NCBI RefSeq assembly: GCF_001697225.1
Contig: NZ_CP014671.1
Coordinates: 2,604,001-2,668,000 of the forward strand
Source of the DNA: Immundisolibacter cernigliae
GTDB lineage: Bacteria > Pseudomonadota > Gammaproteobacteria > Immundisolibacterales > Immundisolibacteraceae
DNA length: 64,000 nt
Direction of reading: 5' to 3'
Under the pieces are notes generated by a model. The model did no database searches. It was given only the letters and a program-made list of their open reading frames with translations, and was not told the DNA's origin. The number at the start of each line of letters is the position of its first letter. Positions within the stretch are counted from its first letter, which is position 1. The position numbers and the translations under genes were made by a program. Of this stretch, positions 1 to 64,000 are shown piece by piece.

Positions 1-1
1 T

Positions 2-859
2 CGCGCCCGCGTGCTGCTGGACGAGCACGCGCAGCCCCTGCTGGAAGCCGGCCCGTCGCGGCCGGTGGAAGTGCTCGGCCTGTCCGGCGTACCCAACGTG
101 GGCGATGTGTTCAATGTGGTCGAGGACGAGCGCAAGGCGCGCGAAATCGCCCTGTTCCGCCAGCAGGCGGCGCGCGAGGCGAGCCTGTCGCGGCGCGAAG
201 CGGTGCCCGGCGGCGACATCTTCAGCCAGCTTCGGGCGGCCCAGATCAAGAGCCTGAACGTCATCATCAAGGCCGACGTGCAAGGTTCGGCCGAAGCGAT
301 CGCCAGCTCCCTGCTGGGGCTGGCGACGGACGAGGTCACCGTGCGCGTGGTGGCCTCGGGCGTGGGCGGCATCACCGAGACGGACGTCAACCTGGCCCTG
401 TCCACCGGCGCCCTGTTGGTTGGCTTCAACGTCCGGGCCGACGCCACGGCGCGCAAGCTGCTGAAAGAAACCGGCGTCGAGGTTCGTTACCACAGCATCA
501 TCTACGAGGTGATCGACGAGGTGAAGCGGGCGCTGGGTGGCCTGCTCGAACCGGAAATCCGGGAGACCATCCTGGGCCTGGCGGAAGTGCGCGAGGTGTT
601 CCACTCGGCCAAGTTTGGCGCCGTTGCCGGCTGCATCGTGTCCGACGGCGTGGTGCGCCGCCGCTGCCCGATCCGCGTGCTGCGCGGCAACGTGGTGATC
701 TACGAGGGCGAGCTCGAATCCTTGCGCCGGCACAAGGACGACGTGCCCGAGGTGCGGGCGGGCACCGAGTGCGGTATTGCCGTCAAGCAGTACAACGACG
801 TGCAGGTCGGCGACCAGATCGAGTGCTTCGAGCGTACGTCGGTGGAGCGCACGCTGTAA
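2..859 (+). CDS. infB: Translation initiation factor IF-2, C-terminal part (5' end outside window)
   Basis: IF-2 is the GTPase that delivers fMet-tRNA to the 30S subunit and promotes subunit joining. Only the last ~285 residues are present, and the reading frame is open to the left edge, so the G domain lies upstream. What is visible is the end of the EF-Tu-like barrel ([14 protein letters not shown]), the IF-2-specific alpha/beta/alpha domain ([16 protein letters not shown]) and the C-terminal barrel that binds fMet-tRNA, with the conserved GTECGIAV motif near the end. The order infB-rbfA-truB-rpsO-pnp is the classic proteobacterial one. The stop is 3 nt before rbfA, so the genes are very likely co-transcribed. 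Confidence 0.97.
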
Positions 860-862
860 GCC

Positions 863-1207
863 ATGCAGGGCGTCGACCGCACCCGCCGCGTGGCGCAGGC
901 GATTGCCGAGGAACTTCCCGCTGCGCTGCGCGAGGTGAAGGACCCGCGCGTGACCGGCCTGATTACCATTCACGGGGTCACGGTCAGCCGCGACCTTGGC
1001 GTCGCCAAGGTCCGCTTCGATGTGCTGGGCGGCGCCGATACCGCGGCTGCGGTGGCCGGTTTGCACCACGCAGCCGGTTTTCTGCGCAGTCGTCTGGCGA
1101 CTGCCCTGCGCCTGCGGCGGATGCCGGAACTGCGTTTCGAGCTCGACCCACCGTCGCGCATCGAGGACCTGTTGCGGCGCATCGGAGCGGAGGGTGGGGC
1201 CGCTTGA
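863..1207 (+). CDS. rbfA: 30S ribosome-binding factor RbfA
   Basis: RbfA is a small KH-fold assembly factor that binds immature 30S subunits near the 16S 5' helix and is needed for late maturation and cold adaptation. The 114-residue length fits the family. Recognisable stretches are the start (RTRRVAQAIAEELPAAL), the VKDPRVTGLITI segment and the end (DPPSRIEDLLRRI). The ATG lies 3 nt after the infB stop. The stop codon overlaps the TTG start of truB, consistent with translational coupling in the infB operon. Confidence 0.95.
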   Translation: MQGVDRTRRVAQAIAEELPAALREVKDPRVTGLITIHGVTVSRDLGVAKVRFDVLGGADTAAAVAGLHHAAGFLRSRLATALRLRRMPELRFELDPPSRIEDLLRRIGAEGGAA

Positions 1208-2142
1208 GGCGTCGTCGCGGCCGCCCGGTCAGCGGTGTACTGCTGCTGGACAAGCCAACCGGCGTGTCATCGAATCACGCCCTGCAGACCGCGCGGCGAC
1301 TGCTGAACGCGGCCAAGGCCGGTCACACCGGCACACTGGACCCGCTTGCCAGCGGCCTGCTGCCGCTGTGTTTCGGCGAGGCGACCAAGGTGTCGCAGTT
1401 CCTGCTGGGGGCGGACAAGACCTACCGCGCTCGGGCCCGCCTGGGCATCACCACCAGCACCGGCGACCGCGAAGGCGAGGTGCTGCGCCAGCGCCCGGTG
1501 GCGGTGGACGCCGCACGCCTGGCCGCGGCCTTGGTGGCTCACACCGGCGATCTGTTGCAGGTGCCGCCCATGTATTCCGCGCTCAAGCAGGGCGGCGAGC
1601 GCCTGTACGCGCTGGCTCGCCGCGGCGAGACGGTCGAGCGCCCGGCCCGGCCGGTCCACGTGAGCCGGCTTGAGCTGCTGGAATTTGACGAAAGCGGTTT
1701 CGAGGTCGAGCTGGACTGTTCCAAGGGCACCTACGTGCGCAGCCTGATCGAGGACATCGGCGAGGCACTGGGCTGCGGCGCCCACATGACGGCGCTGCGT
1801 CGCCTGCGGGTCGGCGCGCTGGATGTGCGCCAGGCAATAGACCTGGAACGGCTGCGGGCACTGGCCGCGGATGACCCGAATGCGCTGGATGCCTGTCTGA
1901 TGCCGATTGCGGAAGCCCTGGCCCACTTGCCGCAGCTGGAACTGGCCCCGCCCGAGGCGGTGAGCCTGCAACGCGGTCAGGCGCAGACCTTGCGCCAGCC
2001 GCTGGCCGACGGCTGGGTGGCCGTGTTTACGCAGCAGCGCCAGTTCATTGGTATGGCCGAGGCGCGCGACGGCCGGTTGCTGCCGCGGCGTCTGGTCAGT
2101 CAGGACAGTGGCGCAGACGCAGTGCCGGCTGACGCGGCTTGA
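1204..2142 (+). CDS. truB: tRNA pseudouridine-55 synthase TruB
   Basis: TruB converts U55 of the tRNA T-loop to pseudouridine and acts as a tRNA chaperone. The catalytic motif GHTGTLDPLASGLLPLCFGEATK is present, with the nucleophilic aspartate at about residue 46, close to Asp48 of E. coli. The segment CSKGTYVRSLIEDIGEALGCGAHMTALRR follows, and a PUA-like C-terminal part ends the protein. I chose the TTG at 1204, which overlaps the rbfA TGA by 4 nt and gives 312 residues beginning just before GVLLLDKPTG. The frame is open further upstream, but that part is antiparallel to other coding sequence and would overlap all of rbfA, so it is not credible. Confidence 0.94.
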   Translation: MRRRRGRPVSGVLLLDKPTGVSSNHALQTARRLLNAAKAGHTGTLDPLASGLLPLCFGEATKVSQFLLGADKTYRARARLGITTSTGDREGEVLRQRPVAVDAARLAAALVAHTGDLLQVPPMYSALKQGGERLYALARRGETVERPARPVHVSRLELLEFDESGFEVELDCSKGTYVRSLIEDIGEALGCGAHMTALRRLRVGALDVRQAIDLERLRALAADDPNALDACLMPIAEALAHLPQLELAPPEAVSLQRGQAQTLRQPLADGWVAVFTQQRQFIGMAEARDGRLLPRRLVSQDSGADAVPADAA

Positions 2143-2168
2143 GCCCGGCGCTAGCCGGCAGGTAGAAT
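2139..2168 (+). promoter_or_regulatory. Likely sigma-70 promoter for rpsO-pnp
   Basis: A TTGAGC hexamer (2139-2144, overlapping the truB stop) and a TAGAAT hexamer (2163-2168) are separated by 18 bp and followed by a GC-rich discriminator. This lies 55 nt upstream of rpsO. An rpsO promoter at this location is known in E. coli. The call rests on hexamer matches only (4/6 and 5/6). Confidence 0.5.
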
Positions 2169-2222
2169 GCGCCGTTTCGCCAAAGATGATCAGTGGCGTT
2201 TTTTGTCCGGAGTAACCGTTTC

Positions 2223-2492
2223 ATGTCGCTCAGTGTCGAGAAGAAATCCGAGCTTGTTCAGTCTTACGGCCAGACCACCAACGACACCGGTTCGGTGGAA
2301 GTGCAGGTGGCGCTGATATCGGCGCGGCTCGAACAGCTGAACGAGCACTTCAAGCTGCACCGCCAGGATCACCACTCGCGCCAGGGCCTGCTGCGCCTGG
2401 TCGCCCAGCGGCGCAAGCTGCTCGACTACCTCAAGCGCAGCGACAACGGCCGCTACCGCACGCTGGTCGAGCGCCTGGGTCTGCGTCGTTAA
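2223..2492 (+). CDS. rpsO: 30S ribosomal protein S15
   Basis: S15 is a primary 16S rRNA-binding protein of the 30S platform. In E. coli it also represses its own mRNA. Starting at the ATG at 2223 gives exactly 89 residues, the E. coli length, with the conserved [39 protein letters not shown] and C-terminal ERLGLRR. An earlier in-frame start near 2193 would add residues not found in the family. A GGAGT ribosome-binding site precedes the ATG. pnp follows after 60 nt. Confidence 0.97.
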
Positions 2493-2552
2493 AGGTCGCC
2501 CACCGGCCCCATCCCGGGGTCAAGGTCTCCCCCGCAGGGCGGCGGAGGCTGC

Positions 2553-4661
2553 ATGTCCAAAGCCAAGGAAGTACGCCACGTGAAATTGATCCGCAAGGAA
2601 GTCCAGTTCGGCAAGCATCTGCTGACGCTTGAAACCGGTGAAATCGCCAAGCAGGCGTTCTCGGTCATGGTCCGCATGGGCGACACCATGGTGCTGACGG
2701 CGGTTACCGCCAGCAAGGGCGTCAAGCCGGGGCAGGACTTCTTCCCCCTGACGGTCGATTTCGTCGAGCGCAGCTATGCCGCCGGGCGCATCCCGGGCGG
2801 CTTTTTCAAGCGCGAGGCACGGCCGTCCGAGAAGGCCATCCTGACCTCGCGCCTGATCGATCGGGCCATGCGGCCGCTGTTTCCGAAAGGCTTCTATAAC
2901 GAAGTACAGGTCGTGCCGACCGTGCTGTCGGCCGACGACGAGGTCGACCCGGACATCCTGGGCATGATCGGCGCCTCGGCGGCGCTGACGCTGTCCGGCC
3001 TGCCCTTCCAGGGGCCGGTGGGCGCGGCCCGCGTCGGTTACAAGGATGGCGCCTTCATCCTGAACCCGAGCTACCAGGAAACGGCCGAATCGGACCTGAA
3101 CCTGGTGGTTGCCGGCACCGCCAGCAGCGTGCTGATGGTGGAGTCGGAAGCAAAGATGCTGCCCGAGTCGGTGATGCTCGACGCCGTCATGTTCGGTCAC
3201 CAGGCCATGCAACCGGTCATCGAGGCCATTCTGGCCCTGGCCGCCGAGGCCGGCGTGCAGCCGTGGCCGTGGACGCCGCCGCAGAAGGACGAGGCGCTCG
3301 AAACGGCCGTTCGCGCCGTGGCCGAACAGCCGCTGAACGAAGCCTATTCGATTCCCGACAAGCAGGCGCGCCAGGACGCGGTGGCGCAGGTCCGCGAGCG
3401 GGTTGCTCATCTGGCCGGTGAGAACGGCGAGCGGGCCAACGAGGTGCAGGGGCTGTTCTCGTCGGTCGAGAAGCGCATCGTGCGTGGGCGCATCCTGGAT
3501 GCCCAGCCGCGCATCGACGGTCGCTCCACCCGTCAGGTGCGCCCGATCACCATCCGCACCGGCGTGCTGCCGCGCACCCACGGCTCGGCGCTGTTCACCC
3601 GTGGCGAAACGCAGGCGATCGTGGTCACCACGCTGGGCACCGAGCGCGACGCGCAGCTGATCGACGCGCTGGAAGGCGAGTTCCGCGACGGCTTCATGCT
3701 GCACTACAACTTCCCGCCGTACTGCGTGGGCGAAACCGGCCGCATGGGTGCCACCAAGCGGCGCGAAATCGGTCATGGTCGGCTTGCCAAGCGCGCCCTG
3801 GCGGCAGTGTTGCCCGCCAAGACGGCGTTCCCGTACACGCTGCGCATCGTGTCGGAGATCACCGAGTCGAACGGGTCGAGTTCCATGGCCACCGTATGCG
3901 GCGGCAGTCTGGCGCTGATGGATGCCGGTGTGCCGATCAAGGAGCCGGTGGCGGGCATCGCCATGGGCCTGATCACCGACGGCGGCCGCTTTGCGGTGCT
4001 GTCCGACATCCTGGGTGACGAGGATCACCTGGGCGACATGGACTTCAAGGTGGCCGGCACTGCCAGCGGCGTGACCGCCCTGCAGATGGACATCAAGGTG
4101 CTGGGCATCACCGGCCAGATCATGCAGGCGGCGCTGGAGCAGGCGCGCGAGGGTCGCGTGCACATCCTGGGCGAGATGGCCAAGGCCTTGTCCGCGCCGC
4201 GCGAGCAGATGTCGGACTACGCGCCGCGCATCCTGACCATGCGTATCCATCCGGACAAGATTCGTGACGTCATCGGCAAGGGCGGCGTGACCATCCGCGG
4301 CATCACCGAGCAGACCGGCGCCACCATCGACATCGATGACGATGGCACCGTGCGCATCGCCTCCGTGGACCGGGCCGCCGGCGAGGAAGCGCGTGCCATG
4401 ATCGAACGCATCACCTCCGACATCGAGGTCGGCATGGTCTACGAGGGCCGCGTGGCGCGCCTTATGGACTTCGGTGCCTTCGTCACCATCCTGCCCGGCC
4501 GCGATGGCCTGCTGCACATCTCGCAGATTTCCGAGGAGCGGGTGGAGCGGGTCAGCGACAAGCTGGCCGAGGGCGATGTGGTGCGCGTCAAGGTGCTGGA
4601 AGTCGACAAGCAGGGCCGCATCCGCCTGAGCATGAAGGCGCTGAACGAAGAAGCCGTCTGA
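2553..4661 (+). CDS. pnp: Polyribonucleotide nucleotidyltransferase (PNPase)
   Basis: PNPase is a trimeric 3'-5' phosphorolytic exoribonuclease and a component of the RNA degradosome. At 702 residues it has the usual length. It carries two RNase PH-like domains (about 10-230 and 310-550), the second beginning near [16 protein letters not shown] domain contains the GKGG loop near residue 575, and a C-terminal S1 domain (about 625-695) starts at [24 protein letters not shown] ribosome-binding site sits 5 nt before the ATG. The gene ends 41 nt before a strong Rho-independent terminator that closes the infB-pnp block. Confidence 0.97.
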
Positions 4662-4702
4662 CAGGGGACGGTCCGCCTGCGGGCGGACCCGTCAGGCAAT
4701 GA

Positions 4703-4740
4703 AAAAGCCGGCTTGGGGACCGCCCCCGGCCGGCTTTTCT
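4703..4740 (+). terminator. Rho-independent terminator after pnp
   Basis: A 10-bp perfect stem (AAAAGCCGGC at 4703-4712 with GCCGGCTTTT at 4729-4738) encloses a GC-rich loop. The 3' arm supplies the T-run. The symmetrical A and T flanks mean it could also stop transcription from the opposite strand, where pckG converges. Confidence 0.85.
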
Positions 4741-4741
4741 G

Positions 4742-4901
4742 TTAAGGAAGCGCTGATTTATTCAGCGCTTCCCGCAGCGCAGGGACGCGCTGCCAAAATC
4801 AGCGGCTGTAAGCGGCTGATCTTGTGAGCCATCGGAAAACCACGCTTTTCCGATGGCGGGCGCTGAGAAATCCAGGATGGATTTATTCAGCGCTTCTTTA
4901 A
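4742..4901. repeat. MITE-like palindromic element with TTAA ends
   Basis: About 160 bp is bounded by imperfect 16-bp terminal inverted repeats: TTAAGGAAGCGCTGAT at the left and the complement of TTAAAGAAGCGCTGAA at the right (14/16 match). Inside are a perfect 11-bp hairpin (4746-4756 with 4762-4772), a 9-bp hairpin (4831-4839 with 4846-4854) and a long imperfect hairpin (4862-4896). The right third (4851-4896) recurs almost identically at 17784-17830. No transposase is encoded. The structure suggests a non-autonomous mobile element inserted between convergent pnp and pckG, with TTAA as a possible target duplication. Confidence 0.6.
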
Positions 4902-4945
4902 GGGAGAAGCGCCCCGCCGACCCGAATGACCGGCTGCCGGCGCCG

Positions 4946-6700
4946 TCAGCCGCTGGCTTGCTGGCGCAGGCCCTGGCTGACCCGTTCACGCTCCTCGTGC
5001 AGGGCCTGCGGCACCCGCGGGCCATAGCCGTGCAGGAAGCTCGCCACCTCGTCCATCTCGCTGAGCCAGTCCTGCGGCTCGATGTGCGTGAGCTGGCGCA
5101 TGTGCTCATGCGATACATCCAGACCGGTCAGGTCGATGTCGCCGTGCAGGGGCAGGTTGCCGACCGGCGTTTCCTGGGCGTCGATGCTGCCCTGGCAGCG
5201 CTCGATGATCCACTTGAGCACGCGCAGGTTCTCGCCGTAGCCGGGCCACAGGAAGCGGCGTTCGGCATCGCGGCGGAACCAGTTGACCTGATAGATGCCG
5301 GGCGCCTGGCTCAGGCGCGCGCCGGTGGCCAGCCAGTGCGCCCAGTAATCGCCGAAGTGGTAACCGCAAAACGGCTGCATGGCCATCGGGTCGCGCCGCA
5401 CCACGCCCACCTGCCCGGTGGCCGCGGCCGTGGTTTCCGACGCCATCGAGGCGCCCAGCAGCACGCCGTGCTGCCAGTTCTTGGCTTCCAGCACCAGCGG
5501 CGCCAGCGAGGCGCGCCGGCCGCCGAAGATGATGGCGGTAATCGGCACGCCGGACGGCCGCTCGGCGGCATCCGACCAGGACGCACACTGACGCGCCGCC
5601 ACGGTAAAGCGTGAATTCGGATGCGCGGCCGGACCGTTGGCCGGATCGTACGGGCGGCCCTGCCAGTCATAGGCCGGTGTCTCGTCGGACAGCCCCTCCC
5701 ACCACGGGCGGCCGTCCTCGGTCAGCGCCACGTTGGTGAAGATGGTGTCGTGCTGGAGCATGTCGACGGCGTTGGCGTTGGTGTGCCGGCTGGTGCCGGG
5801 TGCCACGCCGAAGAAACCCGCCTCGGGGTTGATGGCCCACAGCCGGCCGTCTTCGCCGACGTGCAGCCAGGCGATGTCGTCGCCGATGGTTTTCACCTTC
5901 CAGCCCTGGTATTCCTGGGGCGGGATCAGCATCGCCATGTTGGTCTTGCCGCAGGCCGACGGAAAGGCCGCAGCGATATAGTGCAGGCGGCCCTGCGGGT
6001 CTTCGATGCCCATGATCAGCATGTGCTCGGCCAGCCAGCCCTCCTGGCGGGCCTGGTAGGAGGCGATGCGCAGCGCGTGGCATTTCTTGCCCAGCAGTGC
6101 GTTGCCGCCGTAGCCGGAGCCGATGCTCTGGATGGACAGCTCGTGCGGGAAGTGCATGATGAAACGCCGCTCGGGGTGCAGGTCACCGAGCGAGTGCAGG
6201 CCGCGCACGAAGCTGCCCTCGCGTTCGATGCGCCTCAGCGCCGGCGCGCCCATGCGGGTCATGATGCGCATGCTGGCGGCGACATAGGGGCTGTCGGTGA
6301 TCTCCACGCCGCAGCGCGCCAGCGGCGAGTCGATCGGCCCCATGCAGTACGGCACCACGTACAGCGTGCGCCCGCGCATGGCGCCGGCAAACAGCGCGTC
6401 CATTCTGGCGTGCGCGTCGGCCGGACTCAGCCACTGGTTGTTCGGGCCGGCGTCGTCGCGCTCGGGCGTGCACACGAAGGTCAGGTGCTCGGTGCGCGCC
6501 ACGTCGGACGGGTCCGAGCGATGCAGGTAGCTGCGTGGGCGGGTTTCCGGATCCAGCTCGATCAGGGTGCCGCTTTGCAGCATGTCGGCGATCAGCGCGT
6601 CGTACTCGGCCTGCGACCCGTCGCACCAGTGAATTTTTTCCGGTTGCGTGAGCGCTGCCACCTCGCGGACCCAGTCCGCAAGTGCCTGATTCGACGTCAT
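4946..6700 (-). CDS. pckG: Phosphoenolpyruvate carboxykinase (GTP)
   Basis: This enzyme decarboxylates and phosphorylates oxaloacetate with GTP to give phosphoenolpyruvate, the entry step of gluconeogenesis. The 584-residue length and the motif FPSACGKTN (about residues 246-254, kinase-1a/P-loop with the reactive cysteine) identify the GTP class rather than the ATP class of E. coli. Other conserved segments are GSGYGGNALLGKKCHALRIA and FPHELSIQSIGSGY. I prefer the ATG at 6700, since a GGGGG ribosome-binding site lies 9 nt upstream; a TTG 6 nt earlier is the alternative. The gene converges on pnp. The 102-nt gap behind argH probably contains its own promoter. Confidence 0.95.
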   Translation of the reverse strand: MTSNQALADWVREVAALTQPEKIHWCDGSQAEYDALIADMLQSGTLIELDPETRPRSYLHRSDPSDVARTEHLTFVCTPERDDAGPNNQWLSPADAHARMDALFAGAMRGRTLYVVPYCMGPIDSPLARCGVEITDSPYVAASMRIMTRMGAPALRRIEREGSFVRGLHSLGDLHPERRFIMHFPHELSIQSIGSGYGGNALLGKKCHALRIASYQARQEGWLAEHMLIMGIEDPQGRLHYIAAAFPSACGKTNMAMLIPPQEYQGWKVKTIGDDIAWLHVGEDGRLWAINPEAGFFGVAPGTSRHTNANAVDMLQHDTIFTNVALTEDGRPWWEGLSDETPAYDWQGRPYDPANGPAAHPNSRFTVAARQCASWSDAAERPSGVPITAIIFGGRRASLAPLVLEAKNWQHGVLLGASMASETTAAATGQVGVVRRDPMAMQPFCGYHFGDYWAHWLATGARLSQAPGIYQVNWFRRDAERRFLWPGYGENLRVLKWIIERCQGSIDAQETPVGNLPLHGDIDLTGLDVSHEHMRQLTHIEPQDWLSEMDEVASFLHGYGPRVPQALHEERERVSQGLRQQASG

Positions 6701-6802
6701 GAGCAAATTCCCCCGTTACACCTGTGTACCGCGAACATCCCTGACGCGGCGATCCGGGCCCCGTCAACACGGGGCCGAGTTGCCATCAAAAGCCCACGAG
6801 CT

Positions 6803-8206
6803 TCAGCGGGCGCCCTGAAAATTGTCAAGCCGGGCGCGGGCCCGCGCCGCGGCGGCCCGCACCTGCGCCGGTGCCGTACCGCCCAGGTGGTCGCGCGCGG
6901 CAACCGAGCCTTCGAGCGTCAACACCGCGAACACGTCGGCCTCGATCAGCGGCGAGAAGGCACGCAGTTCGTCCAGCGTGAACTCGGCAAGATCGCGCCC
7001 ACTGACGACGCCCTCGCGCACGGCGCGGCCGACCACCTCGTGGGCGTCCCGAAACGGCAGCCCGTGGCGCACCAGGTAGTCGGCCAGATCCGTGGCGGTG
7101 GCAAAGCCGGCGCGTGCCGCCGCGCGCATGCGCTCGGCATTCACGGTCATCCCGGGCAGCATGCCGGCCACCGCAGTCAGGCTGTCGCGCACGGTGTCGA
7201 CGGTGTCGAACAGCGGCTCCTTGTCTTCCTGGTTGTCCTTGTTGTAGGCCAGCGGCTGCGCCTTCATCAGCGTCAGCAGCGCCACCAGGTGGCCGTTGAC
7301 GCGGCCGGTCTTGCCGCGCAGCAGCTCCGGCACGTCGGGGTTTTTCTTCTGCGGCATGATCGACGAGCCGGTGCACCAGGCATCGGCCAGGCTGATGAAG
7401 CCGAACTGCGCCGAGGACCACAGCACCAGTTCCTCGGACATGCGCGAGAAATGCGTCATCAGCAGCGCCGCCGCGGACACGAATTCGATGGCGAAGTCGC
7501 GGTCGCTGACGGCGTCGAGCGAGTTCTCGGCCGGCCGGTCGAAGCCGAGCAGTTGCGCCGTGTACAGGCGGTCGATCGGAAAGCTGGTACCGGCCAGCGC
7601 CGCGGCGCCCAGCGGCATGACGTTGACCCGCCGCCGGCAGTCGGCAAAGCGCTCACGGTCGCGCGCCAGCATCTCGAACCAGGCCAGCAGGTGGTGGCCA
7701 AACGTGATCGGCTGCGCCGTCTGAAGGTGCGTGAAGCCCGGCATCAGGGTGTCGGCCTCGCGTTCGGCCAGATCCACCAGGACGGTCAGCACCTCGTGCA
7801 GCTGTCCGTCGATGGCGTCGAGCTCGTCGCGCAGCCACAGGCGCACGTCGGTGGCCACCTGGTCGTTGCGCGAGCGGCCGGTGTGCAGCTTCTTGCCGAC
7901 CTCGCCGATGCGCTCCACCAGCGCCGTCTCGATGTTCATGTGCACGTCTTCGAGCGCTACCTGCCACTGAAAACGGCCCGCCTGGATATCGGTGCCGATG
8001 CCCTGCAGGCCGGCGACGATGGAGGTGACTTCGGCCTCGCCCAACACCGCCACCCGGCCCAGCATCCGGGCGTGGGCGATGGAACCCATAATGTCGTGGC
8101 GGGCCAGACGCTGGTCGAAGCCGACCGAGGCGGTGAAACGCTCGACAAAGGCGTCGGTGGGCTCGGCGAAACGGCCGCCCCAGGGTTTGCGGGGTGCTTC
8201 GGACAT
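6803..8206 (-). CDS. argH: Argininosuccinate lyase
   Basis: ArgH cleaves argininosuccinate to arginine and fumarate, the last step of arginine synthesis. It is a homotetramer of the fumarase/aspartase superfamily. The superfamily signature [12 protein letters not shown] lies near residues 277-288, and the N-terminus [20 protein letters not shown] is typical. The ATG at 8206 gives 467 residues; the frame stays open beyond it, but that part has no family similarity. The start codon overlaps that of the divergent algZ region. The argH / algZ-algR arrangement is the same as in Pseudomonas, although hemC does not follow here. Confidence 0.95.
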
Positions 8207-8222
8207 GGGCGGGAGGGCGGGC

Positions 8223-9269
8223 GTGGTGAAGCCAGCGATTATAGCGGACCAACGCGCCCCGGACGGCGGCTTTGTGCCGGACCTGTGCCAGCCGCGGGCG
8301 GTGCTGGCGGTGGTGGTAGGCGCGCAGCTGCTGGCCTTGCTGCTGGCCCTGGCGCAGCCGCTGGAGGCCGACCGCTTCTGGCCGCGCCTGGGCATGTGGT
8401 CGCTCGCGGTGCAGTGGGTGGGGCTGCTCGGTACCGCCGGCTTGTGCGCGGCGCGGCCGGGTTTGGGCCGCTTGCCGGTGCCGCTGGCAAGCGCGCTTGC
8501 GATTGCCTGGTTATTGCTGCTGGCCACCGCGACCACGCTTGCCGCTGCCTGGTTGGGCCTGCTGCCGGCGGGCGCCGCGCTGCTCGGCTGGCTGCTGGCG
8601 CGCAACCTGCTGCTGACGGCGCTGGTGGCCGCGGTGGTGCTGCGCCTGATCTATCTGCGACACGCCGCGCGCATGCGCGAGCAGGCCCATCACCGGGCGC
8701 GGCTGGAGCTGCTGCAGGCGCGCATGCGGCCGCATTTCCTGTTCAACAGCCTGAACACCATCGCCAGCCTGGTCGGCAGCGATGCCCGGCGGGCGGAAGA
8801 GGTCACGCTGGCTCTGGCCGACCTGCTGCGGGCGAGTCTGGAAGCCGGCGACCGGCTGATCCCGCTGGCGGACGAGCTCGCCCTGTGCCGGCGCTACCTG
8901 GCCATGGAACAGCTGCGCCTGGGCGATCGGCTGGCGCTCGACTGGCAGGTGAGCGACGTGCCAGCCAGCGCCCGGCTACCGCCGCTGAGCCTGCAGCCGC
9001 TGCTGGAGAATGCGGTGTTTCACGGTATCGAACCGCTGCCGGGTGGTGGCAGGATCGGTCTTGCGCTTGGCCTGTTGGCGCCCGGGGTGCTGGAGATCAT
9101 CATCGACAACCCGCTGGCCGCTGCCCGCACGGACGCCGGCCTGCATATGGCCCTGGTGAACCTGCGTGCCCGTCTGGCGGGACACTTCGGCGATGCGGCG
9201 ACTCTGATCGAACAGATCGAGGGCGAGCGCCATACGGTGCGGCTGCGCCTGCCGTTCGCATCGGCATGA
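8223..9269 (+). CDS. algZ: Sensor histidine kinase of the LytS/AlgZ (FimS) family
   Basis: This is a membrane sensor kinase that would phosphorylate the LytTR-type regulator encoded next to it. Four or so hydrophobic segments occupy residues ~15-150. They are followed by the His_kinase box [17 protein letters not shown] (His at about 171) and an ATPase half with the N-box [13 protein letters not shown]. In Pseudomonas the homologous pair controls alginate and type IV pili; the target here is unknown. I chose GTG 8223, with GGGAGG ~8 nt upstream; ATG 8205 in the same frame would add six residues and overlap the argH start. The start region abuts argH, so the two divergent promoters must lie inside coding sequence. 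Confidence 0.88.
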
Positions 9270-9279
9270 CGGCGCGGTC

Positions 9280-9966
9280 ATGAACATCCTGGTGGTGGAT
9301 GACGAGCCGCTGGCGCGGGCCAGGCTGCGGCGCCTGATCGAGGCATTGCCCGGCCACGCCTGCGTCGGCGAGGCCGCCGATGGTGTGCAGGCGCTCGCCA
9401 CCTGCCAGCAACTGCAGCCGGATGTCGTGCTGCTGGACATTCGCATGCCGGGACCGGATGGTCTGGAGATCGCCCGCGCGCTGGCGGCGCTGCCGGTACC
9501 GCCGGCGGTCGTGTTCACCACCGCCTATGCCGAGTTTGCCGTTGACGCCTTCGACGCCGGTGCGGCGCATTACCTGTTGAAGCCGGTGTCCGGTGAGCGT
9601 CTGGCGCAGGCCCTGGCACGGGTGGGTTCGGCAGCACCGCGCAGTCTCTTGCTGTCGCATGGGGGCCGCGTCCAGCGTGTCCCTGTATCCGATGTGTTGT
9701 ACCTGCGGGCCGACACCAAGTACCTGACCGTGTACACGCGTCACGGCGAGTGGCTGCTGGAAGACTCGCTGGTGCGCCTTGAGCAGCGGCATGCCCCGCA
9801 GTTGCTGCGCATACACCGCGCGCTGCTGGTCAACGTGCAACACCTGACCGGACTGCAACGCGACAATCGCGGCCGGCTCTGGGCGCGTATCGATGGCGTG
9901 GCGGCAGCGCTTCCGGTCAGCCGGCGGCTGGCGGCCGGCGTGCAGCAGGTCCTCGAGCGCGGCTGA
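9280..9966 (+). CDS. algR: LytTR-family response regulator AlgR
   Basis: This is a DNA-binding response regulator partnered with the upstream AlgZ-like kinase, 10 nt away. The receiver domain (1-~118) has the acidic pair at residues 7-8, the phospho-acceptor Asp53 in VVLLDIRMP and the conserved Lys in HYLLKPVS. The LytTR DNA-binding domain follows (about 125-225; VSDVLYLRADTKYLTVYT and LLRIHRALLVNVQHL). The 228-residue length and the gene order match AlgR of pseudomonads (248 residues there). The regulon cannot be told from this window. Confidence 0.9.
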   Translation: MNILVVDDEPLARARLRRLIEALPGHACVGEAADGVQALATCQQLQPDVVLLDIRMPGPDGLEIARALAALPVPPAVVFTTAYAEFAVDAFDAGAAHYLLKPVSGERLAQALARVGSAAPRSLLLSHGGRVQRVPVSDVLYLRADTKYLTVYTRHGEWLLEDSLVRLEQRHAPQLLRIHRALLVNVQHLTGLQRDNRGRLWARIDGVAAALPVSRRLAAGVQQVLERG

Positions 9967-10002
9967 TCGGGCTGGCCGTAACGCGTACTGAACAACCGGC
10001 GT

Positions 10003-10032
10003 TTCAGATACCGTGCCCGCTGGCCGTAAAAT
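10003..10032 (+). promoter_or_regulatory. Possible sigma-70 promoter for the suc operon
   Basis: TTCAGA (10003-10008) and TAAAAT (10027-10032) are 18 bp apart, 20 nt upstream of the sucA start and inside the 86-nt gap after algR. The -10 match is good and the -35 match is weak. Confidence 0.35.
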
Positions 10033-10052
10033 CAGGCACAAATCAACCCGGT

Positions 10053-12896
10053 ATGGGATCTGCGATGGACGCCAGCTCCAGTCTTGGTTTCGGCAGTGTC
10101 GGTTTCATCGAGGCGCTGTACGAGGAATTTCTGGCCGATCCGGCCAGCGTCCCCACGCCATGGCGGCGCGAGTTCGAGTCCTGGGGCAAGGCCCCGGTCG
10201 GCGCAAGCCATGGGGCTGTGCAGGCACGGTTTCGCGAGCGGGCGCGCCATCCGGCGATCGTGCAGCTTGCCGCCTCGGCAGGTGATCTGCAGCGCCTGCA
10301 AAAGCAGAACGCGGTGCAGCAGCTGATCAACGAGTATCGCCAGCGCGGCCATCTGCGGGCGCGCACCGATCCGCTGCAGTTGCTGGAGCCCATGGAGGTG
10401 CCGAGCCTGGGCCTGGATTACCACGGCCTGCAGCAGGCCGACCTCGACCTTGAATTCGCTGCCGGCAATTTCCCGCTGCCGACTGGTGCACCGCTGCGCG
10501 AGCTGGTATCGGCGCTGGAGGCCACCTACTGTGGCGCCATCGGCTTCGAGTACGCCTACATTTCCGACTCGGCGCAGGTCGAGTGGCTGCGTCAGCGCAT
10601 CGAGGCCGGTCGCGGCCGCGCAATCCTGAACGAGGCCGAGCAGCGGCAGATTCTGCAGGCGCTGACCGCCGCCGAAGGGCTGGAGCGGTACCTGCATCGT
10701 CGCTACGTTGGCCAGAAGCGTTTCTCGCTGGAAGGCGGTGATGGCCTGATTCCGGTGCTGGATGAAATCGTGCGCCGGGCCGGCGCGGCCGACGTCAAGG
10801 AACTGGTCATCGGCATGGCCCACCGCGGCCGCCTGAATGTGCTGGTCAACATCCTTGGCAAGCAGCCGCGTGAGCTGTTCGCCGAGTTCGAGGGCAAGGC
10901 CGAGTTCATCGGTTCCGGCGACGTCAAGTATCACCAGGGCTTTTCGGCCGATCCGATCACGCCGGGCGGACCGATTCACCTGACGCTGTCCTTCAACCCC
11001 TCGCATCTTGAAATCATCAACCCGGTGGTCGAGGGTTCGGTGCGGGCACGCCAGGAGCGCCGCGGCGATTGGGCCCGCCAGCAGGTGATTCCGCTGCTGA
11101 TCCACGGCGATGCCGCGTTTGCCGGGCAGGGCGTGGTGATGGAGACCCTGAACCTGGCCAAGACGCGCGGCTACGCCACCGGCGGCACGCTGCACATCGT
11201 CATCAACAACCAGATCGGCTTCACTACCAGCAACCCGGCCGATGCCCGCTCGACCTACTACTGCACCGAGATCGCCCGGCTGACGCAGGCGCCGGTGTTC
11301 CACGTCAACGGCGACGATCCGGAGGCGCTGCTGTTCGTGACGCGGCTGGCGCTCGATTTTCGGCTCGCCTTCGGCAGCGACGTGGTCATCGATCTGGTCT
11401 GCTACCGCCGGCAGGGTCACAACGAGGCCGACGAGCCGGCCATCACCCAGCCGCGCATGTACGCGAAGATTGCCGGCCACCCGAGCGTGCGCGAGCTGTA
11501 CGCGCGGCGCCTGGAAAGTGCCGGCGTGCTTGCCGGCGGCCAGGCGCAGGCCCTGGCCGAGGCCTACCAGCAGGCGCTCGATCGCGGCGAGTGCGTGGCG
11601 CCGCTGCCGATGAGCGATCAGCGCCCGCTGCTGGCCATCGACTGGGCGCCGTACATGGACACCCTGTGGACCGAACCGGCGCCAACGGCGGTGCCACTGG
11701 ATACCCTGCGCGGGCTGGGCGAGAAGCTGACAACGGTGCCGGCCGGCTTCAAGGTGCACCCGCGGGTGGCCAAGATGCTGGACGATCGGCGGCAGATGAC
11801 CACCGGCGCACAACCGCTGGACTGGGGCTGCGCCGAGACGCTGGCCTACGCCACGCTGCTGACGGAAGGCTACCGGGTGCGCCTGTCCGGCCAGGACAGC
11901 GGTCGCGGCACCTTCTCGCACCGCCATGCCGTCCTGCACAACCAGGACCTGGACGCGCCGGAGCAGGCGCAGCGCCATGTGCCGCTGCAGCACCTGCAGC
12001 CCGGCCAGCCCAGTTTCCTGGTCATCGACTCGCTGCTGTCGGAGGAGGCCGTGCTCGGTTTCGAGTACGGCTACGCCAGTGCCGACCCGCAGACGATGGT
12101 GATCTGGGAGGCGCAGTTCGGCGATTTCGTCAACGGCGCGCAGGTGGTGATCGACCAGTTCATCAGCTCGTCGGAGGCCAAATGGCAGCGCCTGTGCGGC
12201 ATGGTGCTGCTGCTGCCGCACGGCTACGAGGGCCAGGGGCCGGAGCATTCCTCGGCGCGCCTGGAGCGCTTCATGCAGCTGTGCGCCGAGCAGAACATGC
12301 AGGTATGCGTGCCGTCCACGCCGGCCCAGATGTTTCACATGCTGCGCCGGCAGATGCTGCGCCGCTTCCGCCGCCCGCTGGTGGTGATGACGCCCAAGAG
12401 CCTGCTGCGGCACCGGCTGTCGGTGTCGACGCTGGACGAGCTTGCAGGTGGGGAGTTCCAGCTGGTGATCGGCGACCCGCAGCGGCCCGACCCGGCGCAG
12501 GTGCGGCGCGTGCTGCTGTGCAGCGGCAAGGTGTATTTCGATCTTTACGCGGCCCGCCAGGAGCGCGGAATCGAGGACATCGCCATCGTGCGCGTGGAGC
12601 AGCTGTATCCGTTCCCGATGGCCCGCCTGACGGCCGAGCTGGCAAATTACGGTACCGCCGCCGAGGTGCTGTGGGTGCAGGAAGAGCCGCTCAACCAGGG
12701 CGCCTGGTACCAGATTCGCCACAAGCTGACCGACGCGCTGGCCGCCGGCCAGCGCCTGCGCTACGTCGGCCGACCGCGTTCGGCAGCGCCGGCGGTCGGC
12801 AGCTACGCCCTGCATCAGGCGCAGCAACAGGCACTGGTGGACGACGCCCTGGCGCCGGCACAAGCCTCTGCCGCCCGCAAACAAAAATCCGCCTGA
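10053..12896 (+). CDS. sucA: 2-oxoglutarate dehydrogenase E1 component
   Basis: SucA is the thiamine-diphosphate-dependent decarboxylase of the 2-oxoglutarate dehydrogenase complex. It transfers the succinyl group to the lipoyl arm of SucB. At 947 residues it is of normal size (933 in E. coli). Visible are the N-terminal E2-binding segment (GFGSVGFIEALYEEFLADP), the motif MAHRGRLNVLVNILGK, the ThDP/Mg region HGDAAFAGQG near residue 350 continuing to INNQIGFTTS, and C-terminal QEEPLNQGAWYQI. A second in-frame ATG at residue 5 (10065) could be the true start; neither has a convincing ribosome-binding site. First gene of sucA-sucB-lpd. Confidence 0.96.
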   Translation: MGSAMDASSSLGFGSVGFIEALYEEFLADPASVPTPWRREFESWGKAPVGASHGAVQARFRERARHPAIVQLAASAGDLQRLQKQNAVQQLINEYRQRGHLRARTDPLQLLEPMEVPSLGLDYHGLQQADLDLEFAAGNFPLPTGAPLRELVSALEATYCGAIGFEYAYISDSAQVEWLRQRIEAGRGRAILNEAEQRQILQALTAAEGLERYLHRRYVGQKRFSLEGGDGLIPVLDEIVRRAGAADVKELVIGMAHRGRLNVLVNILGKQPRELFAEFEGKAEFIGSGDVKYHQGFSADPITPGGPIHLTLSFNPSHLEIINPVVEGSVRARQERRGDWARQQVIPLLIHGDAAFAGQGVVMETLNLAKTRGYATGGTLHIVINNQIGFTTSNPADARSTYYCTEIARLTQAPVFHVNGDDPEALLFVTRLALDFRLAFGSDVVIDLVCYRRQGHNEADEPAITQPRMYAKIAGHPSVRELYARRLESAGVLAGGQAQALAEAYQQALDRGECVAPLPMSDQRPLLAIDWAPYMDTLWTEPAPTAVPLDTLRGLGEKLTTVPAGFKVHPRVAKMLDDRRQMTTGAQPLDWGCAETLAYATLLTEGYRVRLSGQDSGRGTFSHRHAVLHNQDLDAPEQAQRHVPLQHLQPGQPSFLVIDSLLSEEAVLGFEYGYASADPQTMVIWEAQFGDFVNGAQVVIDQFISSSEAKWQRLCGMVLLLPHGYEGQGPEHSSARLERFMQLCAEQNMQVCVPSTPAQMFHMLRRQMLRRFRRPLVVMTPKSLLRHRLSVSTLDELAGGEFQLVIGDPQRPDPAQVRRVLLCSGKVYFDLYAARQERGIEDIAIVRVEQLYPFPMARLTAELANYGTAAEVLWVQEEPLNQGAWYQIRHKLTDALAAGQRLRYVGRPRSAAPAVGSYALHQAQQQALVDDALAPAQASAARKQKSA

Positions 12897-12923
12897 AGGT
12901 GGTTCATTCAACCCGGGACTGAC

Positions 12924-15541
<2,618 letters not shown>

Positions 15542-15664
15542 GACGGCGCAGGCAGTGGGGCCTGCATCCGGGTCTTCAGGTCGATGACATACCTGCAACG
15601 TGGAGCGGGCAGGCCGACTCGCGGCCGGGCGCCGTCCCTTCAGTCATAGGGAAAGATCACATCC

Positions 15665-16834
15665 ATGAATCTGCACGAATACCAGGCAAAACAACTGTTT
15701 GCCGATTACGGCATCGCTGCTCCGCGTGGTGAAGTCGCCGACAGCCCCAAGGCTGCCAAGGCCGCCGCCGGGCGCGTGCCCGGCAGTCGCTGGGTGGTCA
15801 AGGCCCAAGTCCACGCCGGTGGCCGTGGCAAGGCCGGCGGCGTCAAACTGGTGGACAGCCCGGACGCGGTGGCGGAGGCTGCCGAGGCCATGCTCGGCAC
15901 GCGCCTGGTGACCTACCAGACCGCGGCCGATGGCCAGCCTGTAAACAGCGTGCTGGTCGAAGAAGTCAGCCACATTGCACGCGAGCTGTACCTGGGCGCC
16001 GTGGTCGACCGGGCCAGCCAGCGGGTGGTGTTCATGGCATCCACCGAGGGCGGGGTCGAGATCGAAAAGGTTGCCGCCGAGACGCCGGAGAAGATTCTGA
16101 CCACCGCCGTCGACCCCATCGTTGGCCTGCAGCCGTACCAGTGTCGGCAGGTCGCGTTCGGTCTGGGCCTGAGCGGCGACCAGATCAAGCAGTTCACCAC
16201 GCTCATGACGGGCCTCTCGCGGATGTTCGTGGAATGCGACCTGTCGCTGCTGGAGGTCAACCCGCTGGTGGTGACCGGTGACGGCCGCCTGGTGTGCCTG
16301 GACGGCAAGATCAACATCGACGACAACGCCCTGTACCGCCTGCCGCGCCTGTCCGCCATGCGCGACGCCTCGCAGGAGGACGAGAAGGAAAACCGCGCCC
16401 GCGAGCACGACATCAGCTACGTGGCGCTGGACGGCAACATCGGCTGCATGGTCAACGGTGCCGGGCTGGCCATGGCGACCATGGACATCATCAAGCTGCA
16501 CGGCGGCAACCCGGCCAACTTCCTGGACGTCGGCGGCACCGCCACGGCGGCGCGCGTGACCGAGGCGTTCAAGATCATCCTGGCCGACCAGAGCGTCAAG
16601 GCGGTGCTGGTCAACATCTTTGGCGGCATCGTGCGCTGCGACCTGATCGCCGACGGCATCATCGCCGCGGTCAAGGACGTCGGCGTCAAGGTGCCGGTGG
16701 TGGTGCGCCTGGCCGGCAACAACGCCGATCTGGGCAGTCGCAAGCTGACCGACAGCGGTCTTAACATCATTCCGGCAGACGGTCTGACCGATGCCGCACA
16801 GAAAGTCGTCAAGGCAGCTGGGAGCGTGGCATGA
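15665..16834 (+). CDS. sucC: Succinyl-CoA synthetase beta subunit (ADP/GDP-forming)
   Basis: SucC is the nucleotide-binding ATP-grasp subunit of the TCA-cycle enzyme that makes ATP or GTP from succinyl-CoA. The 389 residues begin with the canonical [17 protein letters not shown]. They continue with [20 protein letters not shown] and the ligase domain containing [17 protein letters not shown]. An ATG at 15665 with AGGGAAAG upstream gives the E. coli-like N-terminus. The gene is separated from lpd by 123 nt and overlaps sucD by 4 nt (ATGA), as is usual for the pair. Confidence 0.97.
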
Positions 16835-17703
16835 GCGTGCTGGTCAACAAGGACACCAAGGTCATCTGCCAGGGTTTCACCGGCAAACAGGGCACGTTTC
16901 ATTCAGAGCAGGCCATCGCCTACGGCACGCGCATGGTCGGCGGTGTGACACCCGGCAAGGGCGGCACGCAGCACCTGGGTCTGCCGGTGTTCGACACGGT
17001 GCGCGACGCGGTGCGTGAGACTCACGCCGACGCCAGCGTCATCTACGTGCCGGCGGCCTTCTGCAAGGACTCCATCCTGGAGGCCGTCGACGCCGGCGTG
17101 CCGCTGATCGTGTGCATCACCGAGGGCGTGCCGACGCTGGACATGCTGCAGGTGAAGATGGTGGTCGATCGTTCCGGCTCACGCCTGATCGGCCCCAACT
17201 GCCCGGGCATCATCACGCCGGGCGCGTGCAAGATCGGCATCATGCCCGGCGACATCCATCTGCCGGGCAAGGTCGGCATCGTGTCGCGTTCCGGCACGCT
17301 GACCTACGAGGCGGTGGCCCAGACCACGGCCATCGGCGCCGGTCAGTCCACCTGCATCGGCATCGGCGGCGATCCGATTCCGGGCACCAGCTTCATCGAT
17401 GCGCTGCGCCTGTTCAAGGACGATCCGCAGACCGAGTGCATCGTGATGGTCGGCGAGATCGGCGGCAGCGCCGAGGAAGAAGCGGCCGAGTACATCGCCT
17501 CCGAGGTCAAAAAGCCGGTGGTCGGCTTCATCGCCGGTGCCACCGCGCCGGCCGGCAAGCGCATGGGCCATGCCGGCGCCATCATTGCCGGCGGCAAGGG
17601 CACGGCCGAGGACAAGTTCCGCGCCATGGAGAAGGCCGGCGTGCATATCGCCCGCTCGCCGGCGGATCTGGGCGTCATGGTCAAGAAGGCATTGGGAATG
17701 TGA
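16831..17703 (+). CDS. sucD: Succinyl-CoA synthetase alpha subunit
   Basis: SucD binds CoA and carries the phosphohistidine intermediate. The 290 residues start [20 protein letters not shown], a CoA-binding Rossmann fold. They contain [11 protein letters not shown], the stretch [14 protein letters not shown] and [10 protein letters not shown], whose His (about residue 247) is phosphorylated in the family. The ATGA overlap with sucC implies translational coupling. A strong terminator starts 40 nt after the stop, ending the suc operon. Confidence 0.97.
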
Positions 17704-17743
17704 GCGTCGGCCGGGTCACCGGCCCGGCCGAACCCCGCATCAG

Positions 17744-17771
17744 AACGCCGCGCTTGTCGCGGCGTTTTTTT
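17744..17771 (+). terminator. Rho-independent terminator after sucD
   Basis: A 9-bp perfect stem (AACGCCGCG at 17744-17752 with CGCGGCGTT at 17758-17766) has a 5-nt loop and is followed by a T-run to 17771. It ends the suc operon and faces the convergent RND gene. Confidence 0.9.
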
Positions 17772-17783
17772 GGTGCGCCGGGC

Positions 17784-17830
17784 CGATGGCGGGCGCTGAG
17801 AAATCCAGGATGGATTTGTTCAGCGCCTTC
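17784..17830. repeat. Partial second copy of the 4742-4901 palindromic element
   Basis: These 47 bp match 4851-4896 except for one substitution and one inserted base. They form the same imperfect hairpin, with GCGCTGA at the left and TCAGCGC at the right. The left two thirds of the element, including the left TTAA end, are absent here. The copy sits between convergent genes directly after a terminator, just like the first. Confidence 0.7.
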
Positions 17831-17843
17831 CCGGGTGTTTCGC

Positions 17844-20800
17844 TCACACTCCTGTGTGCGGCGTCGGCAGCCGGCGTGGCCGGCTGCGGCCAAACAGCCT
17901 GCGCACCGCCACGTAGAACAGCGGGATGAAGAAGGTGGCCAGGAACAGCGCCGTGGCCATGCCGCCGAGCACGCCGGTGCCGATGGCGATGCGCGCGGCG
18001 GCGCCCGCGCCCGTGGCGACGGCCAGCGGCGCCACACCCAGCATGAAGGCCATCGACGTCATCAGGATCGGGCGCAGGCGGATGCGTGCGGCTTCGAGCA
18101 CCGCATCGACCAGGGACTTGCCCTGGTGGGTATGCAGGTCGTGCGCGAACTCCACGATCAGGATGGCGTTTTTCGCCGTCAGCCCCATGGTGGTCAGCAG
18201 GCCGACCTGAAAGAACACGTCGTTGTTGAGGCCGCGAGCGAGCGCCGCAAGCACCGCCCCCAGCAGGCCGAGCGGCACCACGAGCATCACCGCAAACGGC
18301 ACTGACCAGCTCTCGTACAACGCCGCCAGCGACAGGAACACCACGATCGCCGATATGGCATACAGAGCCGGCGCCTGCGAGCCGGCGCGCTTTTGCTGGT
18401 AGGACAGGCCGGACCATTCGTAGCCGATACCGGGCGGCAGTTGCGCGGCCATGCGCTCCATTTCTGCCATGGCTTCGCCGGAGCTGCGGCCGGGTGCCGC
18501 CTGGCCCAGGATGTTGGCCGCCGGCACGCCGTTGAAGCGCTCCAGGCGCGGCGAGCCGCGCGTCCACTGCGCGCTGGAGAAGGCGCTGAACGGCACCATG
18601 TCGCCGCCGGCATTGCGCACGTACCAGCGGTCCAGATCCTGCGGCAGCATCCGGAACGGCGCATCGCCCTGCACGAATACCTTCTTGGTACGGCCGTTTT
18701 CGATGAAGTCGTTGACGTAGGACGAGCCCCACGCGGTGCCGAGTGTCTGGTTGATGTCGGCCAGCGAAAGTCCCAGCGCGCGGGCTTTTTCCCGGTCCAC
18801 GTTCAGGCGGTACTGGGGCGCGTCCTCCAGGCCGTTGGGACGCACGTTGGCCAGCACCGGGCTTTGCGCAGCCATGCCCAGCATCTGGTTGCGGGCTGCA
18901 ATCAGCGCTTCATGGCCCAGGCCGGCCCGGTCCTGCAACTGCAGGTCAAAGCCGGTCGAGCGTCCCAGTGCCCGCACCGACGGCGGCGCAAAAGCGAACG
19001 CCATGCCGTCCTTGACCGTACGGGCGAAGGCCATGCTGGCGCGGGCGGCCAGGGCCTGCGTGCTGTCGTTGGGCGACGGCCGCTGATCCCAGTCCTTCAT
19101 GTTGATGAACACCAGCCCGACGTTCTGGCCGCGGCCGCCGAAGCTGAAGCCGAACACGTTCATGGCGCCGAACACGATGTCCTTTTCGGTCTCGTAGAAA
19201 TAGCGCCCGACCTGGTCCATGACCACCGCTGCGCGCTCGGTGGTGGCGCCCGGTGGCAGCAGCACATTGGCGTACAGCGTGCCCTGGTCCTCGTCCGGCA
19301 GGAAGCCGCCCGGCAGACGTACGAACAGCAGCCCCAGCGCGCCCACGATCACCCCATAGACCAGCAAGAAACGCGGGATGCGCCGGGCCATGTAGCCGAC
19401 CGCGCCGACGTAGCCCTTGGTGGTCTTCCCAAGGCCGCGCTGGAACGCGCCCAGCGGCCCGCGCCGCGGCGGGCCGTGCGGCTTGGGCTTGAGCAGCGTG
19501 GCGCACAGCGACGGCGTGAACACCAGCGCCACCAGCACCGACAGCGACATGGCCGACACGATGGTCAGCGAGAACTGGCGGTAGATGGCGCCGGTGGTAC
19601 CGGGGAAGAACGCCATCGGCACGAACACCGCCGACAGCACCAGGGCAATGCCGACCAGCGCGCCGGTGATCTGGCGCATGGACTTGCGCGTGGCCGAACG
19701 GGCGTCGAGGTTTTCCTCGTGCATCACCCGCTCGACGTTCTCCACCACCACGATGGCATCATCCACCAGCATGCCGATCGCCAGCACCAGGCTGAACATG
19801 GTCAGCATGTTGATGGAGAAGCCGGCCAGCGCAATGATGCCGAAGGTGCCCAGCAGCACCACCGGCACGGCCAGGGTCGGGATCAGCGTGGCGCGCAGGT
19901 TCTGCAGGAACACCAGCATCACCAGGAACACCAGCCCGACGGCCATCAGCAGGGTCAGGGCGACTTCCCTGATGGCCGTGCTCACGAACGGCGTGCTGTC
20001 CTCGGCATAGCGCACCACCACGCCGGGCGGGAAGGTGGGCTCCAGTTCCTTAAGACGCGCCCGCAGGCGTTTGGCGGTTTCGAGCGCGTTCGCGCCGGGC
20101 GCCGGCACGATGCCGATGCCGGATGCCGACTTGCCACTGTAGACGTTCTGAAAGCCGTAGTTCTCGCTGCCTATGCCGATGCGTGCCACGTCGCGCAAAC
20201 GTACCTGGGCGCCGTCCGGTTGCACCTTGAGCAGAATATTGCCGAACTGTTCCGGGGTTTCGAGTCGGCTTTGCGCCAGCAAGGTGGCGTTCAGCTGTTG
20301 GCCGGGCACTGCCGGCAGGCCGCCCAGCTGGCCACCGGCGACCTGCGCGTTCTGGACCCGGATGGCGGCGTTCACGTCCGTCACCGTGAGCCCGAACTGC
20401 GCCAGCCGGTCCGGGTGCAGCCACACCCGCATGGCGTGCTGGGCGCCGAACAGCAGCACATCGCCCACGCCATCGACGCGCCCAATCGGTTCCTGGACGT
20501 GGGCGGCAACGTAATCGGCGAGGTCCGCTATGCCCAGGCGCCCGTCCTCGGAGACGAAGGCCAGCACCATCAGGTAGGTCTGGCTGACCTTGTTGACCTG
20601 CACGCCCTGCTGGGTGACCTCTTCCGGCAGCAGCGCCTCGGCGGCCTTGAGCTTGTTTTGCACCTGCACCTGCGCGATGTCGGGGTCGGTGCCGGCCTCG
20701 AAGGTCAGCGTCAGCTGCGCGTCACCGGTGATGTTGCTCTCGGAGGCCATGTACAGCAGGCCGTCCAGACCCACCATCTTCTGTTCGATGACCTGCGTGA

Positions 20801-20981
20801 CCGTGCTGTCCAGGGTCTGCGCCGAGGCGCCGGGGTAGACGGCGCGGATCTGCACCGCCGGCGGAGCGACGTCCGGGTAGCTTTCGATCGGCAGGGTGGT
20901 GATGGCCAGCGCCCCGCCGAGCATGATCGAGATGGCGATTACCCACGCAAAGATGGGCCGGTCGATGAAGAAATTAACCAT
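17844..20981 (-). CDS. RND multidrug efflux permease (HAE1, AcrB/MexB type)
   Basis: This is an inner-membrane proton-driven trimeric pump that would extrude hydrophobic compounds through an adaptor and an outer-membrane channel. It has 1,045 residues, as MexB (1,046). The N-terminus [17 protein letters not shown] is canonical. The proton-relay pair in [15 protein letters not shown] falls at Asp407/Asp408, as in AcrB, and the partner Lys lies near 937 in [14 protein letters not shown]. The ATG at 20981 overlaps the stop of the adaptor gene by 8 nt; an upstream extension of the frame is Pro/Arg-rich and not family-like. No outer-membrane factor gene follows, so a TolC/OprM partner must come from elsewhere. 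Confidence 0.95.
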
Positions 20982-22170
20982 GTCCGGCGGCCTTGGGGGC
21001 GGCGGGCGACGGCGCACCCGGGGCCGCGGGCTTGGCATCCGCCGGAACCGGATTGACCGGCATGCCCGGCATCAGGCTCAGCGGTCCGCGCACCACCACC
21101 CGGTCGCCCATGGCAAGACCCTTGCCGACCAGCCAGGCGTCGCCGGCCGCGCGGCGCGTCTCGATGATGCGCACTTCCAGCTTGTTGTCGGCGCCGACCA
21201 CCAGCACGCTGGCGCGGCCTTCCGCATCGCGCGTCACGGCGCGCTGCGGCACCAGCAGCGCGGCCGGTTCCACACCCTCGCGCAAACGGCCGCGCACGTA
21301 CATGCCCGGCAGCAGGTGATGGTCCGGATTCGGGTACACGGCGCGCAGGTTCACCGAGCCGGTGCCCGGATCCACAGTCACGCCCGAGAATTGGAGCTGG
21401 CCGGGCAGGGAATAGGCGCTGCCGTCTTCCAGCAGCAGCTCGATGCGGGCGCTGTCCGGACCGGCGCGTTCCAGGCGGCCGGCCTCGAATTCCCGCCGCA
21501 ACTGCAGCAACTCGGCGGTCGGACGCTGAATGTCGACATAGATCGGATCCAGCTGCGTTACCTGCGCCAGGCGCTGCGGCTGGCCGGCGGTGACCAGGGC
21601 GCCTTCGGTTATGTAGGACTCGCTGATCACGCCGGCGATGGGCGCCTGGATGCGCGTGTAGCCAAGGTCGATACGGGCCGTTTCGAGCGCGGCGCGGGCG
21701 GCGTCGACGTTGGCAAGCGCCTGCCGGTAGGTCGCCTGCACGTCGTCGTTGTCCTGCTTCGCCACGGCGCCGGAGCGGGCCAGCGGCGCAAAGCGCTCGG
21801 CCTTCAGGCGCGCCACCTCGGCGGTCGTCTGGGCACGTTTGAGTTCTGCCGCAGCGCGTTGCGTGGCGGCCTGATAGGGCGCCGGGTCGATCTGGTACAG
21901 CGCCTGGCCAGCCGTTACGGTGCTGCCTTCCTCGAACAGGCGCTTTTGCACGATGCCGCTCACCTGCGGCCGGACCTCGGCCACGCGGAAGGCAGCCGTG
22001 CGGCCTGGCAGCTGCGTGGACAGTTCGAACGCCTGCGGCTGCATTTCGAGCACGCCGACTTCCGGCGGCGGGCGCTGCGCCTGTGGCGGGGCCGCCGGTC
22101 CGCAGGCGGCGAGCATCGCCAGGCCAGCGGCCAGCAGGCTGGAGCGAAACCTGATCCGAACTTCGTGCAT
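20974..22170 (-). CDS. RND efflux periplasmic adaptor lipoprotein (MexA/AcrA type)
   Basis: This membrane-fusion protein links the RND pump to the outer-membrane channel. The signal sequence ends in the lipobox LAAC, with the lipidated Cys at residue 23. Then come the lipoyl half-motif region ([13 protein letters not shown]), a helical hairpin, and the second half [15 protein letters not shown] with the beta-barrel domain. The C-terminus is Ala/Pro/Lys-rich. The 398 residues suit the family. It is the first gene of a two-gene operon. A perfect palindrome of the TetR-operator kind lies 35-60 nt upstream, implying repression by a regulator not encoded nearby. Confidence 0.93.
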
Positions 22171-22472
22171 CGACTGTCTCCACGGTAAACCTGACCGGTC
22201 GCGCCTCCACTGACCGACCGGTCAGTGGAGTGGGCGCACACAACGCGCCCCGCGAATCGAGGGGCTGTCCTGGCAGGTGGAATGCCGCAAGTATAAGCGC
22301 AGATGCCCGTTCCAGGCACCGCCACGTGGGCAACTCTCGGCCAGCGCCCTGCCCGCTCCCACATGATTTCCGCGGCAAAGCTTGATGGGCGTCAGGTCTG
22401 CGGTCGGGGGCATGCCTACCATTTGCTGCCACCGTTACGGACGGAACTGCGCCCCCAGGAGGAGCCACACCG
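22171..22472. other. Intergenic region between divergent RND and Rieske oxygenase operons
   Basis: This 302-bp divergent gap contains the TetR-type palindrome near its left end. The rest (about 22235-22455) has no open frame with family similarity and no convincing -10/-35 pair that I can identify. It ends with an AGGAGG ribosome-binding site ahead of the ATG at 22473. It must hold promoters for both directions. Confidence 0.5.
22205..22230. promoter_or_regulatory. TetR-type operator palindrome upstream of the RND operon
   Basis: A perfect 11-bp inverted repeat, CTCCACTGACC (22205-22215) and GGTCAGTGGAG (22220-22230), is separated by GACC. The core ACTGACC-GACC-GGTCAGT resembles operators of TetR/AcrR-family pump repressors. 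A further CTGACCGGTC lies next to it at 22191-22200. The position is between the adaptor gene (minus strand) and the Rieske oxygenase gene (plus strand). Confidence 0.65.
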
Positions 22473-23666
22473 ATGACCGCCACCATCAGCCTGCCGGACA
22501 CCGCCATGGAGTGGCCGGCCAAGTACAACGAAATCCCCAAGGCCGTGTTCGAGGAGCCCGGCCTGTGGCGCCTGGAGCTGGAAAACATCTTCTATGGCGA
22601 GGAGTGGCATCCGATCGCACACCGCGCCGAGATCCCGAACCCCGGCGACTACAAGGCCGCCTTCATCGGCGAGATGCCGATCTTTGCCGTGCATGGCGAC
22701 GACGGCAAGATCCGCGTGTTCCACAACGCCTGTGCCCACCGTGGCTCCACGCTGGTCACCGACAGCGCCGGCAACAAGCCTGACTTCGAGTGCCCGTACC
22801 ACCGCTGGCTGTTCAACCGGCAGGGCGAACTGGCCGGCTGCCCCAACAGCCATGAGTTCTCGCCGAGCTTCAGCAAGGAGAAGTTCGGCCTCAAGGAGCT
22901 GCGCACCGAATCGTTCTCGGAGCTGTACTTCGTCACGATGAGTGACAAGACGCCGGACCTGCGCACGTACCTGACCGAGGCGGTGGCCGATCCGCTCGGC
23001 CGCGTGCTGGGCAACGGCCACGGCCTGAAGCTGCTCGGCTACCAGAAGGTCTATTACGACTGCAACTGGAAGGCCTATGTCGACAACGACGGCTACCACG
23101 CGCCGCTGCTGCACCTGGCGTTCAAGCTGCTGGGCTGGCAGGGCGGCCACGGCGAGCAGATCATCACCCAGAACGGCCATATCGCCTTCGATTCCGAGCT
23201 CAGCATCCCCAAGAAGATCGACGCGCTGCAGGACAGCTCCATCGTGCAGTTCCTGGGCGATCCCGACAGCAAGGGTTCGATCGTGGTCAGCACCTTCCCG
23301 ATCACGGTGTTCACCAAGCACATGGACATGCTGAATATCCGCTACGCCTTTCCGAAAGGGCCGCGCGGCGTGGAGGTTCACTACGCCTATTTCGCGCGCG
23401 ACGACGACAGCCCCGAGCTGCTGGCGCACCGCACGCGCCAGTGCTCCAACCTGCTCGGCCCCAGCGGCCTGATCAGCCTGGAGGACGCCGCCATCTTCAC
23501 CCGCATCGACTTGGGCAACCGCTCGCCGGGCAACGCCATCTTTCAGAAAGGTGTGGTCGACGAATACCGGCTGGATATGAAGGTCAAGCAGAACGACGAG
23601 TCCGGCAACCTGCCGCGCTGGGAGCATTACCGCAAACGCATGGGCTTTCGGAGGGCCGCCGCATGA
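22473..23666 (+). CDS. Rieske non-heme iron aromatic ring-hydroxylating oxygenase, alpha subunit
   Basis: Such enzymes insert O2 into aromatic rings, giving cis-dihydrodiols, or catalyse related oxygenations, using electrons from a ferredoxin and reductase. The [2Fe-2S] Rieske cluster ligands are CAHRG (Cys87, His89) and CPYHRW (Cys107, His110). The mononuclear iron ligands are His209 and His214 in DNDGYHAPLLH and probably Asp338 in SLEDAAIF. The 397 residues are somewhat short for the biphenyl/naphthalene dioxygenase class (~450). The beta-subunit gene overlaps its stop. No ferredoxin or reductase gene is in the window. The substrate cannot be predicted from sequence alone. Confidence 0.9.
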   Translation: MTATISLPDTAMEWPAKYNEIPKAVFEEPGLWRLELENIFYGEEWHPIAHRAEIPNPGDYKAAFIGEMPIFAVHGDDGKIRVFHNACAHRGSTLVTDSAGNKPDFECPYHRWLFNRQGELAGCPNSHEFSPSFSKEKFGLKELRTESFSELYFVTMSDKTPDLRTYLTEAVADPLGRVLGNGHGLKLLGYQKVYYDCNWKAYVDNDGYHAPLLHLAFKLLGWQGGHGEQIITQNGHIAFDSELSIPKKIDALQDSSIVQFLGDPDSKGSIVVSTFPITVFTKHMDMLNIRYAFPKGPRGVEVHYAYFARDDDSPELLAHRTRQCSNLLGPSGLISLEDAAIFTRIDLGNRSPGNAIFQKGVVDEYRLDMKVKQNDESGNLPRWEHYRKRMGFRRAAA

Positions 23667-24148
23667 TGGGCATCGACTACAAGGTACGCGACGCTGTCGA
23701 GGCGCTGAATTTGAAGTACATCCGCGCTTTGGACCGGCGCGACATGCAAGGCTGGCTGTCGACCTTCGACAACCCGGGCACCTACGTGTGCATCCCCAAG
23801 GAAAACGAGGATCGTGGACTGCCGATCGCGTACATGCTGGACGACAGCTACGCGCGCCTGCAGGACCGCGTGACGCAGGTCACCAAAATCCAGCCCGATG
23901 CCGTGGAGCACTACCAGCCGCGTCATTTCACGCAGGTGGTCGACATCCGGCCGCTGGGCGGCGTGAATTACCGTGTGGAGACGCATTTCACCGTCAATTA
24001 CACGCCCGACAATACCGGCCGCACGGACGTACTGGCGACCGGCACCTACGTCGATGAAGTCGTCGTGAACGGCGAGGCGCGCTTTCGCAGCCGCCGGGCA
24101 GTGCTCGACACCAACGTCGTGCCGCGTTACGTGGCGTATCCCATCTGA
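23663..24148 (+). CDS. Ring-hydroxylating oxygenase beta subunit
   Basis: This is a small structural subunit of the alpha3beta3 Rieske oxygenase, with a SnoaL/NTF2-like fold. The 161 residues include EALNLKYIRALDRRDMQGWLSTF, the Arg-rich end FRSRRAVLDTNVVPRYVAYPI and the middle HFTQVVDIRPLGGVNYRV. These are typical of beta subunits of the naphthalene/biphenyl class. The ATG at 23663 overlaps the alpha-subunit TGA, and GGAGGG lies 7 nt upstream; a second ATG follows directly. A strong terminator 36 nt after the stop ends this two-gene unit. Confidence 0.88.
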   Translation: MMGIDYKVRDAVEALNLKYIRALDRRDMQGWLSTFDNPGTYVCIPKENEDRGLPIAYMLDDSYARLQDRVTQVTKIQPDAVEHYQPRHFTQVVDIRPLGGVNYRVETHFTVNYTPDNTGRTDVLATGTYVDEVVVNGEARFRSRRAVLDTNVVPRYVAYPI

Positions 24149-24184
24149 TCGGCTGGCGGCCCGCCCGGGCCGCCAGCTGCTGCG

Positions 24185-24231
24185 AAAACCGATACCGGCC
24201 CTGACTTGCGCAGGGGCCGGTATCGGTTTTT
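24185..24231 (+). terminator. Rho-independent terminator after the Rieske oxygenase genes
   Basis: A 17-bp perfect stem (24185-24201 with 24214-24230, core ACCGATACCGGCCC) has a 12-nt loop and ends in five Ts. The A-rich 5' side means it could work in both directions. It separates the oxygenase from the downstream dehydrogenase, which therefore needs its own promoter in the 24232-24415 stretch. Confidence 0.92.
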
Positions 24232-24415
24232 CTGTGTCTCGTGCGTCAGTGATCGCGGAATCGACATCTGCTTGGCCCGGCACCCGTGTTCCCGGACCGA
24301 CATTCCTTCATGTTGCCGGGCCCGTAACATACGTCGGTGCGCGATGGGGCGCCCCGGCCCGGCTGTCGGTGGGTGGCGCGCCTCGAAAAAAAACCAACGA
24401 TTCGGGAGGAAGACG

Positions 24416-26278
24416 ATGGCTTCGCAAGCGGTTGGCATGATCGGTCTGGGCAGTCTGGGCGGCGCCATGGCGCGCCGGCTGGTCAGTCTGGGCTGGGCGG
24501 TTCACGGTTACGACACGGATTCCGCGCGCCTTTCGGCTGCGGTGGCGGCAGGGGTCAAGGCCGCCGCCTCACCGGCAGCAGTCGGCTCCGCCTGCGATCG
24601 GGTGATCCTGTCCCTGCCGGATTCGGACGCCGTCGAGGCGGTCTGCCTTGGCGAGTCGGGCCTGATCCACGCGGCGCGGGCGCAGCTGCTGGTGCTGGAC
24701 ACGACCAGCGGCTATCCGATGCAGACGCGGGCGGTCGCCAGCGCGCTCGCCGGCCAGGGCGTGCGCATGCTCGACGCGGCCATTACCGCGCCGGCCGGTG
24801 GTGCCAGCGCGGCACAGCTGGGGCAGCTGACGTTCATCGTCGGCGCCGCGGACGCCGATCTGACCGATGCCCGGCCGCTGCTGGACGCCCTGGGCGAACA
24901 CGTCTTTCACGTCGGGCCGCTGGGTGCCGGGCAGATCGTCAAGCTGGTCAACAACACCTGCGCCGCGATAGCGGCCATCGCCACGCTGGAAGGCCTGCTG
25001 GTGGCTGCCCGGCACGGTCTGGACCTGTGGCAGAACCTGGAGGTCATGCGCGTGGGAACCGGCCACACCGCCTTTGCCCGCCATCCGGCCATGCTGCAGG
25101 CGCGCGACCGCCCCGGGGCGCATATCGGTCTCATGACCAAGGACCTCGCCTACATGTCGCGCCTGGCGCGCGAGGCGCGGGTGCCGCTGGCGGTGGGTGA
25201 TGCGGCCGGGCATCTGTTCCAGATGGCAGCCCGCGAGCTGGGGCCGCAGGCCGGCATCATGCAGATCGCGGACGTGATGGAGCGCTGGTCGGATGCGCGC
25301 CTGAGCTTCAACCCGGCGGCGGCGACCGATGCCCGACGCGGCAGCCTTGCCAGCGGCGACTGCGTGGTCGGGCTGATTGGCCTGGGCAACATCGGGGCGG
25401 CCGTGGCCGACGTTCTGTTGCAGGACGGGCTGGAGGTCTGGGGTTACGACGTCGACTCCGCGGCGCTGGCCGGCGCCGCGGCCAGGGGCCTGCAGGCAGC
25501 CGGCTCGCCGCGCGAAGTGGCGCAGAAGGCACAGGTGATCATCCTGGCCTTGCCGCAGTCCAAGGTGGTCGGGGCGGTTCTGTTCGGGACCGACGGCGTG
25601 GCCCAGGCGGACAACCCCGGCTTGCTGATCGTGGACACCACCAGCGGCTACCCGGACGACACCCGTCAGTTCGGACGGCGGCTGGCGGCGCGCGGCATGC
25701 GCCTGATCGACGCCGCCATCACCGGCGAGCGGGGCGGGGCGAACGCCATACCCGAACGCAACCTGACCTTCATCGTTGGCGGCGAGGCGGCCGACGTGGC
25801 CGAGTCACGCCGGGCGCTGGACCATTTCAGCAGCCACCTGTTTCATCTGGGCCCATTGGGTGCCGGCCAGGTAGCCAAGATGGTCAACAACATGGTGTGC
25901 GCGGTGGTCGGTGTCGGCTTGATCGAGGGGCTGCTGGTGGCCGCGAAACTGGGTGTGGATCACCAGAAGGCGGCGCAGGCTCTGGATCATGGCACCGGCG
26001 CCAGTTTCTGGACCCACAACCGCGCCATGCTCAGCCCGCAGCCGATGAAAGGTGGTTTCTACGTCGGGCTGATGACCAAGGATCTGCGCCAGATGTCGCA
26101 GATTTCGCACGACAGCGGCGTGCCAAACGTGCTGGGCGAACTGACCTATCACCTCTACCAGTTGTTCTGCCGGGACCTGGGCTACTTCGGCGGCATCGCG
26201 CAGAAGATCGAGGTGCTGCAGCGCTGGGCCGGCGTCACGCTGGACGGGCGCAGCCTGGACCTGGAGCCGCTGGAATAG
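24416..26278 (+). CDS. Tandem-fused 3-hydroxyisobutyrate dehydrogenase-like protein (two complete copies in one chain)
   Basis: Each half (about 1-300 and 318-620) is a complete beta-hydroxyacid dehydrogenase with its own NAD(P)-binding glycine motif (GMIGLGSLGGAMA; GLIGLGNIGAAVA). Each also has a DTTSGYP substrate loop, a Gly-rich substrate motif ending LTFIVG, and the catalytic lysine in GAGQIVKLVNN (about 175) and GAGQVAKMVNN (about 487). Single-domain relatives are ~300 residues. The ATG at 24416 has GGGAGGA 7 nt upstream. Family members oxidise beta-hydroxyacids or reduce tartronate semialdehyde. The fusion probably mimics the normal dimer or provides two specificities. The substrate is unknown; the neighbours suggest a catabolic intermediate. 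Confidence 0.88.
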   Translation: MASQAVGMIGLGSLGGAMARRLVSLGWAVHGYDTDSARLSAAVAAGVKAAASPAAVGSACDRVILSLPDSDAVEAVCLGESGLIHAARAQLLVLDTTSGYPMQTRAVASALAGQGVRMLDAAITAPAGGASAAQLGQLTFIVGAADADLTDARPLLDALGEHVFHVGPLGAGQIVKLVNNTCAAIAAIATLEGLLVAARHGLDLWQNLEVMRVGTGHTAFARHPAMLQARDRPGAHIGLMTKDLAYMSRLAREARVPLAVGDAAGHLFQMAARELGPQAGIMQIADVMERWSDARLSFNPAAATDARRGSLASGDCVVGLIGLGNIGAAVADVLLQDGLEVWGYDVDSAALAGAAARGLQAAGSPREVAQKAQVIILALPQSKVVGAVLFGTDGVAQADNPGLLIVDTTSGYPDDTRQFGRRLAARGMRLIDAAITGERGGANAIPERNLTFIVGGEAADVAESRRALDHFSSHLFHLGPLGAGQVAKMVNNMVCAVVGVGLIEGLLVAAKLGVDHQKAAQALDHGTGASFWTHNRAMLSPQPMKGGFYVGLMTKDLRQMSQISHDSGVPNVLGELTYHLYQLFCRDLGYFGGIAQKIEVLQRWAGVTLDGRSLDLEPLE

Positions 26279-26298
26279 AGCCCCGCGGGCAGGGGCTC
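26278..26298. terminator. Short GC hairpin between convergent genes
   Basis: GAGCCCC (26278-26284) pairs with GGGGCTC (26292-26298). It lies at the stop codon of the dehydrogenase fusion and covers the end of the convergent GDT1-like gene. There is no T-run, so terminator function is uncertain. Confidence 0.35.
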
Positions 26299-26569
26299 AG
26301 CGTGACAGCAGGGTCCACAGCCCGATCGCGATGAAGCCGACGCCGGCTACCCGTTTGAGCGTTGCCGGGGACACGAAACGCTCCAGCTGTCCGCCGACCA
26401 GCACGCCGATGCCGGCCGCCAGCACGAGCGCGCTGGCGGCCGCGGCGAACACCAACCAGCGACTGGCCTTGTCGTCGGCCGCGAACAGCACCGTGGCCAG
26501 TTGGGTCTTGTCGCCGATCTCGGCCAGAAAAATGGTGACGAACACCGCACTGAAGGGCTGCCAGTTCAC
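26297..26569 (-). CDS. UPF0016/GDT1 (TMEM165-like) membrane protein, single-domain form
   Basis: This 90-residue inner-membrane protein has three predicted helices and one copy of the family signature E-x-G-D-K-T (LAEIGDKTQLATVLFA at about 16-31). GDT1/TMEM165 and bacterial MneA-type relatives transport Mn2+ or Ca2+. Eukaryotic and many bacterial forms have two such repeats, so this single-repeat version presumably dimerises. Start GTG at 26569. It has no obvious link to the catabolic genes around it and is separated from the minus-strand operon behind it by a terminator. Confidence 0.82.
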   Translation of the reverse strand: MNWQPFSAVFVTIFLAEIGDKTQLATVLFAADDKASRWLVFAAAASALVLAAGIGVLVGGQLERFVSPATLKRVAGVGFIAIGLWTLLSR

Positions 26570-26650
26570 GGATGTGCCTGCCTGGACGGAAATGGGGCCG
26601 GCAGTTTAGCAAGGCAGCGTGTCGGCCAGCGCGGCGACGCCGGCCAAAGC

Positions 26651-26689
26651 AAAACGGCCGCGCCGAAACGCATCCGGCGCGGCCGCTGC
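26651..26689 (-). terminator. Terminator for the minus-strand five-gene operon
   Basis: A perfect 11-bp GC stem (26655-26665 with 26675-26685) is followed, on the minus strand, by TTTTGCTTTGG. It lies ~30 nt beyond the stop of the luciferase-like gene, the last gene of the operon that begins at 32781. Confidence 0.75.
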
Positions 26690-26713
26690 CGAGGGAGACG
26701 AAAACGGGCGGCG

Positions 26714-27904
26714 TCAGTCGTTCCAGTTGGGCAGGATCTCGGTCGCCCACAGCTCCAGGTTGCGCATCTGGATGTGGTGCGGAATTGGCCCCGGGTACTG
26801 CCACATCAGGAAGTATTCCGGGTTGTGTTTCTTGACCATGTTTTCGATCTGCCGGTTGACCTGGTCCGGATTGCCGACGAACTCGAAGCCGTTCTCGTTC
26901 AGGTAGTTGTAGTCGCACTCCGGGCCGATCTTGCCGGTCTGGCCCTTCTTGCGGAAGGCTTCGTTGAAGCCGATCGGCGCGAACCAGGCCGGCCACACGA
27001 AACCGTTGCCCATGGCAGCGTACTTGTGCGCCTCGGCGGCATCGTCCAGCACCAGCGCGTCGCGGAAGATGCCGATGTTCTGGCCGTGGGCGAAGTTGTG
27101 GCCGGCTGCGGCGGCCTCCTCGCGGTAGACGGTGAACAGGTCGTGCAGGGTGTCGTCGCAGGTGGACAGCGCAAACGGTGCGATCGCCTCGCGGGCACAG
27201 AAGCGGAACGTGTCCTCGCTGAACGAGAACGGCTGGAAGATCGGCGGGTGCGGTTTCTGGAAGGTCTTGGGCGCGGTGCCGATGTGCGTGACGATGCCTT
27301 CCGGCGTCTGACCCTTGCCGTACTTGGTCACCACCTCGTGGCCGAAATTCAGGTTTTCGGGCGGAATGGTCCAGTGCTCGGACTTGTGGCTGAACACGTC
27401 CGTGGTCCAGGCCTTCTTGATGATCTCGTAATGTTCCAGGAACAGGCGGCGGTTCTTGGCGTCCACCTCGGACTTGTCGGACATGGTGCCGCCCACGCCG
27501 TAGGTCTGACCCAGCACGTCCGCCCAGCGCTTCTGGTAACCGCGGGCGATGCCAAAGAACGTGCGGCCCTGCAGCATCTGGTCCAGCATGGCGATGTCTT
27601 CGGCCAGGCGCAGCGGGTTGTGAAAGGGCAGCACGTTGGCCATCTGACCCAGGCGGATGCGCGTGGTCTGCATGCCGAAGTACAGATCCAGCAGGATCGG
27701 GTTGTTCGACTCCTCGATGCCCTCGATGTGGAAATGATGCTCGGTGAAGGCGGCGCCCCAGAAGCCGGCGCGGTCCGCGAACTTGATCTGCTCGCTGACC
27801 TGCCAGAGCATGTTCTGGTAGTTCTGCGAGTTGATGCCGGCCATGCCCTTCCTGGTCTGGCCGAGCGTGCCCACCGAGGGCAGGTAAAACAAGATGAACT
27901 TCAC
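26714..27904 (-). CDS. Luciferase-like (LLM-class) flavin-dependent monooxygenase
   Basis: It belongs to the bacterial luciferase superfamily: FMNH2-dependent monooxygenases, including type II Baeyer-Villiger enzymes and limonene monooxygenase. The protein has 396 residues. Characteristic segments are QIKFADRAGFWGAAFTEHHF, the barrel strand RIRLGQMANVLPFHNPLRLAEDIAMLD and GRTFFGIARGYQKRW. Start GTG at 27904 with GAGGA 7 nt before. It is the last gene of an operon with a lactonase-fold hydrolase, an acyl-CoA ligase and two acyl-CoA dehydrogenase subunits. From that context I infer a role in oxygenating a ketone to a lactone or ester. The flavin reductase it needs is not in the window. Confidence 0.85.
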   Translation of the reverse strand: MKFILFYLPSVGTLGQTRKGMAGINSQNYQNMLWQVSEQIKFADRAGFWGAAFTEHHFHIEGIEESNNPILLDLYFGMQTTRIRLGQMANVLPFHNPLRLAEDIAMLDQMLQGRTFFGIARGYQKRWADVLGQTYGVGGTMSDKSEVDAKNRRLFLEHYEIIKKAWTTDVFSHKSEHWTIPPENLNFGHEVVTKYGKGQTPEGIVTHIGTAPKTFQKPHPPIFQPFSFSEDTFRFCAREAIAPFALSTCDDTLHDLFTVYREEAAAAGHNFAHGQNIGIFRDALVLDDAAEAHKYAAMGNGFVWPAWFAPIGFNEAFRKKGQTGKIGPECDYNYLNENGFEFVGNPDQVNRQIENMVKKHNPEYFLMWQYPGPIPHHIQMRNLELWATEILPNWND

Positions 27905-27984
27905 GGCTCCGTCCTCACACTGGTGTTGGGGCGCATGCCCCGCGGATTAAGGGGCGATCGCCCCACTGGCTTGCTCGAAAATCG

Positions 27985-28818
27985 TCAGTCGTAGCTGCCG
28001 CCGACACGCAATCTGGGTTCATCGCGCAGCGGCGTTTCCCCCTCGTGGCACAGCTTGTGGTCGTGGCCCGGCATCACGCAGGCGTTGTGAGCCCGCGCCA
28101 GCATCTTCAGCTTGTGCAGGGAGTGCTTCCAGCGCACCAGGTCGTTCGAGATGATCGAACCGGTTTCGTGGTCGTAGCTGTCTTTCATGTAGCAGGCGTC
28201 GGAGGTCAGGATGACCGTGCCGGCGTGCTCCAGGTGCACCATCAGCGCCATGGTGCCGGCCGTGTGGCCGGGCGCGGAAATGGCATGCACATCCTTGAGG
28301 ATTTCCGTGTCGCCGCCGAGCGTGGTGAAGCGCAGGCCCGGCACGTCATAGTCGCAGCGCAGGAAGAAATGTTCGTCCCTGGGCATGTTGGCGGCGGCGG
28401 CGTATTCGTCCTGATGCACCAGAATCTTGGTTGACGGGCAGGTGTTCCACAGCTTGGCGTTGCCGGCATGATCCACGTGCAGGTGGCTCAGGAACACGTA
28501 GTCGATGTCCTCCGGCCCCAGCTTGTTGCGCTTCAGGGTGTTCTCGAGCAGCTGCTCCTCGGTGTAGTCGTCATACGGCGCCAATGCCTTGTATTCGGGC
28601 AACCACTGGTCTTCCCAGTGCCGGTGGATGCTGGCGTCGAACAGGATGCGCCCGTCCGGGTGGTCGATCAGGAAGGTGAAGGACGGCACCTCGCACCACA
28701 CCTTGTTCTTGACGTGGCTGGTCTTGGTGAGCATCAGGTCCGGGTGCCCGGTGACCAGCAACTCCAAGTCGGCATGCATGTTGCCGTGGTGTAGGGGGCG
28801 AATCTTGATTCCGCGCAT
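27985..28818 (-). CDS. Metallo-beta-lactamase-fold hydrolase, N-acyl-homoserine-lactonase-like
   Basis: This 277-residue enzyme binds two metals through HLHVDHAG near residue 110, a further His in SAPGHTAGTM, the bridging Asp in LTSDACYM and a final His in VMPGHDH. The layout is that of the AttM/AiiB-type lactonases, which open homoserine lactones and other gamma/delta-lactones. The ATG at 28818 has GGAG 7 nt upstream. It sits between a luciferase-like monooxygenase and an acyl-CoA ligase. I therefore infer hydrolysis of a pathway lactone rather than quorum quenching, though the latter cannot be excluded. Confidence 0.85.
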   Translation of the reverse strand: MRGIKIRPLHHGNMHADLELLVTGHPDLMLTKTSHVKNKVWCEVPSFTFLIDHPDGRILFDASIHRHWEDQWLPEYKALAPYDDYTEEQLLENTLKRNKLGPEDIDYVFLSHLHVDHAGNAKLWNTCPSTKILVHQDEYAAAANMPRDEHFFLRCDYDVPGLRFTTLGGDTEILKDVHAISAPGHTAGTMALMVHLEHAGTVILTSDACYMKDSYDHETGSIISNDLVRWKHSLHKLKMLARAHNACVMPGHDHKLCHEGETPLRDEPRLRVGGSYD

Positions 28819-28848
28819 GGTTGCTCCTGGCTGTGTACCGAAGTCGCT

Positions 28849-30456
28849 CTACGCGTTGGCCGACTGGCGGATGTCCTGCTCGACCTGCTCGCGCAGGGCC
28901 CGCTTGTTGATCTTGCCGACGCCGGTCTTGGGGATGGCATCGACGACCAGGTAATGATCCGGCAGCCACCATTTGGCGAATTTCGGCTCCAGCCAGGCGC
29001 GCAACTCCGCCTGCGACGGCGCGGCGCCGGGCTCCGGAACCACGTAGGCGCAGGGGCGCTCCAGCCATTTGGCGTCCGGCGCCGCCACCACGGCAGCCTC
29101 GCGGACCTTGGGGTGGGCGATCAGCGCATTTTCAAGATCGACCGACGAAATCCACTCGCCGCCGCTCTTGATCAGATCCTTGGCCCGGTCGACCAGGCGC
29201 AGCACGCCGTCGGCGCTCACGGCGGACATGTCGCCGCTTTTCCAGAAGCCGTCGACGAAGCCGTCCCGGCTGCGCGCGTCGTGGTAATACTCGGTGGCGC
29301 TCCAGGGCGTGCGCACGTAGATCTCGCCGATCGACTGATCGTCCCAGGGCACCTCACCGCCCTCCTCGTCCAGCACCTTGAGCTCGGCGCCCGGACACGG
29401 GATGCCCTGGCGGATGCGGGTCGGGATGTGCTCGGTCGGCGGCTTGTCCAGATCGGCGCGACGGATGTGCACGCAGGTGGCCAGCGGCGTCATCTCGGTC
29501 GAGCCCCAGGCGGTGATGATCGGGACATTGAATTCCCTGAGGTAATACTCCATCACCGCCGCCGGCGTGGCCGAGCCGCCCAGCATGATGCCGCGCAGGC
29601 TGGACAGGTCGCGCCGCTGTCGCTTGAGCTCCGTCATCATGTCGATGCCGATGCTGACCGCGGCGGCAGCAAAGGTGACCCGTTCGTCCTGCATCAGGTC
29701 CAGGATCGCCGGGGCGTGCGGCCGCTCGCCCGGCAGCACCACCTTGGCACCCATGCAGGCGGCTGCGAACGGCAGGCCCCAGGCGTTGGCATGGAACATC
29801 GGCACCACCGGCAGGAGGGTGTCCCGCTCGCGCACATCCAGCACGTCCCCCAGGCACTCGGTGATGGTGTGCAGGTAAATGTCGCGATGGCTGTAGACCA
29901 CGCCCTTGGGCAGGCCGGTGGTGGCCGAGGTGTAGCACATGCCAGCCGGGGTGCGTTCCGGCAGTTCATTGAAGGCAAATCCCGGATCGCCGGCCGCGAT
30001 CAAATCCTCGTAGGCCACCACGTTCCGCAGCGTGGTGGCCGGCACCTGGCCTGCCAGCACCACGAAGGTCCTGACCGTCCTTATCTGGCCCGCGATGCGC
30101 TCGAGCGTCGGCAGCAGGTCCGGATCAACGAAAACGGCCGAATCCTCGCTGTGGTTCAGGATGTAGGCGATGTGTTCATCGGCCAGGCGCAGGTTGACCG
30201 TGTGCAGCACCATGCCGGCGCATGGCAGCGCGAAGTACAGCTCGAAATGGCGGTAGGTGTTCCAGGCCAGCGTGGCCACCCGGTCGCCGGGGCGCACGCC
30301 GATGCTCGCCAGGCGGCTTGCCAGGCGATGCGCACGCTCGTTCAGGACGCGGTAGGTGTAGCGGTGCAGGCCGCCATCCGGCAGGCGGGTGACGATCTCG
30401 TTGTCCGGGAAATAGCGCGCCCCCCGCTCCAGCAGCAGGCGAATGTTCAGTTCCAC
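28849..30456 (-). CDS. Acyl-CoA synthetase (AMP-forming), fatty-acyl/medium-chain type
   Basis: It activates a carboxylic acid as acyl-AMP and then acyl-CoA. The 535 residues carry the adenylate motif YTSATTGLPKG (about 170-180), in which Ala replaces the usual first Gly of TSGTTG. Also present are AWGSTEMTPL, the hinge region SGDMSAVSADGVLRLVDRAKDLIKSGGEWIS and the catalytic C-terminal lysine in PKTGVGKINKRALRE. Start GTG at 30456 preceded by GAGGAGG. It lies 79 nt after the acyl-CoA dehydrogenase pair and 30 nt before the lactonase gene, all on one strand. A hydroxyacid released by the lactonase is a plausible substrate. Confidence 0.9.
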   Translation of the reverse strand: MELNIRLLLERGARYFPDNEIVTRLPDGGLHRYTYRVLNERAHRLASRLASIGVRPGDRVATLAWNTYRHFELYFALPCAGMVLHTVNLRLADEHIAYILNHSEDSAVFVDPDLLPTLERIAGQIRTVRTFVVLAGQVPATTLRNVVAYEDLIAAGDPGFAFNELPERTPAGMCYTSATTGLPKGVVYSHRDIYLHTITECLGDVLDVRERDTLLPVVPMFHANAWGLPFAAACMGAKVVLPGERPHAPAILDLMQDERVTFAAAAVSIGIDMMTELKRQRRDLSSLRGIMLGGSATPAAVMEYYLREFNVPIITAWGSTEMTPLATCVHIRRADLDKPPTEHIPTRIRQGIPCPGAELKVLDEEGGEVPWDDQSIGEIYVRTPWSATEYYHDARSRDGFVDGFWKSGDMSAVSADGVLRLVDRAKDLIKSGGEWISSVDLENALIAHPKVREAAVVAAPDAKWLERPCAYVVPEPGAAPSQAELRAWLEPKFAKWWLPDHYLVVDAIPKTGVGKINKRALREQVEQDIRQSANA

Positions 30457-30535
30457 CGCTTGTCCTCCTCAAACGTCCGTGTACACGCCGGGCGCTGATC
30501 TGTCGTTATGGCGCCGCTGCCGGCTGCACTGCCGG

Positions 30536-31615
30536 TCAGTCTGCCACAGCGCCGCTGGCCGTGGTCAGCGGCCATAGTGCAGCGGCGCCCGCGCCTGCCA
30601 GGCGCTGCCCCAGACGCAGCGCCCATGCGGTTTCCGTGCCGTTCTCGTCGCGCCAGGCCCACAGCCGGCGCGTGGCGTGTTGCAGCGAATATTCCTGCGT
30701 GAAACCCATGGCACCGTGTACCTGATGGGCAATGCGGCAGGCAACGCCGGCGGCCTTGCCGGCGCGAATCTTGGCCACGGCGATCTCGTTCAGCGCCGGC
30801 CCGGTTTCGGCCACGGCGGCAGCGTGATCGACCGCCGCGTTGGCCGCCACGACTTCCGCCGCCAGGATGGCCAGTTGCTGCTGGATGGCCTGGAAGGCGG
30901 CCAGCGCGCGGCCGAACTGCTTGCGCTCGCGGGCGTAGTCCAGCGACTGCTGCAGGGCGCGTTCCAGGGCGCCGCTCATCAGCGCCGCGCGCAGCAGGGC
31001 CGCGCGGGCGTGGAAGGCTTCGAGCGTCACACCGGCCGCGGCGGTGCGCAACCGGCCGGCGTCGATTGTCAGGTCGAGGTGGACCTCGTCCCGCGCCTCA
31101 CCGGCCAGGTTGTCGCCGACCTCCAGCCGGTAATCGGAGGGATGCAGCACGACGACCTGACAGGCGCCGCCGTTTTCCAACAACAGCACGATGGCGCTGG
31201 CGTGGCGCGCGGCGGCGACGCGGGACACGGCGCCCGCTAGGCGCAGCCCGCTGCCCTGAGGGGTGATCCTGACTTGCGTCGAGTCGGCGGCGGCCACGGC
31301 CAGCACGCCGCCCGGCAGTTCCAAGCCCGCGCCGGCCAGCAACCAGGCGGCGAGCATGGCGCTTTCCGCCAGCGGCACGGGCGCGCAGTGCCGTCCGCAC
31401 ACGCGCAGCAGCGCGCACAGGTCCGCCAGCGGCAGACCGATGCCACCGGCCTGTTCCGGCACGCCGGCCAGCGGGTAGCCGAGTTCCTCCAGCGTCTGCC
31501 ACAGCGCGGCATCGAAACCGCCCGGGTCGGCGGCCTGCACGCGCTCGGCGGTGCAGTGATCGGCCAGCACCCGCTCCAGGGTGTCGAGCAGCATCTGACG
31601 GGTATCGTCGCTCAT
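30536..31615 (-). CDS. Acyl-CoA dehydrogenase family protein (second subunit of a pair)
   Basis: This 359-residue FAD-dependent acyl-CoA dehydrogenase homologue has a normal C-terminal helical domain (YARERKQFGRALAAFQAIQQQLA; IAHQVHGAMGFTQEYSLQHATRRLW) but a diverged N-terminal half. I start it at the ATG at 31615, nine nt downstream of the stop of the other subunit; a GTG overlapping that stop is possible. Adjacent unequal pairs of this kind form alpha2beta2 enzymes in steroid side-chain and alicyclic acid degradation, and I infer the same here. The role would be alpha,beta-dehydrogenation of a bulky acyl-CoA made by the downstream ligase. Confidence 0.85.
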   Translation of the reverse strand: MSDDTRQMLLDTLERVLADHCTAERVQAADPGGFDAALWQTLEELGYPLAGVPEQAGGIGLPLADLCALLRVCGRHCAPVPLAESAMLAAWLLAGAGLELPGGVLAVAAADSTQVRITPQGSGLRLAGAVSRVAAARHASAIVLLLENGGACQVVVLHPSDYRLEVGDNLAGEARDEVHLDLTIDAGRLRTAAAGVTLEAFHARAALLRAALMSGALERALQQSLDYARERKQFGRALAAFQAIQQQLAILAAEVVAANAAVDHAAAVAETGPALNEIAVAKIRAGKAAGVACRIAHQVHGAMGFTQEYSLQHATRRLWAWRDENGTETAWALRLGQRLAGAGAAALWPLTTASGAVAD

Positions 31616-31623
31616 CGCAGCAC

Positions 31624-32781
31624 TCACCTGAGTCCAAGGGCGCGGGCCACGACGCCGCGCAGGATTTCGTTGGTGCCGCCGCGCAGCGTGAAGCCGGGAG
31701 AATGCAGCACCGCCTGCGCCAGCAGCAGGTCGATGCGGCGCCGGGCCGTCAGCGACGGGGCGCAGTCGATCAGCAGTCGCACGCGCTCGAACACCTCGCT
31801 CTCGAAGCGCGTGCCCAGGTCCTTGACCAGCGCCGCCGCCACGTCGGGTGCCTCGCCGCGCTGCAGGGCCGCGGCAACCGACAGCGACATGCGCCGCAGT
31901 GCCCACAGTTCCGCCGCCAGCTCGCCGATGGCAATTGCCGTGCGCTCGTCCGGTGTGTCGCCGGCCACGCGCAGCAGTTCCTGCAGCAGCGGGAAGGTGG
32001 ACATGAACCGCTCCGGGCCGGAGCGCTCGTAGGCCAGCTCGGAGGTGACCTGCTTCCAGCCCTGGCCGATTTCGCCCAGCACCCGCGTGTCCGGCACGAA
32101 CACGCGGTCCATCACCACCTCGTTGAAGTGATGGGCGCCGGTCAGGATCGGCACCGGGCGGATGCCGATGCCGGGGGATTTCAGATCGATGATGAACTGC
32201 GACAGGCCGGCGTGGCGGTCCTCGCCCAGCGGCGCGCTGCGGCACAGCACGAAAAACCAGTCCGCGCGGTGGGCGTTGGAGGTCCACAGTTTGGTGCCGG
32301 TGATGGCCCAGCCGCCGTCCACCCGCTCGGCGCGGGTGCGCACCGATGCCAGGTCCGAGCCGCTGCCCGGCTCGCTCATGCCGATGGCGAAGAACACCTC
32401 GCCGCTGACCAGTTTGGGCAGGAAGAACTGCTTCTGCTCATCGGTGCCGTAGCGCAGCAGGGACGGACCGGTCTGGCGGTCGCCGACCCAGTGCGCCGCC
32501 ACCGGTGCGCCGGCGGCGAGCAATTCCTCGGTAACCACGTAGCGTTCCAGCGCCGTGCGGCCGTGGCCGCCGTACTCGCGCGGCAGCGTCATGCCGAGCC
32601 AGCCGTGGGCGGCCAGGCGTCGGCTGAAATCCGGATCGAAACCGCCCAGCCAGTTGTCGCAGCAGGGCGTGAAACAGCCGGCGGCCTGCTCCTCGCTCAG
32701 GAACGCGCGCACCTGCGTGCGCAAGGCTTCGCAGGCCAGCGGCAGGCTTGCCGGTTCAAGGGTGATGCCGGGTGAGGACAA
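31624..32781 (-). CDS. Acyl-CoA dehydrogenase (first subunit of a pair)
   Basis: This 385-residue acyl-CoA dehydrogenase is the promoter-proximal gene of the minus-strand operon. The middle domain has the FAD-site segment AIGMSEPGSGSDLAS and WAITGTKLWTSNA. The helix-G segment SELAYERSGPER carries a Glu. The C-terminal motif reads LRGGTNEILRG, so the position of the usual catalytic Glu (YEGT in medium-chain enzymes) is Gly. That pattern fits the heteromeric steroid-type enzymes that use a helix-G Glu instead. I chose TTG 32781 because GGGAG lies 7 nt upstream; an ATG at 32877 would add a low-complexity leader without a ribosome-binding site. Confidence 0.87.
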   Translation of the reverse strand: MSSPGITLEPASLPLACEALRTQVRAFLSEEQAAGCFTPCCDNWLGGFDPDFSRRLAAHGWLGMTLPREYGGHGRTALERYVVTEELLAAGAPVAAHWVGDRQTGPSLLRYGTDEQKQFFLPKLVSGEVFFAIGMSEPGSGSDLASVRTRAERVDGGWAITGTKLWTSNAHRADWFFVLCRSAPLGEDRHAGLSQFIIDLKSPGIGIRPVPILTGAHHFNEVVMDRVFVPDTRVLGEIGQGWKQVTSELAYERSGPERFMSTFPLLQELLRVAGDTPDERTAIAIGELAAELWALRRMSLSVAAALQRGEAPDVAAALVKDLGTRFESEVFERVRLLIDCAPSLTARRRIDLLLAQAVLHSPGFTLRGGTNEILRGVVARALGLR

Positions 32782-32926
32782 CGCGGGCTCCCTGGGGCAG
32801 GCGGGGCTGGGTGAATCGTCGCGGAGCGATCCTGCCGTCGCGGCTCTGCGGCCGTTCCGGGCAAGTGCTGAACGCATGTTAAATCAACCGGCGCGGCGCG
32901 GCATCCCGGCAGTAGCCGCCATCGAT

Positions 32927-33175
32927 TCAGCCGTGGCGCAGCTTCAGGTACAGGATGGCGCCGGCCAGCAGCAGCGTGATCGCATTGGCCAGAATCAGGG
33001 GCAAGTCGCGCACCAGCAGGCCGTAGATCAGCCACAGCAACACGCCGGCCACGAAGATCACGTACATGCGCAGCGAGATGCCGCGCGTGTCGCGCGTAGC
33101 CAGCGTGTGCAGCACCTGCGGCAGGAAGGCGGCGGTCGTCAGCAGTGCCGCCAGCAGGCCGATGGCGGTCGTCAT
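32927..33175 (-). CDS. SemiSWEET-like (MtN3/PQ-loop) transporter
   Basis: This 82-residue protein has three hydrophobic helices and the PQ-loop motif LPQVLHTLATRDTRGISLRMY. These are hallmarks of bacterial SemiSWEETs, which dimerise to make a small uniporter, mostly for sugars. Start ATG at 33175, divergent from the extradiol dioxygenase gene with 96 nt between. It lies 145 nt upstream of the acyl-CoA dehydrogenase operon on the same strand. Whether it belongs to the catabolic region or is a bystander is unclear. Confidence 0.8.
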   Translation of the reverse strand: MTTAIGLLAALLTTAAFLPQVLHTLATRDTRGISLRMYVIFVAGVLLWLIYGLLVRDLPLILANAITLLLAGAILYLKLRHG

Positions 33176-33271
33176 CGGACGGTCACTCTGTGGCGTGGTT
33201 TGTTGGTTATCATTCCGGTTCTTGCCTTCTGCCAGGCGTGGAAGGCGGCGTTCCCCACGGAGGAGTTCGAC

Positions 33272-34180
33272 ATGGCGAAGGTAACGGAATTCGGATACCT
33301 GGGCATCGGCGTCAAGGACGGCGACGCCTGGCGTGAGTTTGCCAGCCAGGTGGTTGGCATGGAGGTGCTGGATGAGGGCGACGGCGATCGCTTTTACCTG
33401 CGCATGGACAATCAGCACCACCGCATCGTCGTGAACCTGCACGGCGACGACGATATGGACTTCATCGGCTGGCGCGTGGCCGGGCCGGAAGAATTCGACG
33501 AGATGAAACGCCAGCTGGACGCCGCCGGCGTGGACTGGAAGCAGGCCGACGGCGAGGAGCGCAAGGAGCGCATGGTGCTGGACCTGCTCAAGTTCAAGGA
33601 CCCGGGTGGCAACCCGACCGAGATCTACCACGGCCCGCGGATCGAGACCTTCCTGCCCTTCCATCCCGGTCGGCGCATGTACGGCCGCTTCCTGACCGGT
33701 ACCGGCGGCGTTGGCCACTGCATCCTGCGCCAGGACGACGTGCAAAAGGCCTACCGCTTCTACACCGACGTGCTGGGCATGCGCGGCTCGGTGGAGTACA
33801 ACCTGCCGATCCCCGGCACGCCGATGACCGCCTCACCGGTGTTCATGCACTGCAACGACCGCGATCACTCGGTGGCCTTCCTGGGCGCGCCGATGGCAAA
33901 GCGCATCAACCACCTGATGATCGAGGTGGAGAACATGGACGACGTGGGCTACACGCTGGACATCGTGCGCAAGCGCAAGATCCCGGTGGCCATCCAGCCG
34001 GGCAAGCACAGCAACGACCAGATGTGGTCCTTCTACATGGGCAACCCGTCCGGGTGGCTGTGGGAGTACGGCTGGGGCGCCCGCAAGGCCACCCATCAGT
34101 CCGAATACTACGTGGCCGACGTGTGGGGCCATGGTGTCGAGGCCACCGGCTTTGGCATGGATCTGGAGATGCAGGCCTGA
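33272..34180 (+). CDS. Type I extradiol dioxygenase (BphC-like, VOC superfamily)
   Basis: It cleaves a catecholic ring next to the two hydroxyls using Fe(II). The 302 residues form two vicinal-oxygen-chelate modules. The iron ligands are visible in the second: His149 (GVGHCILR), His214 (INHLMIEV) and Glu265 (WLWEYGWG). These nearly superimpose on His146/His210/Glu260 of biphenyl BphC. GGAGG lies 7 nt before the ATG. It would act after the Rieske oxygenase and a dihydrodiol dehydrogenase, but no classical dihydrodiol dehydrogenase gene is in the window. The exact substrate (biphenyl-, PAH- or steroid-type catechol) is undetermined. Confidence 0.92.
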   Translation: MAKVTEFGYLGIGVKDGDAWREFASQVVGMEVLDEGDGDRFYLRMDNQHHRIVVNLHGDDDMDFIGWRVAGPEEFDEMKRQLDAAGVDWKQADGEERKERMVLDLLKFKDPGGNPTEIYHGPRIETFLPFHPGRRMYGRFLTGTGGVGHCILRQDDVQKAYRFYTDVLGMRGSVEYNLPIPGTPMTASPVFMHCNDRDHSVAFLGAPMAKRINHLMIEVENMDDVGYTLDIVRKRKIPVAIQPGKHSNDQMWSFYMGNPSGWLWEYGWGARKATHQSEYYVADVWGHGVEATGFGMDLEMQA

Positions 34181-34227
34181 CAGCAGGTCCGTGCCCGGTG
34201 GTGGTGACGCCACCGGGTGGTTTGGCT

Positions 34228-34258
34228 GCAAACGCCCCGACCCGTTCGGGGCGTTTGC
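34228..34258 (+). terminator. Hairpin between extradiol dioxygenase and dgkA
   Basis: A 13-bp perfect stem (34228-34240 with 34246-34258; GCAAACGCCCCGA and its complement) has a 5-nt loop. The three Ts lie inside the 3' arm and no longer T-run follows, so it is probably a weak or bidirectional terminator. dgkA starts 17 nt later. Confidence 0.6.
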
Positions 34259-34274
34259 GTTCCGGGGGTGTCGG

Positions 34275-34631
34275 ATGGGTCTGGCCAGGATCGGGCGTGC
34301 AGCGTATTACTCGGCCAAGGGCCTGCGGGCGGCCTTCGCCGGCGAGGAGGCGTTTCGCCAGGAGCTGCTGATCGTGGCGGTACTGACGCCAGTCGGGCTG
34401 TGGCTGGGGCGCACCGCCGTGGAACGGGCCTTGCTGGTCGGCAGCCTGCTGTTGCTGCTGATCGTGGAACTGCTGAACTCGGCCATCGAGGCGGCCATCG
34501 ACCGCATCGGCCTGGAGCGGCACGAACTGTCCGGTCGGGCCAAGGACATGGCTTCGGCGGCGGTGTTCGTGGCGCTGGTGTTGGCCTTGTCGGTGTGGGC
34601 ACTGATTGCCGGAGCCCGCTGGCTGACTTGA
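34275..34631 (+). CDS. dgkA: Diacylglycerol kinase
   Basis: DgkA is a small trimeric inner-membrane kinase that recycles diacylglycerol to phosphatidic acid. The 118 residues contain the family signature VELLNSAIEAAIDRIGLERHELSGRAKDMASAA, with the conserved Glu, Asn and Asp. Three membrane helices are apparent. Start ATG at 34275, directly after a hairpin. A second hydroxyacid dehydrogenase gene begins 35 nt after its stop and has its own AGGAGG site. Confidence 0.93.
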   Translation: MGLARIGRAAYYSAKGLRAAFAGEEAFRQELLIVAVLTPVGLWLGRTAVERALLVGSLLLLLIVELLNSAIEAAIDRIGLERHELSGRAKDMASAAVFVALVLALSVWALIAGARWLT

Positions 34632-34666
34632 GCGGCGCCGCCGTCAATTTTTGCAGGAGGTGTGCA

Positions 34667-35563
34667 ATGGTGCAGGTCGGTTACGTTGGACTGGGCAGCA
34701 TGGGGCTGCCGATGGCTCTCAATCTGCGCAAGGCCGGGTTCGGGCTGCAGGTGGTCAGCCGCAGCCGCGGGCCGATCGAGCGGGCCCTGGCCGCCGGTGC
34801 AACCGAGGCGGCCGGTTATGCGGCGCTGGCCGCGGCGGTGGATGCCGTGTGTACCTGTTTGCCGATGCCGGCCGACGTCGAGCGCGTGTACCTCGAACCC
34901 GACGGCCTGGTGGCGGCGGCCCGGCCGGGCACGCTGCTGATCGACCACAGCACGGTCGGACCGGACACCTGTCGCAGGATCGATACCGCTGCCCGCGCCC
35001 GCGGCGTGCATTTTCTCGATGCGCCGGTGTCGGGCGGCCCGGCCGGCGCGCAGGCCGGCACGCTCGGCATCATGGTCGGCGGCGAACGGCCAGTGTTCGA
35101 GCAGGCGCGCCCGGTGCTGGATGCCATGGGCAAGACGGTCGTCTACATGGGCGCCACCGGCAGCGGGGCCGTGGCCAAGCTGATCAACAACCTGCTGGTC
35201 GGCGTGCATCAGCGGGCGCTGATCGAGATGCTGCTGGTGGGCCAGAAAGCCGGCGTGGACCTGGACGCGCTGTATCAGGTGCTGATGGGCAGCAGCGGGC
35301 GTAGCGCGATTCTGGAAATGATGTACCCGCGCCTGAAGGCGCGCGACCTGGAACCGAAGTTCCGTACCGAGCTGCTGCACAAGGATCTGCGCCTGGCGCT
35401 CGAAATGGCCGCCGCATGCGGCGTGCGCAGCGCGACCGGCGAGACGGCGTTCGCGGCCATCAATGCCGCCATGGCAGCCGGTTATGCCGATCGCGACACC
35501 CTGGCCATGCTGCTGCCGCTGGAACGGGATGCCGGCGTGCAGCTGTTCGGCGCTTCGCCTTGA
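34667..35563 (+). CDS. NAD(P)-dependent beta-hydroxyacid dehydrogenase (3-hydroxyisobutyrate dehydrogenase family)
   Basis: This single-domain enzyme of 298 residues has the Rossmann motif VGYVGLGSMGLPMALNL at the N-terminus. The substrate motif DAPVSGGPAGAQAGTLGIMVGG and the catalytic Lys171 in GAVAKLINN follow. It may oxidise 3-hydroxyisobutyrate, glycerate, tartronate semialdehyde or another beta-hydroxyacid; sequence alone does not decide. An AGGAGG site precedes the ATG at 34667. It is related to, but clearly different from, each half of the fused protein at 24416-26278. Confidence 0.9.
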   Translation: MVQVGYVGLGSMGLPMALNLRKAGFGLQVVSRSRGPIERALAAGATEAAGYAALAAAVDAVCTCLPMPADVERVYLEPDGLVAAARPGTLLIDHSTVGPDTCRRIDTAARARGVHFLDAPVSGGPAGAQAGTLGIMVGGERPVFEQARPVLDAMGKTVVYMGATGSGAVAKLINNLLVGVHQRALIEMLLVGQKAGVDLDALYQVLMGSSGRSAILEMMYPRLKARDLEPKFRTELLHKDLRLALEMAAACGVRSATGETAFAAINAAMAAGYADRDTLAMLLPLERDAGVQLFGASP

Positions 35564-35698
35564 GCGGCGGTCACGTGTCGTCCGTCTGCCCGGCCTCTGG
35601 TGCCGGTTTGTCCCCCGCCAGGGCGCCCGTTGCAACGCTTCCCTAACGCTTATTCAGTTTATATTCGGGTTCTTCGGCCCAGGTTAAGGAGAACCGCG

Positions 35699-37126
35699 AT
35701 GAACGCCATCAACGAGCTGCCCCAGTCCCGTCTGCAGGACGAAATCAATCGGGTCTTCGCGTTGCAGCAGGCGCGCAAGATCGAGCTGCGCCAGACCACC
35801 GCCGAGCAGCGGCTGGAAAAACTGCGCCGCCTGCGCGCGGCGGTGATCGCGCACAAGGCGGACATCGTGGCGGCGGCCCACGCCGATATGCGCAAGCAGC
35901 CGGTCGAAGCGCTGCTGGGCGAGATCATGCCGGTCACGCAGGGCATCGACCTGGCGCTCAAGCACCTGAAGCGCTGGATGCGTCCGCAGCGCGTAAAGAC
36001 GCCGATCAACATGCTCGGCACGCGCGGCGAAATCCGTTACGAGCCCAAGGGCGCGGCGCTGATCATCGCGCCGTGGAACGTGCCGGTGTTTCTGAGCTTC
36101 GTGCCGCTGACCGGCGCCATCGCCGCCGGCTGCACGGCCATCATCAAGCCGTCCGAGATGACTCCGGCGCTGGGCGCGGTGATTCGCAACATCGTCGCCG
36201 AAACCTTCGACGAGGCCGAAGTGGCGGTGTTCGAGGGCGGGCCGGAAGTGGCGACGGCGCTGCTGACGATGCCGTTCGATCACATTTTCTATACCGGCGG
36301 TCCGGAAATCGGCAAGGTCGTCATGCGCGCCGCGGCTGAGCACCTGACGTCGGTCACGCTGGAGCTGGGCGGCAAGTCGCCGGTGATCGTGGACGAGAGC
36401 GCCGACATCGAGGCCGCTGCCGAGCGCCTGGTGTGGGGCAAGCTGCTCAACGGTGGCCAGATCTGCGTGGCGCCCGACTACGTGCTGGTGCACGAGTCGC
36501 GCAAGGAAGAGCTGCTCGGTGCGCTCGGTCGGCAGCTGAAAACGCACGCCACCGGCGAGGCCGGCAGGGCGCCGGACCTGACGCGCATCGTGAACGGGCG
36601 CCACCACGCCCGCGTGCAGGGTCTGCTGGACGACGCCCTGGCGCGCGGCGCGCGGGTGGTGGCCGGTGGCCAGTCCGATGCGGCGGACAATTTCATCGCC
36701 CCCACGGTGCTGGCCGACGTGGCGCTCGACTCGCGGCTGATGCAGGAGGAGATCTTCGGCCCGCTGCTGCCGGTGCTCGGCTATCAGGATCTGAACCGCG
36801 CGCTGGAGCTGATCAACGCCAAGCCCAAGCCGCTGGCGCTGTATGCCTTCAGCCGCATCAAGGACAACGTCGAGCGCATCCTGCGCGGCACCTCGGCCGG
36901 CGGCACCACCATCAACCACGTGATGCTGCATGGCCTGCACCCGAACCTGCCGTTCGGCGGCGTGAACAACAGCGGCATCGGCAAGTCGGGCGGGTTCTAT
37001 GGCTTTCAGGCGTTCTCGAACGAGCGCGCGGTGCTGCGCCAGGTCAGCGGCATCAGCTTCACGCGCTGGGTCATGCCGCCGTATTCGGCGCGTCTGTCCC
37101 GAATCATGGACCGCTTCGTGAAGTGA
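35699..37126 (+). CDS. NAD(P)-dependent aldehyde dehydrogenase (ALDH3/coniferyl-aldehyde-like)
   Basis: It oxidises an aldehyde to the acid. The 475 residues have the ALDH3-type layout without the long N-terminal extension. Visible are APWNVPVFLSFVPL, the general base Glu222 in LELGGKSP, the nucleophile Cys256 in NGGQICVAPDYV, and EEIFGPLLPV. The C-terminal region is basic and hydrophobic (RWVMPPYSARLSRIMDRF), suggesting membrane association as in fatty aldehyde dehydrogenases. It starts at ATG 35699 after AAGGAGAA. A TATATT hexamer at 35661 may be a -10 element, without a good -35. The AlkB-type hydroxylase follows 32 nt later; together they could turn an alkyl group into a carboxylate. Confidence 0.9.
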   Translation: MNAINELPQSRLQDEINRVFALQQARKIELRQTTAEQRLEKLRRLRAAVIAHKADIVAAAHADMRKQPVEALLGEIMPVTQGIDLALKHLKRWMRPQRVKTPINMLGTRGEIRYEPKGAALIIAPWNVPVFLSFVPLTGAIAAGCTAIIKPSEMTPALGAVIRNIVAETFDEAEVAVFEGGPEVATALLTMPFDHIFYTGGPEIGKVVMRAAAEHLTSVTLELGGKSPVIVDESADIEAAAERLVWGKLLNGGQICVAPDYVLVHESRKEELLGALGRQLKTHATGEAGRAPDLTRIVNGRHHARVQGLLDDALARGARVVAGGQSDAADNFIAPTVLADVALDSRLMQEEIFGPLLPVLGYQDLNRALELINAKPKPLALYAFSRIKDNVERILRGTSAGGTTINHVMLHGLHPNLPFGGVNNSGIGKSGGFYGFQAFSNERAVLRQVSGISFTRWVMPPYSARLSRIMDRFVK

Positions 37127-37158
37127 GTTTTCGATAATTCCAGGCAGGAGAAATCGAC

Positions 37159-38310
37159 ATGGACGTCGCGCTTGAGCAAGGCAAGGTTCGACTCAGTCCG
37201 CTGACCAAGGTCGGCGCCCTTCCAGTCAGCCTGACCGCGCTGCTGCCGTTTGTGGGCTACGCATTGGGCGGCGGGATGTGGCACTGGCTGACCATCGTTC
37301 TGCTGTTTGGCGTCGGGCCGTTCCTGGATCGCTGGCTGGGCGAGGACAATGCCAACGTGCCGGCGCACCTGGAGCGCCAGTATGAGCAAAGCCTGTATTA
37401 CCGCCTGACGCTGTGGGCGTACCTGCCGGTACAGATCGCGCTGGTGCTGTTCAGCTATCACCTGATCATCAATACCGACATGGCGCTGTACGCGCAGATC
37501 GGGCTGGCGCTGTCGATGGCGGTCGGCGTCGGTTTTGGCGCCACGCTGGCGCACGAGCTGTGTCATCACCCGAGCCGCCTGGACCGCTTCATCGGCGTGC
37601 AGGTGCTGTGCCTGTGCGGCATGGCCAATTTTCTCGTCTATCACAACTACGGGCACCACAACGTGGTGGCGACGCCTGAAGATCCGGGCTCGGCGCGCTA
37701 CGGGGAGTCGTTCTGGCAGTTCACGGTGCGCAACATCTCGCGCAAGTTCGTGATGTCCTGGCAGATCGAGGCGCAGCGCCTGCGCCGTCTGGGCAGCGGC
37801 TGGCTGTCGCCGCGCAACCTGATGATCTGGCTGACCCTGAACGAACTGGCCTGGGTAGTGGGTCTGACCTGGTACTTCGGGCCGCTGGCGCTGGCGCTGT
37901 TTGCTTTGCAATACGCCGCGCCGCGCTTTTTGCTGTCGGTGGGCGACTACCTGGAGCACTACGGCCTGTCGCGGCGCAAGCTGCCCAATGGCGAGTACGA
38001 GCCGCCGCGGGCGATTCACTCCTGGGATGACAGCTACATGCTGAGCAACTTCCTGTTCACGGCGGTGGACCGCCACGCCGACCATCACGAGAACTCCGGC
38101 CGGCCGTTCCAGATCCTGCGCGTGCGACCCGAGGCGCCGCGCCTGCCGTACGGCTACCTGACCATGATCTTCGCCGCCTTCGTGCCGCCGGTCTGGCGGC
38201 GGCTGGTGCACCCGGTGCTCGAGGCTTTCTACGACAAGGGCGAGGTGGTGCCGCACGCGCTGCCCGGCGCGTTGCCGGAACGTTTCGTGGCCGGGGCCCA
38301 TATCCACTGA
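37159..38310 (+). CDS. AlkB-type membrane di-iron hydroxylase (alkane 1-monooxygenase family)
   Basis: This integral membrane non-heme di-iron enzyme hydroxylates terminal methyl groups of alkanes or alkyl side chains. Its 383 residues have about six helices and the His boxes HELCHH (about 132-137), NYGHHN, LEHYGL and DRHADHHENSGRPFQ. The VATPEDPGSARYGES segment is diagnostic of AlkB and XylM-like proteins. It is close in length to AlkB (~400). The first box lacks the usual HELxHK lysine. AGGAG precedes the ATG. It is presumably co-transcribed with the aldehyde dehydrogenase. Rubredoxin and rubredoxin reductase, the usual electron donors, are not encoded here. Confidence 0.9.
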   Translation: MDVALEQGKVRLSPLTKVGALPVSLTALLPFVGYALGGGMWHWLTIVLLFGVGPFLDRWLGEDNANVPAHLERQYEQSLYYRLTLWAYLPVQIALVLFSYHLIINTDMALYAQIGLALSMAVGVGFGATLAHELCHHPSRLDRFIGVQVLCLCGMANFLVYHNYGHHNVVATPEDPGSARYGESFWQFTVRNISRKFVMSWQIEAQRLRRLGSGWLSPRNLMIWLTLNELAWVVGLTWYFGPLALALFALQYAAPRFLLSVGDYLEHYGLSRRKLPNGEYEPPRAIHSWDDSYMLSNFLFTAVDRHADHHENSGRPFQILRVRPEAPRLPYGYLTMIFAAFVPPVWRRLVHPVLEAFYDKGEVVPHALPGALPERFVAGAHIH

Positions 38311-38321
38311 GCCCGGGAGAA

Positions 38322-38356
38322 GTCCACGGGGTATGGGAGCACCCCACCCCGTGGAC
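38322..38356. terminator. GC hairpin between convergent alkB-like and hydrolase genes
   Basis: GTCCACGGGG (38322-38331) pairs with CCCCGTGGAC (38347-38356), a perfect 10-bp stem. It lies between two convergent genes. There is no T-run on either side, so its efficiency is doubtful. Confidence 0.5.
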
Positions 38357-38382
38357 GGTTGAAGCGGCTTTTCGGCCTGGCG

Positions 38383-39252
38383 TCAGAACCCCTGACCGTA
38401 CGCGCGCACACCAGCCAGGAAGTTCAGCACCGCCCGGTTGAAGTCGCCCGGGTTCTCGATCGCCACGTAATGGCCGCAATCAGGCAGCAGCATGGCGTGG
38501 CAGTCCGGGTAGTCGGCCTTCCAGTGGGCGATCATCTCGGTCGGATGCGGGTCCTGCACGCCCATCAGCACGAAGGTCGGGATGCGGTGCGCCTTGAGCG
38601 CGTCGGTGATGGCCTGCTTGGCGGCCGGGCGCATGAGCGGGAAGTTGAGGAAGGTCAGCGGCGAGGTGTCGGCGTACATCTGCCGGAAGCGCTCCAGAAT
38701 GGCCGGGCTCGCCATCAGCCGATCGCCCCAGAAGGTGCGCGTCTGCTTGCGCGCCTCGAACACGGCCAGCATGCCCTCGCTGCGCGCCACCGCGTGCAGG
38801 CGCTCGAAGCCGGCGCGCATTTGCGGCGTCATGCTGTCGAACAGGCCGCTTCCTTCGGGCGTGGCCAACAGGTCGCAGCTCACCGCGATGAGACTCTGCA
38901 CGCGCTCGGGGTGCCGCGCCATGAAGGTGCTGGCCGTGCTCACGCCCCAATACGCCTGCCCCAGCACGTGGCAGCGTTCCACGCCCAGGTGATCCAGCAG
39001 CGAGGCCAAGTCGGCCGCGGTGTTCTCGTAGGTGTAGAAGTCCGGCGCTTCATCCTGCGTGCTGACCTTGGACGACTGGCCGTGCCCGCGCAGGTCGAAG
39101 CGGATGGTCCGAAAATGCTTGCCGAACACGGGCGCGTTGTCGTCGTAGGCGCTCATGTTGGCGATCACGTTGTGCACCAGCACCAGGGTTTCCGGCCCGT
39201 CGCCGTTGACCTGGTAGTTGATGTCGATGCCGTTCAGGCGGGCGATGGGCAT
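38383..39252 (-). CDS. Alpha/beta-hydrolase fold protein lacking the nucleophile serine
   Basis: This 289-residue alpha/beta-hydrolase resembles the MhpC/esterase group (FDLRGHGQS; an acid Asp in GVQDPHP; a catalytic His in DCGHYVAIENP). The nucleophile elbow, normally G-x-S-x-G, reads GQAYWG, with Ala at residue 100 (codon GCG), and the oxyanion HG motif reads HN. It therefore cannot be an ordinary serine hydrolase. It may be a cofactor-independent oxygenase-like member, a lyase, or an inactive paralogue. ATG 39252 has GGAGGAG just upstream. It is convergent with the alkB-like gene and divergent from prfB. Confidence 0.85.
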   Translation of the reverse strand: MPIARLNGIDINYQVNGDGPETLVLVHNVIANMSAYDDNAPVFGKHFRTIRFDLRGHGQSSKVSTQDEAPDFYTYENTAADLASLLDHLGVERCHVLGQAYWGVSTASTFMARHPERVQSLIAVSCDLLATPEGSGLFDSMTPQMRAGFERLHAVARSEGMLAVFEARKQTRTFWGDRLMASPAILERFRQMYADTSPLTFLNFPLMRPAAKQAITDALKAHRIPTFVLMGVQDPHPTEMIAHWKADYPDCHAMLLPDCGHYVAIENPGDFNRAVLNFLAGVRAYGQGF

Positions 39253-39316
39253 GGGGCTCCTCCGTTGATTGGTGTTGTCGCGCCGGGCGATGGTAGCAGC
39301 GCGGCGGCAGCTTTTT

Positions 39317-39345
39317 TTGGGCGCATGAGGCCGGCGCGGTACCAT
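39317..39345 (+). promoter_or_regulatory. Possible promoter for prfB-lysS
   Basis: TTGGGC (39317-39322) and TACCAT (39340-39345) are 17 bp apart and followed by GCGCGCC. The -10 and discriminator context resembles the rpsO promoter candidate at 2163 (TAGAATGCGC versus TACCATGCGC). Hexamer matches are moderate only. Confidence 0.35.
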
Positions 39346-39382
39346 GCGCGCCCTTTATGCGCCACCTGTCCGCCGCCCGACC

Positions 39383-40481
39383 ATGATCGACATCAGCACC
39401 CAGCGAAACACCTTGAAAGAACTGGCGGCGCGGGTGGCCACGCTACGGGGGTATCTTTGACCTCGATACCAAGCAAGAGCGCCTGACCGAGGTCCTGCGC
39501 GAGCTCGAAGACCCCAAGGTCTGGGAAAACGCCGACCGCGCCCAGGAACTGAACCGCGAGCGGGCGCGGCTGGAAGAAGTCGTCGGCGGCATCGGTGAAC
39601 TGACGCGCGGCATCGCCGACAGCCTGGAGCTGGCCGAGCTGATCGAGCTGGAGGATGACGAGTCCGCCGCGGCTGCGCTGACGACGGACGTCGAGCGTCT
39701 CGAAGCCCATGTGCAGCGCCTGGAGTTCCAGCGCATGTTTTCCGGCGAGGCCGACGCCAACAACGCCTATCTGGACATCCAGGCCGGCTCCGGCGGTACC
39801 GAGGCGCAGGACTGGGCGCAGATGCTGCTGCGCATGTACCTGCGCTGGTGTGAACGCAAAGGCTTCGAGGTCGAGATCACGGAAGAATCCGACGGCGAGG
39901 TGGCCGGCATCAAGTCCGCCACCGTGCACGTGCGCGGCCCGTATGCCTACGGCTACCTGCGCACCGAAACCGGCGTTCACCGCCTGGTGCGCAAGTCCCC
40001 GTTCGACTCCGGCAACCGCCGCCACACCTCGTTCGCCTCCGTCTATGCCTATCCGGAAGTGGACGAGAACATCGAGGTCGACATCAACCCGGCCGACCTG
40101 CGTGTGGACACCTACCGTGCCTCCGGCGCCGGCGGCCAGCACGTGAACCGCACCGAGTCGGCCATCCGCATCACCCACGTGCCGACCGGCGTGGTGGTGG
40201 CCTGCCAAGCCGACCGCTCGCAGCACAAGAACCGCGCCACCGCCATGGCGCAGCTGCGCGCCAAGCTGTACGAGCGCGAGCTGAACGCCCGCCGCGCCCA
40301 GGCGCAGGCCACCGAGGACGCCAAGTCCGACATCTCCTGGGGTCACCAGATTCGCTCCTACGTGCTGGACCAGTCGCGCATCAAGGACCTGCGCACCGAC
40401 GTCGAGACCGGCAACACGCAGGCGGTGCTCGACGGCGACCTGGACCCGTTCATCGAAGCCAGCCTCAAGAGCGGCCTGTAA
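39383..40481 (+). CDS. prfB: Peptide chain release factor 2 (programmed +1 frameshift)
   Basis: RF2 terminates translation at UGA and UAA. The frame opened by ATG 39383 encodes 25 residues ending LRGYL and hits TGA at 39458. Reading continues in the +1 frame from GAC at 39459 to the stop at 40481, giving 365 residues, exactly the E. coli length. The recognition motif SPF is in [12 protein letters not shown] and the catalytic GGQ in [12 protein letters not shown]. The frameshift site is described separately. lysS starts 3 nt after the stop, the same pairing as in E. coli. Confidence 0.96.
39446..39461 (+). other. prfB programmed +1 frameshift site
   Basis: CGGGGG (internal Shine-Dalgarno-like, 39446-39451), TAT, the slippery CTT (39455-39457), TGA (39458-39460) and C. 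This is the E. coli autoregulatory site apart from one base at the start of the G-run. Low RF2 causes a pause at TGA and a shift into the +1 frame, so RF2 controls its own synthesis. Confidence 0.95.
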
Positions 40482-40484
40482 GCC

Positions 40485-41972
40485 ATGCACCACGAAGACG
40501 ACAACGAGCAGATCGGCATTCGCCGGGGCAAGCTGGCCGACTGGCGCCACGCCGGACAGGCTTACCCCAACGACTTTCGCCGCGACGCGTTGGCCGGCGA
40601 CCTGCTGAGCGTGCACGCCGATGCGACCGCCGAGACGCTGGAAGCGCAGCCGGTGGCGGTGCGCATCGCCGGGCGCATCATGACCCGCCGCCTGATGGGC
40701 AAGGCGTCCTTCGTGCACCTGCAGGACCAGTCCGGCCGCATGCAGGTGTACGTGCAGCGCGACGTGCTGGGCGAGGACGCCTACGAGGATTTCAAGCGCC
40801 TGGACCTGGGCGACATCATCGGCGTGACCGGCACGCTGTTTCGCACCCGCACCGGCGAGCTCACCGTGCGCGCCGAGTCGGTGCGCCTGCTGACCAAATC
40901 GCTGCGTCCGCTGCCGGACAAGTGGCACGGCCTGCAGGATGCCGAGCGCCGCCACCGCCAGCGCTATCTGGACCTGATCGTCAACGACGAGGCGCGGCGC
41001 ACCTTCGCCATCCGCTCGGCGCTGGTGACGGGCCTGCGCGAGTGGTTCGTCGCGGACGGGTTTCTGGAAGTCGAAACCCCGCTCATGCAGCCGATGCCCG
41101 GCGGCGCCGTGGCGCGGCCGTTCGTGACTCACCACAACGCGCTCGACATGACCCTGTACCTGCGCATCGCGCCGGAGCTGTACCTGAAGCGGCTGGTGGT
41201 GGGCGGCTTCGAGAAGGTGTTCGAGCTGGGCCGCAATTTCCGCAACGAAGGCCTGTCCACGCGCCACAACCCCGAGTTCACCATGCTCGAGTTCTATCAG
41301 GCCTACGCGGACTACCGCGACCTGATGGACCTGACCGAGCGCCTGCTGCGGGATCTGGCCAGGCGCGTGCTCGGCAGTACAGAACTGAGCTATCAGGGCC
41401 AGCCCATCGACTTCGGCCAGCCCTTCGCCCGCTACACGCTGGCCGAGGCCATCAGCGCCTATCTGCCGCGTGCCACGCCGGCACTGCTGGCCGATCTTGA
41501 CGCCGCCCGCGCCCTGGCGCTGGAACTTGGCCTGGTGGTCAAGGACGACGACGGGCTGGCGCAGGTGCAGCTCGAACTGTTCGAGAAAGTGGTCGAGGAA
41601 CAGCTCATCCAGCCGACCTTCGTCACCGACTTCCCGGTCGAGGTCTCGCCGCTGGCCCGCCGCCGCGCCGACAACCCGGCGCTGACCGAGCGCTTCGAGC
41701 TGTTCATCGCCGGGCGCGAGCTGGCCAATGGCTTCTCCGAGCTGAACGACCCGGAGGATCAGGCGGCGCGCTTCCTGGAGCAGGCCGCCCGCAAGGCCGC
41801 CGGCGACGAGGAAGCCATGTACTTCGACGCCGACTACGTGGAAGCGCTCGAATACGGCCTGCCGCCGACCGCCGGCGAGGGCATCGGCGTCGACCGGCTG
41901 GCCATGCTGTTCGCGGACGTCACCTCCATCCGCGAGGTGATCCTGTTCCCGCACCTGCGCCCGGAGCGCTGA
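40485..41972 (+). CDS. lysS: Lysyl-tRNA synthetase (class II)
   Basis: It charges tRNA-Lys. The 495 residues comprise an N-terminal OB-fold anticodon-binding domain (about 55-150; [26 protein letters not shown]) and a class II catalytic core. Motif 2 lies in [25 protein letters not shown] and motif 3 in [14 protein letters not shown] 40485 follows the prfB stop by 3 nt. It converges on the metal efflux operon with 63 nt of GC-rich spacer that shows no clear terminator. Confidence 0.96.
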
Positions 41973-42035
41973 AGCCGCGGCGCCGCTACGGCGCGCCGCG
42001 CGATCCTCGCCGCCGCCCGCCGCAAGCGGCGGACG

Positions 42036-43340
42036 TCACTGCGCGTGCAGGTGCTCGTCCGCCGCTGCGCCGTCTTCTTCGTGCCCGTGGTGATGGTAGG
42101 CCCACATCTGGTGGGCGTCGACCCGCACCCGGGCGACGGCACGGTGGGCGGCGATACGGGCGGCGATTTCTGCGCGCCGGGCGCCCTGGGCGGTGCGCTC
42201 GGCGGCCAGCAGGCTGAACAGGTCGGTCTCGCCCAGTTGATAGCCGCGCCGGGCGCGCGCGGCGTGGGTGTCGGCGGCCTCGGCGGCGCGGCGCGCCGCC
42301 TGCCAAGCGGCCAGGCTGCCTTGCAGGCGGGCGGTGACGGCGCGGGAACCGGCCACGATCTGCCGGCGCACGGCGTCGAGCTCGGCGCCGGCGGCGCCGG
42401 CATCGGCGGCCAGTGCACGCGCCTCGGCCGCCCGGTAGCGGCCGCCGATGGGGATGTTGAAGGTCAGGCCGACGGCGGTCTCGTCGCCGCCGCGTTCGGA
42501 CAGGGTGCGGATGCCGAGCGCCGGATCCGGCCGGCGGTCGCGCTCGCCGCGCTGGGCGCGCTTCATGGACTGCTGGTAGCGAGCCTCGGCGATGCCGATC
42601 TCGTGGCTGCGGGCGACGATCTGGGCGGCCAGCGCGGCGGCGTCCATGGCCGGCGGTTCGGGATCAGGTATGGGCGGCGGCGCGGCCGGCAGCGGCAGGG
42701 TGGGGTAGCGCGCGCCGAGCGCGGCGCTGCTTTCGGCGGCGGTGGTGCGCGCCTCGGCCAGCGCCGCCTCGGCGCCGGCCAGCGCGGATTCGGCAAGGTC
42801 GAGGTCGATGCGGGCGGCGTCGCCGCGCGCCAGGCGCTTGTCGATCGCCGCGCGCTCCTCGGCCAGGCGGTCGCGGGCGGTTGTGGCCGCCGCCACGGCG
42901 CTGGCCGCATCCAGCCAGCCGAACCAGCCGTCGAGCAGTTCGAGCGCCGCACCGTGGAAGGCGTCAGCGATGCCGAGCTCGGCCGTTTCGTTGCCGAGCG
43001 CGCCCAGTTCGCGGTCCAGTGCCGCCTTGCCGGGCAGGCGCAGGCGCCGACTGATGCCGGCCTCCCACTCGTCGTAGTCGCCCTCGCGGCGCACGTCGCG
43101 GCGCTGGCCGACGGCGTCGAGCTCGAACTCGTAGGGGCCGGCGTCGAGCGCCTCGCCGCGTGCCCGGGCCGCCTCGCGCGCCGCCAGCGCCGCCTGCACG
43201 GCGGGGGTTTCGGACAGCACCTGGTGGGCGGTGTCAGGGTCCGGCAGCAGCGGCACCGGTTCGGCGGCGCCTGCCTGGGCCGCACTGACGGCCAGCGCCG
43301 CAGCCAGTGTCAGCACCGCTGCCATGCGCGTTTGTTTCAT
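42036..43340 (-). CDS. czcC: CzcC-type outer-membrane efflux protein with His-rich C-terminus
   Basis: This is the outer-membrane channel (TolC superfamily) of a heavy-metal RND system. It has 434 residues: a signal peptide (MKQTRMAAVLTLAAALAVSAAQA), long Ala-rich helices in two repeats, and the family segment GLTFNIPIGGRY. The last 22 residues are rich in His and acidic residues (YHHHGHEEDGAAADEHLH), a probable metal-binding tail. The ATG at 43340 overlaps the preceding DUF3240-like gene by 4 nt. Last gene of the operon that begins with the response regulator at 49896. Confidence 0.87.
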   Translation of the reverse strand: MKQTRMAAVLTLAAALAVSAAQAGAAEPVPLLPDPDTAHQVLSETPAVQAALAAREAARARGEALDAGPYEFELDAVGQRRDVRREGDYDEWEAGISRRLRLPGKAALDRELGALGNETAELGIADAFHGAALELLDGWFGWLDAASAVAAATTARDRLAEERAAIDKRLARGDAARIDLDLAESALAGAEAALAEARTTAAESSAALGARYPTLPLPAAPPPIPDPEPPAMDAAALAAQIVARSHEIGIAEARYQQSMKRAQRGERDRRPDPALGIRTLSERGGDETAVGLTFNIPIGGRYRAAEARALAADAGAAGAELDAVRRQIVAGSRAVTARLQGSLAAWQAARRAAEAADTHAARARRGYQLGETDLFSLLAAERTAQGARRAEIAARIAAHRAVARVRVDAHQMWAYHHHGHEEDGAAADEHLHAQ

Positions 43341-43645
43341 GAAAAGTCTCCGAAGGCGGCCACCGGCGCCCGCCACCAGACCAGGTCGCGGCTGTGGATG
43401 CGCTCGCGCAGCGCGCCGATCAGTGTCGTGAGTTCACCCACTGGCGCCACCAGCCACAGCACCCGACGCCCGACCTGGCCGCGTACCCGCTCGCGGCTGC
43501 TGGCGGCGGCGAAGTCGCGGCCGTGCCCGGTGGCGTGCAGCAGGGTATAGGGCTGCTCCGGTGCGATGGCGCCGAGCGCATCCAGCACCGGGCCTTCGAG
43601 CTCGTCCGGGAACACCAGGGTCAGTTGCTGCAGGTCGGGGTTCAT
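43337..43645 (-). CDS. DUF3240-like small protein of metal RND operons
   Basis: This 102-residue cytosolic-looking protein has no signal peptide or membrane helix. It begins MNPDLQQLTLVFPDELEGPVLD and contains LLHATGHGRDFAAASSRERVRGQVGRR. Small proteins of this kind are found next to CzcA/CusA genes and have a PII-like or ferredoxin-like size and pattern, which suggests a metal- or ligand-sensing accessory role; that is inference. It overlaps both neighbours by 4 nt (ATGA at each end), so it is translationally coupled between czcA and czcC. Confidence 0.7.
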   Translation of the reverse strand: MNPDLQQLTLVFPDELEGPVLDALGAIAPEQPYTLLHATGHGRDFAAASSRERVRGQVGRRVLWLVAPVGELTTLIGALRERIHSRDLVWWRAPVAAFGDFS

Positions 43646-46600
43646 GGGCGCGCCTCCGCGGCGCTGAAACGCCGGTACAGGATGGGGAGCAGCAGCAGGG
43701 TCAGGGCGGTCGAGGTGATGAGCCCGCCCAGCACCACGATCGCCAGCGGGCGCTGGATCTCCGAGCCGGGCCCGGTCTGCAGCAGCAGCGGCACCAGGCC
43801 CAGGGCGGCGATGCCGGCGGTCATCAGCACCGGGCGCAGGCGCCGGCGGGCGCCGTCGTAGACCACCTGCTCGATCGGCAGGCCGGCGGCGCGCAGCTGG
43901 TTGAAGTGCGTCAGCAGCACCAGGCCGTTGAGCACCGCGATGCCGAGCAGGGCGATGAAGCCCACCGAGGCCGGCACCGACAGGTACTCGCCGGACGCCC
44001 ACAGGGCGATCGCCCCGCCGATCAGCGCGAACGGGATGTTGGAGAGGATCAGCACCGCCTGGCGCACCGAGCCGAGGGTGGCGAACAGCACGAAGAAGAT
44101 CAGCCCCAGCGCCACCGGCACCACCAGCCCCAGGCGCGCGGCGGCGCGCTGCTGATTTTCGAACTGACCGCCCCATACCAGCCGGTAACCGGGCGGCAGG
44201 GGCACCGCTTCGGCGACGCGCGCCCGGGCGTCGTCCACATAGCCCACCAGGTCGCGGCCGGCGACGTTGGCCTGCACCACGGCGAAGCGCTCGCCGTCCT
44301 CGCGGTCCACCTTGATCGGGCCGGCCATGCGCTCGATGCGGGCCAGATCGGCCAGGCGCGCGCTGCCGCCGTCGGGCAGGGCGATGCGTGTCTCGGCCAG
44401 GGCGTCGGCGTCGCGGCGCAGGCGCGGCTCGCCGCGCACCATCAGCGGGATGCGCTTGTTGCCTTCCAGCACGGTGCCGGCGCGCAGGCCGTCCACCTGG
44501 GCGCGCAGCTCGCGCTGCAGGGCCTGGGCATCGAGGCCGGCGCGGCCGACGGCCAGGCGGTCGAGCCGCAGTTGCAGGTACTGCACGCCGTCGTTGTGCA
44601 CGGTGAACACCTCGCTGGCGCCGGGGGTTTGTTCCAGCACCGCGGCGATGCGCCCGGCCAGGCGGTCGAGCTCGGCCAGGTCCGGGCCGAAGATCTTCAC
44701 CGCCAGATCGCCGCGCGAGCCGGTGAGCATCTCCGCCACGCGCATCTCGATCGGCTGGGTGAAGGTGAACTCGATGCCCGGAAAGCGCGCCAGCACCGCG
44801 CGCAGGCGCGCGGCCAGCCAGTCCTTGTCCGGCACCCGCCAGTCCTGCTTGGGCGCCAGCACCAGGAAGCTGTCGGTGTCGTTCAGGCTCATCGGATCGA
44901 GGCCGAGGTCGTCCGAGCCCAGGCGCGCCACGATGCTCTTCACCTCCGGCACCTCGGCCAGGATGGCGCGCTGCACGGCCTGGTCGAGGGCGAGGCTGGC
45001 CTGTATGTCGATCGACGGCAGCTTGGTGAGCTGCACCAGGATGGCGCCCTCGTCCAGGGTCGGCATGAAGCTCTTGCCGGTGCGCAGGTAGGCGCCGCTG
45101 GCCAGCAGCAGGCCGACCACGGCCACCGCGATCACCGGCGCCGGGCGGCGCAGGCAGGCCGCCAGCAGGCGCGCGTAGGCCGGGCCGAGCAGGCGCATGA
45201 CCCAGGGCTCGCGGTGCGGCCCGGCGCGCAGCACCAGCGAGGCGAGCACCGGGATGAAGGTGAGTCCAGCCAGCAGCGAGGCGCCGAGCGCGAACACGAT
45301 GCTCAGCGCCACCGGCGCGAACAGCTTGCCCTCGAGCCCTTCCAGCGTCAGCAGCGGCAGGAACACCAGCGCGATGATGAAGACCCCGGTGGCCACCGGC
45401 TGCGCCACCTCGGTGACCGCGCGGTAGATCACGTGCAGCCGCGGCAGGCGCTGCGCCTCGTCGCCGGTCAGGCGCTCGACCGCGTTCTCGACCACCACCA
45501 CGGCGGCGTCGACCAGGATGCCGATGGCGATGGCCAGTCCGCCCAGGCTCATCAGGTTGGCGCTCATGCCGGTCAGGCGCATCAGCAGGAAGGTGCCGAG
45601 CGCGGCCAGCGGCAGCGTGGTGGCCACCACCAGTGCCGCGCGCAGCTCGCCCAGGAACAGCAGCAGCAGCACCACCACCAGCACCGAGGCTTCGATCAGC
45701 GCCCGGCTGACGGTGCCCACGGCGCGGGCGATCAGCTCGCTGCGGTCGTAGAACACGTTCAGGGTCACGCCGGGCGGCAGGCTCGGTTGCAGCGCGTCGA
45801 GCTTGGTGCGCACGCCGGCCACCACCGCGCCGGCGTTGGCGCCGCGCAGACCGACCACGATCGCCTCCACCGCCTCGCCGCGGCCGTCCTTGCTCACCGC
45901 GCCGAGCGGCGCGAGTTCGCCAAAGCGCACCTGCGCCAGATCGGCCACGCGCAGCACCCGGCCGTCGCGCCGCGCCACCACCACGCCGGCCACGGCGTCG
46001 AGCCCGTCATAGGCGCCGGTGGCGCGCACCACCAGCGCCTCCTCACCGTCGTGCAGGCGGCCGGCGCCGTCGTTCTGGTTGTTGACCTCGAGGGCGGCGG
46101 CCAGCTCGGCCAGTGTCACCCCGGCGGCGGCCAGCGCGGCGCGATCCGGTACCACCTCGTAGGTGCGCACGCGGCCGCCGAGCGCGTTGACGTCGGCCAC
46201 ACCGGGTACGGTGCGCAGCGCCGGGCGGATGGTCCAGTCGAGCAGATCGCGCTTGTCGACCAGGCTCAGATCACCCTCGATGGTGAACATGAACAGGTCC
46301 GACAGCGGTGTGGCGATCGGCGCCAGCCCGCCTTCGACGCCCGCCGGCAGGGCGTCGCGCACACCGGCGTAGCGCTCGGCCACCTGCTGGCGCGCCCAGT
46401 AGATGTCGGTGCCGTCCTCGAACACCAGCGTCAGATCGGCGATCGCGTACTTGGCCAGGGCCCGCAGCTGCACCTGCCGCGGCAGGCCGAGCAGTTCCAT
46501 CTCCAGCGGCACCAGGATGCGCTGCTCGACCTCCTGCGGGGTCATGCCCGGCGCCTTCAGGATCAGCTTGACCTGGGTCGGCGAGATGTCCGGGAAGGCG

Positions 46601-46710
46601 TCGATCGGCAGCTGCCGCCAGGCGGTGATGCCGGCGCCCACGCCGAGCGCGGTGACCAGCAGCACCACCAGGCGCTGGGCGAGGGCGAATTCCACCAGGC
46701 GCGACAGCAT
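43642..46710 (-). CDS. czcA: Heavy-metal RND efflux permease (CzcA/CusA family)
   Basis: This proton-driven inner-membrane pump for metal cations has 1,022 residues. It begins with the HME-type WRQLPIDAFPDISPTQVKL and keeps typical segments such as GTDIYWARQQVAERYAGV. The transmembrane-4 motif, near residue 395, reads GGLAIAIGILVDAAVVVVEN. This resembles the CusA-type GG-IAIG-VDAA pattern more than the DFG-DGA pattern of Zn/Co/Cd pumps, so a monovalent-metal or mixed specificity is possible. The start is 1 nt after the czcB stop and the end overlaps the DUF3240-like gene by 4 nt. Confidence 0.9.
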   Translation of the reverse strand: MLSRLVEFALAQRLVVLLVTALGVGAGITAWRQLPIDAFPDISPTQVKLILKAPGMTPQEVEQRILVPLEMELLGLPRQVQLRALAKYAIADLTLVFEDGTDIYWARQQVAERYAGVRDALPAGVEGGLAPIATPLSDLFMFTIEGDLSLVDKRDLLDWTIRPALRTVPGVADVNALGGRVRTYEVVPDRAALAAAGVTLAELAAALEVNNQNDGAGRLHDGEEALVVRATGAYDGLDAVAGVVVARRDGRVLRVADLAQVRFGELAPLGAVSKDGRGEAVEAIVVGLRGANAGAVVAGVRTKLDALQPSLPPGVTLNVFYDRSELIARAVGTVSRALIEASVLVVVLLLLFLGELRAALVVATTLPLAALGTFLLMRLTGMSANLMSLGGLAIAIGILVDAAVVVVENAVERLTGDEAQRLPRLHVIYRAVTEVAQPVATGVFIIALVFLPLLTLEGLEGKLFAPVALSIVFALGASLLAGLTFIPVLASLVLRAGPHREPWVMRLLGPAYARLLAACLRRPAPVIAVAVVGLLLASGAYLRTGKSFMPTLDEGAILVQLTKLPSIDIQASLALDQAVQRAILAEVPEVKSIVARLGSDDLGLDPMSLNDTDSFLVLAPKQDWRVPDKDWLAARLRAVLARFPGIEFTFTQPIEMRVAEMLTGSRGDLAVKIFGPDLAELDRLAGRIAAVLEQTPGASEVFTVHNDGVQYLQLRLDRLAVGRAGLDAQALQRELRAQVDGLRAGTVLEGNKRIPLMVRGEPRLRRDADALAETRIALPDGGSARLADLARIERMAGPIKVDREDGERFAVVQANVAGRDLVGYVDDARARVAEAVPLPPGYRLVWGGQFENQQRAAARLGLVVPVALGLIFFVLFATLGSVRQAVLILSNIPFALIGGAIALWASGEYLSVPASVGFIALLGIAVLNGLVLLTHFNQLRAAGLPIEQVVYDGARRRLRPVLMTAGIAALGLVPLLLQTGPGSEIQRPLAIVVLGGLITSTALTLLLLPILYRRFSAAEARP

Positions 46711-46711
46711 C

Positions 46712-47755
46712 TCAGGGCTCCTGCCGGGCCAGTACCTTCAGCGCCGCCACGCCGCGGGCCACCACCCTGGCGTCGGCCGGCAGCCCCAGCACCACGGCGT
46801 ACTCGCCATCGCGGCCGAGGACCTCCACCGGCTGCGGCCGAAAGCCGCCGTCCACCGCCAGGAACACCAGGGTCTGATCGCCGTCGCGGCCGAGCGCAGC
46901 GGCCGGCACCCGCCGGGCGGCCGCCGGCGGGGTGTCGAGAATCTCGATCTCCAGGGTCTGGCCGGCGGCCAGTCCGGCCGCCGGCAGCTCGGCGCGCAGC
47001 AGCGCGGCGCGGCTGGCCGGATCGAGCACGGTGCCCACGGCGATCACCCGGCCGGCGGGCTCGCCGCCGGGCAGGCGCACCGCCTGCCCGGCGCGCACAC
47101 GCCCGACCAGGGTCGGCGGCAGCTGCGCCTCGGCCCACAGGCGATCGCCGCTCAGCAGCAGCGCGGCGCTGTGGCCAGCGGCGACTGGCTCGCCCAGGCG
47201 CAACTCGCCCTCGTGCACCACCCCGGCGGCTGGCGCCAGCAGCCGGTAGACGGCCGGCTGGCCGTCTACCGCGGCGGTGGCAGCGAGCAGGTCGCGGCCG
47301 GCGCCGAACTCGGCCTGCGCGGCCGCCAGCGCCGCCTGACTCTGCTGTGCCTGGCGTGCCGGCACGATGCCCTCGCGCAGCAGCGCGGTATCGCGTGCCG
47401 CCTGCTGGCGGGCCTGTTCCAGTCGCGCCTGCCGGTCGCGCTGGGCAGCGTGGGCGGCCAGATACTCGGCGCTGTGCAGTTCCACCAGCGCCTGGCCGGC
47501 CGCCACCGCCTCGCCTTCCTGCGCCAGCCGGCGCGTCACCACGCCGCCGAAGGGCACCACCACCGCGCGGGCGCCGCTGCCCGGCAGCACCAGCGTGGCC
47601 GGCAGGCGCGCGGCCATCAGCACCGTCGCCGGCGCGGCCGGCTGGGTTTCGACGCCGAGTGCGGCGGCCTGCTCGGGGCTGACGGCGATGTCGGCGGCCA
47701 GCAGCGGACGAATGAGGCCGAACAGGACGGCCAGGGCGAGGGCGAGAGGGCGCAT
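46712..47755 (-). CDS. czcB: CzcB-type periplasmic adaptor of a heavy-metal RND system
   Basis: This membrane-fusion protein has 347 residues and a cleavable signal peptide (MRPLALALAVLFGLIRPLLAA). Lipoyl half-motifs occur around VVVPFGGVVTRRLAQEGEAVAAGQALVELHS and VYRLLAPAAGVVHEG, with an Ala/Arg/Gln-rich coiled hairpin between. The C-terminal beta-barrel and membrane-proximal domain follow. It lacks the His-rich N-terminal extension known in some CzcB proteins. It lies 76 nt downstream of the kinase gene and 1 nt before czcA. Confidence 0.88.
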   Translation of the reverse strand: MRPLALALAVLFGLIRPLLAADIAVSPEQAAALGVETQPAAPATVLMAARLPATLVLPGSGARAVVVPFGGVVTRRLAQEGEAVAAGQALVELHSAEYLAAHAAQRDRQARLEQARQQAARDTALLREGIVPARQAQQSQAALAAAQAEFGAGRDLLAATAAVDGQPAVYRLLAPAAGVVHEGELRLGEPVAAGHSAALLLSGDRLWAEAQLPPTLVGRVRAGQAVRLPGGEPAGRVIAVGTVLDPASRAALLRAELPAAGLAAGQTLEIEILDTPPAAARRVPAAALGRDGDQTLVFLAVDGGFRPQPVEVLGRDGEYAVVLGLPADARVVARGVAALKVLARQEP

Positions 47756-47831
47756 CGCAGCTTCCGGTGACGGGACTGGCGCGCAGTGTCCGACCCCAGA
47801 CTTTGGAAACGCTTAAAACGGGCGGTGGCTT

Positions 47832-49244
47832 TCAGCCCTGCGCCGGATCGGCCGGGACGGGCGCAAAGCCGCCGAGCGACACCCGCAGGCGGCCGCCATC
47901 GAGCGTGAAGGACAGTTGCAGTCCGAGCGCGGTAGCCAACGCCCGGGCGAGCGCGAGGCCGAGGCCGGAATGGGCCCCGTTGCCACCCTCGTGGCGGTGA
48001 AAGAAGCGCTCCGCGAGGCGGCCCAGATCGGCCGGTTCGAGCAGCGGCGCGGCGTTTTCCAGCCACAGCGCGGGGGGATCACAGGCGCACTGCACCCGCA
48101 GGCAGTCGCCGGGCGGGGCGTGCTGCACGGCGTTGTCGAACAGGATGGCGAGCAGGCGCTCGAGCAGCGCCGCATCGGTCAGCACCCAGCAGGGCTCGAC
48201 CCGAAGTTGCCAGTCGAGGCCGTGGTCGGTGGCCGGCATCCGGCAGCGCTCGGCCTGTGCCGCCAGCAGCGCGGCCAGATCGACCGGCTCCGGCTGCGGC
48301 TGTTCGCTGCCTGCCTCGACGCGGGCCAGATACAGCAGGCCGTTGACGATTTTGGTCATCTCGGCGAGCGCTGCGTCGAGCTGGGCGAGATGTGCGCCCG
48401 CAATACCCGGCTGGCGCCGGGCCAGTTCGGCCAGCAGCCGCGCCTCGGCCAGCGGCGTGCGCAGTTCGTGGGCGAGATCACGCGAGAAGCGCCGCTCGCG
48501 TTCGAGCGCGGCCAGCAGGCGCTCCAGCGTGGCCGCGAGCTTGCCGGCGACGGGCGCCAGTTCGCTCGGCAGGTCGTCGCCTGGCGGCGGCTGGCCGCCG
48601 CCGTCGAGTGGCAGTTCCGCCACCGCGCGGCCGAAGGCATCGAGCGGGGCGAGCGCGCGGCGGATCGACCAGGCGGTGAGCACCAGGACCAGCAGCAGGG
48701 TGCCGCCGGTGCCGGTGACCAGGATGCGGTGCAGACGCCGCTCGAGCGCATCCAGCGCCTCGCGCTCTTCGGCGACCACGACCAGCAGCGCGCCGCGCGG
48801 GTCATCGGACGGCAGCGGCACCACCCGGGCCAGGGCGCGGCCGCGGTGGCCGTCCGGCAGCCGAAGGTCGTAGTAGGCGCCGTCCCTGCTCGGTTGCGCC
48901 GGGCGCGCCAGATCGCGCCCATGGCTGGAGGCCGAGCGCGCCAGCACGGCGCCGTGGCCGTCCCAGACCTGATAGAAATCAGTGTGCCCGTGGCCGCCAA
49001 ACTGCGGCAGCAGGGCCTCGATGGGCAGTTGCCGGCCGGCGCCGGGGGCGCCCAGGTAGGCGGTCAGCGCCTGAGCCCGGGCCGCCAGGCCGACGTCGAA
49101 GCGCCGGTACAGCTCGGCGTCGACCAGATAGTCGATGACCGCGAACAGACCGCCCATGGTCAGCGCCACGGTCAGGCCCAGGCGCAACCCCAGGGTGCTG
49201 CGCAACGAAGGCCGCCAGCCGCGTCGGTACTCAGCCCAGGACAT
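47832..49244 (-). CDS. Heavy-metal sensor histidine kinase (CzcS/CusS-like)
   Basis: This membrane histidine kinase has 470 residues. Two transmembrane helices (about 18-38 and 172-195) enclose a periplasmic domain. A HAMP-like segment (RRALAPLDAFGRAVAELPL), the phospho-acceptor His259 in FSRDLAHELRTPLAEA, and the N-box AILFDNAVQHAP and G-box GAHSGLGLALARALA follow. I start at ATG 49244, which overlaps the response-regulator gene by 14 nt; an ATG at 49277 is also possible. It lies directly upstream of czcB, so it presumably senses the metal exported by the pump. Confidence 0.9.
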   Translation of the reverse strand: MSWAEYRRGWRPSLRSTLGLRLGLTVALTMGGLFAVIDYLVDAELYRRFDVGLAARAQALTAYLGAPGAGRQLPIEALLPQFGGHGHTDFYQVWDGHGAVLARSASSHGRDLARPAQPSRDGAYYDLRLPDGHRGRALARVVPLPSDDPRGALLVVVAEEREALDALERRLHRILVTGTGGTLLLVLVLTAWSIRRALAPLDAFGRAVAELPLDGGGQPPPGDDLPSELAPVAGKLAATLERLLAALERERRFSRDLAHELRTPLAEARLLAELARRQPGIAGAHLAQLDAALAEMTKIVNGLLYLARVEAGSEQPQPEPVDLAALLAAQAERCRMPATDHGLDWQLRVEPCWVLTDAALLERLLAILFDNAVQHAPPGDCLRVQCACDPPALWLENAAPLLEPADLGRLAERFFHRHEGGNGAHSGLGLALARALATALGLQLSFTLDGGRLRVSLGGFAPVPADPAQG

Positions 49245-49896
49245 AGCCGAAACCGCGGCGGTTTTCGATCTGCCCATCCCAGCCGGCGGCGGCGAGCTTG
49301 CCGCGCAGGCCGCTCATCAGCACCTCGATCACCTTGTCGGAGGCGCGGGCATCGGCGTCATACAGGCGCTCGAACAGCATGGCCCGCGACAGCACCCGGC
49401 CGCGGCCGTGCAGCAGGACTTCGAGCAGCGCGTACTCGCGCGGCGACAGGTTCAGCGGCCGTCCCGCGCAGCGGGCGACACGCCGGGCGCTGTCGAGTTC
49501 GAGATTGCCGGCCGCCAGCTGCGCCGTGGTCGCGCCGTGGTAGCGCCGGCCCAGTGCCCGCAGGCGGGCGATCAGCTCATCCAGCGCGAAGGGCTTGACC
49601 AGGTAGTCATCGGCACCGGCGTCCAGCGCCGCCACGCGGTCGGTGAGCTGGTCGCGGGCCGACAGCACCAGCACCCGGGTCGGCACTCGCCGGGCGCGCA
49701 GATGCGCCAGCACCGCCATGCCGTCGACCTTTGGCAGGCCCAGATCGAGCACCGTGAGCGGGTAGTCGTAGCCGTCCAGAAAGGCCAGGGCAGCAGCACC
49801 GTCGGCGGCGGCATCGACCGCGAAACCGGCGCTGGCGAGGCCCATCTGCAGGCCCTCGCGCAGGCGCTGGGAATCTTCCACCAGCAGCAGGCGCAT
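49231..49896 (-). CDS. OmpR-family response regulator (CzcR/CusR-like)
   Basis: This 221-residue regulator has a receiver domain with phospho-acceptor Asp51 (TVLDLGLPKVDG) and Lys in DDYLVKPFALDELIARLRAL. The winged-helix domain (about 128-220) has the motif LNLSPREYALLEVLLHGRGRVLSR and ends ENRRGFGYVLG. The first gene of the efflux operon, it should control the operon's own promoter, located in the 327-bp gap to the divergent acetyltransferase gene. Confidence 0.92.
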   Translation of the reverse strand: MRLLLVEDSQRLREGLQMGLASAGFAVDAAADGAAALAFLDGYDYPLTVLDLGLPKVDGMAVLAHLRARRVPTRVLVLSARDQLTDRVAALDAGADDYLVKPFALDELIARLRALGRRYHGATTAQLAAGNLELDSARRVARCAGRPLNLSPREYALLEVLLHGRGRVLSRAMLFERLYDADARASDKVIEVLMSGLRGKLAAAGWDGQIENRRGFGYVLG

Positions 49897-50223
49897 GGCT
49901 CAGCCGGCCGCCGCGGCGCCCGGCGTGGGCGGTCTACGAGTGGTCATGGCAGGCATTATGGCGCCTGGCATGTCGGGGCCGGCGCCGCTGGTGTTCCTGC
50001 GGCGTCGCCCGGTGCGCGGCGCGATCGACGGTGCCGCGCCGGCCGATTGACGCGGTGCGCGACAAGTCTCGCGGTTGCCCGCCGGCGGCAGGCAGGAGGG
50101 CGGGGAGGGATGGCATGGGTGGTGGAGCCGCCCTGGGTTTCAGCGTGGTGTCCGTCATCTGACCGCTCACCGTCCCACTGTCCTGCTAGCATCGAAAGCA
50201 TTTCCCGTCCCGGCACCGGCCCG
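49897..50223. other. Intergenic region between the metal efflux operon and the acetyltransferase gene
   Basis: This 327-bp divergent gap is very GC-rich. I see no convincing coding sequence, no clear direct repeats of the kind bound by CzcR/CusR regulators and no tRNA. A TAGCAT hexamer near 50190 could be a -10 for the plus-strand gene, but a -35 at proper spacing is not evident. The gap must contain both promoters. Confidence 0.4.
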
Positions 50224-52923
50224 ATGACCATCCGCAACCTCAACTACCTGTTCAAACCCAAATCGGTGGCGCTGATCGGCGCCAGCACCCGGCCAGGCTC
50301 GGTCGGTGCCGTGCTGGCGCGCAACCTGTTCCGGGCCGGTTTCGACGGGCCGGTGATGCCAGTCAATCCGAAGTACGTGGCCGTCGAGGGCGTGCTGGCG
50401 TACAAGAACGTGGCCAGCCTGCCGCTGGCACCGGACCTGGCCGTGATTGCCACGCCACCGGACACGGTGCCGGGCCTGATCGCCGAGCTGGGCGCCCGTG
50501 GCACCAAGGCGGCCGTGATCATCACCGCCGGTTTCAAGGACAGCGACAACGCGCACGGCGGCGCGCTGCGCCGCGCCATGCTGGAGGCCGCCCAGCCGCA
50601 TCTGCTGCGCATTGTCGGGCCCAACTGCGTGGGTCTGATGGTGCCCGGACAGCATCTGAATGCGAGCTTTGCGCACCTGACGCCGCGCGCCGGCCGGCTG
50701 GCCTTCGTCGCCCAGTCGGGCGCGGTGGTGACCTCGGTCATCGACTGGGCGCAGCCGCGCGGGGTTGGCTTCTCGCACCTGGTGTCGCTGGGCGATGTGG
50801 CCGACGTGGACTTCGGCGACCTGCTGGACTACCTGGCCGGCGACCCGGACACCGACGCCATCCTGTTGTACATCGAGGCGGTGCGCAGTCCGCGCAAGTT
50901 CATGTCGGCGGCACGTGCCGCGGCGCGCGTCAAGCCGGTGGTGGTGGTCAAGGCCGGGCGCAGTGCCGCCGCCGCCCGTGCCGCGGCCTCGCACACCGGG
51001 GCGTTGGCCGGTAACGACGCGGTCTACGACGCGGTGTTCCGGCGCGCCGGCATGCTGCGCGTGCACACCCTGGACGAGCTGTTCACGGCGGCGGAGATCC
51101 TGGCCACCACGCGCCCGCCCGCGGGCGACCGGCTGGCCATCATCAGCAACGGCGGCGGCATCGGCATCATGGCCACCGATGCCCTGGGCTACATGGGCGG
51201 CCGGCTGGCCGAGCTGGCGCCGGCCACGATCGCAGCGCTCGACCGCGTGTTGCCGGCAACCTGGTCGCACGGCAATCCGGTCGACATCGTCGGCGACGCG
51301 CCGCCCGAGCGTTACGAGGCGGCCCTGCTGCCGCTGCTGCAGGATCCGGGCGTGGATGCCGTGCTGGCGCTGCACGCGCCGGTGGCCGTCGCCGACGGGG
51401 CCGAAGCGGCCCGCGCCGTGGTGCGCGCCTTCAGGAGCAAGCCGGGCAAGACGCTGGTGACCAGCTGGGTGGGCGATCAGGTTGCCCGGGCCGGGCGGCA
51501 GGTGTTCACCGACAATCGCATCGGCACCTGCCGCACGCCGGAAGAGGCGGTGCGCGCCTTCATGTACCTGGAGCGTTACCGGCGTGGCCGGCTGGCGCTG
51601 ATGCAAACCCCGCCGTCGGTGCCGGAACAGTTCGAGCCGGATGCCGAGCGTGCGCGTTATGTCTGTCGCCAGGCCCTGGCTGATCATCGGGACTGGCTGT
51701 CGCCGGATGAAGTTGCGGCGCTGCTGGCCGCTTATCACATCCCGCAGGTGCAGCCGCGGCACGCCGCGACGCCCGAGGCGGCGGGCCAGGCAGCGGCCGA
51801 CATCGGCGGCCCGGTGGCGCTCAAGATCCGCTCGCCGGACATCATCCACAAGACCGATGTCGGCGGCGTGGTCCTGAGCCTGCAGGGTGAGGCCGCGGTA
51901 CGCGGCGCCGCCGAGGCGATGCTCGAACAGGTACGCAAGAGCCGCCCGGATGCGCGCATCGACGGCTTTCAGGTCGAGCCGATGCTGGACCGCAGCCGCA
52001 GCCACGAGCTGATCGTCGGCATTGCCGTCGACCCGCAGTTCGGGCCGTGCATCCTGTTCGGCCAGGGCGGCACGGCGGTGGAGGTGCTCAACGACACCGC
52101 CATCGGCCTGCCGCCGCTGAACATGCGCCTGGCGCACGAGCTGATGAGCTTCACCCGCGTGCACGGCCTGCTGCAGGGCCACCGCGGCATCCCCGGCGCG
52201 GATCTGGACGCCATCGCGCTGACGCTGATCAAGGTCGCCCAGATGGCGGCCGACCTGGCCGAACTGGTGGAGCTCGACATCAACCCATTGCTGGCCAGCC
52301 CCGAAGGGGTGCTGGCGGTGGACGTGCGCGTGCGCGTGGCCCCGGTGGCCGATCCGGCCGCCCCGCGCCTGGCGATCCGGCCCTATCCGAAGTCCCTGGA
52401 GCAGACGGTGGTGATCGGCGACGGGCGCAGCCTGCTGCTGCGGCCGATCCTGCCCGAGGACGAGCCGAAGCTGCAGAAAAGCTTCGAACGCCTGACGCCC
52501 GAGCAGGTGCGGCTGCGCTTTTTCGTGCCGATGAAGGAGCTCGGCCACAGCCTGGCCGCGCGCCTGACGCAGATCGACTACGACCGCGAGATGGCGCTGA
52601 TCCTGACCGAACCGGGCATTCCGGGCACCACGGAAATCTTCGGCGTGGTGCGCATCGCCGCCGATCCGGACAACGAGCGCGGCGAGTACGCGGTGGTGGT
52701 GCCCGAGCACATGACCGGCCAGGGCCTGGGCGCGCTGCTGATGCGCCAGATCATCGATTACGCCAAAAAGCGCGGCCTGCGTGAGGTGTGGGGCGACGTG
52801 CTGCGCGAGAACGCGGCCATGCTGGGCCTGGTGCGCAAGCTCGGCTTCCGGGTCAAGGATGACCCCGATGATCCGTCCCTGGTGCGGGTGACCCTGGACC
52901 TGACCGCGTTGCCTGCGACCTGA
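50224..52923 (+). CDS. patZ: Protein lysine acetyltransferase Pat/PatZ (acyl-CoA-synthetase-like plus GNAT domain)
   Basis: It transfers acetyl groups from acetyl-CoA to lysines of metabolic enzymes, classically AMP-forming acetyl-CoA synthetase. The 899 residues comprise a CoA-binding Rossmann domain (1-130; KSVALIGASTRPGSVGAVLARNL), succinyl-CoA-ligase-like domains (130-460), an ATP-grasp-like domain (485-710; ALKIRSPDIIHKTDVGGVVL) and a C-terminal GNAT domain (725-899; EYAVVVPEHMTGQGLGALLM). This is the architecture of E. coli PatZ (886 residues) and Salmonella Pat. I chose ATG 50224; the open frame upstream is not family-like. A deacetylase-family gene follows after 3 nt. Confidence 0.92.
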   Translation: MTIRNLNYLFKPKSVALIGASTRPGSVGAVLARNLFRAGFDGPVMPVNPKYVAVEGVLAYKNVASLPLAPDLAVIATPPDTVPGLIAELGARGTKAAVIITAGFKDSDNAHGGALRRAMLEAAQPHLLRIVGPNCVGLMVPGQHLNASFAHLTPRAGRLAFVAQSGAVVTSVIDWAQPRGVGFSHLVSLGDVADVDFGDLLDYLAGDPDTDAILLYIEAVRSPRKFMSAARAAARVKPVVVVKAGRSAAAARAAASHTGALAGNDAVYDAVFRRAGMLRVHTLDELFTAAEILATTRPPAGDRLAIISNGGGIGIMATDALGYMGGRLAELAPATIAALDRVLPATWSHGNPVDIVGDAPPERYEAALLPLLQDPGVDAVLALHAPVAVADGAEAARAVVRAFRSKPGKTLVTSWVGDQVARAGRQVFTDNRIGTCRTPEEAVRAFMYLERYRRGRLALMQTPPSVPEQFEPDAERARYVCRQALADHRDWLSPDEVAALLAAYHIPQVQPRHAATPEAAGQAAADIGGPVALKIRSPDIIHKTDVGGVVLSLQGEAAVRGAAEAMLEQVRKSRPDARIDGFQVEPMLDRSRSHELIVGIAVDPQFGPCILFGQGGTAVEVLNDTAIGLPPLNMRLAHELMSFTRVHGLLQGHRGIPGADLDAIALTLIKVAQMAADLAELVELDINPLLASPEGVLAVDVRVRVAPVADPAAPRLAIRPYPKSLEQTVVIGDGRSLLLRPILPEDEPKLQKSFERLTPEQVRLRFFVPMKELGHSLAARLTQIDYDREMALILTEPGIPGTTEIFGVVRIAADPDNERGEYAVVVPEHMTGQGLGALLMRQIIDYAKKRGLREVWGDVLRENAAMLGLVRKLGFRVKDDPDDPSLVRVTLDLTALPAT

Positions 52924-52926
52924 GCC

Positions 52927-53847
52927 ATGCACACCGCCTTCATCACCCACCCGGCCTGCAACGAACATGACGCCGGCCCCTGGCACCCGGAAGCCCCCGG
53001 TCGCCTGGCGGCGATCCAGGATCACCTGATCGCGACCGGCCTGGATCCGCTGTTGCGCCATTTCGAGGCGCCGGAAGTGACGCGCGAACAACTGCTGCGC
53101 GTGCACGACGCCGACTATCTGGACGCCCTGGACGCCCGCAGCCCGGAGCACGGCCTGATCCACGTGGATCCGGACACCGCCATGAATCCCTACACGCTGG
53201 CCGCCGCCCGGCGCGCCGCGGGCGCGGCGGTGCAGGCGACCGATCTGGTGCTGGCCGGCACGGTGCAAAATGCCTTCTGCTGCGTGCGCCCGCCGGGTCA
53301 CCACGCCGAACGCCGCCGCGCCATGGGTTTCTGCTTCTACAACAACGTCGCGGTTGGCGCCGCGCACGCGCTGGCCAGCGGCCGGGTGCAGCGCGTGGCG
53401 ATCGTCGATTTCGACGTGCACCACGGCAACGGCACCGAGGAAATTTTTCATCATCACGCCGACGTGCTGCTGTGCAGCAGCTTCCAGCACCCGTTTTATC
53501 CGTACACGGACATGAACTTTCGGGCCCCCAATGTGGTCCATGCCCCAATTGCCGCCGGCCTGGGCAGTGAGGCCTTTCGCGCCGCGATCGAGGACGAGTG
53601 GCTGCCGGCGCTGGAGCGCTTTGCGCCGCAGATGATGTTCATCTCGGCCGGCTTCGACGGCCATCGCGATGACGAACTGGCCCAGCTGTGCCTGACCGAG
53701 GACGACTACGCCTGGGTGACGCGGGTCGTCCACGAACTGGCCGCGCGCCACGCGCAGGGCCGCATCGTGTCGGTGCTGGAAGGCGGTTACGATTTGCCGG
53801 CCCTGGCCCGCAGCGTGCGGGCGCATCTTGACGTCCTGCTTACCTGA
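52927..53847 (+). CDS. Histone-deacetylase-family amidohydrolase
   Basis: This zinc-dependent deacylase of the arginase/HDAC fold has 306 residues. Active-site motifs are RPPGHHAE (His pair at about 125-126), DFDVHHGNGT (zinc Asp and His at about 163-165) and SAGFDGHRDDEL (zinc Asp near 245), followed by EGGYDLPAL. It resembles the bacterial class II HDAC-like and acetylpolyamine amidohydrolase group. It begins 3 nt after the Pat-type acetyltransferase stop, so the two are co-translated. I infer that it reverses lysine acylation, although small-molecule substrates such as acetylpolyamines are possible. Confidence 0.9.
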   Translation: MHTAFITHPACNEHDAGPWHPEAPGRLAAIQDHLIATGLDPLLRHFEAPEVTREQLLRVHDADYLDALDARSPEHGLIHVDPDTAMNPYTLAAARRAAGAAVQATDLVLAGTVQNAFCCVRPPGHHAERRRAMGFCFYNNVAVGAAHALASGRVQRVAIVDFDVHHGNGTEEIFHHHADVLLCSSFQHPFYPYTDMNFRAPNVVHAPIAAGLGSEAFRAAIEDEWLPALERFAPQMMFISAGFDGHRDDELAQLCLTEDDYAWVTRVVHELAARHAQGRIVSVLEGGYDLPALARSVRAHLDVLLT

Positions 53848-53891
53848 ACCGCGGCACAGGCCGCGGCAACGCTTCGCAGAGGAAACCCTTT

Positions 53892-54254
53892 ATGAGTTAT
53901 GACATGGACCCGATTGTCGGCAACTGGTACCAGCACGTCGAAAAGGGCCTCGATTTCGAGGTGGTGGCCGTCGACGAGGAGACCGCCAGTGTGGAAATCC
54001 AGTACGTGGATGGCACGCTGGACGAAATTCCCCTCGACGACTGGTACGAAATCGATCTGGAACCGGCCGAGCCGCCGGAGGACTGGACCGGCCCGCTCGA
54101 TGCCGTGGACGAGGAGGAAGAAGAAGAGCCCGAGATCGGCGTGCCGGAAGACGACTGGGACGAACCGGACGCCGAAGCTCGCCCCCGGGGTCGACGCGCC
54201 GCCCGTGATGATGACCTGCCCCCGGAGGAGCTGGGCGGCGACTGGGACGAGTAA
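53892..54254 (+). CDS. Small acidic conserved protein (possibly DUF6763)
   Basis: This 120-residue protein has a compact N-terminal half (about 1-62; DPIVGNWYQHVEKGLDFEVVAVD, then EIQYVDGTLDEIPLDDWYEI) that looks like a small beta-fold. A strongly acidic, low-complexity tail follows, with runs of Glu and Trp/Asp-Glu repeats interrupted by RPRGRRAARD. It resembles uncharacterised gammaproteobacterial proteins that I believe are grouped as DUF6763. No catalytic motif or signal peptide is visible. An AGAGGAAA site precedes the ATG. It lies 44 nt after the deacetylase gene and may be in the same operon. Function unknown. Confidence 0.75.
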   Translation: MSYDMDPIVGNWYQHVEKGLDFEVVAVDEETASVEIQYVDGTLDEIPLDDWYEIDLEPAEPPEDWTGPLDAVDEEEEEEPEIGVPEDDWDEPDAEARPRGRRAARDDDLPPEELGGDWDE

Positions 54255-54303
54255 CGCGCCGCCCGTCGGCGCGCGAGCAAGCGGCGGCACCCGGGGGCAG
54301 CGG

Positions 54304-54324
54304 ACTGACCGACCAATCGGTCGC
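54304..54324. promoter_or_regulatory. TetR-type palindrome upstream of the DMT permease gene
   Basis: GACCGA (54307-54312) and TCGGTC (54317-54322) flank CCAA, a perfect 6-4-6 palindrome. The left side, ACTGACCGACC (54304-54314), is identical to 11 bases of the RND operator at 22209-22219. The site lies 51 nt upstream of the permease start. Confidence 0.45.
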
Positions 54325-54374
54325 AGCATCGGCCCCGAATGCGCGGCCGGCGATAACAAGACAGACGGAACATC

Positions 54375-55253
54375 ATGCCCAGCTATGTGCTGCTGACCCT
54401 GGCCGCTGCCTGGCTGCACGCCATCTCGTTCACGCTCGCCAAGCGGCTGTGGGTTTACAGCCGCGACCCGTTCCAGATATCCATCCTCAGCCAGGTCGCC
54501 TGCGGCCTGCTGGCGGCGCTGGCGCTGCCGTGGGCCGGCTACGACGCGGTGCTGCAGATGCCGGGCACGCTGGCGGCCATCGGCGTGTGCGTGGTGGCCG
54601 GGCAGGTGTTCTTCATCCTGGCCCTGCGCCACGGCGATGCGTCCTTCGTGGTGCCGATGCTGGGGCTGAAGCTGTTCGCCGTGGCCGGCATCTCGGCCGT
54701 GTTGCTGGGGGAGACCTACGAACCCTTGGTGTACGTCGGCGCCGCCGGGGCCTTCGCGAGCCTGTTCCTGCTGTCCGACGGCAAACTCAAGGGCAGCCTG
54801 CGCTCGGCGCTGTTCGTCACCGCCGCCGCACTGCTGTATGGCGTCACCGATGTGCTGCTGGTCGGCGCCATCCGGGCCGGCGTCAGCCCGCTCGAAATCG
54901 GCGTCTATTCACTGCTGGTGCCGGCGTTCCTGACCTTGCCGGTCACCCTCACGCTGCTGCCGGGCCGCTGGCGCGTGAGTCTGCCGTTCGGCCGCGCGCT
55001 GGGCAGCTACGCGGCGATCCAGATTGCCGGCATGGTGTTCCTGATGATGGCCTTCGGCCTGGCCGGCAAGGCCACCATCGTCAACATCGTGCAGACCTCG
55101 CGCGGCCTGTGGGTGCTGGCGGTGGTGTACGGCATGGGCCGGCTGGGCATGGCCGGCGTCGAGCGCCTGACCGGCGCCCAGTACCGCAAGCGCGCCGTCG
55201 GTGCCCTGCTGCTGATGGCCTCGCTGTCGCTGGCGGTGCTGGCGCATCAGTGA
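54375..55253 (+). CDS. DMT-superfamily (EamA-like) inner-membrane transporter
   Basis: This 292-residue protein has about ten hydrophobic helices arranged as two EamA-like repeats. It begins MPSYVLLTLAAAWLHAISFTLAK and has the characteristic GEXY-like segment (VLLGETYEPLVYVGAAG) at the end of the first repeat. Such permeases export metabolites or drugs; the substrate is unknown. ATG 54375 is preceded by a palindrome of the TetR-operator type, suggesting local repression. It converges on the giant GH94-type gene. Confidence 0.8.
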   Translation: MPSYVLLTLAAAWLHAISFTLAKRLWVYSRDPFQISILSQVACGLLAALALPWAGYDAVLQMPGTLAAIGVCVVAGQVFFILALRHGDASFVVPMLGLKLFAVAGISAVLLGETYEPLVYVGAAGAFASLFLLSDGKLKGSLRSALFVTAAALLYGVTDVLLVGAIRAGVSPLEIGVYSLLVPAFLTLPVTLTLLPGRWRVSLPFGRALGSYAAIQIAGMVFLMMAFGLAGKATIVNIVQTSRGLWVLAVVYGMGRLGMAGVERLTGAQYRKRAVGALLLMASLSLAVLAHQ

Positions 55254-55270
55254 TATCGCCTGCACCGGCG

Positions 55271-55338
55271 CTGTAGGAGCCCGGCTATGCCGGGCGATCA
55301 TCGCGCTGCAGAAGCCCGGCTGCGGCGGACGATCATCA
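55271..55338. repeat. Two tandem REP-like hairpin units between convergent genes
   Basis: Unit 1 (CTGTAGGAGCCCGGCTATGC and on to 55302) has a perfect 7-bp stem GCCCGGC/GCCGGGC (55279-55285 with 55289-55295). Unit 2 (CTGCAGAAGCCCGGCTGCGG, from 55307) is a degenerate copy with the same CGATCATC ending. The GTAGGAGCCCGGC head and the location after converging genes resemble the REP elements common in Xanthomonas and Pseudomonas relatives. They may also act as a bidirectional terminator. Confidence 0.65.
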
Positions 55339-58300
55339 CGGGGGCGATTGATCGCCGGCCTGATCGGCGTCGATCCGCTGGGCCTTGCCCCGCCAGTGGA
55401 TGCCGCGCAGGTTCGCGTCTGTGCCGGCTGCTGCCCGCACATGCAGCTCGCCGGCGCGCAGTTCGATGCCCAGCAGCCCATAGGCCGCCCACAACATGCG
55501 CGCCGCCGCCCCGGTGTACCAGCTCCAGCCGCCGCGGCCCTCGTGGCCGGGGCCGCTGTAGATGTCCGCCGGTTGCTGGTGCGGGGCCAGGCCGTAACGG
55601 GCGGCCAGTTCCGGCCCATCGCGGTCCAGCGGCGAGATCTTGCACCACAGCCGCAGCGCGTCGGCGCGCAGCAGCTGCGCGGTTTCGGGGTTGCCTGCGT
55701 CGCGCGCCAGGGCGGTGAGCGCGTCCACCAGCCACGAGCTGCCGTGCGAGTACTGGCCGCCGTTCTCGCGCACGCCGGGCGGGTACAGCGCGATGCGGCC
55801 GGGCCAGGGTTTGGAATGCTCATCCGACGGCGGCCACTGCACGCGCACCAGGTGGTCTGATTCGAGCTCCGGCAGATCGGCGCGCAATGCCGCCAGGGCG
55901 ATGTCGTTCGGCACGGCGCCGGACAGGGCCGGCCAGGCAGCGGTCAATGCGTTTGGCAGCAGCAGCGGCGTGCCGTCGTCGGCGATGGCGCGCAGATAAC
56001 GCGCGTCGCGCTGCATCCCGGCCAGTGCCGTGCGCAGGCGCGCGGCTTCGCCCAGCCAGCGGGTGGCGGTCGCGACATCGCCGTGAGCCTGCGCCAGCGG
56101 CGCGAAGTCGATCAGCACCCGATGCAGGAAAAAGCCCAGCCACACGCTCTGGCCGCGGCCGTGGTGGCCGATGCGGTCCAGGGCATCGTTCCAGTCGCCG
56201 CTGCCGATCAGCGGCAGGCCATGCCGGCCGCGCCGCGCCAGGGTGTAGTCGACGGCGCGCCGGCAGTGTTCGTACAGACTGGCGCGCTCGGCGCTCGGCT
56301 GCGGGGCAAAGCCCAGGCCCTCGGCACCGTGCGGGATCGGCCGGCCTTCGAGGAAGGGCGTGACCTCACTCAGGATGCCCGCATCGCCGGTGGCGGTCAC
56401 GTACTGCGCCGTCAGGTACGGCAGCCAGGCCTGCGGGTCCGAGGCCCGGGTGCGGGCGGCAAAGCCGGTGCCACCGGCCGGCGTGGGGTGCCACCAGTGC
56501 ACCACGTCGCCTTGCAGGAACTGCTGGCTGGCGTGGCGCAGGATCTGCTCGCGGGCCGTTTGCGGGTCGATCAGCAGCAGCGGCAGCACGTCCTGCAATT
56601 GGTCGCGAAAGCCGTAGGCGCCGGAGCGCTGTTGCGGCCCGCAGCGCGCCCACAGCCGCGCCGCGACCACCTGGTACGGCAGCCAGGTGTTGATCAGGCG
56701 ATCGAAATCCGGGCGGTCGGTTTTGACGCGCAGCATGCCGAGGCGCCGGCGCCAGTCGGCCTCGGTCGCGGCCAGCGCCGCCTGCGCCCAGCCGAGCTCG
56801 CGGGACTGCGCGGCCAGCGCGCGCGCCTCGTCCAGACTCGGCGCCTGGCCGAGCGCGAAGCTCACCCACAGTTCGCCGCCGGCCGGCACCTGCAGCTCGC
56901 CCGACAAGGCCGCGACGCGGCAGCCGTCGTCATGGGCCGCCGGATCGCCGGCGCCAAGGCCCACGAAGCAGGGCAGCGGGCCGGCCGCCTTGCCGACGAA
57001 GCGGCTGCGCACGGTCTCGATCGCCGGCTGCGCAAGGCTGCTGGTCACGAAGGCCCAGCCGGGCGCGAACAGGTTGTCCGGGTTGCGCGCGAACACGACG
57101 CCGTTTTCCTGCCGCACTTCGATCCGGCCCCGGCTGTCGGCGGCGATTTCCGCCAGCACCCACTCGAAATAGCCCACCACCCGGCAGCGGCGCGCCGTCG
57201 CAGCGCGGTTGGCGATCCGCAGGAGGCGCGCCTGTGCCGGCTGGTCCGGCGCCACGCACACAGTCAGTTCCAGGTCGAGTTCACCCAGCGAGCTGACGAA
57301 GCGCGCCTGGCCGGGCGCGAACTCGGCCCGGTGCGCCACCTCAGGCCGCCGCAGCGGCGCAAACGTCGGCGATCCGCAACTGCCGGTGGCGAGATCCACC
57401 ACGTACAGCCCCTCGCCGGGCAGGCGGTGGCTGGTTTCGCCAAGCCGAAACGGCGTCAGGGCGTTCTGCTGGCTGTTGCCGGCGAAGGACGCGATGTCGC
57501 CGGCACTGTCCAGCACCGCACCGTGGCCCAGGGCGTTGGCGATCAGATGGCTGTAGGGGCGCGGCGCGTTGCCGTCGACGCTGAGCGTCCAGCCGTCGGT
57601 GGAAAATTCGCTCGTCGGCGGCAAGGCATCCCGCACCTGGCGGATCGCAGTCAGGCTTGCTTCCAGCGTGGCCGGTGCCGGCAGCGGCGTGCCCAGTTGG
57701 CGGGCGATCAGCTGTGTCGCCGCGGCTGCATCCGGCGCAAAGCCGGTGACGAAGCGCACCTGGGCCCTGCCGTGCGGCGGGACGAATACCTCGACGGTGA
57801 GCGAGAACGCGGGGTCGAAGGCGTACAGCAGGCCCTGGTCGTCGGGCCTGCGCGGCGCGCCGGCTGCCAGACCATCCGGGTGCCCGATGCCGCCGGCACC
57901 GACGAAGCGCCCGCGGCTGTCCTCGTAGCCGACCAGGCGCACCGCCTGCCCGTCGGCCGCCACGGCGTGGAAGGCCGTTGCCCCGCCCGGCCGGCCGCGC
58001 GAGTCGGTCAGCAGGCGGCTGTGCGCCAGCAGCGCGCACAGCGGTGCCACGAAATGCGTGCCGATGTGCTGCGCGTTGAAGGCCGGGTGGCGGGCCGCCG
58101 CCTCGGGGCTGAGCATCAGCTCCTGGAAGCTGCTCAGGTGCAGCAGGCGCGGGCGATCGGTGCGGTTCTCGAAGCTCACTGTCCAGCATTCGAGGGCGTC
58201 GTCGGGTGGTACCTCGACGCGGGCGGTGGCCGTCAGATCGTGCGTGTCGGCGCGGAAGCACAGCGCGGTCGACGACAGCTCGATAACCGAGTGGCGCACG

Positions 58301-60735
58301 TCGGCGCGCGGGCGGGGCTCGCGCATCAGCGACCACACCGGCTGCCCGGCTTCGGACACATAGAAGAACCGACCGCGGCGGTCCAGGCCGTCTTCCGGAC
58401 GGCGCGTGAGGTCGATTTCCGGACAGCCCTTGCGGTCGCGGATCGCCTGCGCATGGCCCAGGCCATCCTCGGCCAGGCGCAGCGTGTAGCGACCATTGCC
58501 CAGCCGGTGCATGGGTGTCTGATGGATGCGCGCCAGCGTACCGGCGCGCGCCGCGCGGCGCAGCACCAGCGCGGTGATTGCGATCAGCAGCACCGCTGCC
58601 ACAGCGTAGGCGCCCAGCAGGTCGTGCACCGCCGGCAGCAGCGGTCCGGCCTGGCCGTGCATCGCCTCGGAACGTGCCCAGACCTGATCCCACTCGGCGC
58701 CGCGCGGGATGTAGAACGGCACCAGCAGCGGCGCCCAGGTGGCAAAGCGGCGCAGGCCTTCCGGAATCACCTGCCCACGCGGCCCGTGACCGAGCCGGCG
58801 CGCCAGGTTGGCATCGACCGCGTCGACACCGACGAAGGAGAAATTGACCAGCGTCGCCACCCGCAGGCCCATGTGATCGAACCAGATCAGCACCCGCAGC
58901 CAGTCGTAGGCCATCACGCCCAGGAACAGTTCCAGGCTCCAGGCGCGGTAGTCGCCGGCCGGCTGCACGACTTGCTGCACGGTGGCCAGCACCGAGCGCA
59001 CGGCGCCGTCCTGGTTGTACCAGGCCGGGTCCGGCGCCAGGCGCAGGAAGGACGCGATGATCGGCGCCATCCACAGACCCCAGCGCAGCACCCGCACCGT
59101 CTGGGCGCCGACCTCGGCCAGCCCGGCGCGGCTGAACATGGCGCGGATCGGCCGCAAACGCCGCTCGATCAGCGCCGTCAGCAGCACCAGGTTCAGGCTG
59201 AACAGCGGCGCGGCGATCGCCCACTGCACCACGCCCGACAGCGACTGGGCATAGAACAGCTTCACGCCGCCCGTGATCAGGCCAAGGTCGGTGGCGCCCC
59301 ACTTGCTGAACAGCGGGTAAATGATGAACTCGTAGCTGCCGCGCCCGGCTTGCGGGTTGTGCACCGCCGCGTAGCCGGCGAAGCGGTCCAGCACCACCTG
59401 CAACTGGCTGGCGTCGAAATACCAGGCGATCAGTCCGCCGGTGACGCCGCCCATCGCCGCCTGCAGGAGGTACACCGCCGGTCGCTGTGGGCGCCGCCGC
59501 AAACCGCGCCCGATGGCGGCGGTGTCGAACAGCAGGTTGGCCCCGGCGTAGACCACGGCGCCGCCCAGCACACCGGCGGCAAAGCGCACGCCATCGCTGC
59601 CGGCGCGCACACCGAGCGTGAACCACAGCGCCACCGCCAGCCCGGCCAACGCGCCGCGCGCCAGGTTGTCCGGCTGTCGGTAGGCGGCGGCGAGCCGGCC
59701 GGCCAGCGGCGGGCTGCCGTCGAAGGTCTCGATCACCGTGCGCGCCAGCGGAAACAGCACTGCACCGACCAGCGCCCCGCCCAGCAGCGGCCAGCCGGCG
59801 ATCCAGCCCGCCGTCGGGCCAGCGCCCAGCGCCGCGCCGCCGTGTATCAACACCATGAACCAGGCGCTGTAGACCGCGCCCTTGCCGGCGCCGCTGCGCC
59901 AGTGGTCGGCCGCCGCCTGCCAGGTCGGGCGCCGGCCCTTGAGCGCATCCAGCAGCGCGCCGGTGATCAGAAAGGTCTGGCCCCACAGGCCGGCCTGTGC
60001 CAGCGCGGCGCTGGCCACCACCAGCGGCAGCTGCTGCCAGCCGGGCAGGCTGGCGGCAAACGGGCCGCTGCCAAGCTCGGCTAGCCGCGGCGTCAGCGCC
60101 GCCCACAGCGCGCTGCCCCACAGCAGCGCGTGCAGGCGGCCGCTGCGCGTCCAGCGCTGGTCCATCGCCAGGCCCAGGCCCAGCAGCGCGAACTGCCCAA
60201 ACAGACCCAGCACCAGCCACTGACCCAGCAGTCGGCGTGCGGATGCGGGTAGACCCTGTCCCGGCCAGGCGCCCGGCGCGTCCAGCAGCCCGTTCGAGGC
60301 GAGCAGGAACAGACCGTTGAACAGCACGAACGGCAGCGCCAGCAATACCAGCGACGTCGCCGCCGGCAGCGGCCGGCGCTGATGGGCTGGCAGCAGGCCC
60401 GCCGCCAGGCCGTAGACAGCCAGCGCGAGGGCCGCGCCCAGCGGGGTCAGCCGCAGCAGATCAGGCCACTGCTGCGGCGTCTGCCACAGCGGCAGGCCGG
60501 GCGTCGCCGCCAGCGCCAGCAGCGCCGCGACCGCCGCGTGACGCAGGGCGACCAGCAGTCCGTCGCGCGCCCCACCGGCGTGGCCGATCAGCAGCAGGCC
60601 CAGCCCGGCGCCCGCAGCGGCGGCCAGCGCCATGCCGGCATGGACCGCCGCCAGCGCCGCGGCGAACAGGGTGGCGCCCAGCGCCCACAGGGCGATTGGT
60701 TGCGGCTGCGCGGCCTCGGCAGATGCTGTTTGCAC
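55336..60735 (-). CDS. Large membrane protein with C-terminal GH94 (NdvB-like) phosphorylase region
   Basis: The 1,799-residue protein has two very different parts. Residues 1-~740 are mostly hydrophobic, with many transmembrane helices and no recognisable glycosyltransferase motif. From ~743 (MHRLGNGRYTLRL) a supersandwich domain begins, and a second starts near 1043 (STDGWTLSVDG). An (alpha/alpha)6 barrel (about 1332-1790) contains YGFRDQLQDVLPL and GSGDWNDALDRIG, the typical GH94 acid region near 1510. NdvB cyclic beta-1,2-glucan synthases end the same way but are ~2,800 residues and carry a GT84 glycosyltransferase, absent here. Start GTG at 60735 with GAGGG 6 nt before. Likely role: phosphorolysis or length control of a membrane-associated beta-glucan. 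Confidence 0.8.
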   Translation of the reverse strand: MQTASAEAAQPQPIALWALGATLFAAALAAVHAGMALAAAAGAGLGLLLIGHAGGARDGLLVALRHAAVAALLALAATPGLPLWQTPQQWPDLLRLTPLGAALALAVYGLAAGLLPAHQRRPLPAATSLVLLALPFVLFNGLFLLASNGLLDAPGAWPGQGLPASARRLLGQWLVLGLFGQFALLGLGLAMDQRWTRSGRLHALLWGSALWAALTPRLAELGSGPFAASLPGWQQLPLVVASAALAQAGLWGQTFLITGALLDALKGRRPTWQAAADHWRSGAGKGAVYSAWFMVLIHGGAALGAGPTAGWIAGWPLLGGALVGAVLFPLARTVIETFDGSPPLAGRLAAAYRQPDNLARGALAGLAVALWFTLGVRAGSDGVRFAAGVLGGAVVYAGANLLFDTAAIGRGLRRRPQRPAVYLLQAAMGGVTGGLIAWYFDASQLQVVLDRFAGYAAVHNPQAGRGSYEFIIYPLFSKWGATDLGLITGGVKLFYAQSLSGVVQWAIAAPLFSLNLVLLTALIERRLRPIRAMFSRAGLAEVGAQTVRVLRWGLWMAPIIASFLRLAPDPAWYNQDGAVRSVLATVQQVVQPAGDYRAWSLELFLGVMAYDWLRVLIWFDHMGLRVATLVNFSFVGVDAVDANLARRLGHGPRGQVIPEGLRRFATWAPLLVPFYIPRGAEWDQVWARSEAMHGQAGPLLPAVHDLLGAYAVAAVLLIAITALVLRRAARAGTLARIHQTPMHRLGNGRYTLRLAEDGLGHAQAIRDRKGCPEIDLTRRPEDGLDRRGRFFYVSEAGQPVWSLMREPRPRADVRHSVIELSSTALCFRADTHDLTATARVEVPPDDALECWTVSFENRTDRPRLLHLSSFQELMLSPEAAARHPAFNAQHIGTHFVAPLCALLAHSRLLTDSRGRPGGATAFHAVAADGQAVRLVGYEDSRGRFVGAGGIGHPDGLAAGAPRRPDDQGLLYAFDPAFSLTVEVFVPPHGRAQVRFVTGFAPDAAAATQLIARQLGTPLPAPATLEASLTAIRQVRDALPPTSEFSTDGWTLSVDGNAPRPYSHLIANALGHGAVLDSAGDIASFAGNSQQNALTPFRLGETSHRLPGEGLYVVDLATGSCGSPTFAPLRRPEVAHRAEFAPGQARFVSSLGELDLELTVCVAPDQPAQARLLRIANRAATARRCRVVGYFEWVLAEIAADSRGRIEVRQENGVVFARNPDNLFAPGWAFVTSSLAQPAIETVRSRFVGKAAGPLPCFVGLGAGDPAAHDDGCRVAALSGELQVPAGGELWVSFALGQAPSLDEARALAAQSRELGWAQAALAATEADWRRRLGMLRVKTDRPDFDRLINTWLPYQVVAARLWARCGPQQRSGAYGFRDQLQDVLPLLLIDPQTAREQILRHASQQFLQGDVVHWWHPTPAGGTGFAARTRASDPQAWLPYLTAQYVTATGDAGILSEVTPFLEGRPIPHGAEGLGFAPQPSAERASLYEHCRRAVDYTLARRGRHGLPLIGSGDWNDALDRIGHHGRGQSVWLGFFLHRVLIDFAPLAQAHGDVATATRWLGEAARLRTALAGMQRDARYLRAIADDGTPLLLPNALTAAWPALSGAVPNDIALAALRADLPELESDHLVRVQWPPSDEHSKPWPGRIALYPPGVRENGGQYSHGSSWLVDALTALARDAGNPETAQLLRADALRLWCKISPLDRDGPELAARYGLAPHQQPADIYSGPGHEGRGGWSWYTGAAARMLWAAYGLLGIELRAGELHVRAAAGTDANLRGIHWRGKAQRIDADQAGDQSPP

Positions 60736-60953
60736 GAAAACCCTCGTGGATTGGCCTCGATCCGACGCGGCGGCCGGTTGCAGGCGGCCGCTTCTGCCAG
60801 AATGGCAGCCCGCGGCAGCTGGTATCCGGGCCGGTCGGTCATCCTGGAGGCCGCCCGCGGGGCGGCCGGTGAACAGCGCCCGCGGCCGGGGTCAAAGGTG
60901 CGGGCCCGGCGCAGCGCCGGCGCATTCTAGTCATCCGGAACTCATCCATACCC

Positions 60954-62363
60954 ATGTTTCTGTCGCGCGCGGCGTGTATTGCGGTTTTGTTGCTGCTGGC
61001 CGGCCACGCGCTGGCCCAGGACGGCGGCCTGATCGACCGCGTGCAAATGGGCGACAACGAGCTCGATTGCGCCCAGATTGCGGGGCAGGTCAGGGAGCTC
61101 GAGGCCCTGCTGGCGCCGCACAGTGGCGACCCGGGCGCGGTGCGGGGCGCCACCGAGACCGTCACCCGCTCGCGCACCGGCGAGGTGGTGGCCGGCGTGG
61201 CTAAGGTGCTGCCGTTCGGCAGCATCTTTGGCGACATCGCCAAGGACGTGCTCGGCCGGCGCGGGCGCGATTCCGAGGCGCGCATCTCGTCGGCCCGGGC
61301 GCGCAAGGAATATCTGGTGGACATGTTCCTGAAGCGTGGCTGCCGGGTCGCCGACGTGGCTGCTGGCAAGGCCAAGCCCGACGCGCCTGCGCCAGCGGCG
61401 GACCCCGCCGCGGATGCGACCGGTGCCTCCGCCACCACCGCGCCTGCCCCGGCACAGCCTGCGCTCCCGGTGGGCACACCGCTCGCGACCGCGCCGGCGG
61501 TCGCGGCAGCGCCGGAATCCGGGCCGACCGCCGAGCCCGAGGCGGCGGACAGCCCCGCCCAGGCGCCACGCGGGCCGCTGTTCATGCTCGATTTCCGGCT
61601 CGCGTTTCGCACCAGCGCCGATGCCGACGGCCCGGCCGGCGTGCCCGGCCTGGAACTCGGCGGTGTGCCCCTGACCACCATGCAGGCGATTACCGACGCC
61701 GCTTATGTGGCCTTGCTGAAAGAGCTCCAGCAGGCCGGTTTCGAGGTGCTCAATCCGGAACTGGCCGCGTCCCTGCCGTCCGGCGGCAGCCTGCCGGCAC
61801 CGGCGCGCGCCGGTGATTATCTGTACTTCGCGCCCAGCGGCGCGCCGCTCGCGCAGGCGCCGACGGCCGATGCGCCGGGCAGCGATGCCGCCCTGGCCGA
61901 AACCCGCGCCGCCCTGGCGCAGGCCGTGGCCGGTCGCCGCCCCGGCGTGAGCTACGGCATCGCCGTCTGGTACGTGGATTTTGCCCGGGTGAGCGGCGCA
62001 GTCGGCGGCGATCAACCCCGGCAGCTGGAGTCGCGCCTGGCGGTGGTGGCCGGCAGCCATCTGGCACTGGTGGAGCCGGCCGCCGGTGACGACACGCCGC
62101 TGGATGCCGTGCGGGTGATGAATCTGGGTCGTGATCTGGTCAGCCGCGAGCCCTACGGGCAGGTGCGCCTGTCCGGTCCGGCCGGGGCGCTGGAACTGAA
62201 GGCCGATCCGCAGCGCTTTCGCAGCCTGGTCGAGCGGCAGCTCAAGCGCGGCCGCAGCGCGCTGATCGCCAGCCTGCCGGCGCCGCTTCCCGCGCCCGCC
62301 ACGGCGCCGCCCACAGAGGCATCGACGGAGCCGGTGACACCACCTGCTGCAGTGCCGCACTGA
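60954..62363 (+). CDS. Exported protein of unknown function with Pro/Ala-rich linker
   Basis: I do not recognise this 469-residue protein. It has a clear signal peptide (MFLSRAACIAVLLLLAGHALA, cleavage before QDGG). A short N-terminal region (about 22-135) has two Cys residues and a Gly-rich hydrophobic segment (VLPFGSIFGDIAKDVLG). A low-complexity Ala/Pro/Thr linker (about 140-205) follows. A folded C-terminal domain (about 208-440) includes FMLDFRLAFRTS and GVSYGIAVWYVDFARVSG, and the tail is again Pro/Ala-rich. It is probably periplasmic. It is divergent from the GH94-type gene and 11 nt before the dehydrogenase gene, so it may be co-transcribed with the latter. Confidence 0.75.
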   Translation: MFLSRAACIAVLLLLAGHALAQDGGLIDRVQMGDNELDCAQIAGQVRELEALLAPHSGDPGAVRGATETVTRSRTGEVVAGVAKVLPFGSIFGDIAKDVLGRRGRDSEARISSARARKEYLVDMFLKRGCRVADVAAGKAKPDAPAPAADPAADATGASATTAPAPAQPALPVGTPLATAPAVAAAPESGPTAEPEAADSPAQAPRGPLFMLDFRLAFRTSADADGPAGVPGLELGGVPLTTMQAITDAAYVALLKELQQAGFEVLNPELAASLPSGGSLPAPARAGDYLYFAPSGAPLAQAPTADAPGSDAALAETRAALAQAVAGRRPGVSYGIAVWYVDFARVSGAVGGDQPRQLESRLAVVAGSHLALVEPAAGDDTPLDAVRVMNLGRDLVSREPYGQVRLSGPAGALELKADPQRFRSLVERQLKRGRSALIASLPAPLPAPATAPPTEASTEPVTPPAAVPH

Positions 62364-62374
62364 CCGAGGGCCAC

Positions 62375-63901
62375 ATGCGCAAGGCACTGAAGGTTTCGGT
62401 CGGGATTCTGGGGACGGTCGGCGTGCTGGCGGCGCTGGCGCTGGGCTACCTGAGCACGCAGGTGACGGTTCGTGGCCCGGTGCTGCACGCCATTGCCGGC
62501 ATCGGCGGCGCGCAGCCCACATCGGCCCAGCTCGCCGGCCTGCGCCTGGCGCCCGGCTTCACGGCCAGCCTGTACGCCGAGGGTCTGGGGCCGGCGCGGG
62601 TGCTGCGCTTCACGGACACCGGCGATCTGCTGGTCAGCATCACGCGGGCGGGCAGCATCCTGCTGGTCGAGCGGGACGCGGATGGCGACGGCCGCGCCGA
62701 TGGTGTGCGCACGCTGCTGCAGGGACTGGACCGCCCGCACGGCATCGATGTTGCCGAGGGTTGGCTCTACTTCGCCGAGACCGGCGCCGTGCGCCGGGTG
62801 CGCTTCGATGCCGCCACGCGCGCGGTGTCCGGCGCGCCGCAGACGGTGGCGACACTGGCCGGCGGCGGCATGCATTTCACGCGCACGCTGCGCGTGGGTC
62901 CGGACCGGATGCTGTACGTCAGCAACGGTTCGTCCTGCAACGTGTGCGTCGAGATCACCCCGCGCGCCGCCATGCTGCGCGTGGACCCGCAAGGCGGCGC
63001 CGTGACGCCCTTCGCCGAGGGCCTGCGCAATACCGTCGGCTTCGACTGGCAGCCGGGCAGCGGGGCTCTGTTCGGTGTCGACAACGGACGCGATCTGCTC
63101 GGCGACGATTTTCCACCGGACGAGCTGAACCGCATCGTTGCCGGCGGCTTCTACGGCTGGCCGTTCTGGCACGGCGACAACGTGCCCGATCCTGAATACG
63201 GAAGCCATCCGGCTGCCGCCGGGCGCGCCCCGATCGCGCCGGCTCATGCCTTCGGCGCGCATGTCGCGGCGCTGTCGTTCAATTTTTTCGACCCCGACCG
63301 CGCGCCGCCCGGTTTCGAGCGCGCCGCCCTGGTCGGCCAGCACGGCTCGTGGAACCGCAGCGTGCTGTCGGGCTATCGGGTCTCGTCCCTGCACTGGGCC
63401 GCCGACGGGCGCATCACGGAGCGCGATTTCGCGGTCGGTTTCGTGCAGGGGGGCAAGGTCACTGGCCGGCCGGTGGACGCACTGCCGGGTCCGGACCGGG
63501 CGGTGTACGTGTCGGACGATTACGCCGGTGCGATCTACCGGATTGCGTGGGACCCGGCGACCGCCGGGCCGGGGCCGGTGTTTGTGCCGCCGCTCGCGGC
63601 CGGGCCGCATCAGGCCGGTAGCCCGTCGTCGCCGGCCGCGTCAGCCCTGAGCCGGCTTGACCCGGCGCAGCAGGCGGATGCCACGCTCGCGCGGGGCGCG
63701 GCGCTGTTCGACCGGCACGCCTGCGCCAGCTGCCACCGCGGTGGCGCGCCCGGCATGCGACTGACCGCGCTTGGCAGCCGTTACTCGCAGGCGGCGCTGG
63801 GCGCCCTGCTGGCAAACCCGCCGGCCTCGATGCCGGCGCCGGCGCTGGATGATGCGGATCGGCGCGCCCTGGCGGCGTATCTGCGCGCGGCCTATCCCTG
63901 A
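62375..63901 (+). CDS. Membrane-anchored PQQ sugar-dehydrogenase-like protein with C-terminal cytochrome c
   Basis: The 508 residues have an N-terminal membrane anchor (about 5-27). A six-bladed beta-propeller of the soluble glucose/sorbosone dehydrogenase type follows (about 50-415; LRFTDTGDLLVSITRAGSILLV, GLDRPHGIDV, AEGLRNTVGFDWQPGSGALFGVDNGRD). A monoheme cytochrome c domain has CASCH at 450-454 and a likely axial Met in SMPAPALDD. Such fusions oxidise sugars or alcohols in the periplasm and pass electrons to the respiratory chain. The substrate is unknown and PQQ binding is inferred from the family only. ATG 62375 follows the preceding stop by 11 nt. Confidence 0.87.
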   Translation: MRKALKVSVGILGTVGVLAALALGYLSTQVTVRGPVLHAIAGIGGAQPTSAQLAGLRLAPGFTASLYAEGLGPARVLRFTDTGDLLVSITRAGSILLVERDADGDGRADGVRTLLQGLDRPHGIDVAEGWLYFAETGAVRRVRFDAATRAVSGAPQTVATLAGGGMHFTRTLRVGPDRMLYVSNGSSCNVCVEITPRAAMLRVDPQGGAVTPFAEGLRNTVGFDWQPGSGALFGVDNGRDLLGDDFPPDELNRIVAGGFYGWPFWHGDNVPDPEYGSHPAAAGRAPIAPAHAFGAHVAALSFNFFDPDRAPPGFERAALVGQHGSWNRSVLSGYRVSSLHWAADGRITERDFAVGFVQGGKVTGRPVDALPGPDRAVYVSDDYAGAIYRIAWDPATAGPGPVFVPPLAAGPHQAGSPSSPAASALSRLDPAQQADATLARGAALFDRHACASCHRGGAPGMRLTALGSRYSQAALGALLANPPASMPAPALDDADRRALAAYLRAAYP

Positions 63902-63960
63902 GGAAGCGCCGAGAAACCCAGCCTACCTTCGTGAAAACGGGGGATGGATCGAGGCGTTCA
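63902..63960. repeat. Possible degenerate third copy of the palindromic element
   Basis: GGAAGCGCCGAGAAACCCAG at the left and GGATGGATCGAGGCGTTCAG at the right resemble the two arms of the element at 4742-4901 (GCGCTGAGAAATCCAG and GGATGGATTTATTCAGCGC), with several mismatches and a longer loop. It again lies between convergent genes. Weak evidence by eye. Confidence 0.3.
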
Positions 63961-64000
63961 GAACCGCATGTCGGCGGTCAGAATGTGAAAATTGATGCCG
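63958..64000 (-). CDS. C-terminal end of a probable outer-membrane protein (rest outside window)
   Basis: Thirteen codons and a stop are readable on the minus strand from the right edge. They encode GINFHILTADMRF followed by TGA. The alternating hydrophobic pattern with a terminal Phe is the usual last strand of outer-membrane beta-barrels recognised by BamA. The gene would converge on the PQQ-dehydrogenase-like gene 57 nt away. The fragment is too short to name a family. Confidence 0.45.
   Translation of the reverse strand, partial: GINFHILTADMRF

Follow-up and report, generated by a model that had tools for sequence, protein, structure and literature searches.

A Pat-type acetyltransferase gene and an HDAC-family deacetylase gene as a likely write/erase pair for lysine acetylation in Immundisolibacter cernigliae

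In a 64,000-nucleotide stretch of the genome of Immundisolibacter cernigliae (the window, whose numbering is used for positions here), a gene for a Pat-type protein is directly followed by a gene for a zinc deacetylase of the HDAC family. We consider it likely that the two constitute one transcription unit, comprising a lysine acetyltransferase and a zinc deacetylase that reverses its mark. The host is an Immundisolibacter-like soil bacterium. The preliminary description had placed the genes in the same direction and 3 nt apart, and this was borne out: both lie on the plus strand, and GCC (52924-52926) separates the TGA of the first from the ATG of the second.

50224..52923, plus strand: gene of the Pat-type protein (899 aa), with an N-terminal part like ADP-forming acyl-CoA synthetases and a C-terminal GNAT acetyltransferase
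52927..53847, plus strand: gene of the HDAC-family zinc deacetylase (306 aa), assigned by Pfam, structure model, and alignments
52921..52929, plus strand: TGA-GCC-ATG junction with the 3-nt gap, common to two further Immundisolibacter genomes

The junction is conserved in three Immundisolibacter genomes, and dN/dS values of 0.04-0.22 over the two genes indicate purifying selection. We infer co-transcription and translational coupling of the two genes, as well as the activities and substrates of their products. A simple scan found no sigma-70-type promoter at the pair, and a scan for terminator-like sites gave three, all on the opposite strand, versus 1.6 expected; neither scan was informative. 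Downstream genes encoding DUF6763 and EamA proteins adjoin the pair solely in the Immundisolibacter loci.

The assignment of the second gene to the zinc deacetylases of the HDAC family was confirmed. The 306-aa protein matches Hist_deacetyl (Pfam, 1.4e-86), and the PF00850 fold is accompanied by the His-His pair, the Asp-His-Asp zinc site, and the tyrosine of classical zinc-dependent HDACs.

53299..53304, plus strand: His125-His126 catalytic pair in RPPGHH, invariant in 21/21 aligned relatives
53413..53421, plus strand: Asp163 and His165, zinc ligands, invariant (21/21)
53656..53658, plus strand: Asp244, zinc ligand, invariant (21/21)
53677..53679, plus strand: Leu251, which takes the place of the polyamine gatekeeper Glu of HDAC10 (aligned with HDAC6 domains and 5ji5; motif from PMC11532494)
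53788..53790, plus strand: Tyr288 of EGGY, oxyanion tyrosine, invariant (21/21)

The structure model (pLDDT 93.7) is closest to 5ji5, an HDAC-superfamily protein from Burkholderia phymatum (56 percent identity; Z 52.2 with 305 residues aligned; rmsd 1.0), and then to HDAH/HDAC6 enzymes. According to PMC11532494, the bacterial HDAC family also includes enzymes of this fold that deacetylate polyamines or act as amidases on pesticides. The protein might accordingly be a small-molecule amidohydrolase acting on acetylpolyamine or another N-acyl amide, with the Pat-type protein acting on the same molecule in a metabolic module. The dimethoate hydrolase 9gkw among the Foldseek matches would fit this explanation, as would several distant small-molecule acetyltransferases among the matches of the GNAT domain of the Pat-type protein, since some GNATs acetylate small molecules. 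On the other hand, Leu251 occupies the place of the gatekeeper Glu. The Leu is stronger evidence against an HDAC10-like enzyme than against one of cluster 4 (acetylpolyamine amidohydrolase), because the bacterial cluster 4 enzymes likewise have no gatekeeper Glu (PMC11532494). In addition, the match to the acetylpolyamine amidohydrolase 3q9b begins at query residue 82 versus chain residue 116, leaving about 34 fewer query residues ahead, and the protein may therefore be devoid of the extra N-terminal loops of 3q9b. Other traits of the polyamine-deacetylating group (cluster 4 or HDAC10) are the L1 and L2 loops, which confer polyamine specificity, and a head-to-head dimer. HDAC10 itself (5td7) scored Z 44.3, equal to HDAC6 in VIA-align, and acetylpolyamine amidohydrolases are absent among the 50 VIA-align entries listed, which is no evidence against that identity. 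With 5ji5 and HDAH/HDAC6 as the best structures and a Pat-type GNAT as the partner, we regard the small-molecule explanation as unlikely.

The first gene had been described as Pat/PatZ-type, a designation that holds for its domain order and acetyltransferase but not for the state of its synthetase part.

50260..50640, plus strand: CoA_binding_2 domain, residues 13-139 (PF13380, 1.3e-24)
50689..51102, plus strand: Succ_CoA_lig domain, residues 156-293 (PF13607, 6.5e-59)
50992..50994, plus strand: His257 in SHTGALAG (alignment), absent from E. coli PatZ
51136..51549, plus strand: Ligase_CoA_2 domain, residues 305-442 (PF19045, 9.1e-11)
51670..52338, plus strand: ATP-grasp_5 domain, residues 483-705 (PF13549, 2.5e-83)
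51847..51849, plus strand: His542 in HKTDVGG (alignment)
52432..52851, plus strand: GNAT acetyltransferase domain, residues 737-876 (PF13302, 1.7e-7; PF00583, 1.1e-10)
52684..52686, plus strand: Glu821, at the alignment position of the glutamate conserved in the GNAT domain of Pats (E in 42/42 HDAC-adjacent Pats)

The protein matches the protein acetyltransferase of PDB 9it0 over its full length (phmmer, residues 2-893, E 3.9e-201), and its GNAT domain carries Glu821 within GEYAVVV and the CoA-binding loop GQGLG, as in the Pat/PatZ class. His257 and His542, which we take to be the alpha catalytic (phospho-)histidine and the beta histidine of ADP-forming acyl-CoA synthetases, are both intact, whereas the first is absent in the E. 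coli PatZ control. The synthetase part of type I and II GNATs is described as inactive for want of the histidine (PMC8556138). For type I (class I alpha, Pat/PatZ) this inactivity is a described property of the class and not its definition, and the window Pat lacks that feature. Both histidines are retained by most type I Pats examined, so that the enteric Pat with its inactive synthetase would be the exception; their retention calls into question the general view that type I acetyltransferases carry their synthetase part as no more than a dead sensor domain. A full-text literature search that included few subscription papers found no type I GNAT described as having a functional synthetase part. 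With its synthetase histidines intact, the N-terminal part might in addition convert acetate, ATP, and CoA into acetyl-CoA. A tentative extension of our proposal, which we hold to be possible but doubtful, is a module of three activities: the Pat would also be an ADP-forming acetyl-/acyl-CoA synthetase feeding its own GNAT domain, and the co-translated HDAC would free acetate. Such a module would couple the charge state of a reversible, ADP-forming, acetate-activating enzyme to the shut-off of its AMP-forming competitors.

In order to examine whether the gene pair is conserved across genomes, as the preliminary description had proposed, we surveyed 370 genomes of the class and examined 89 HDAC places in them, counting a pair as linked when a Pat-type gene lay within 400 nt. 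The pair was found linked at 40 of the 89 places. In a second set, 33 of the best 80 HDAC loci in named genomes were linked to a Pat. The linked pairs are divergent in most cases and otherwise co-directional or convergent; the same-direction layout is thus real in the window but represents a minority arrangement. For 47 of the 89 HDACs no Pat homologue was found within 5 kb (8 of these 47 lie near a contig end), and many Pats stand apart from any HDAC. In the Pat tree, the linked Pats fall in two deep clades, suggesting that linkage was gained or lost many times, and the well-supported branches force at least 12 changes between linked and apart. The clade containing the window protein has 32 of its 41 members unlinked. 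At one locus (L120), the HDAC gene lies face to face with a Pat-type gene that encodes GNAT alone (201 aa); searching beside the 47 unlinked HDACs with a profile built on the GNAT domain of Pats brought up no such gene (0/47), leaving this locus as the sole case found. A third conserved partner was also sought and rejected: in a rough clustering of ORFs within 5 kb of the HDAC, which included antisense ORFs, no cluster other than those of Pat, HDAC, and their antisense frames covered more than 8 of the 89 loci.

Both catalytic histidines are present in 33 of the 42 HDAC-linked Pats, with one or both lost in the other 9, whereas the GNAT Glu is retained in every one of the 42, including those without the synthetase histidines. 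From this retention and the GNAT-only gene at L120, the acetyltransferase seems to be the constant partner of the HDAC. The same observations bear on the explanation that the Pat is mainly an ADP-forming acyl-CoA synthetase, tuned by its GNAT tail and the HDAC through autoacetylation and its reversal, with no other enzymes as targets. The histidines kept by the window Pat and most linked Pats and the purifying selection on the synthetase part are consistent with such self-tuning, and PatZ does autoacetylate (PMC8556138 and PMC6456759). Nevertheless, a Halomonas and Marinobacter set has maintained HDAC linkage though both synthetase histidines are gone, and the partner at L120 has no synthetase part at all, which makes self-tuning improbable as the main function.

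The pairing exceeds chance, and the two genes came together repeatedly in related bacteria. Both families occur in 60 of the 370 genomes versus 21.2 expected (odds ratio 18.7, uncorrected for kinship), and linkage is about a hundred-fold over the chance level, which is about 0.3 percent if two genes of a 3.5 Mb genome are to lie no more than 5 kb apart. Although the genes are apart in many relatives, this excess, which spans several orientations and lineages, and the co-occurrence make it very improbable that the two are functionally unrelated operon neighbours. Since the same pair has been assembled repeatedly, it probably acts as a single switch that turns metabolic enzymes on and off. The literature search mentioned above found no description of Pat-HDAC gene linkage in proteobacteria.

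In the proposed write/erase module, the GNAT domain would acetylate AMP-forming acyl-CoA synthetases at their catalytic lysine, with acetyl-CoA as the donor, turning them off, and the HDAC would hydrolyse the acetyl-lysine to turn them on again. The acyl-CoA ligase, TCA enzymes, and PEP carboxykinase earlier noted as typical Pat targets in the window are all present: an AMP-forming acyl-CoA ligase bearing a PX4GK motif (28849-30456, minus strand), sucA, sucB, lpd, sucC, and sucD, and a GTP-type PEP carboxykinase (4976-6037, minus strand). Their sharing of the window is nonetheless weak evidence, because the best acetyl-CoA synthetase of the genome (512137-513993 in the genome) lies about 2.1 Mb from the pair. 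The first candidate substrates would be this enzyme and a paralogue resembling propionyl-CoA synthetase, in each of which the canonical target motif occurs as LPKTRSGKIMR. The write/erase reading draws good support from linkage, co-occurrence, catalytic residues, Leu251, and target motifs. It does not extend to the HDAC as a general stand-in for sirtuins: no SIR2 protein and one HDAC-family protein were found in the I. cernigliae genome, but SIR2 occurs in 14 of 40 linked-pair genomes versus 13 of the 30 that have a Pat but lack this HDAC (p 0.62), and in 12 of 23 genomes holding Pat and HDAC apart.

If the proposal is correct, the linked pair, and not Pat with a distant sirtuin alone, runs reversible lysine acetylation in many Gammaproteobacteria; deacetylation would be tied to hydrolysis, with no need for NAD+. 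It would also become possible to test directly the physiological partner of the eraser in a widespread group of bacterial HDACs, few of which have known substrates.

Among known systems, Pat/PatZ (YfiQ) of Salmonella and E. coli has the same domain order as the window Pat. The identity to E. coli PatZ is 40.7 percent, and the window Pat retains the alpha-histidine that PatZ lacks. The eraser in E. coli is the sirtuin CobB, encoded elsewhere, and the E. coli control genome was indeed positive for SIR2 and negative for the HDAC family, whereas here an HDAC adjoins the Pat. RpPat and LdaA of Rhodopseudomonas palustris are likewise a Pat writer and a zinc deacetylase, and control many AMP-forming acyl-CoA synthetases (PMC6640162). 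In Bacillus subtilis, AcuA and AcuC act as writer and eraser on an acyl-CoA synthetase (PMC8556138); the acuABC operon combines a GNAT writer and a zinc HDAC-type eraser acting on acetyl-CoA synthetase (PMC8556138 and PMC13039410), a likeness reflected here in the gene layout of adjacent genes on one strand with a 3-nt gap. AcuA, however, is a small GNAT without a synthetase part; acuB, a CBS-ACT regulator, belongs to the operon, whereas nothing lies between Pat and HDAC here; acsA adjoins acuABC, unlike the distant acetyl-CoA synthetase gene here; and AcuC belongs to HDAC cluster 2c (PMC11532494), whereas 5ji5 and HDAH/HDAC6 are the closest structures to the window HDAC. The best reading by analogy is a module that follows the logic of acuABC while using a writer of the Pat type.

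The genome of I. cernigliae is a single contig of 3,243,537 bases, in which the window occupies positions 2604001-2668000. The gene pair consists of the following features.

50224-52923, forward strand: Pat-type protein of 899 aa, with a synthetase-like part and a C-terminal GNAT part
52927-53847, forward strand: zinc deacetylase of the HDAC family, 306 aa (Pfam Hist_deacetyl, 1.4e-86)

The Pat start at 50224 agrees with the chain start of 9it0, a protein acetyltransferase in the PDB (query residue 2 and chain residue 2). The preliminary description of a same-direction pair 3 nt apart was borne out by the junction, TGA-GCC-ATG with both genes on the forward strand, which is identical in two other Immundisolibacter sequences, genome G001 and locus L021. 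The latter belongs to a MAG, the closest named relative found, and its HDAC is 90% identical to that of the window. The ratios of the computed dN and dS values, obtained pairwise for each part, were 0.22 for the synthetase part (residues 147-705), 0.13 for GNAT, and 0.15 for HDAC against L021, and 0.10, 0.04, and 0.14, respectively, against G001. Both genes are under purifying selection. The two proteins are probably made from one message. A gene for a small acidic DUF6763 protein (PF20549; 53892-54254, forward strand) lies 44 nt past the HDAC gene, with a CCGCGG...CCGCGG inverted repeat in between, and follows the pair only at the Immundisolibacter loci. The region directly upstream of the Pat gene (43642-49896, reverse strand) is oriented divergently to it and encodes a putative RND-type efflux permease and adaptor, identified by visual inspection, and then a sensor kinase and response regulator.

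In the most likely reading, which we hold with reasonable confidence, the Pat-type protein would be the writer and the zinc-dependent HDAC the eraser, together switching acyl-CoA synthetases. The genome encodes one HDAC-family protein, and a SIR2 search of it gave no match. There appears to be a single Pat-type protein, since, besides the window Pat, the only ATP-grasp_5 matches above the cut-off were a 728-aa frame and sucC (two more fell below it). The acetyl-CoA synthetase (1031.5 bits) and a second ligase contain LPKTRSGKIMR. PX4GK-like motifs occur in other ligases, including the AMP-forming acyl-CoA ligase of the window (IPKTGVGKINK). Across genomes, linked pairs do not avoid SIR2, which was found in 14 of the 40 genomes with such a pair. 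The window also encodes aromatic degradation proteins (22473-38310): a ring-hydroxylating dioxygenase, a biphenyl-2,3-diol 1,2-dioxygenase-like extradiol dioxygenase, a benzaldehyde-dehydrogenase-like protein, an acyl-CoA ligase, and an acyl-CoA dehydrogenase. These fit an organism that degrades hydrocarbons and has many acyl-CoA ligases, which the acetylation switch could control. Within this region, a 690-aa ORF (24206-26278, forward strand) with two hydroxyisobutyrate-dehydrogenase-type matches (residues ~74-361 and 388-656) appears to be a dehydrogenase formed by fusion or tandem duplication.

An HDAC search at E <= 1e-80 in 370 genomes of the same class matched 89 places in 87 genomes, and about 5 kb per side was taken around all of them. 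As to conservation of the gene pair, proposed earlier as a check, a Pat homologue lay near 42 of the 89 places, within 400 nt at 40; by chance, any two genes of a 3.5 Mb genome would lie within 5 kb of each other in ~0.3% of cases. Thirty-four pairs were divergent, with gaps of 54-335 nt (median 117.5; distances other than the window's refer to aligned ends, not annotated starts). Four were co-directional with Pat first (window, G001, G011, and G149), three co-directional with HDAC first (>2.5 kb between the genes in two), and one convergent. The 40 close partners include a GNAT-only gene (L120), two cut by contig ends (L126 and L130), and two weak ones (L153, 27% identity; L199, matched in the synthetase part only). 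The remaining 47 places had no Pat homologue, with a contig end close by in 8. In named genomes, 33 of the best 80 HDAC loci had a Pat homologue nearby, mostly divergent, with Halomonas and Marinobacter abundant. Both proteins were present in 60 of the 370 genomes vs 21.2 expected (Fisher 1e-25, uncorrected for kinship); the Pat counts are lower bounds, as two candidates per genome were scored, and the Pat list omits seven genomes with a fragment or a match lacking the GNAT part.

Of the 101 rows in the Pat tree, 36 are linked Pats of the survey, 6 are linked Pats of named loci, 58 are unlinked, and one is E. coli PatZ; four linked survey loci and L087 were left out as partial. The tree has two large clades. 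In the clade that includes PatZ and the window Pat, 32 of the 41 rows are unlinked, 6 divergent, 2 co-directional, and 1 convergent; the second clade has 56 rows (27, 27, 2, and none, respectively). The linked/apart label needed 19 changes, at least 12 of them forced by starred branches, on this quick tree with a long L153 branch. The state appears to have switched repeatedly, by either gain or loss. In the HDAC tree, the window HDAC groups with HDACs partnered mostly by divergent Pats of the other clade (node 88, not strongly supported), and this grouping suggests that the window lineage may have joined the same eraser to a different Pat.

The window Pat carries His257 (SHTGALAG) and His542 (HKTDVGG) in the alignment, the phosphoryl-carrying histidines of ADP-forming synthetases; the synthetase part may be active. 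Both are present in most Pats examined, and E. coli PatZ lacks the first. According to a review (PMC8556138), type I and II GNATs have an inactive synthetase part because they lack the histidine. Among linked Pats, both histidines are retained in 33 of 42 (both gone in seven, one in two) and the GNAT glutamate in all 42; the unlinked Pats retain them in 51 and 56 of 59, respectively. One locus has a GNAT alone.

L120 (genome G133), 5001-6582: HDAC gene divergent from a stand-alone 201-aa GNAT (Pat GNAT profile match, 3e-56)

Because the glutamate is always kept in linked Pats, the Halomonas and Marinobacter Pats have lost the synthetase motifs and kept HDAC adjacency, and L120 has only the GNAT, the common denominator of the pairing is likely the acetyltransferase, not synthetase chemistry. 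G133 also encodes a full-length Pat elsewhere. Four Pats near the window's (L225, L226, L228, and L229) have lost the stretch around the synthetase histidine or carry other sequence there, which makes them natural material for following how this part decays.

All 21 aligned relatives share the HDAC catalytic residues (His125, His126, Asp163, His165, Asp244, and Tyr288). The structure nearest to the AlphaFold2 model (pLDDT 93.7) is 5ji5, a Burkholderia phymatum HDAC-superfamily protein (Z 52.2), followed by the HDAH of P. aeruginosa and further HDAH/HDAC6 structures. The protein also has the motifs RPPGHH and EGGY, which PMC11532494 associates with robust deacetylases. Leu251 aligns with the polyamine gatekeeper Glu of HDAC10, and HDAC6 domain 2 likewise has Leu. 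Section 16 of PMC11532494 describes the role of this residue in polyamine specificity and notes that bacterial polyamine deacetylases also lack the Glu; Leu251 by itself would therefore not exclude polyamine activity.

Two known systems resemble the pair. The B. subtilis acuABC operon follows the same switch logic and has acuB, with acsA adjacent, whereas the window pair has no acuB and acsA lies elsewhere; the pair is therefore not an acu operon. The roles of RpPat and LdaA in R. palustris resemble those of the window Pat and HDAC.

Follow-up and report, generated by a model that had tools for sequence, protein, structure and literature searches.

A Cgs-type GH94 phosphorylase module fused to a large predicted membrane domain and associated with periplasmic glucan genes

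Results

The gene and its surroundings

The gene described here lies on the minus strand at positions 55336-60735 of the window, the whole 64,000-nucleotide stretch of Immundisolibacter cernigliae contig NZ_CP014671.1 that was analysed. It runs for 1,799 codons without interruption from a GTG start, and a Shine-Dalgarno-like GAGGG (60741-60745, minus strand) is found 5 bases before this codon. The GC content at the three codon positions is 0.76/0.54/0.89 and is similar in both halves of the gene. A full length orthologue is present in one congeneric genome (94% identity) and another in a second (76% identity), where it ends at residue 1668 together with the contig. The congeneric orthologues and the coding composition rule out a chance ORF and bear out the intact 1,799-residue protein of the initial annotation. 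A frameshifted NdvB can also be ruled out, since a full length NdvB is found elsewhere in the genome.

The gene is a singleton, with a convergent EamA gene on one side and a divergent pair on the other, and these neighbours provide no useful clue to its function. The divergent pair (60954-63901, plus strand) encodes a 469-aa protein without a Pfam match and a fusion protein with GSDH-like and cytochrome c parts. Elsewhere in the window, an ORF at 49135-52923 (plus strand) encodes an acyl-CoA synthetase (ADP-forming)-like protein with a GNAT domain at its C-terminus; its true start is probably several hundred codons later than predicted.

The phosphorylase half

Judged by sequence comparison, a complete GH94 module of the Cgs type, composed of GP1, GP2 and the catalytic domain but without the RFL subdomain, makes up the C-terminal 1,060 residues. 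Pfam recognises both the GH94 supersandwich (4.5e-59, 200.4 bits for a cut-off of 23) and the GH94 catalytic domain (3.5e-61, 207.6 bits for a cut-off of 27). The nearest solved structures are those of Agrobacterium tumefaciens Cgs/NdvB (2e-125 with the single sequence, 6.5e-220 with a profile), and the next family by profile is that of the cellobiose phosphorylases (1.4e-74). The earlier reading of this part as the phosphorylase end of a cyclic beta-1,2-glucan synthase is therefore upheld. In a profile-profile comparison, residues 738 onward align with NdvB from residue 1680 onward (hhalign E 2e-136).

All subdomains are encoded on the minus strand. The first beta-supersandwich (residues 741-1012; 57700-58515) is the equivalent of Cgs GP1, the second (residues 1056-1296; 56848-57570) corresponds to Cgs GP2, and the catalytic (alpha/alpha)6 domain covers residues 1328-1750 (55486-56754). 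The RFL subdomain, looked for between GP1 and GP2 as a test of Cgs/NdvB membership, is absent: its position coincides with the sole large gap in the alignment to NdvB, and the spacing between the two supersandwiches is 41-61 residues across the membrane-GH94 family.

Alignment to A. tumefaciens Cgs (AtCgs) places D1378 (in the motif FRDQLQD; codon at 56602-56604, minus strand) opposite D2393 and D1517 (in GDWND; codon at 56185-56187, minus strand) opposite the catalytic D2528, once the numbering of the 8rf9 and 8rf0 chains, which differs by 19 residues, is taken into account. Mutation of D2393 and D2528 inactivates the AtCgs phosphorylase (PMC10901819). As D1378 is kept in 64 of 65 family members and D1517 in all 65, the membrane-GH94 phosphorylase is very probably active as an enzyme. 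Its closeness to Cgs suggests that it would be specific for beta-1,2 linkages.

The membrane half

Residues 1-740 (58516-60735, minus strand) form a domain with about 16 predicted transmembrane helices, and sequence, profile and model searches gave no sign of GT84. No Pfam family was found at E<=10, and no PDB sequence was found by profile at E<=10 with a three-sequence profile. Comparison of these residues with residues 1-1100 of NdvB by hhalign gave a probability of 0.1%, and no Pfam GT was found. This negative profile-profile result led us to reject a hidden GT84 and agrees with the initial annotation, which had described the N-terminal part as lacking GT84-like sequence. Nor was the cyclase (GH189, PF10091) found in the membrane-GH94 protein by Pfam.

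The structure prediction that had been proposed along with the profile search yielded a confident helical membrane domain: AlphaFold2 with 59 sequences produced a nearly all-helical model of residues 1-740 (pLDDT 90.1, pTM 0.89), and the conserved half, residues 414-738, modelled alone reached a pLDDT of 84. Foldseek returned nothing from the PDB at E<=0.001 for either model. In a VIA comparison the best Z scores of the two models were 5.4 and 5.3, to helical proteins that are unconvincing matches; the best rows (among them pyrophosphatases, GPCRs and, at low Z, short parts of ArnT or MurJ) were rejected as unrelated helical proteins with low Z. No fold was recognised in these searches for the modelled domain, and a missing match is not proof of a new fold.

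The highest conservation of the entire protein is found in residues 551-700 (58636-59085, minus strand), which include the motifs WGLWMAP, WYNQDGA, WFDHMGLRVATLVN and RFATWAPLL..PFYIP and, as residues invariant in the family, D620, H621, R625 and D638. The earlier description of the N-terminus as almost purely transmembrane holds for its approximately 16 hydrophobic helices but not for residues 564-700, which are less hydrophobic, conserved and interface-like.

Loops rich and poor in K/R alternate in register with the helices in a positive-inside count. From this loop charge, the N-terminus and the phosphorylase are both predicted to be cytoplasmic and the conserved residues 551-700 to lie on the periplasmic face, with the limit that the helix count is ambiguous at residues 593-700, where one further crossing would place the GH94 module in the periplasm. 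As read from their sequences, the planctomycete-type members and one Elusimicrobia copy carry an added, exported-looking N-terminal domain, and the planctomycete type has one additional hydrophobic segment ahead of helix 1; together these features agree with the same topology. In the Elusimicrobia copy (L112:6679-9000) the N-terminus is extended by about 770 residues, which give weak galactose-binding-like matches.

Family and distribution

When about 85,000 species genomes were scanned with a pattern, 187 relatives with the fused architecture were identified, and the loci of 80 of these were fetched. Carriers include Immundisolibacter, Methylocystis, Methylosinus, Methylocapsa, Rhodoblastus and Geminicoccaceae, as well as Desulfobacterota-type genomes, Anaeromyxobacter, Omnitrophota and Elusimicrobia; beyond the 187, the fused gene is also present on Isosphaeraceae plasmids. 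In sampled searches the membrane domain was found in about 1% of the genomes of a class or phylum. In the fetched loci, most complete copies encode 1,780-2,160 aa and one encodes 2,538 aa; none of them consists of the membrane domain alone. The two halves evolve together and the fusion is a stable family, as indicated by the correlation between N- and C-domain identities (r=0.977 over 2,080 pairs). Many ORF clusters upstream of the Methylocystis copies resembled either normal conserved synteny or shadow ORFs and were set aside.

Association with opgG and beta-1,2-glucan enzymes

In nine fetched loci, from Desulfobacterota-type, Anaeromyxobacter (Myxococcota) and Methylobacteriaceae (Alphaproteobacteria) genomes, the gene adjoins opgG (PF04349, MdoG, GH186) on the same strand and within 220 bp. 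The opgG gene, identified by Pfam in four of these loci, which supplied the profile that identified it in the others, is upstream in seven and downstream in two. One locus (L080) shows the order GH94-membrane gene, opgG, GT2, and in two others (L045 and L054) another opgG-GT2 pair is found about 5 kb away. More generally, opgG is present in the window's own genome and in 21 of 21 distinct proteobacterial-type carriers searched, a count that overstates independence because the carriers are partly related; the background frequency is 109 of 398 genomes (27%), or 32% of the better ones.

The three Omnitrophota/Elusimicrobia carriers searched lack opgG and contain 3 to 6 PF10091 (GH144-like) matches each. 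One Omnitrophota locus has, on either side of the gene, a PF10091 gene with CBM-like domains (L099:3955-6270 and L099:14377-16443). The planctomycete-type gene is followed by a gene for a 690-705-aa partner (L023:16818-18932, L024:17270-19348, L025:16758-18872 and L030:7842-9920) which matches the GH192 beta-1,2-glucanase EeSGL1 (8xuj) with an E of 1.8e-6. This partner family is conserved, has no Pfam match and is distantly related to GH192; it may form a new branch in the clan of beta-1,2-glucanases. Cgs, counted as present where an open frame of 2,880-3,092 aa included PF10091, occurs in about 7 of 25 carriers, most of which are without NdvB, and the membrane-GH94 protein is thus independent of Cgs.

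The window's own genome is equipped with further glucan machinery. A canonical full length NdvB/Cgs of 2,987 aa is encoded far from the window (L034:4691-13654, minus strand; C1 about 1772690-1781653) and includes the single PF10091 match of this genome. The initial annotation had named a separate NdvB with identical function as evidence against its reading. This point applies by half: a separate NdvB does exist, yet the two proteins are not equivalent. Three tandem MdoG/OpgG-type paralogues, with an OpgH-like GT2 gene following them, lie about 95 kb away from the gene in the window (L119:8959-15999, plus strand; C1 about 2756958-2763998). Two congeneric genomes likewise carry the three-copy opgG array.

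Discussion

A proposed transmembrane beta-1,2-glucan phosphorylase

We are highly confident of the phosphorylase identity and the link to the OPG pathway taken together. That relatives of the gene lie beside, or share genomes with, enzymes of periplasmic beta-1,2-glucans makes it probable that the protein has a role in moving or recycling these glucans across the membrane. No transporter fold was recognised, and the transport role of the membrane domain is an inference. The explanation that we prefer, and to which we give roughly an even chance, is that of a two-part inner-membrane enzyme, a transmembrane beta-1,2-glucan phosphorylase whose membrane domain admits the ends of periplasmic glucan chains for phosphorolysis inside the cell, for recycling or length control. 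Periplasmic glucan, or fragments released by OpgG/OpgD (GH186) or by GH144/GH192-type glucanases, would be bound at the conserved periplasmic face, and the non-reducing end of the chain would be handed through the membrane domain to the cytoplasmic GH94 site. There, GH94 would use inorganic phosphate to cleave glucose-1-phosphate from the non-reducing end of the beta-1,2-glucan. Such vectorial phosphorolysis would make uptake one-way, and the outcome would be either recycling of the glucan, with OpgG or a glucanase supplying the ends, or the setting of chain length. The initial annotation suggested that the protein may act on the product of another enzyme, trimming, phosphorolysing or exporting that glucan. 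This suggestion fits these observations, since the carriers have other glucan machinery, including opgG in all of the proteobacterial-type ones searched.

The other suggestion of the initial annotation, a new type of synthase, is weakly supported. There is no nucleotide-sugar domain, which leaves GT84 and other synthases that use UDP-glucose without support; without a soluble GT domain or a cytoplasmic loop big enough, what is left is a GT-C-like glucosyltransferase that would draw on polyprenyl-linked glucose on the periplasmic side, while GH94 would control length as in Cgs. We consider this quite unlikely. The invariant Asp, His and Arg of residues 551-700, predicted to be periplasmic, are what an active site might look like, and the GH94 module of Cgs does serve a synthase (PMC10901819). 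Yet no GT match was obtained from Pfam, PDB sequences or, at significance, the fold search (an absence which is not a disproof), a cytoplasmic length-controlling phosphorylase would be on the wrong side for a periplasmic synthase, and the carriers already have opgG and often opgH. Moreover, known GT-C enzymes carry conserved acids in the first loop, whereas here these sit in the C-terminal half of the membrane domain.

The protein could instead be an exporter or length regulator, in which case GH94 would trim cytoplasmic glucan from OpgH-type or Cgs synthases before the membrane domain let it out. This is rather unlikely: OpgH-type GT2 enzymes are generally regarded as exporting what they make, most carriers lack Cgs, and the probable glucanases beside the gene in Omnitrophota and planctomycete loci suit breakdown better. 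The same opgG/opgH link, with the Cgs link in about 7 of 25 carriers, is nevertheless consistent with it, and length control by a cytoplasmic phosphorylase is known in Cgs (PMC10901819), whose glucan, however, already has its own ABC exporter, Cgt (PMC10514313). That the membrane domain merely anchors a beta-1,2-glucan phosphorylase near OpgH/OpgG at the membrane appears unlikely. Although the GH94 half of Cgs acts as a scaffold independently of catalysis (PMC10901819), about 16 helices are more than an anchor needs, and the highest conservation of the protein, including invariant charged residues, falls in the membrane domain.

We tentatively raise the possibility that the membrane domain of the fused protein represents a new class of polysaccharide handler, a glucan conduit or a lipid-donor transferase, coupled to cytoplasmic phosphorolysis that moves a polysaccharide end across the membrane. 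To our knowledge, there is no described example of such movement driven by phosphorolysis. Periplasmic beta-1,2-glucans are important in osmotic adaptation, symbiosis and infection, and their trimming and recycling are poorly known. The widespread, opgG-linked family (at least 187 species genomes) provides, with its membrane domain of no recognised fold, a concrete candidate for how glucan might be recycled, or its length controlled, across the inner membrane.

Comparison with known systems

The enzyme half is of a known kind, while neither the architecture nor the membrane domain seems to have been described in the literature searched, which covered few subscription papers and in which no description of the membrane domain was found. 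The sole mention of the planctomycete plasmid copies there is as a GH94 phosphorylase gene (PMC5352709). Like Cgs (GT84-GH189-GH94; 8rf0/8rf9), the fused protein has a GH94 module that aligns throughout, with 34% identity to NdvB over 1,028 columns, and keeps the residues equivalent to the catalytic D2393 and D2528. In contrast to Cgs, it lacks the NTD, GT84, cyclase and RFL, and its membrane domain of about 16 helices is unrelated to that of Cgs. SOGP (5h3z) is not known to have a membrane domain and gives a weak profile match (E 0.0087). The GP1-GP3 layout without RFL is nevertheless shared with LpSOGP (PMC10901819). The cellobiose and chitobiose phosphorylases (GH94) share the fold and the catalytic motif but are far more distant than Cgs, their match beginning at residue 1052, and, unlike the fused protein, they are about 800 aa long and have no membrane domain. 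The opg genes named in the literature searched do not include the fused family, which is tied to the OpgG/OpgD-OpgH periplasmic glucan pathway by gene adjacency and co-occurrence.
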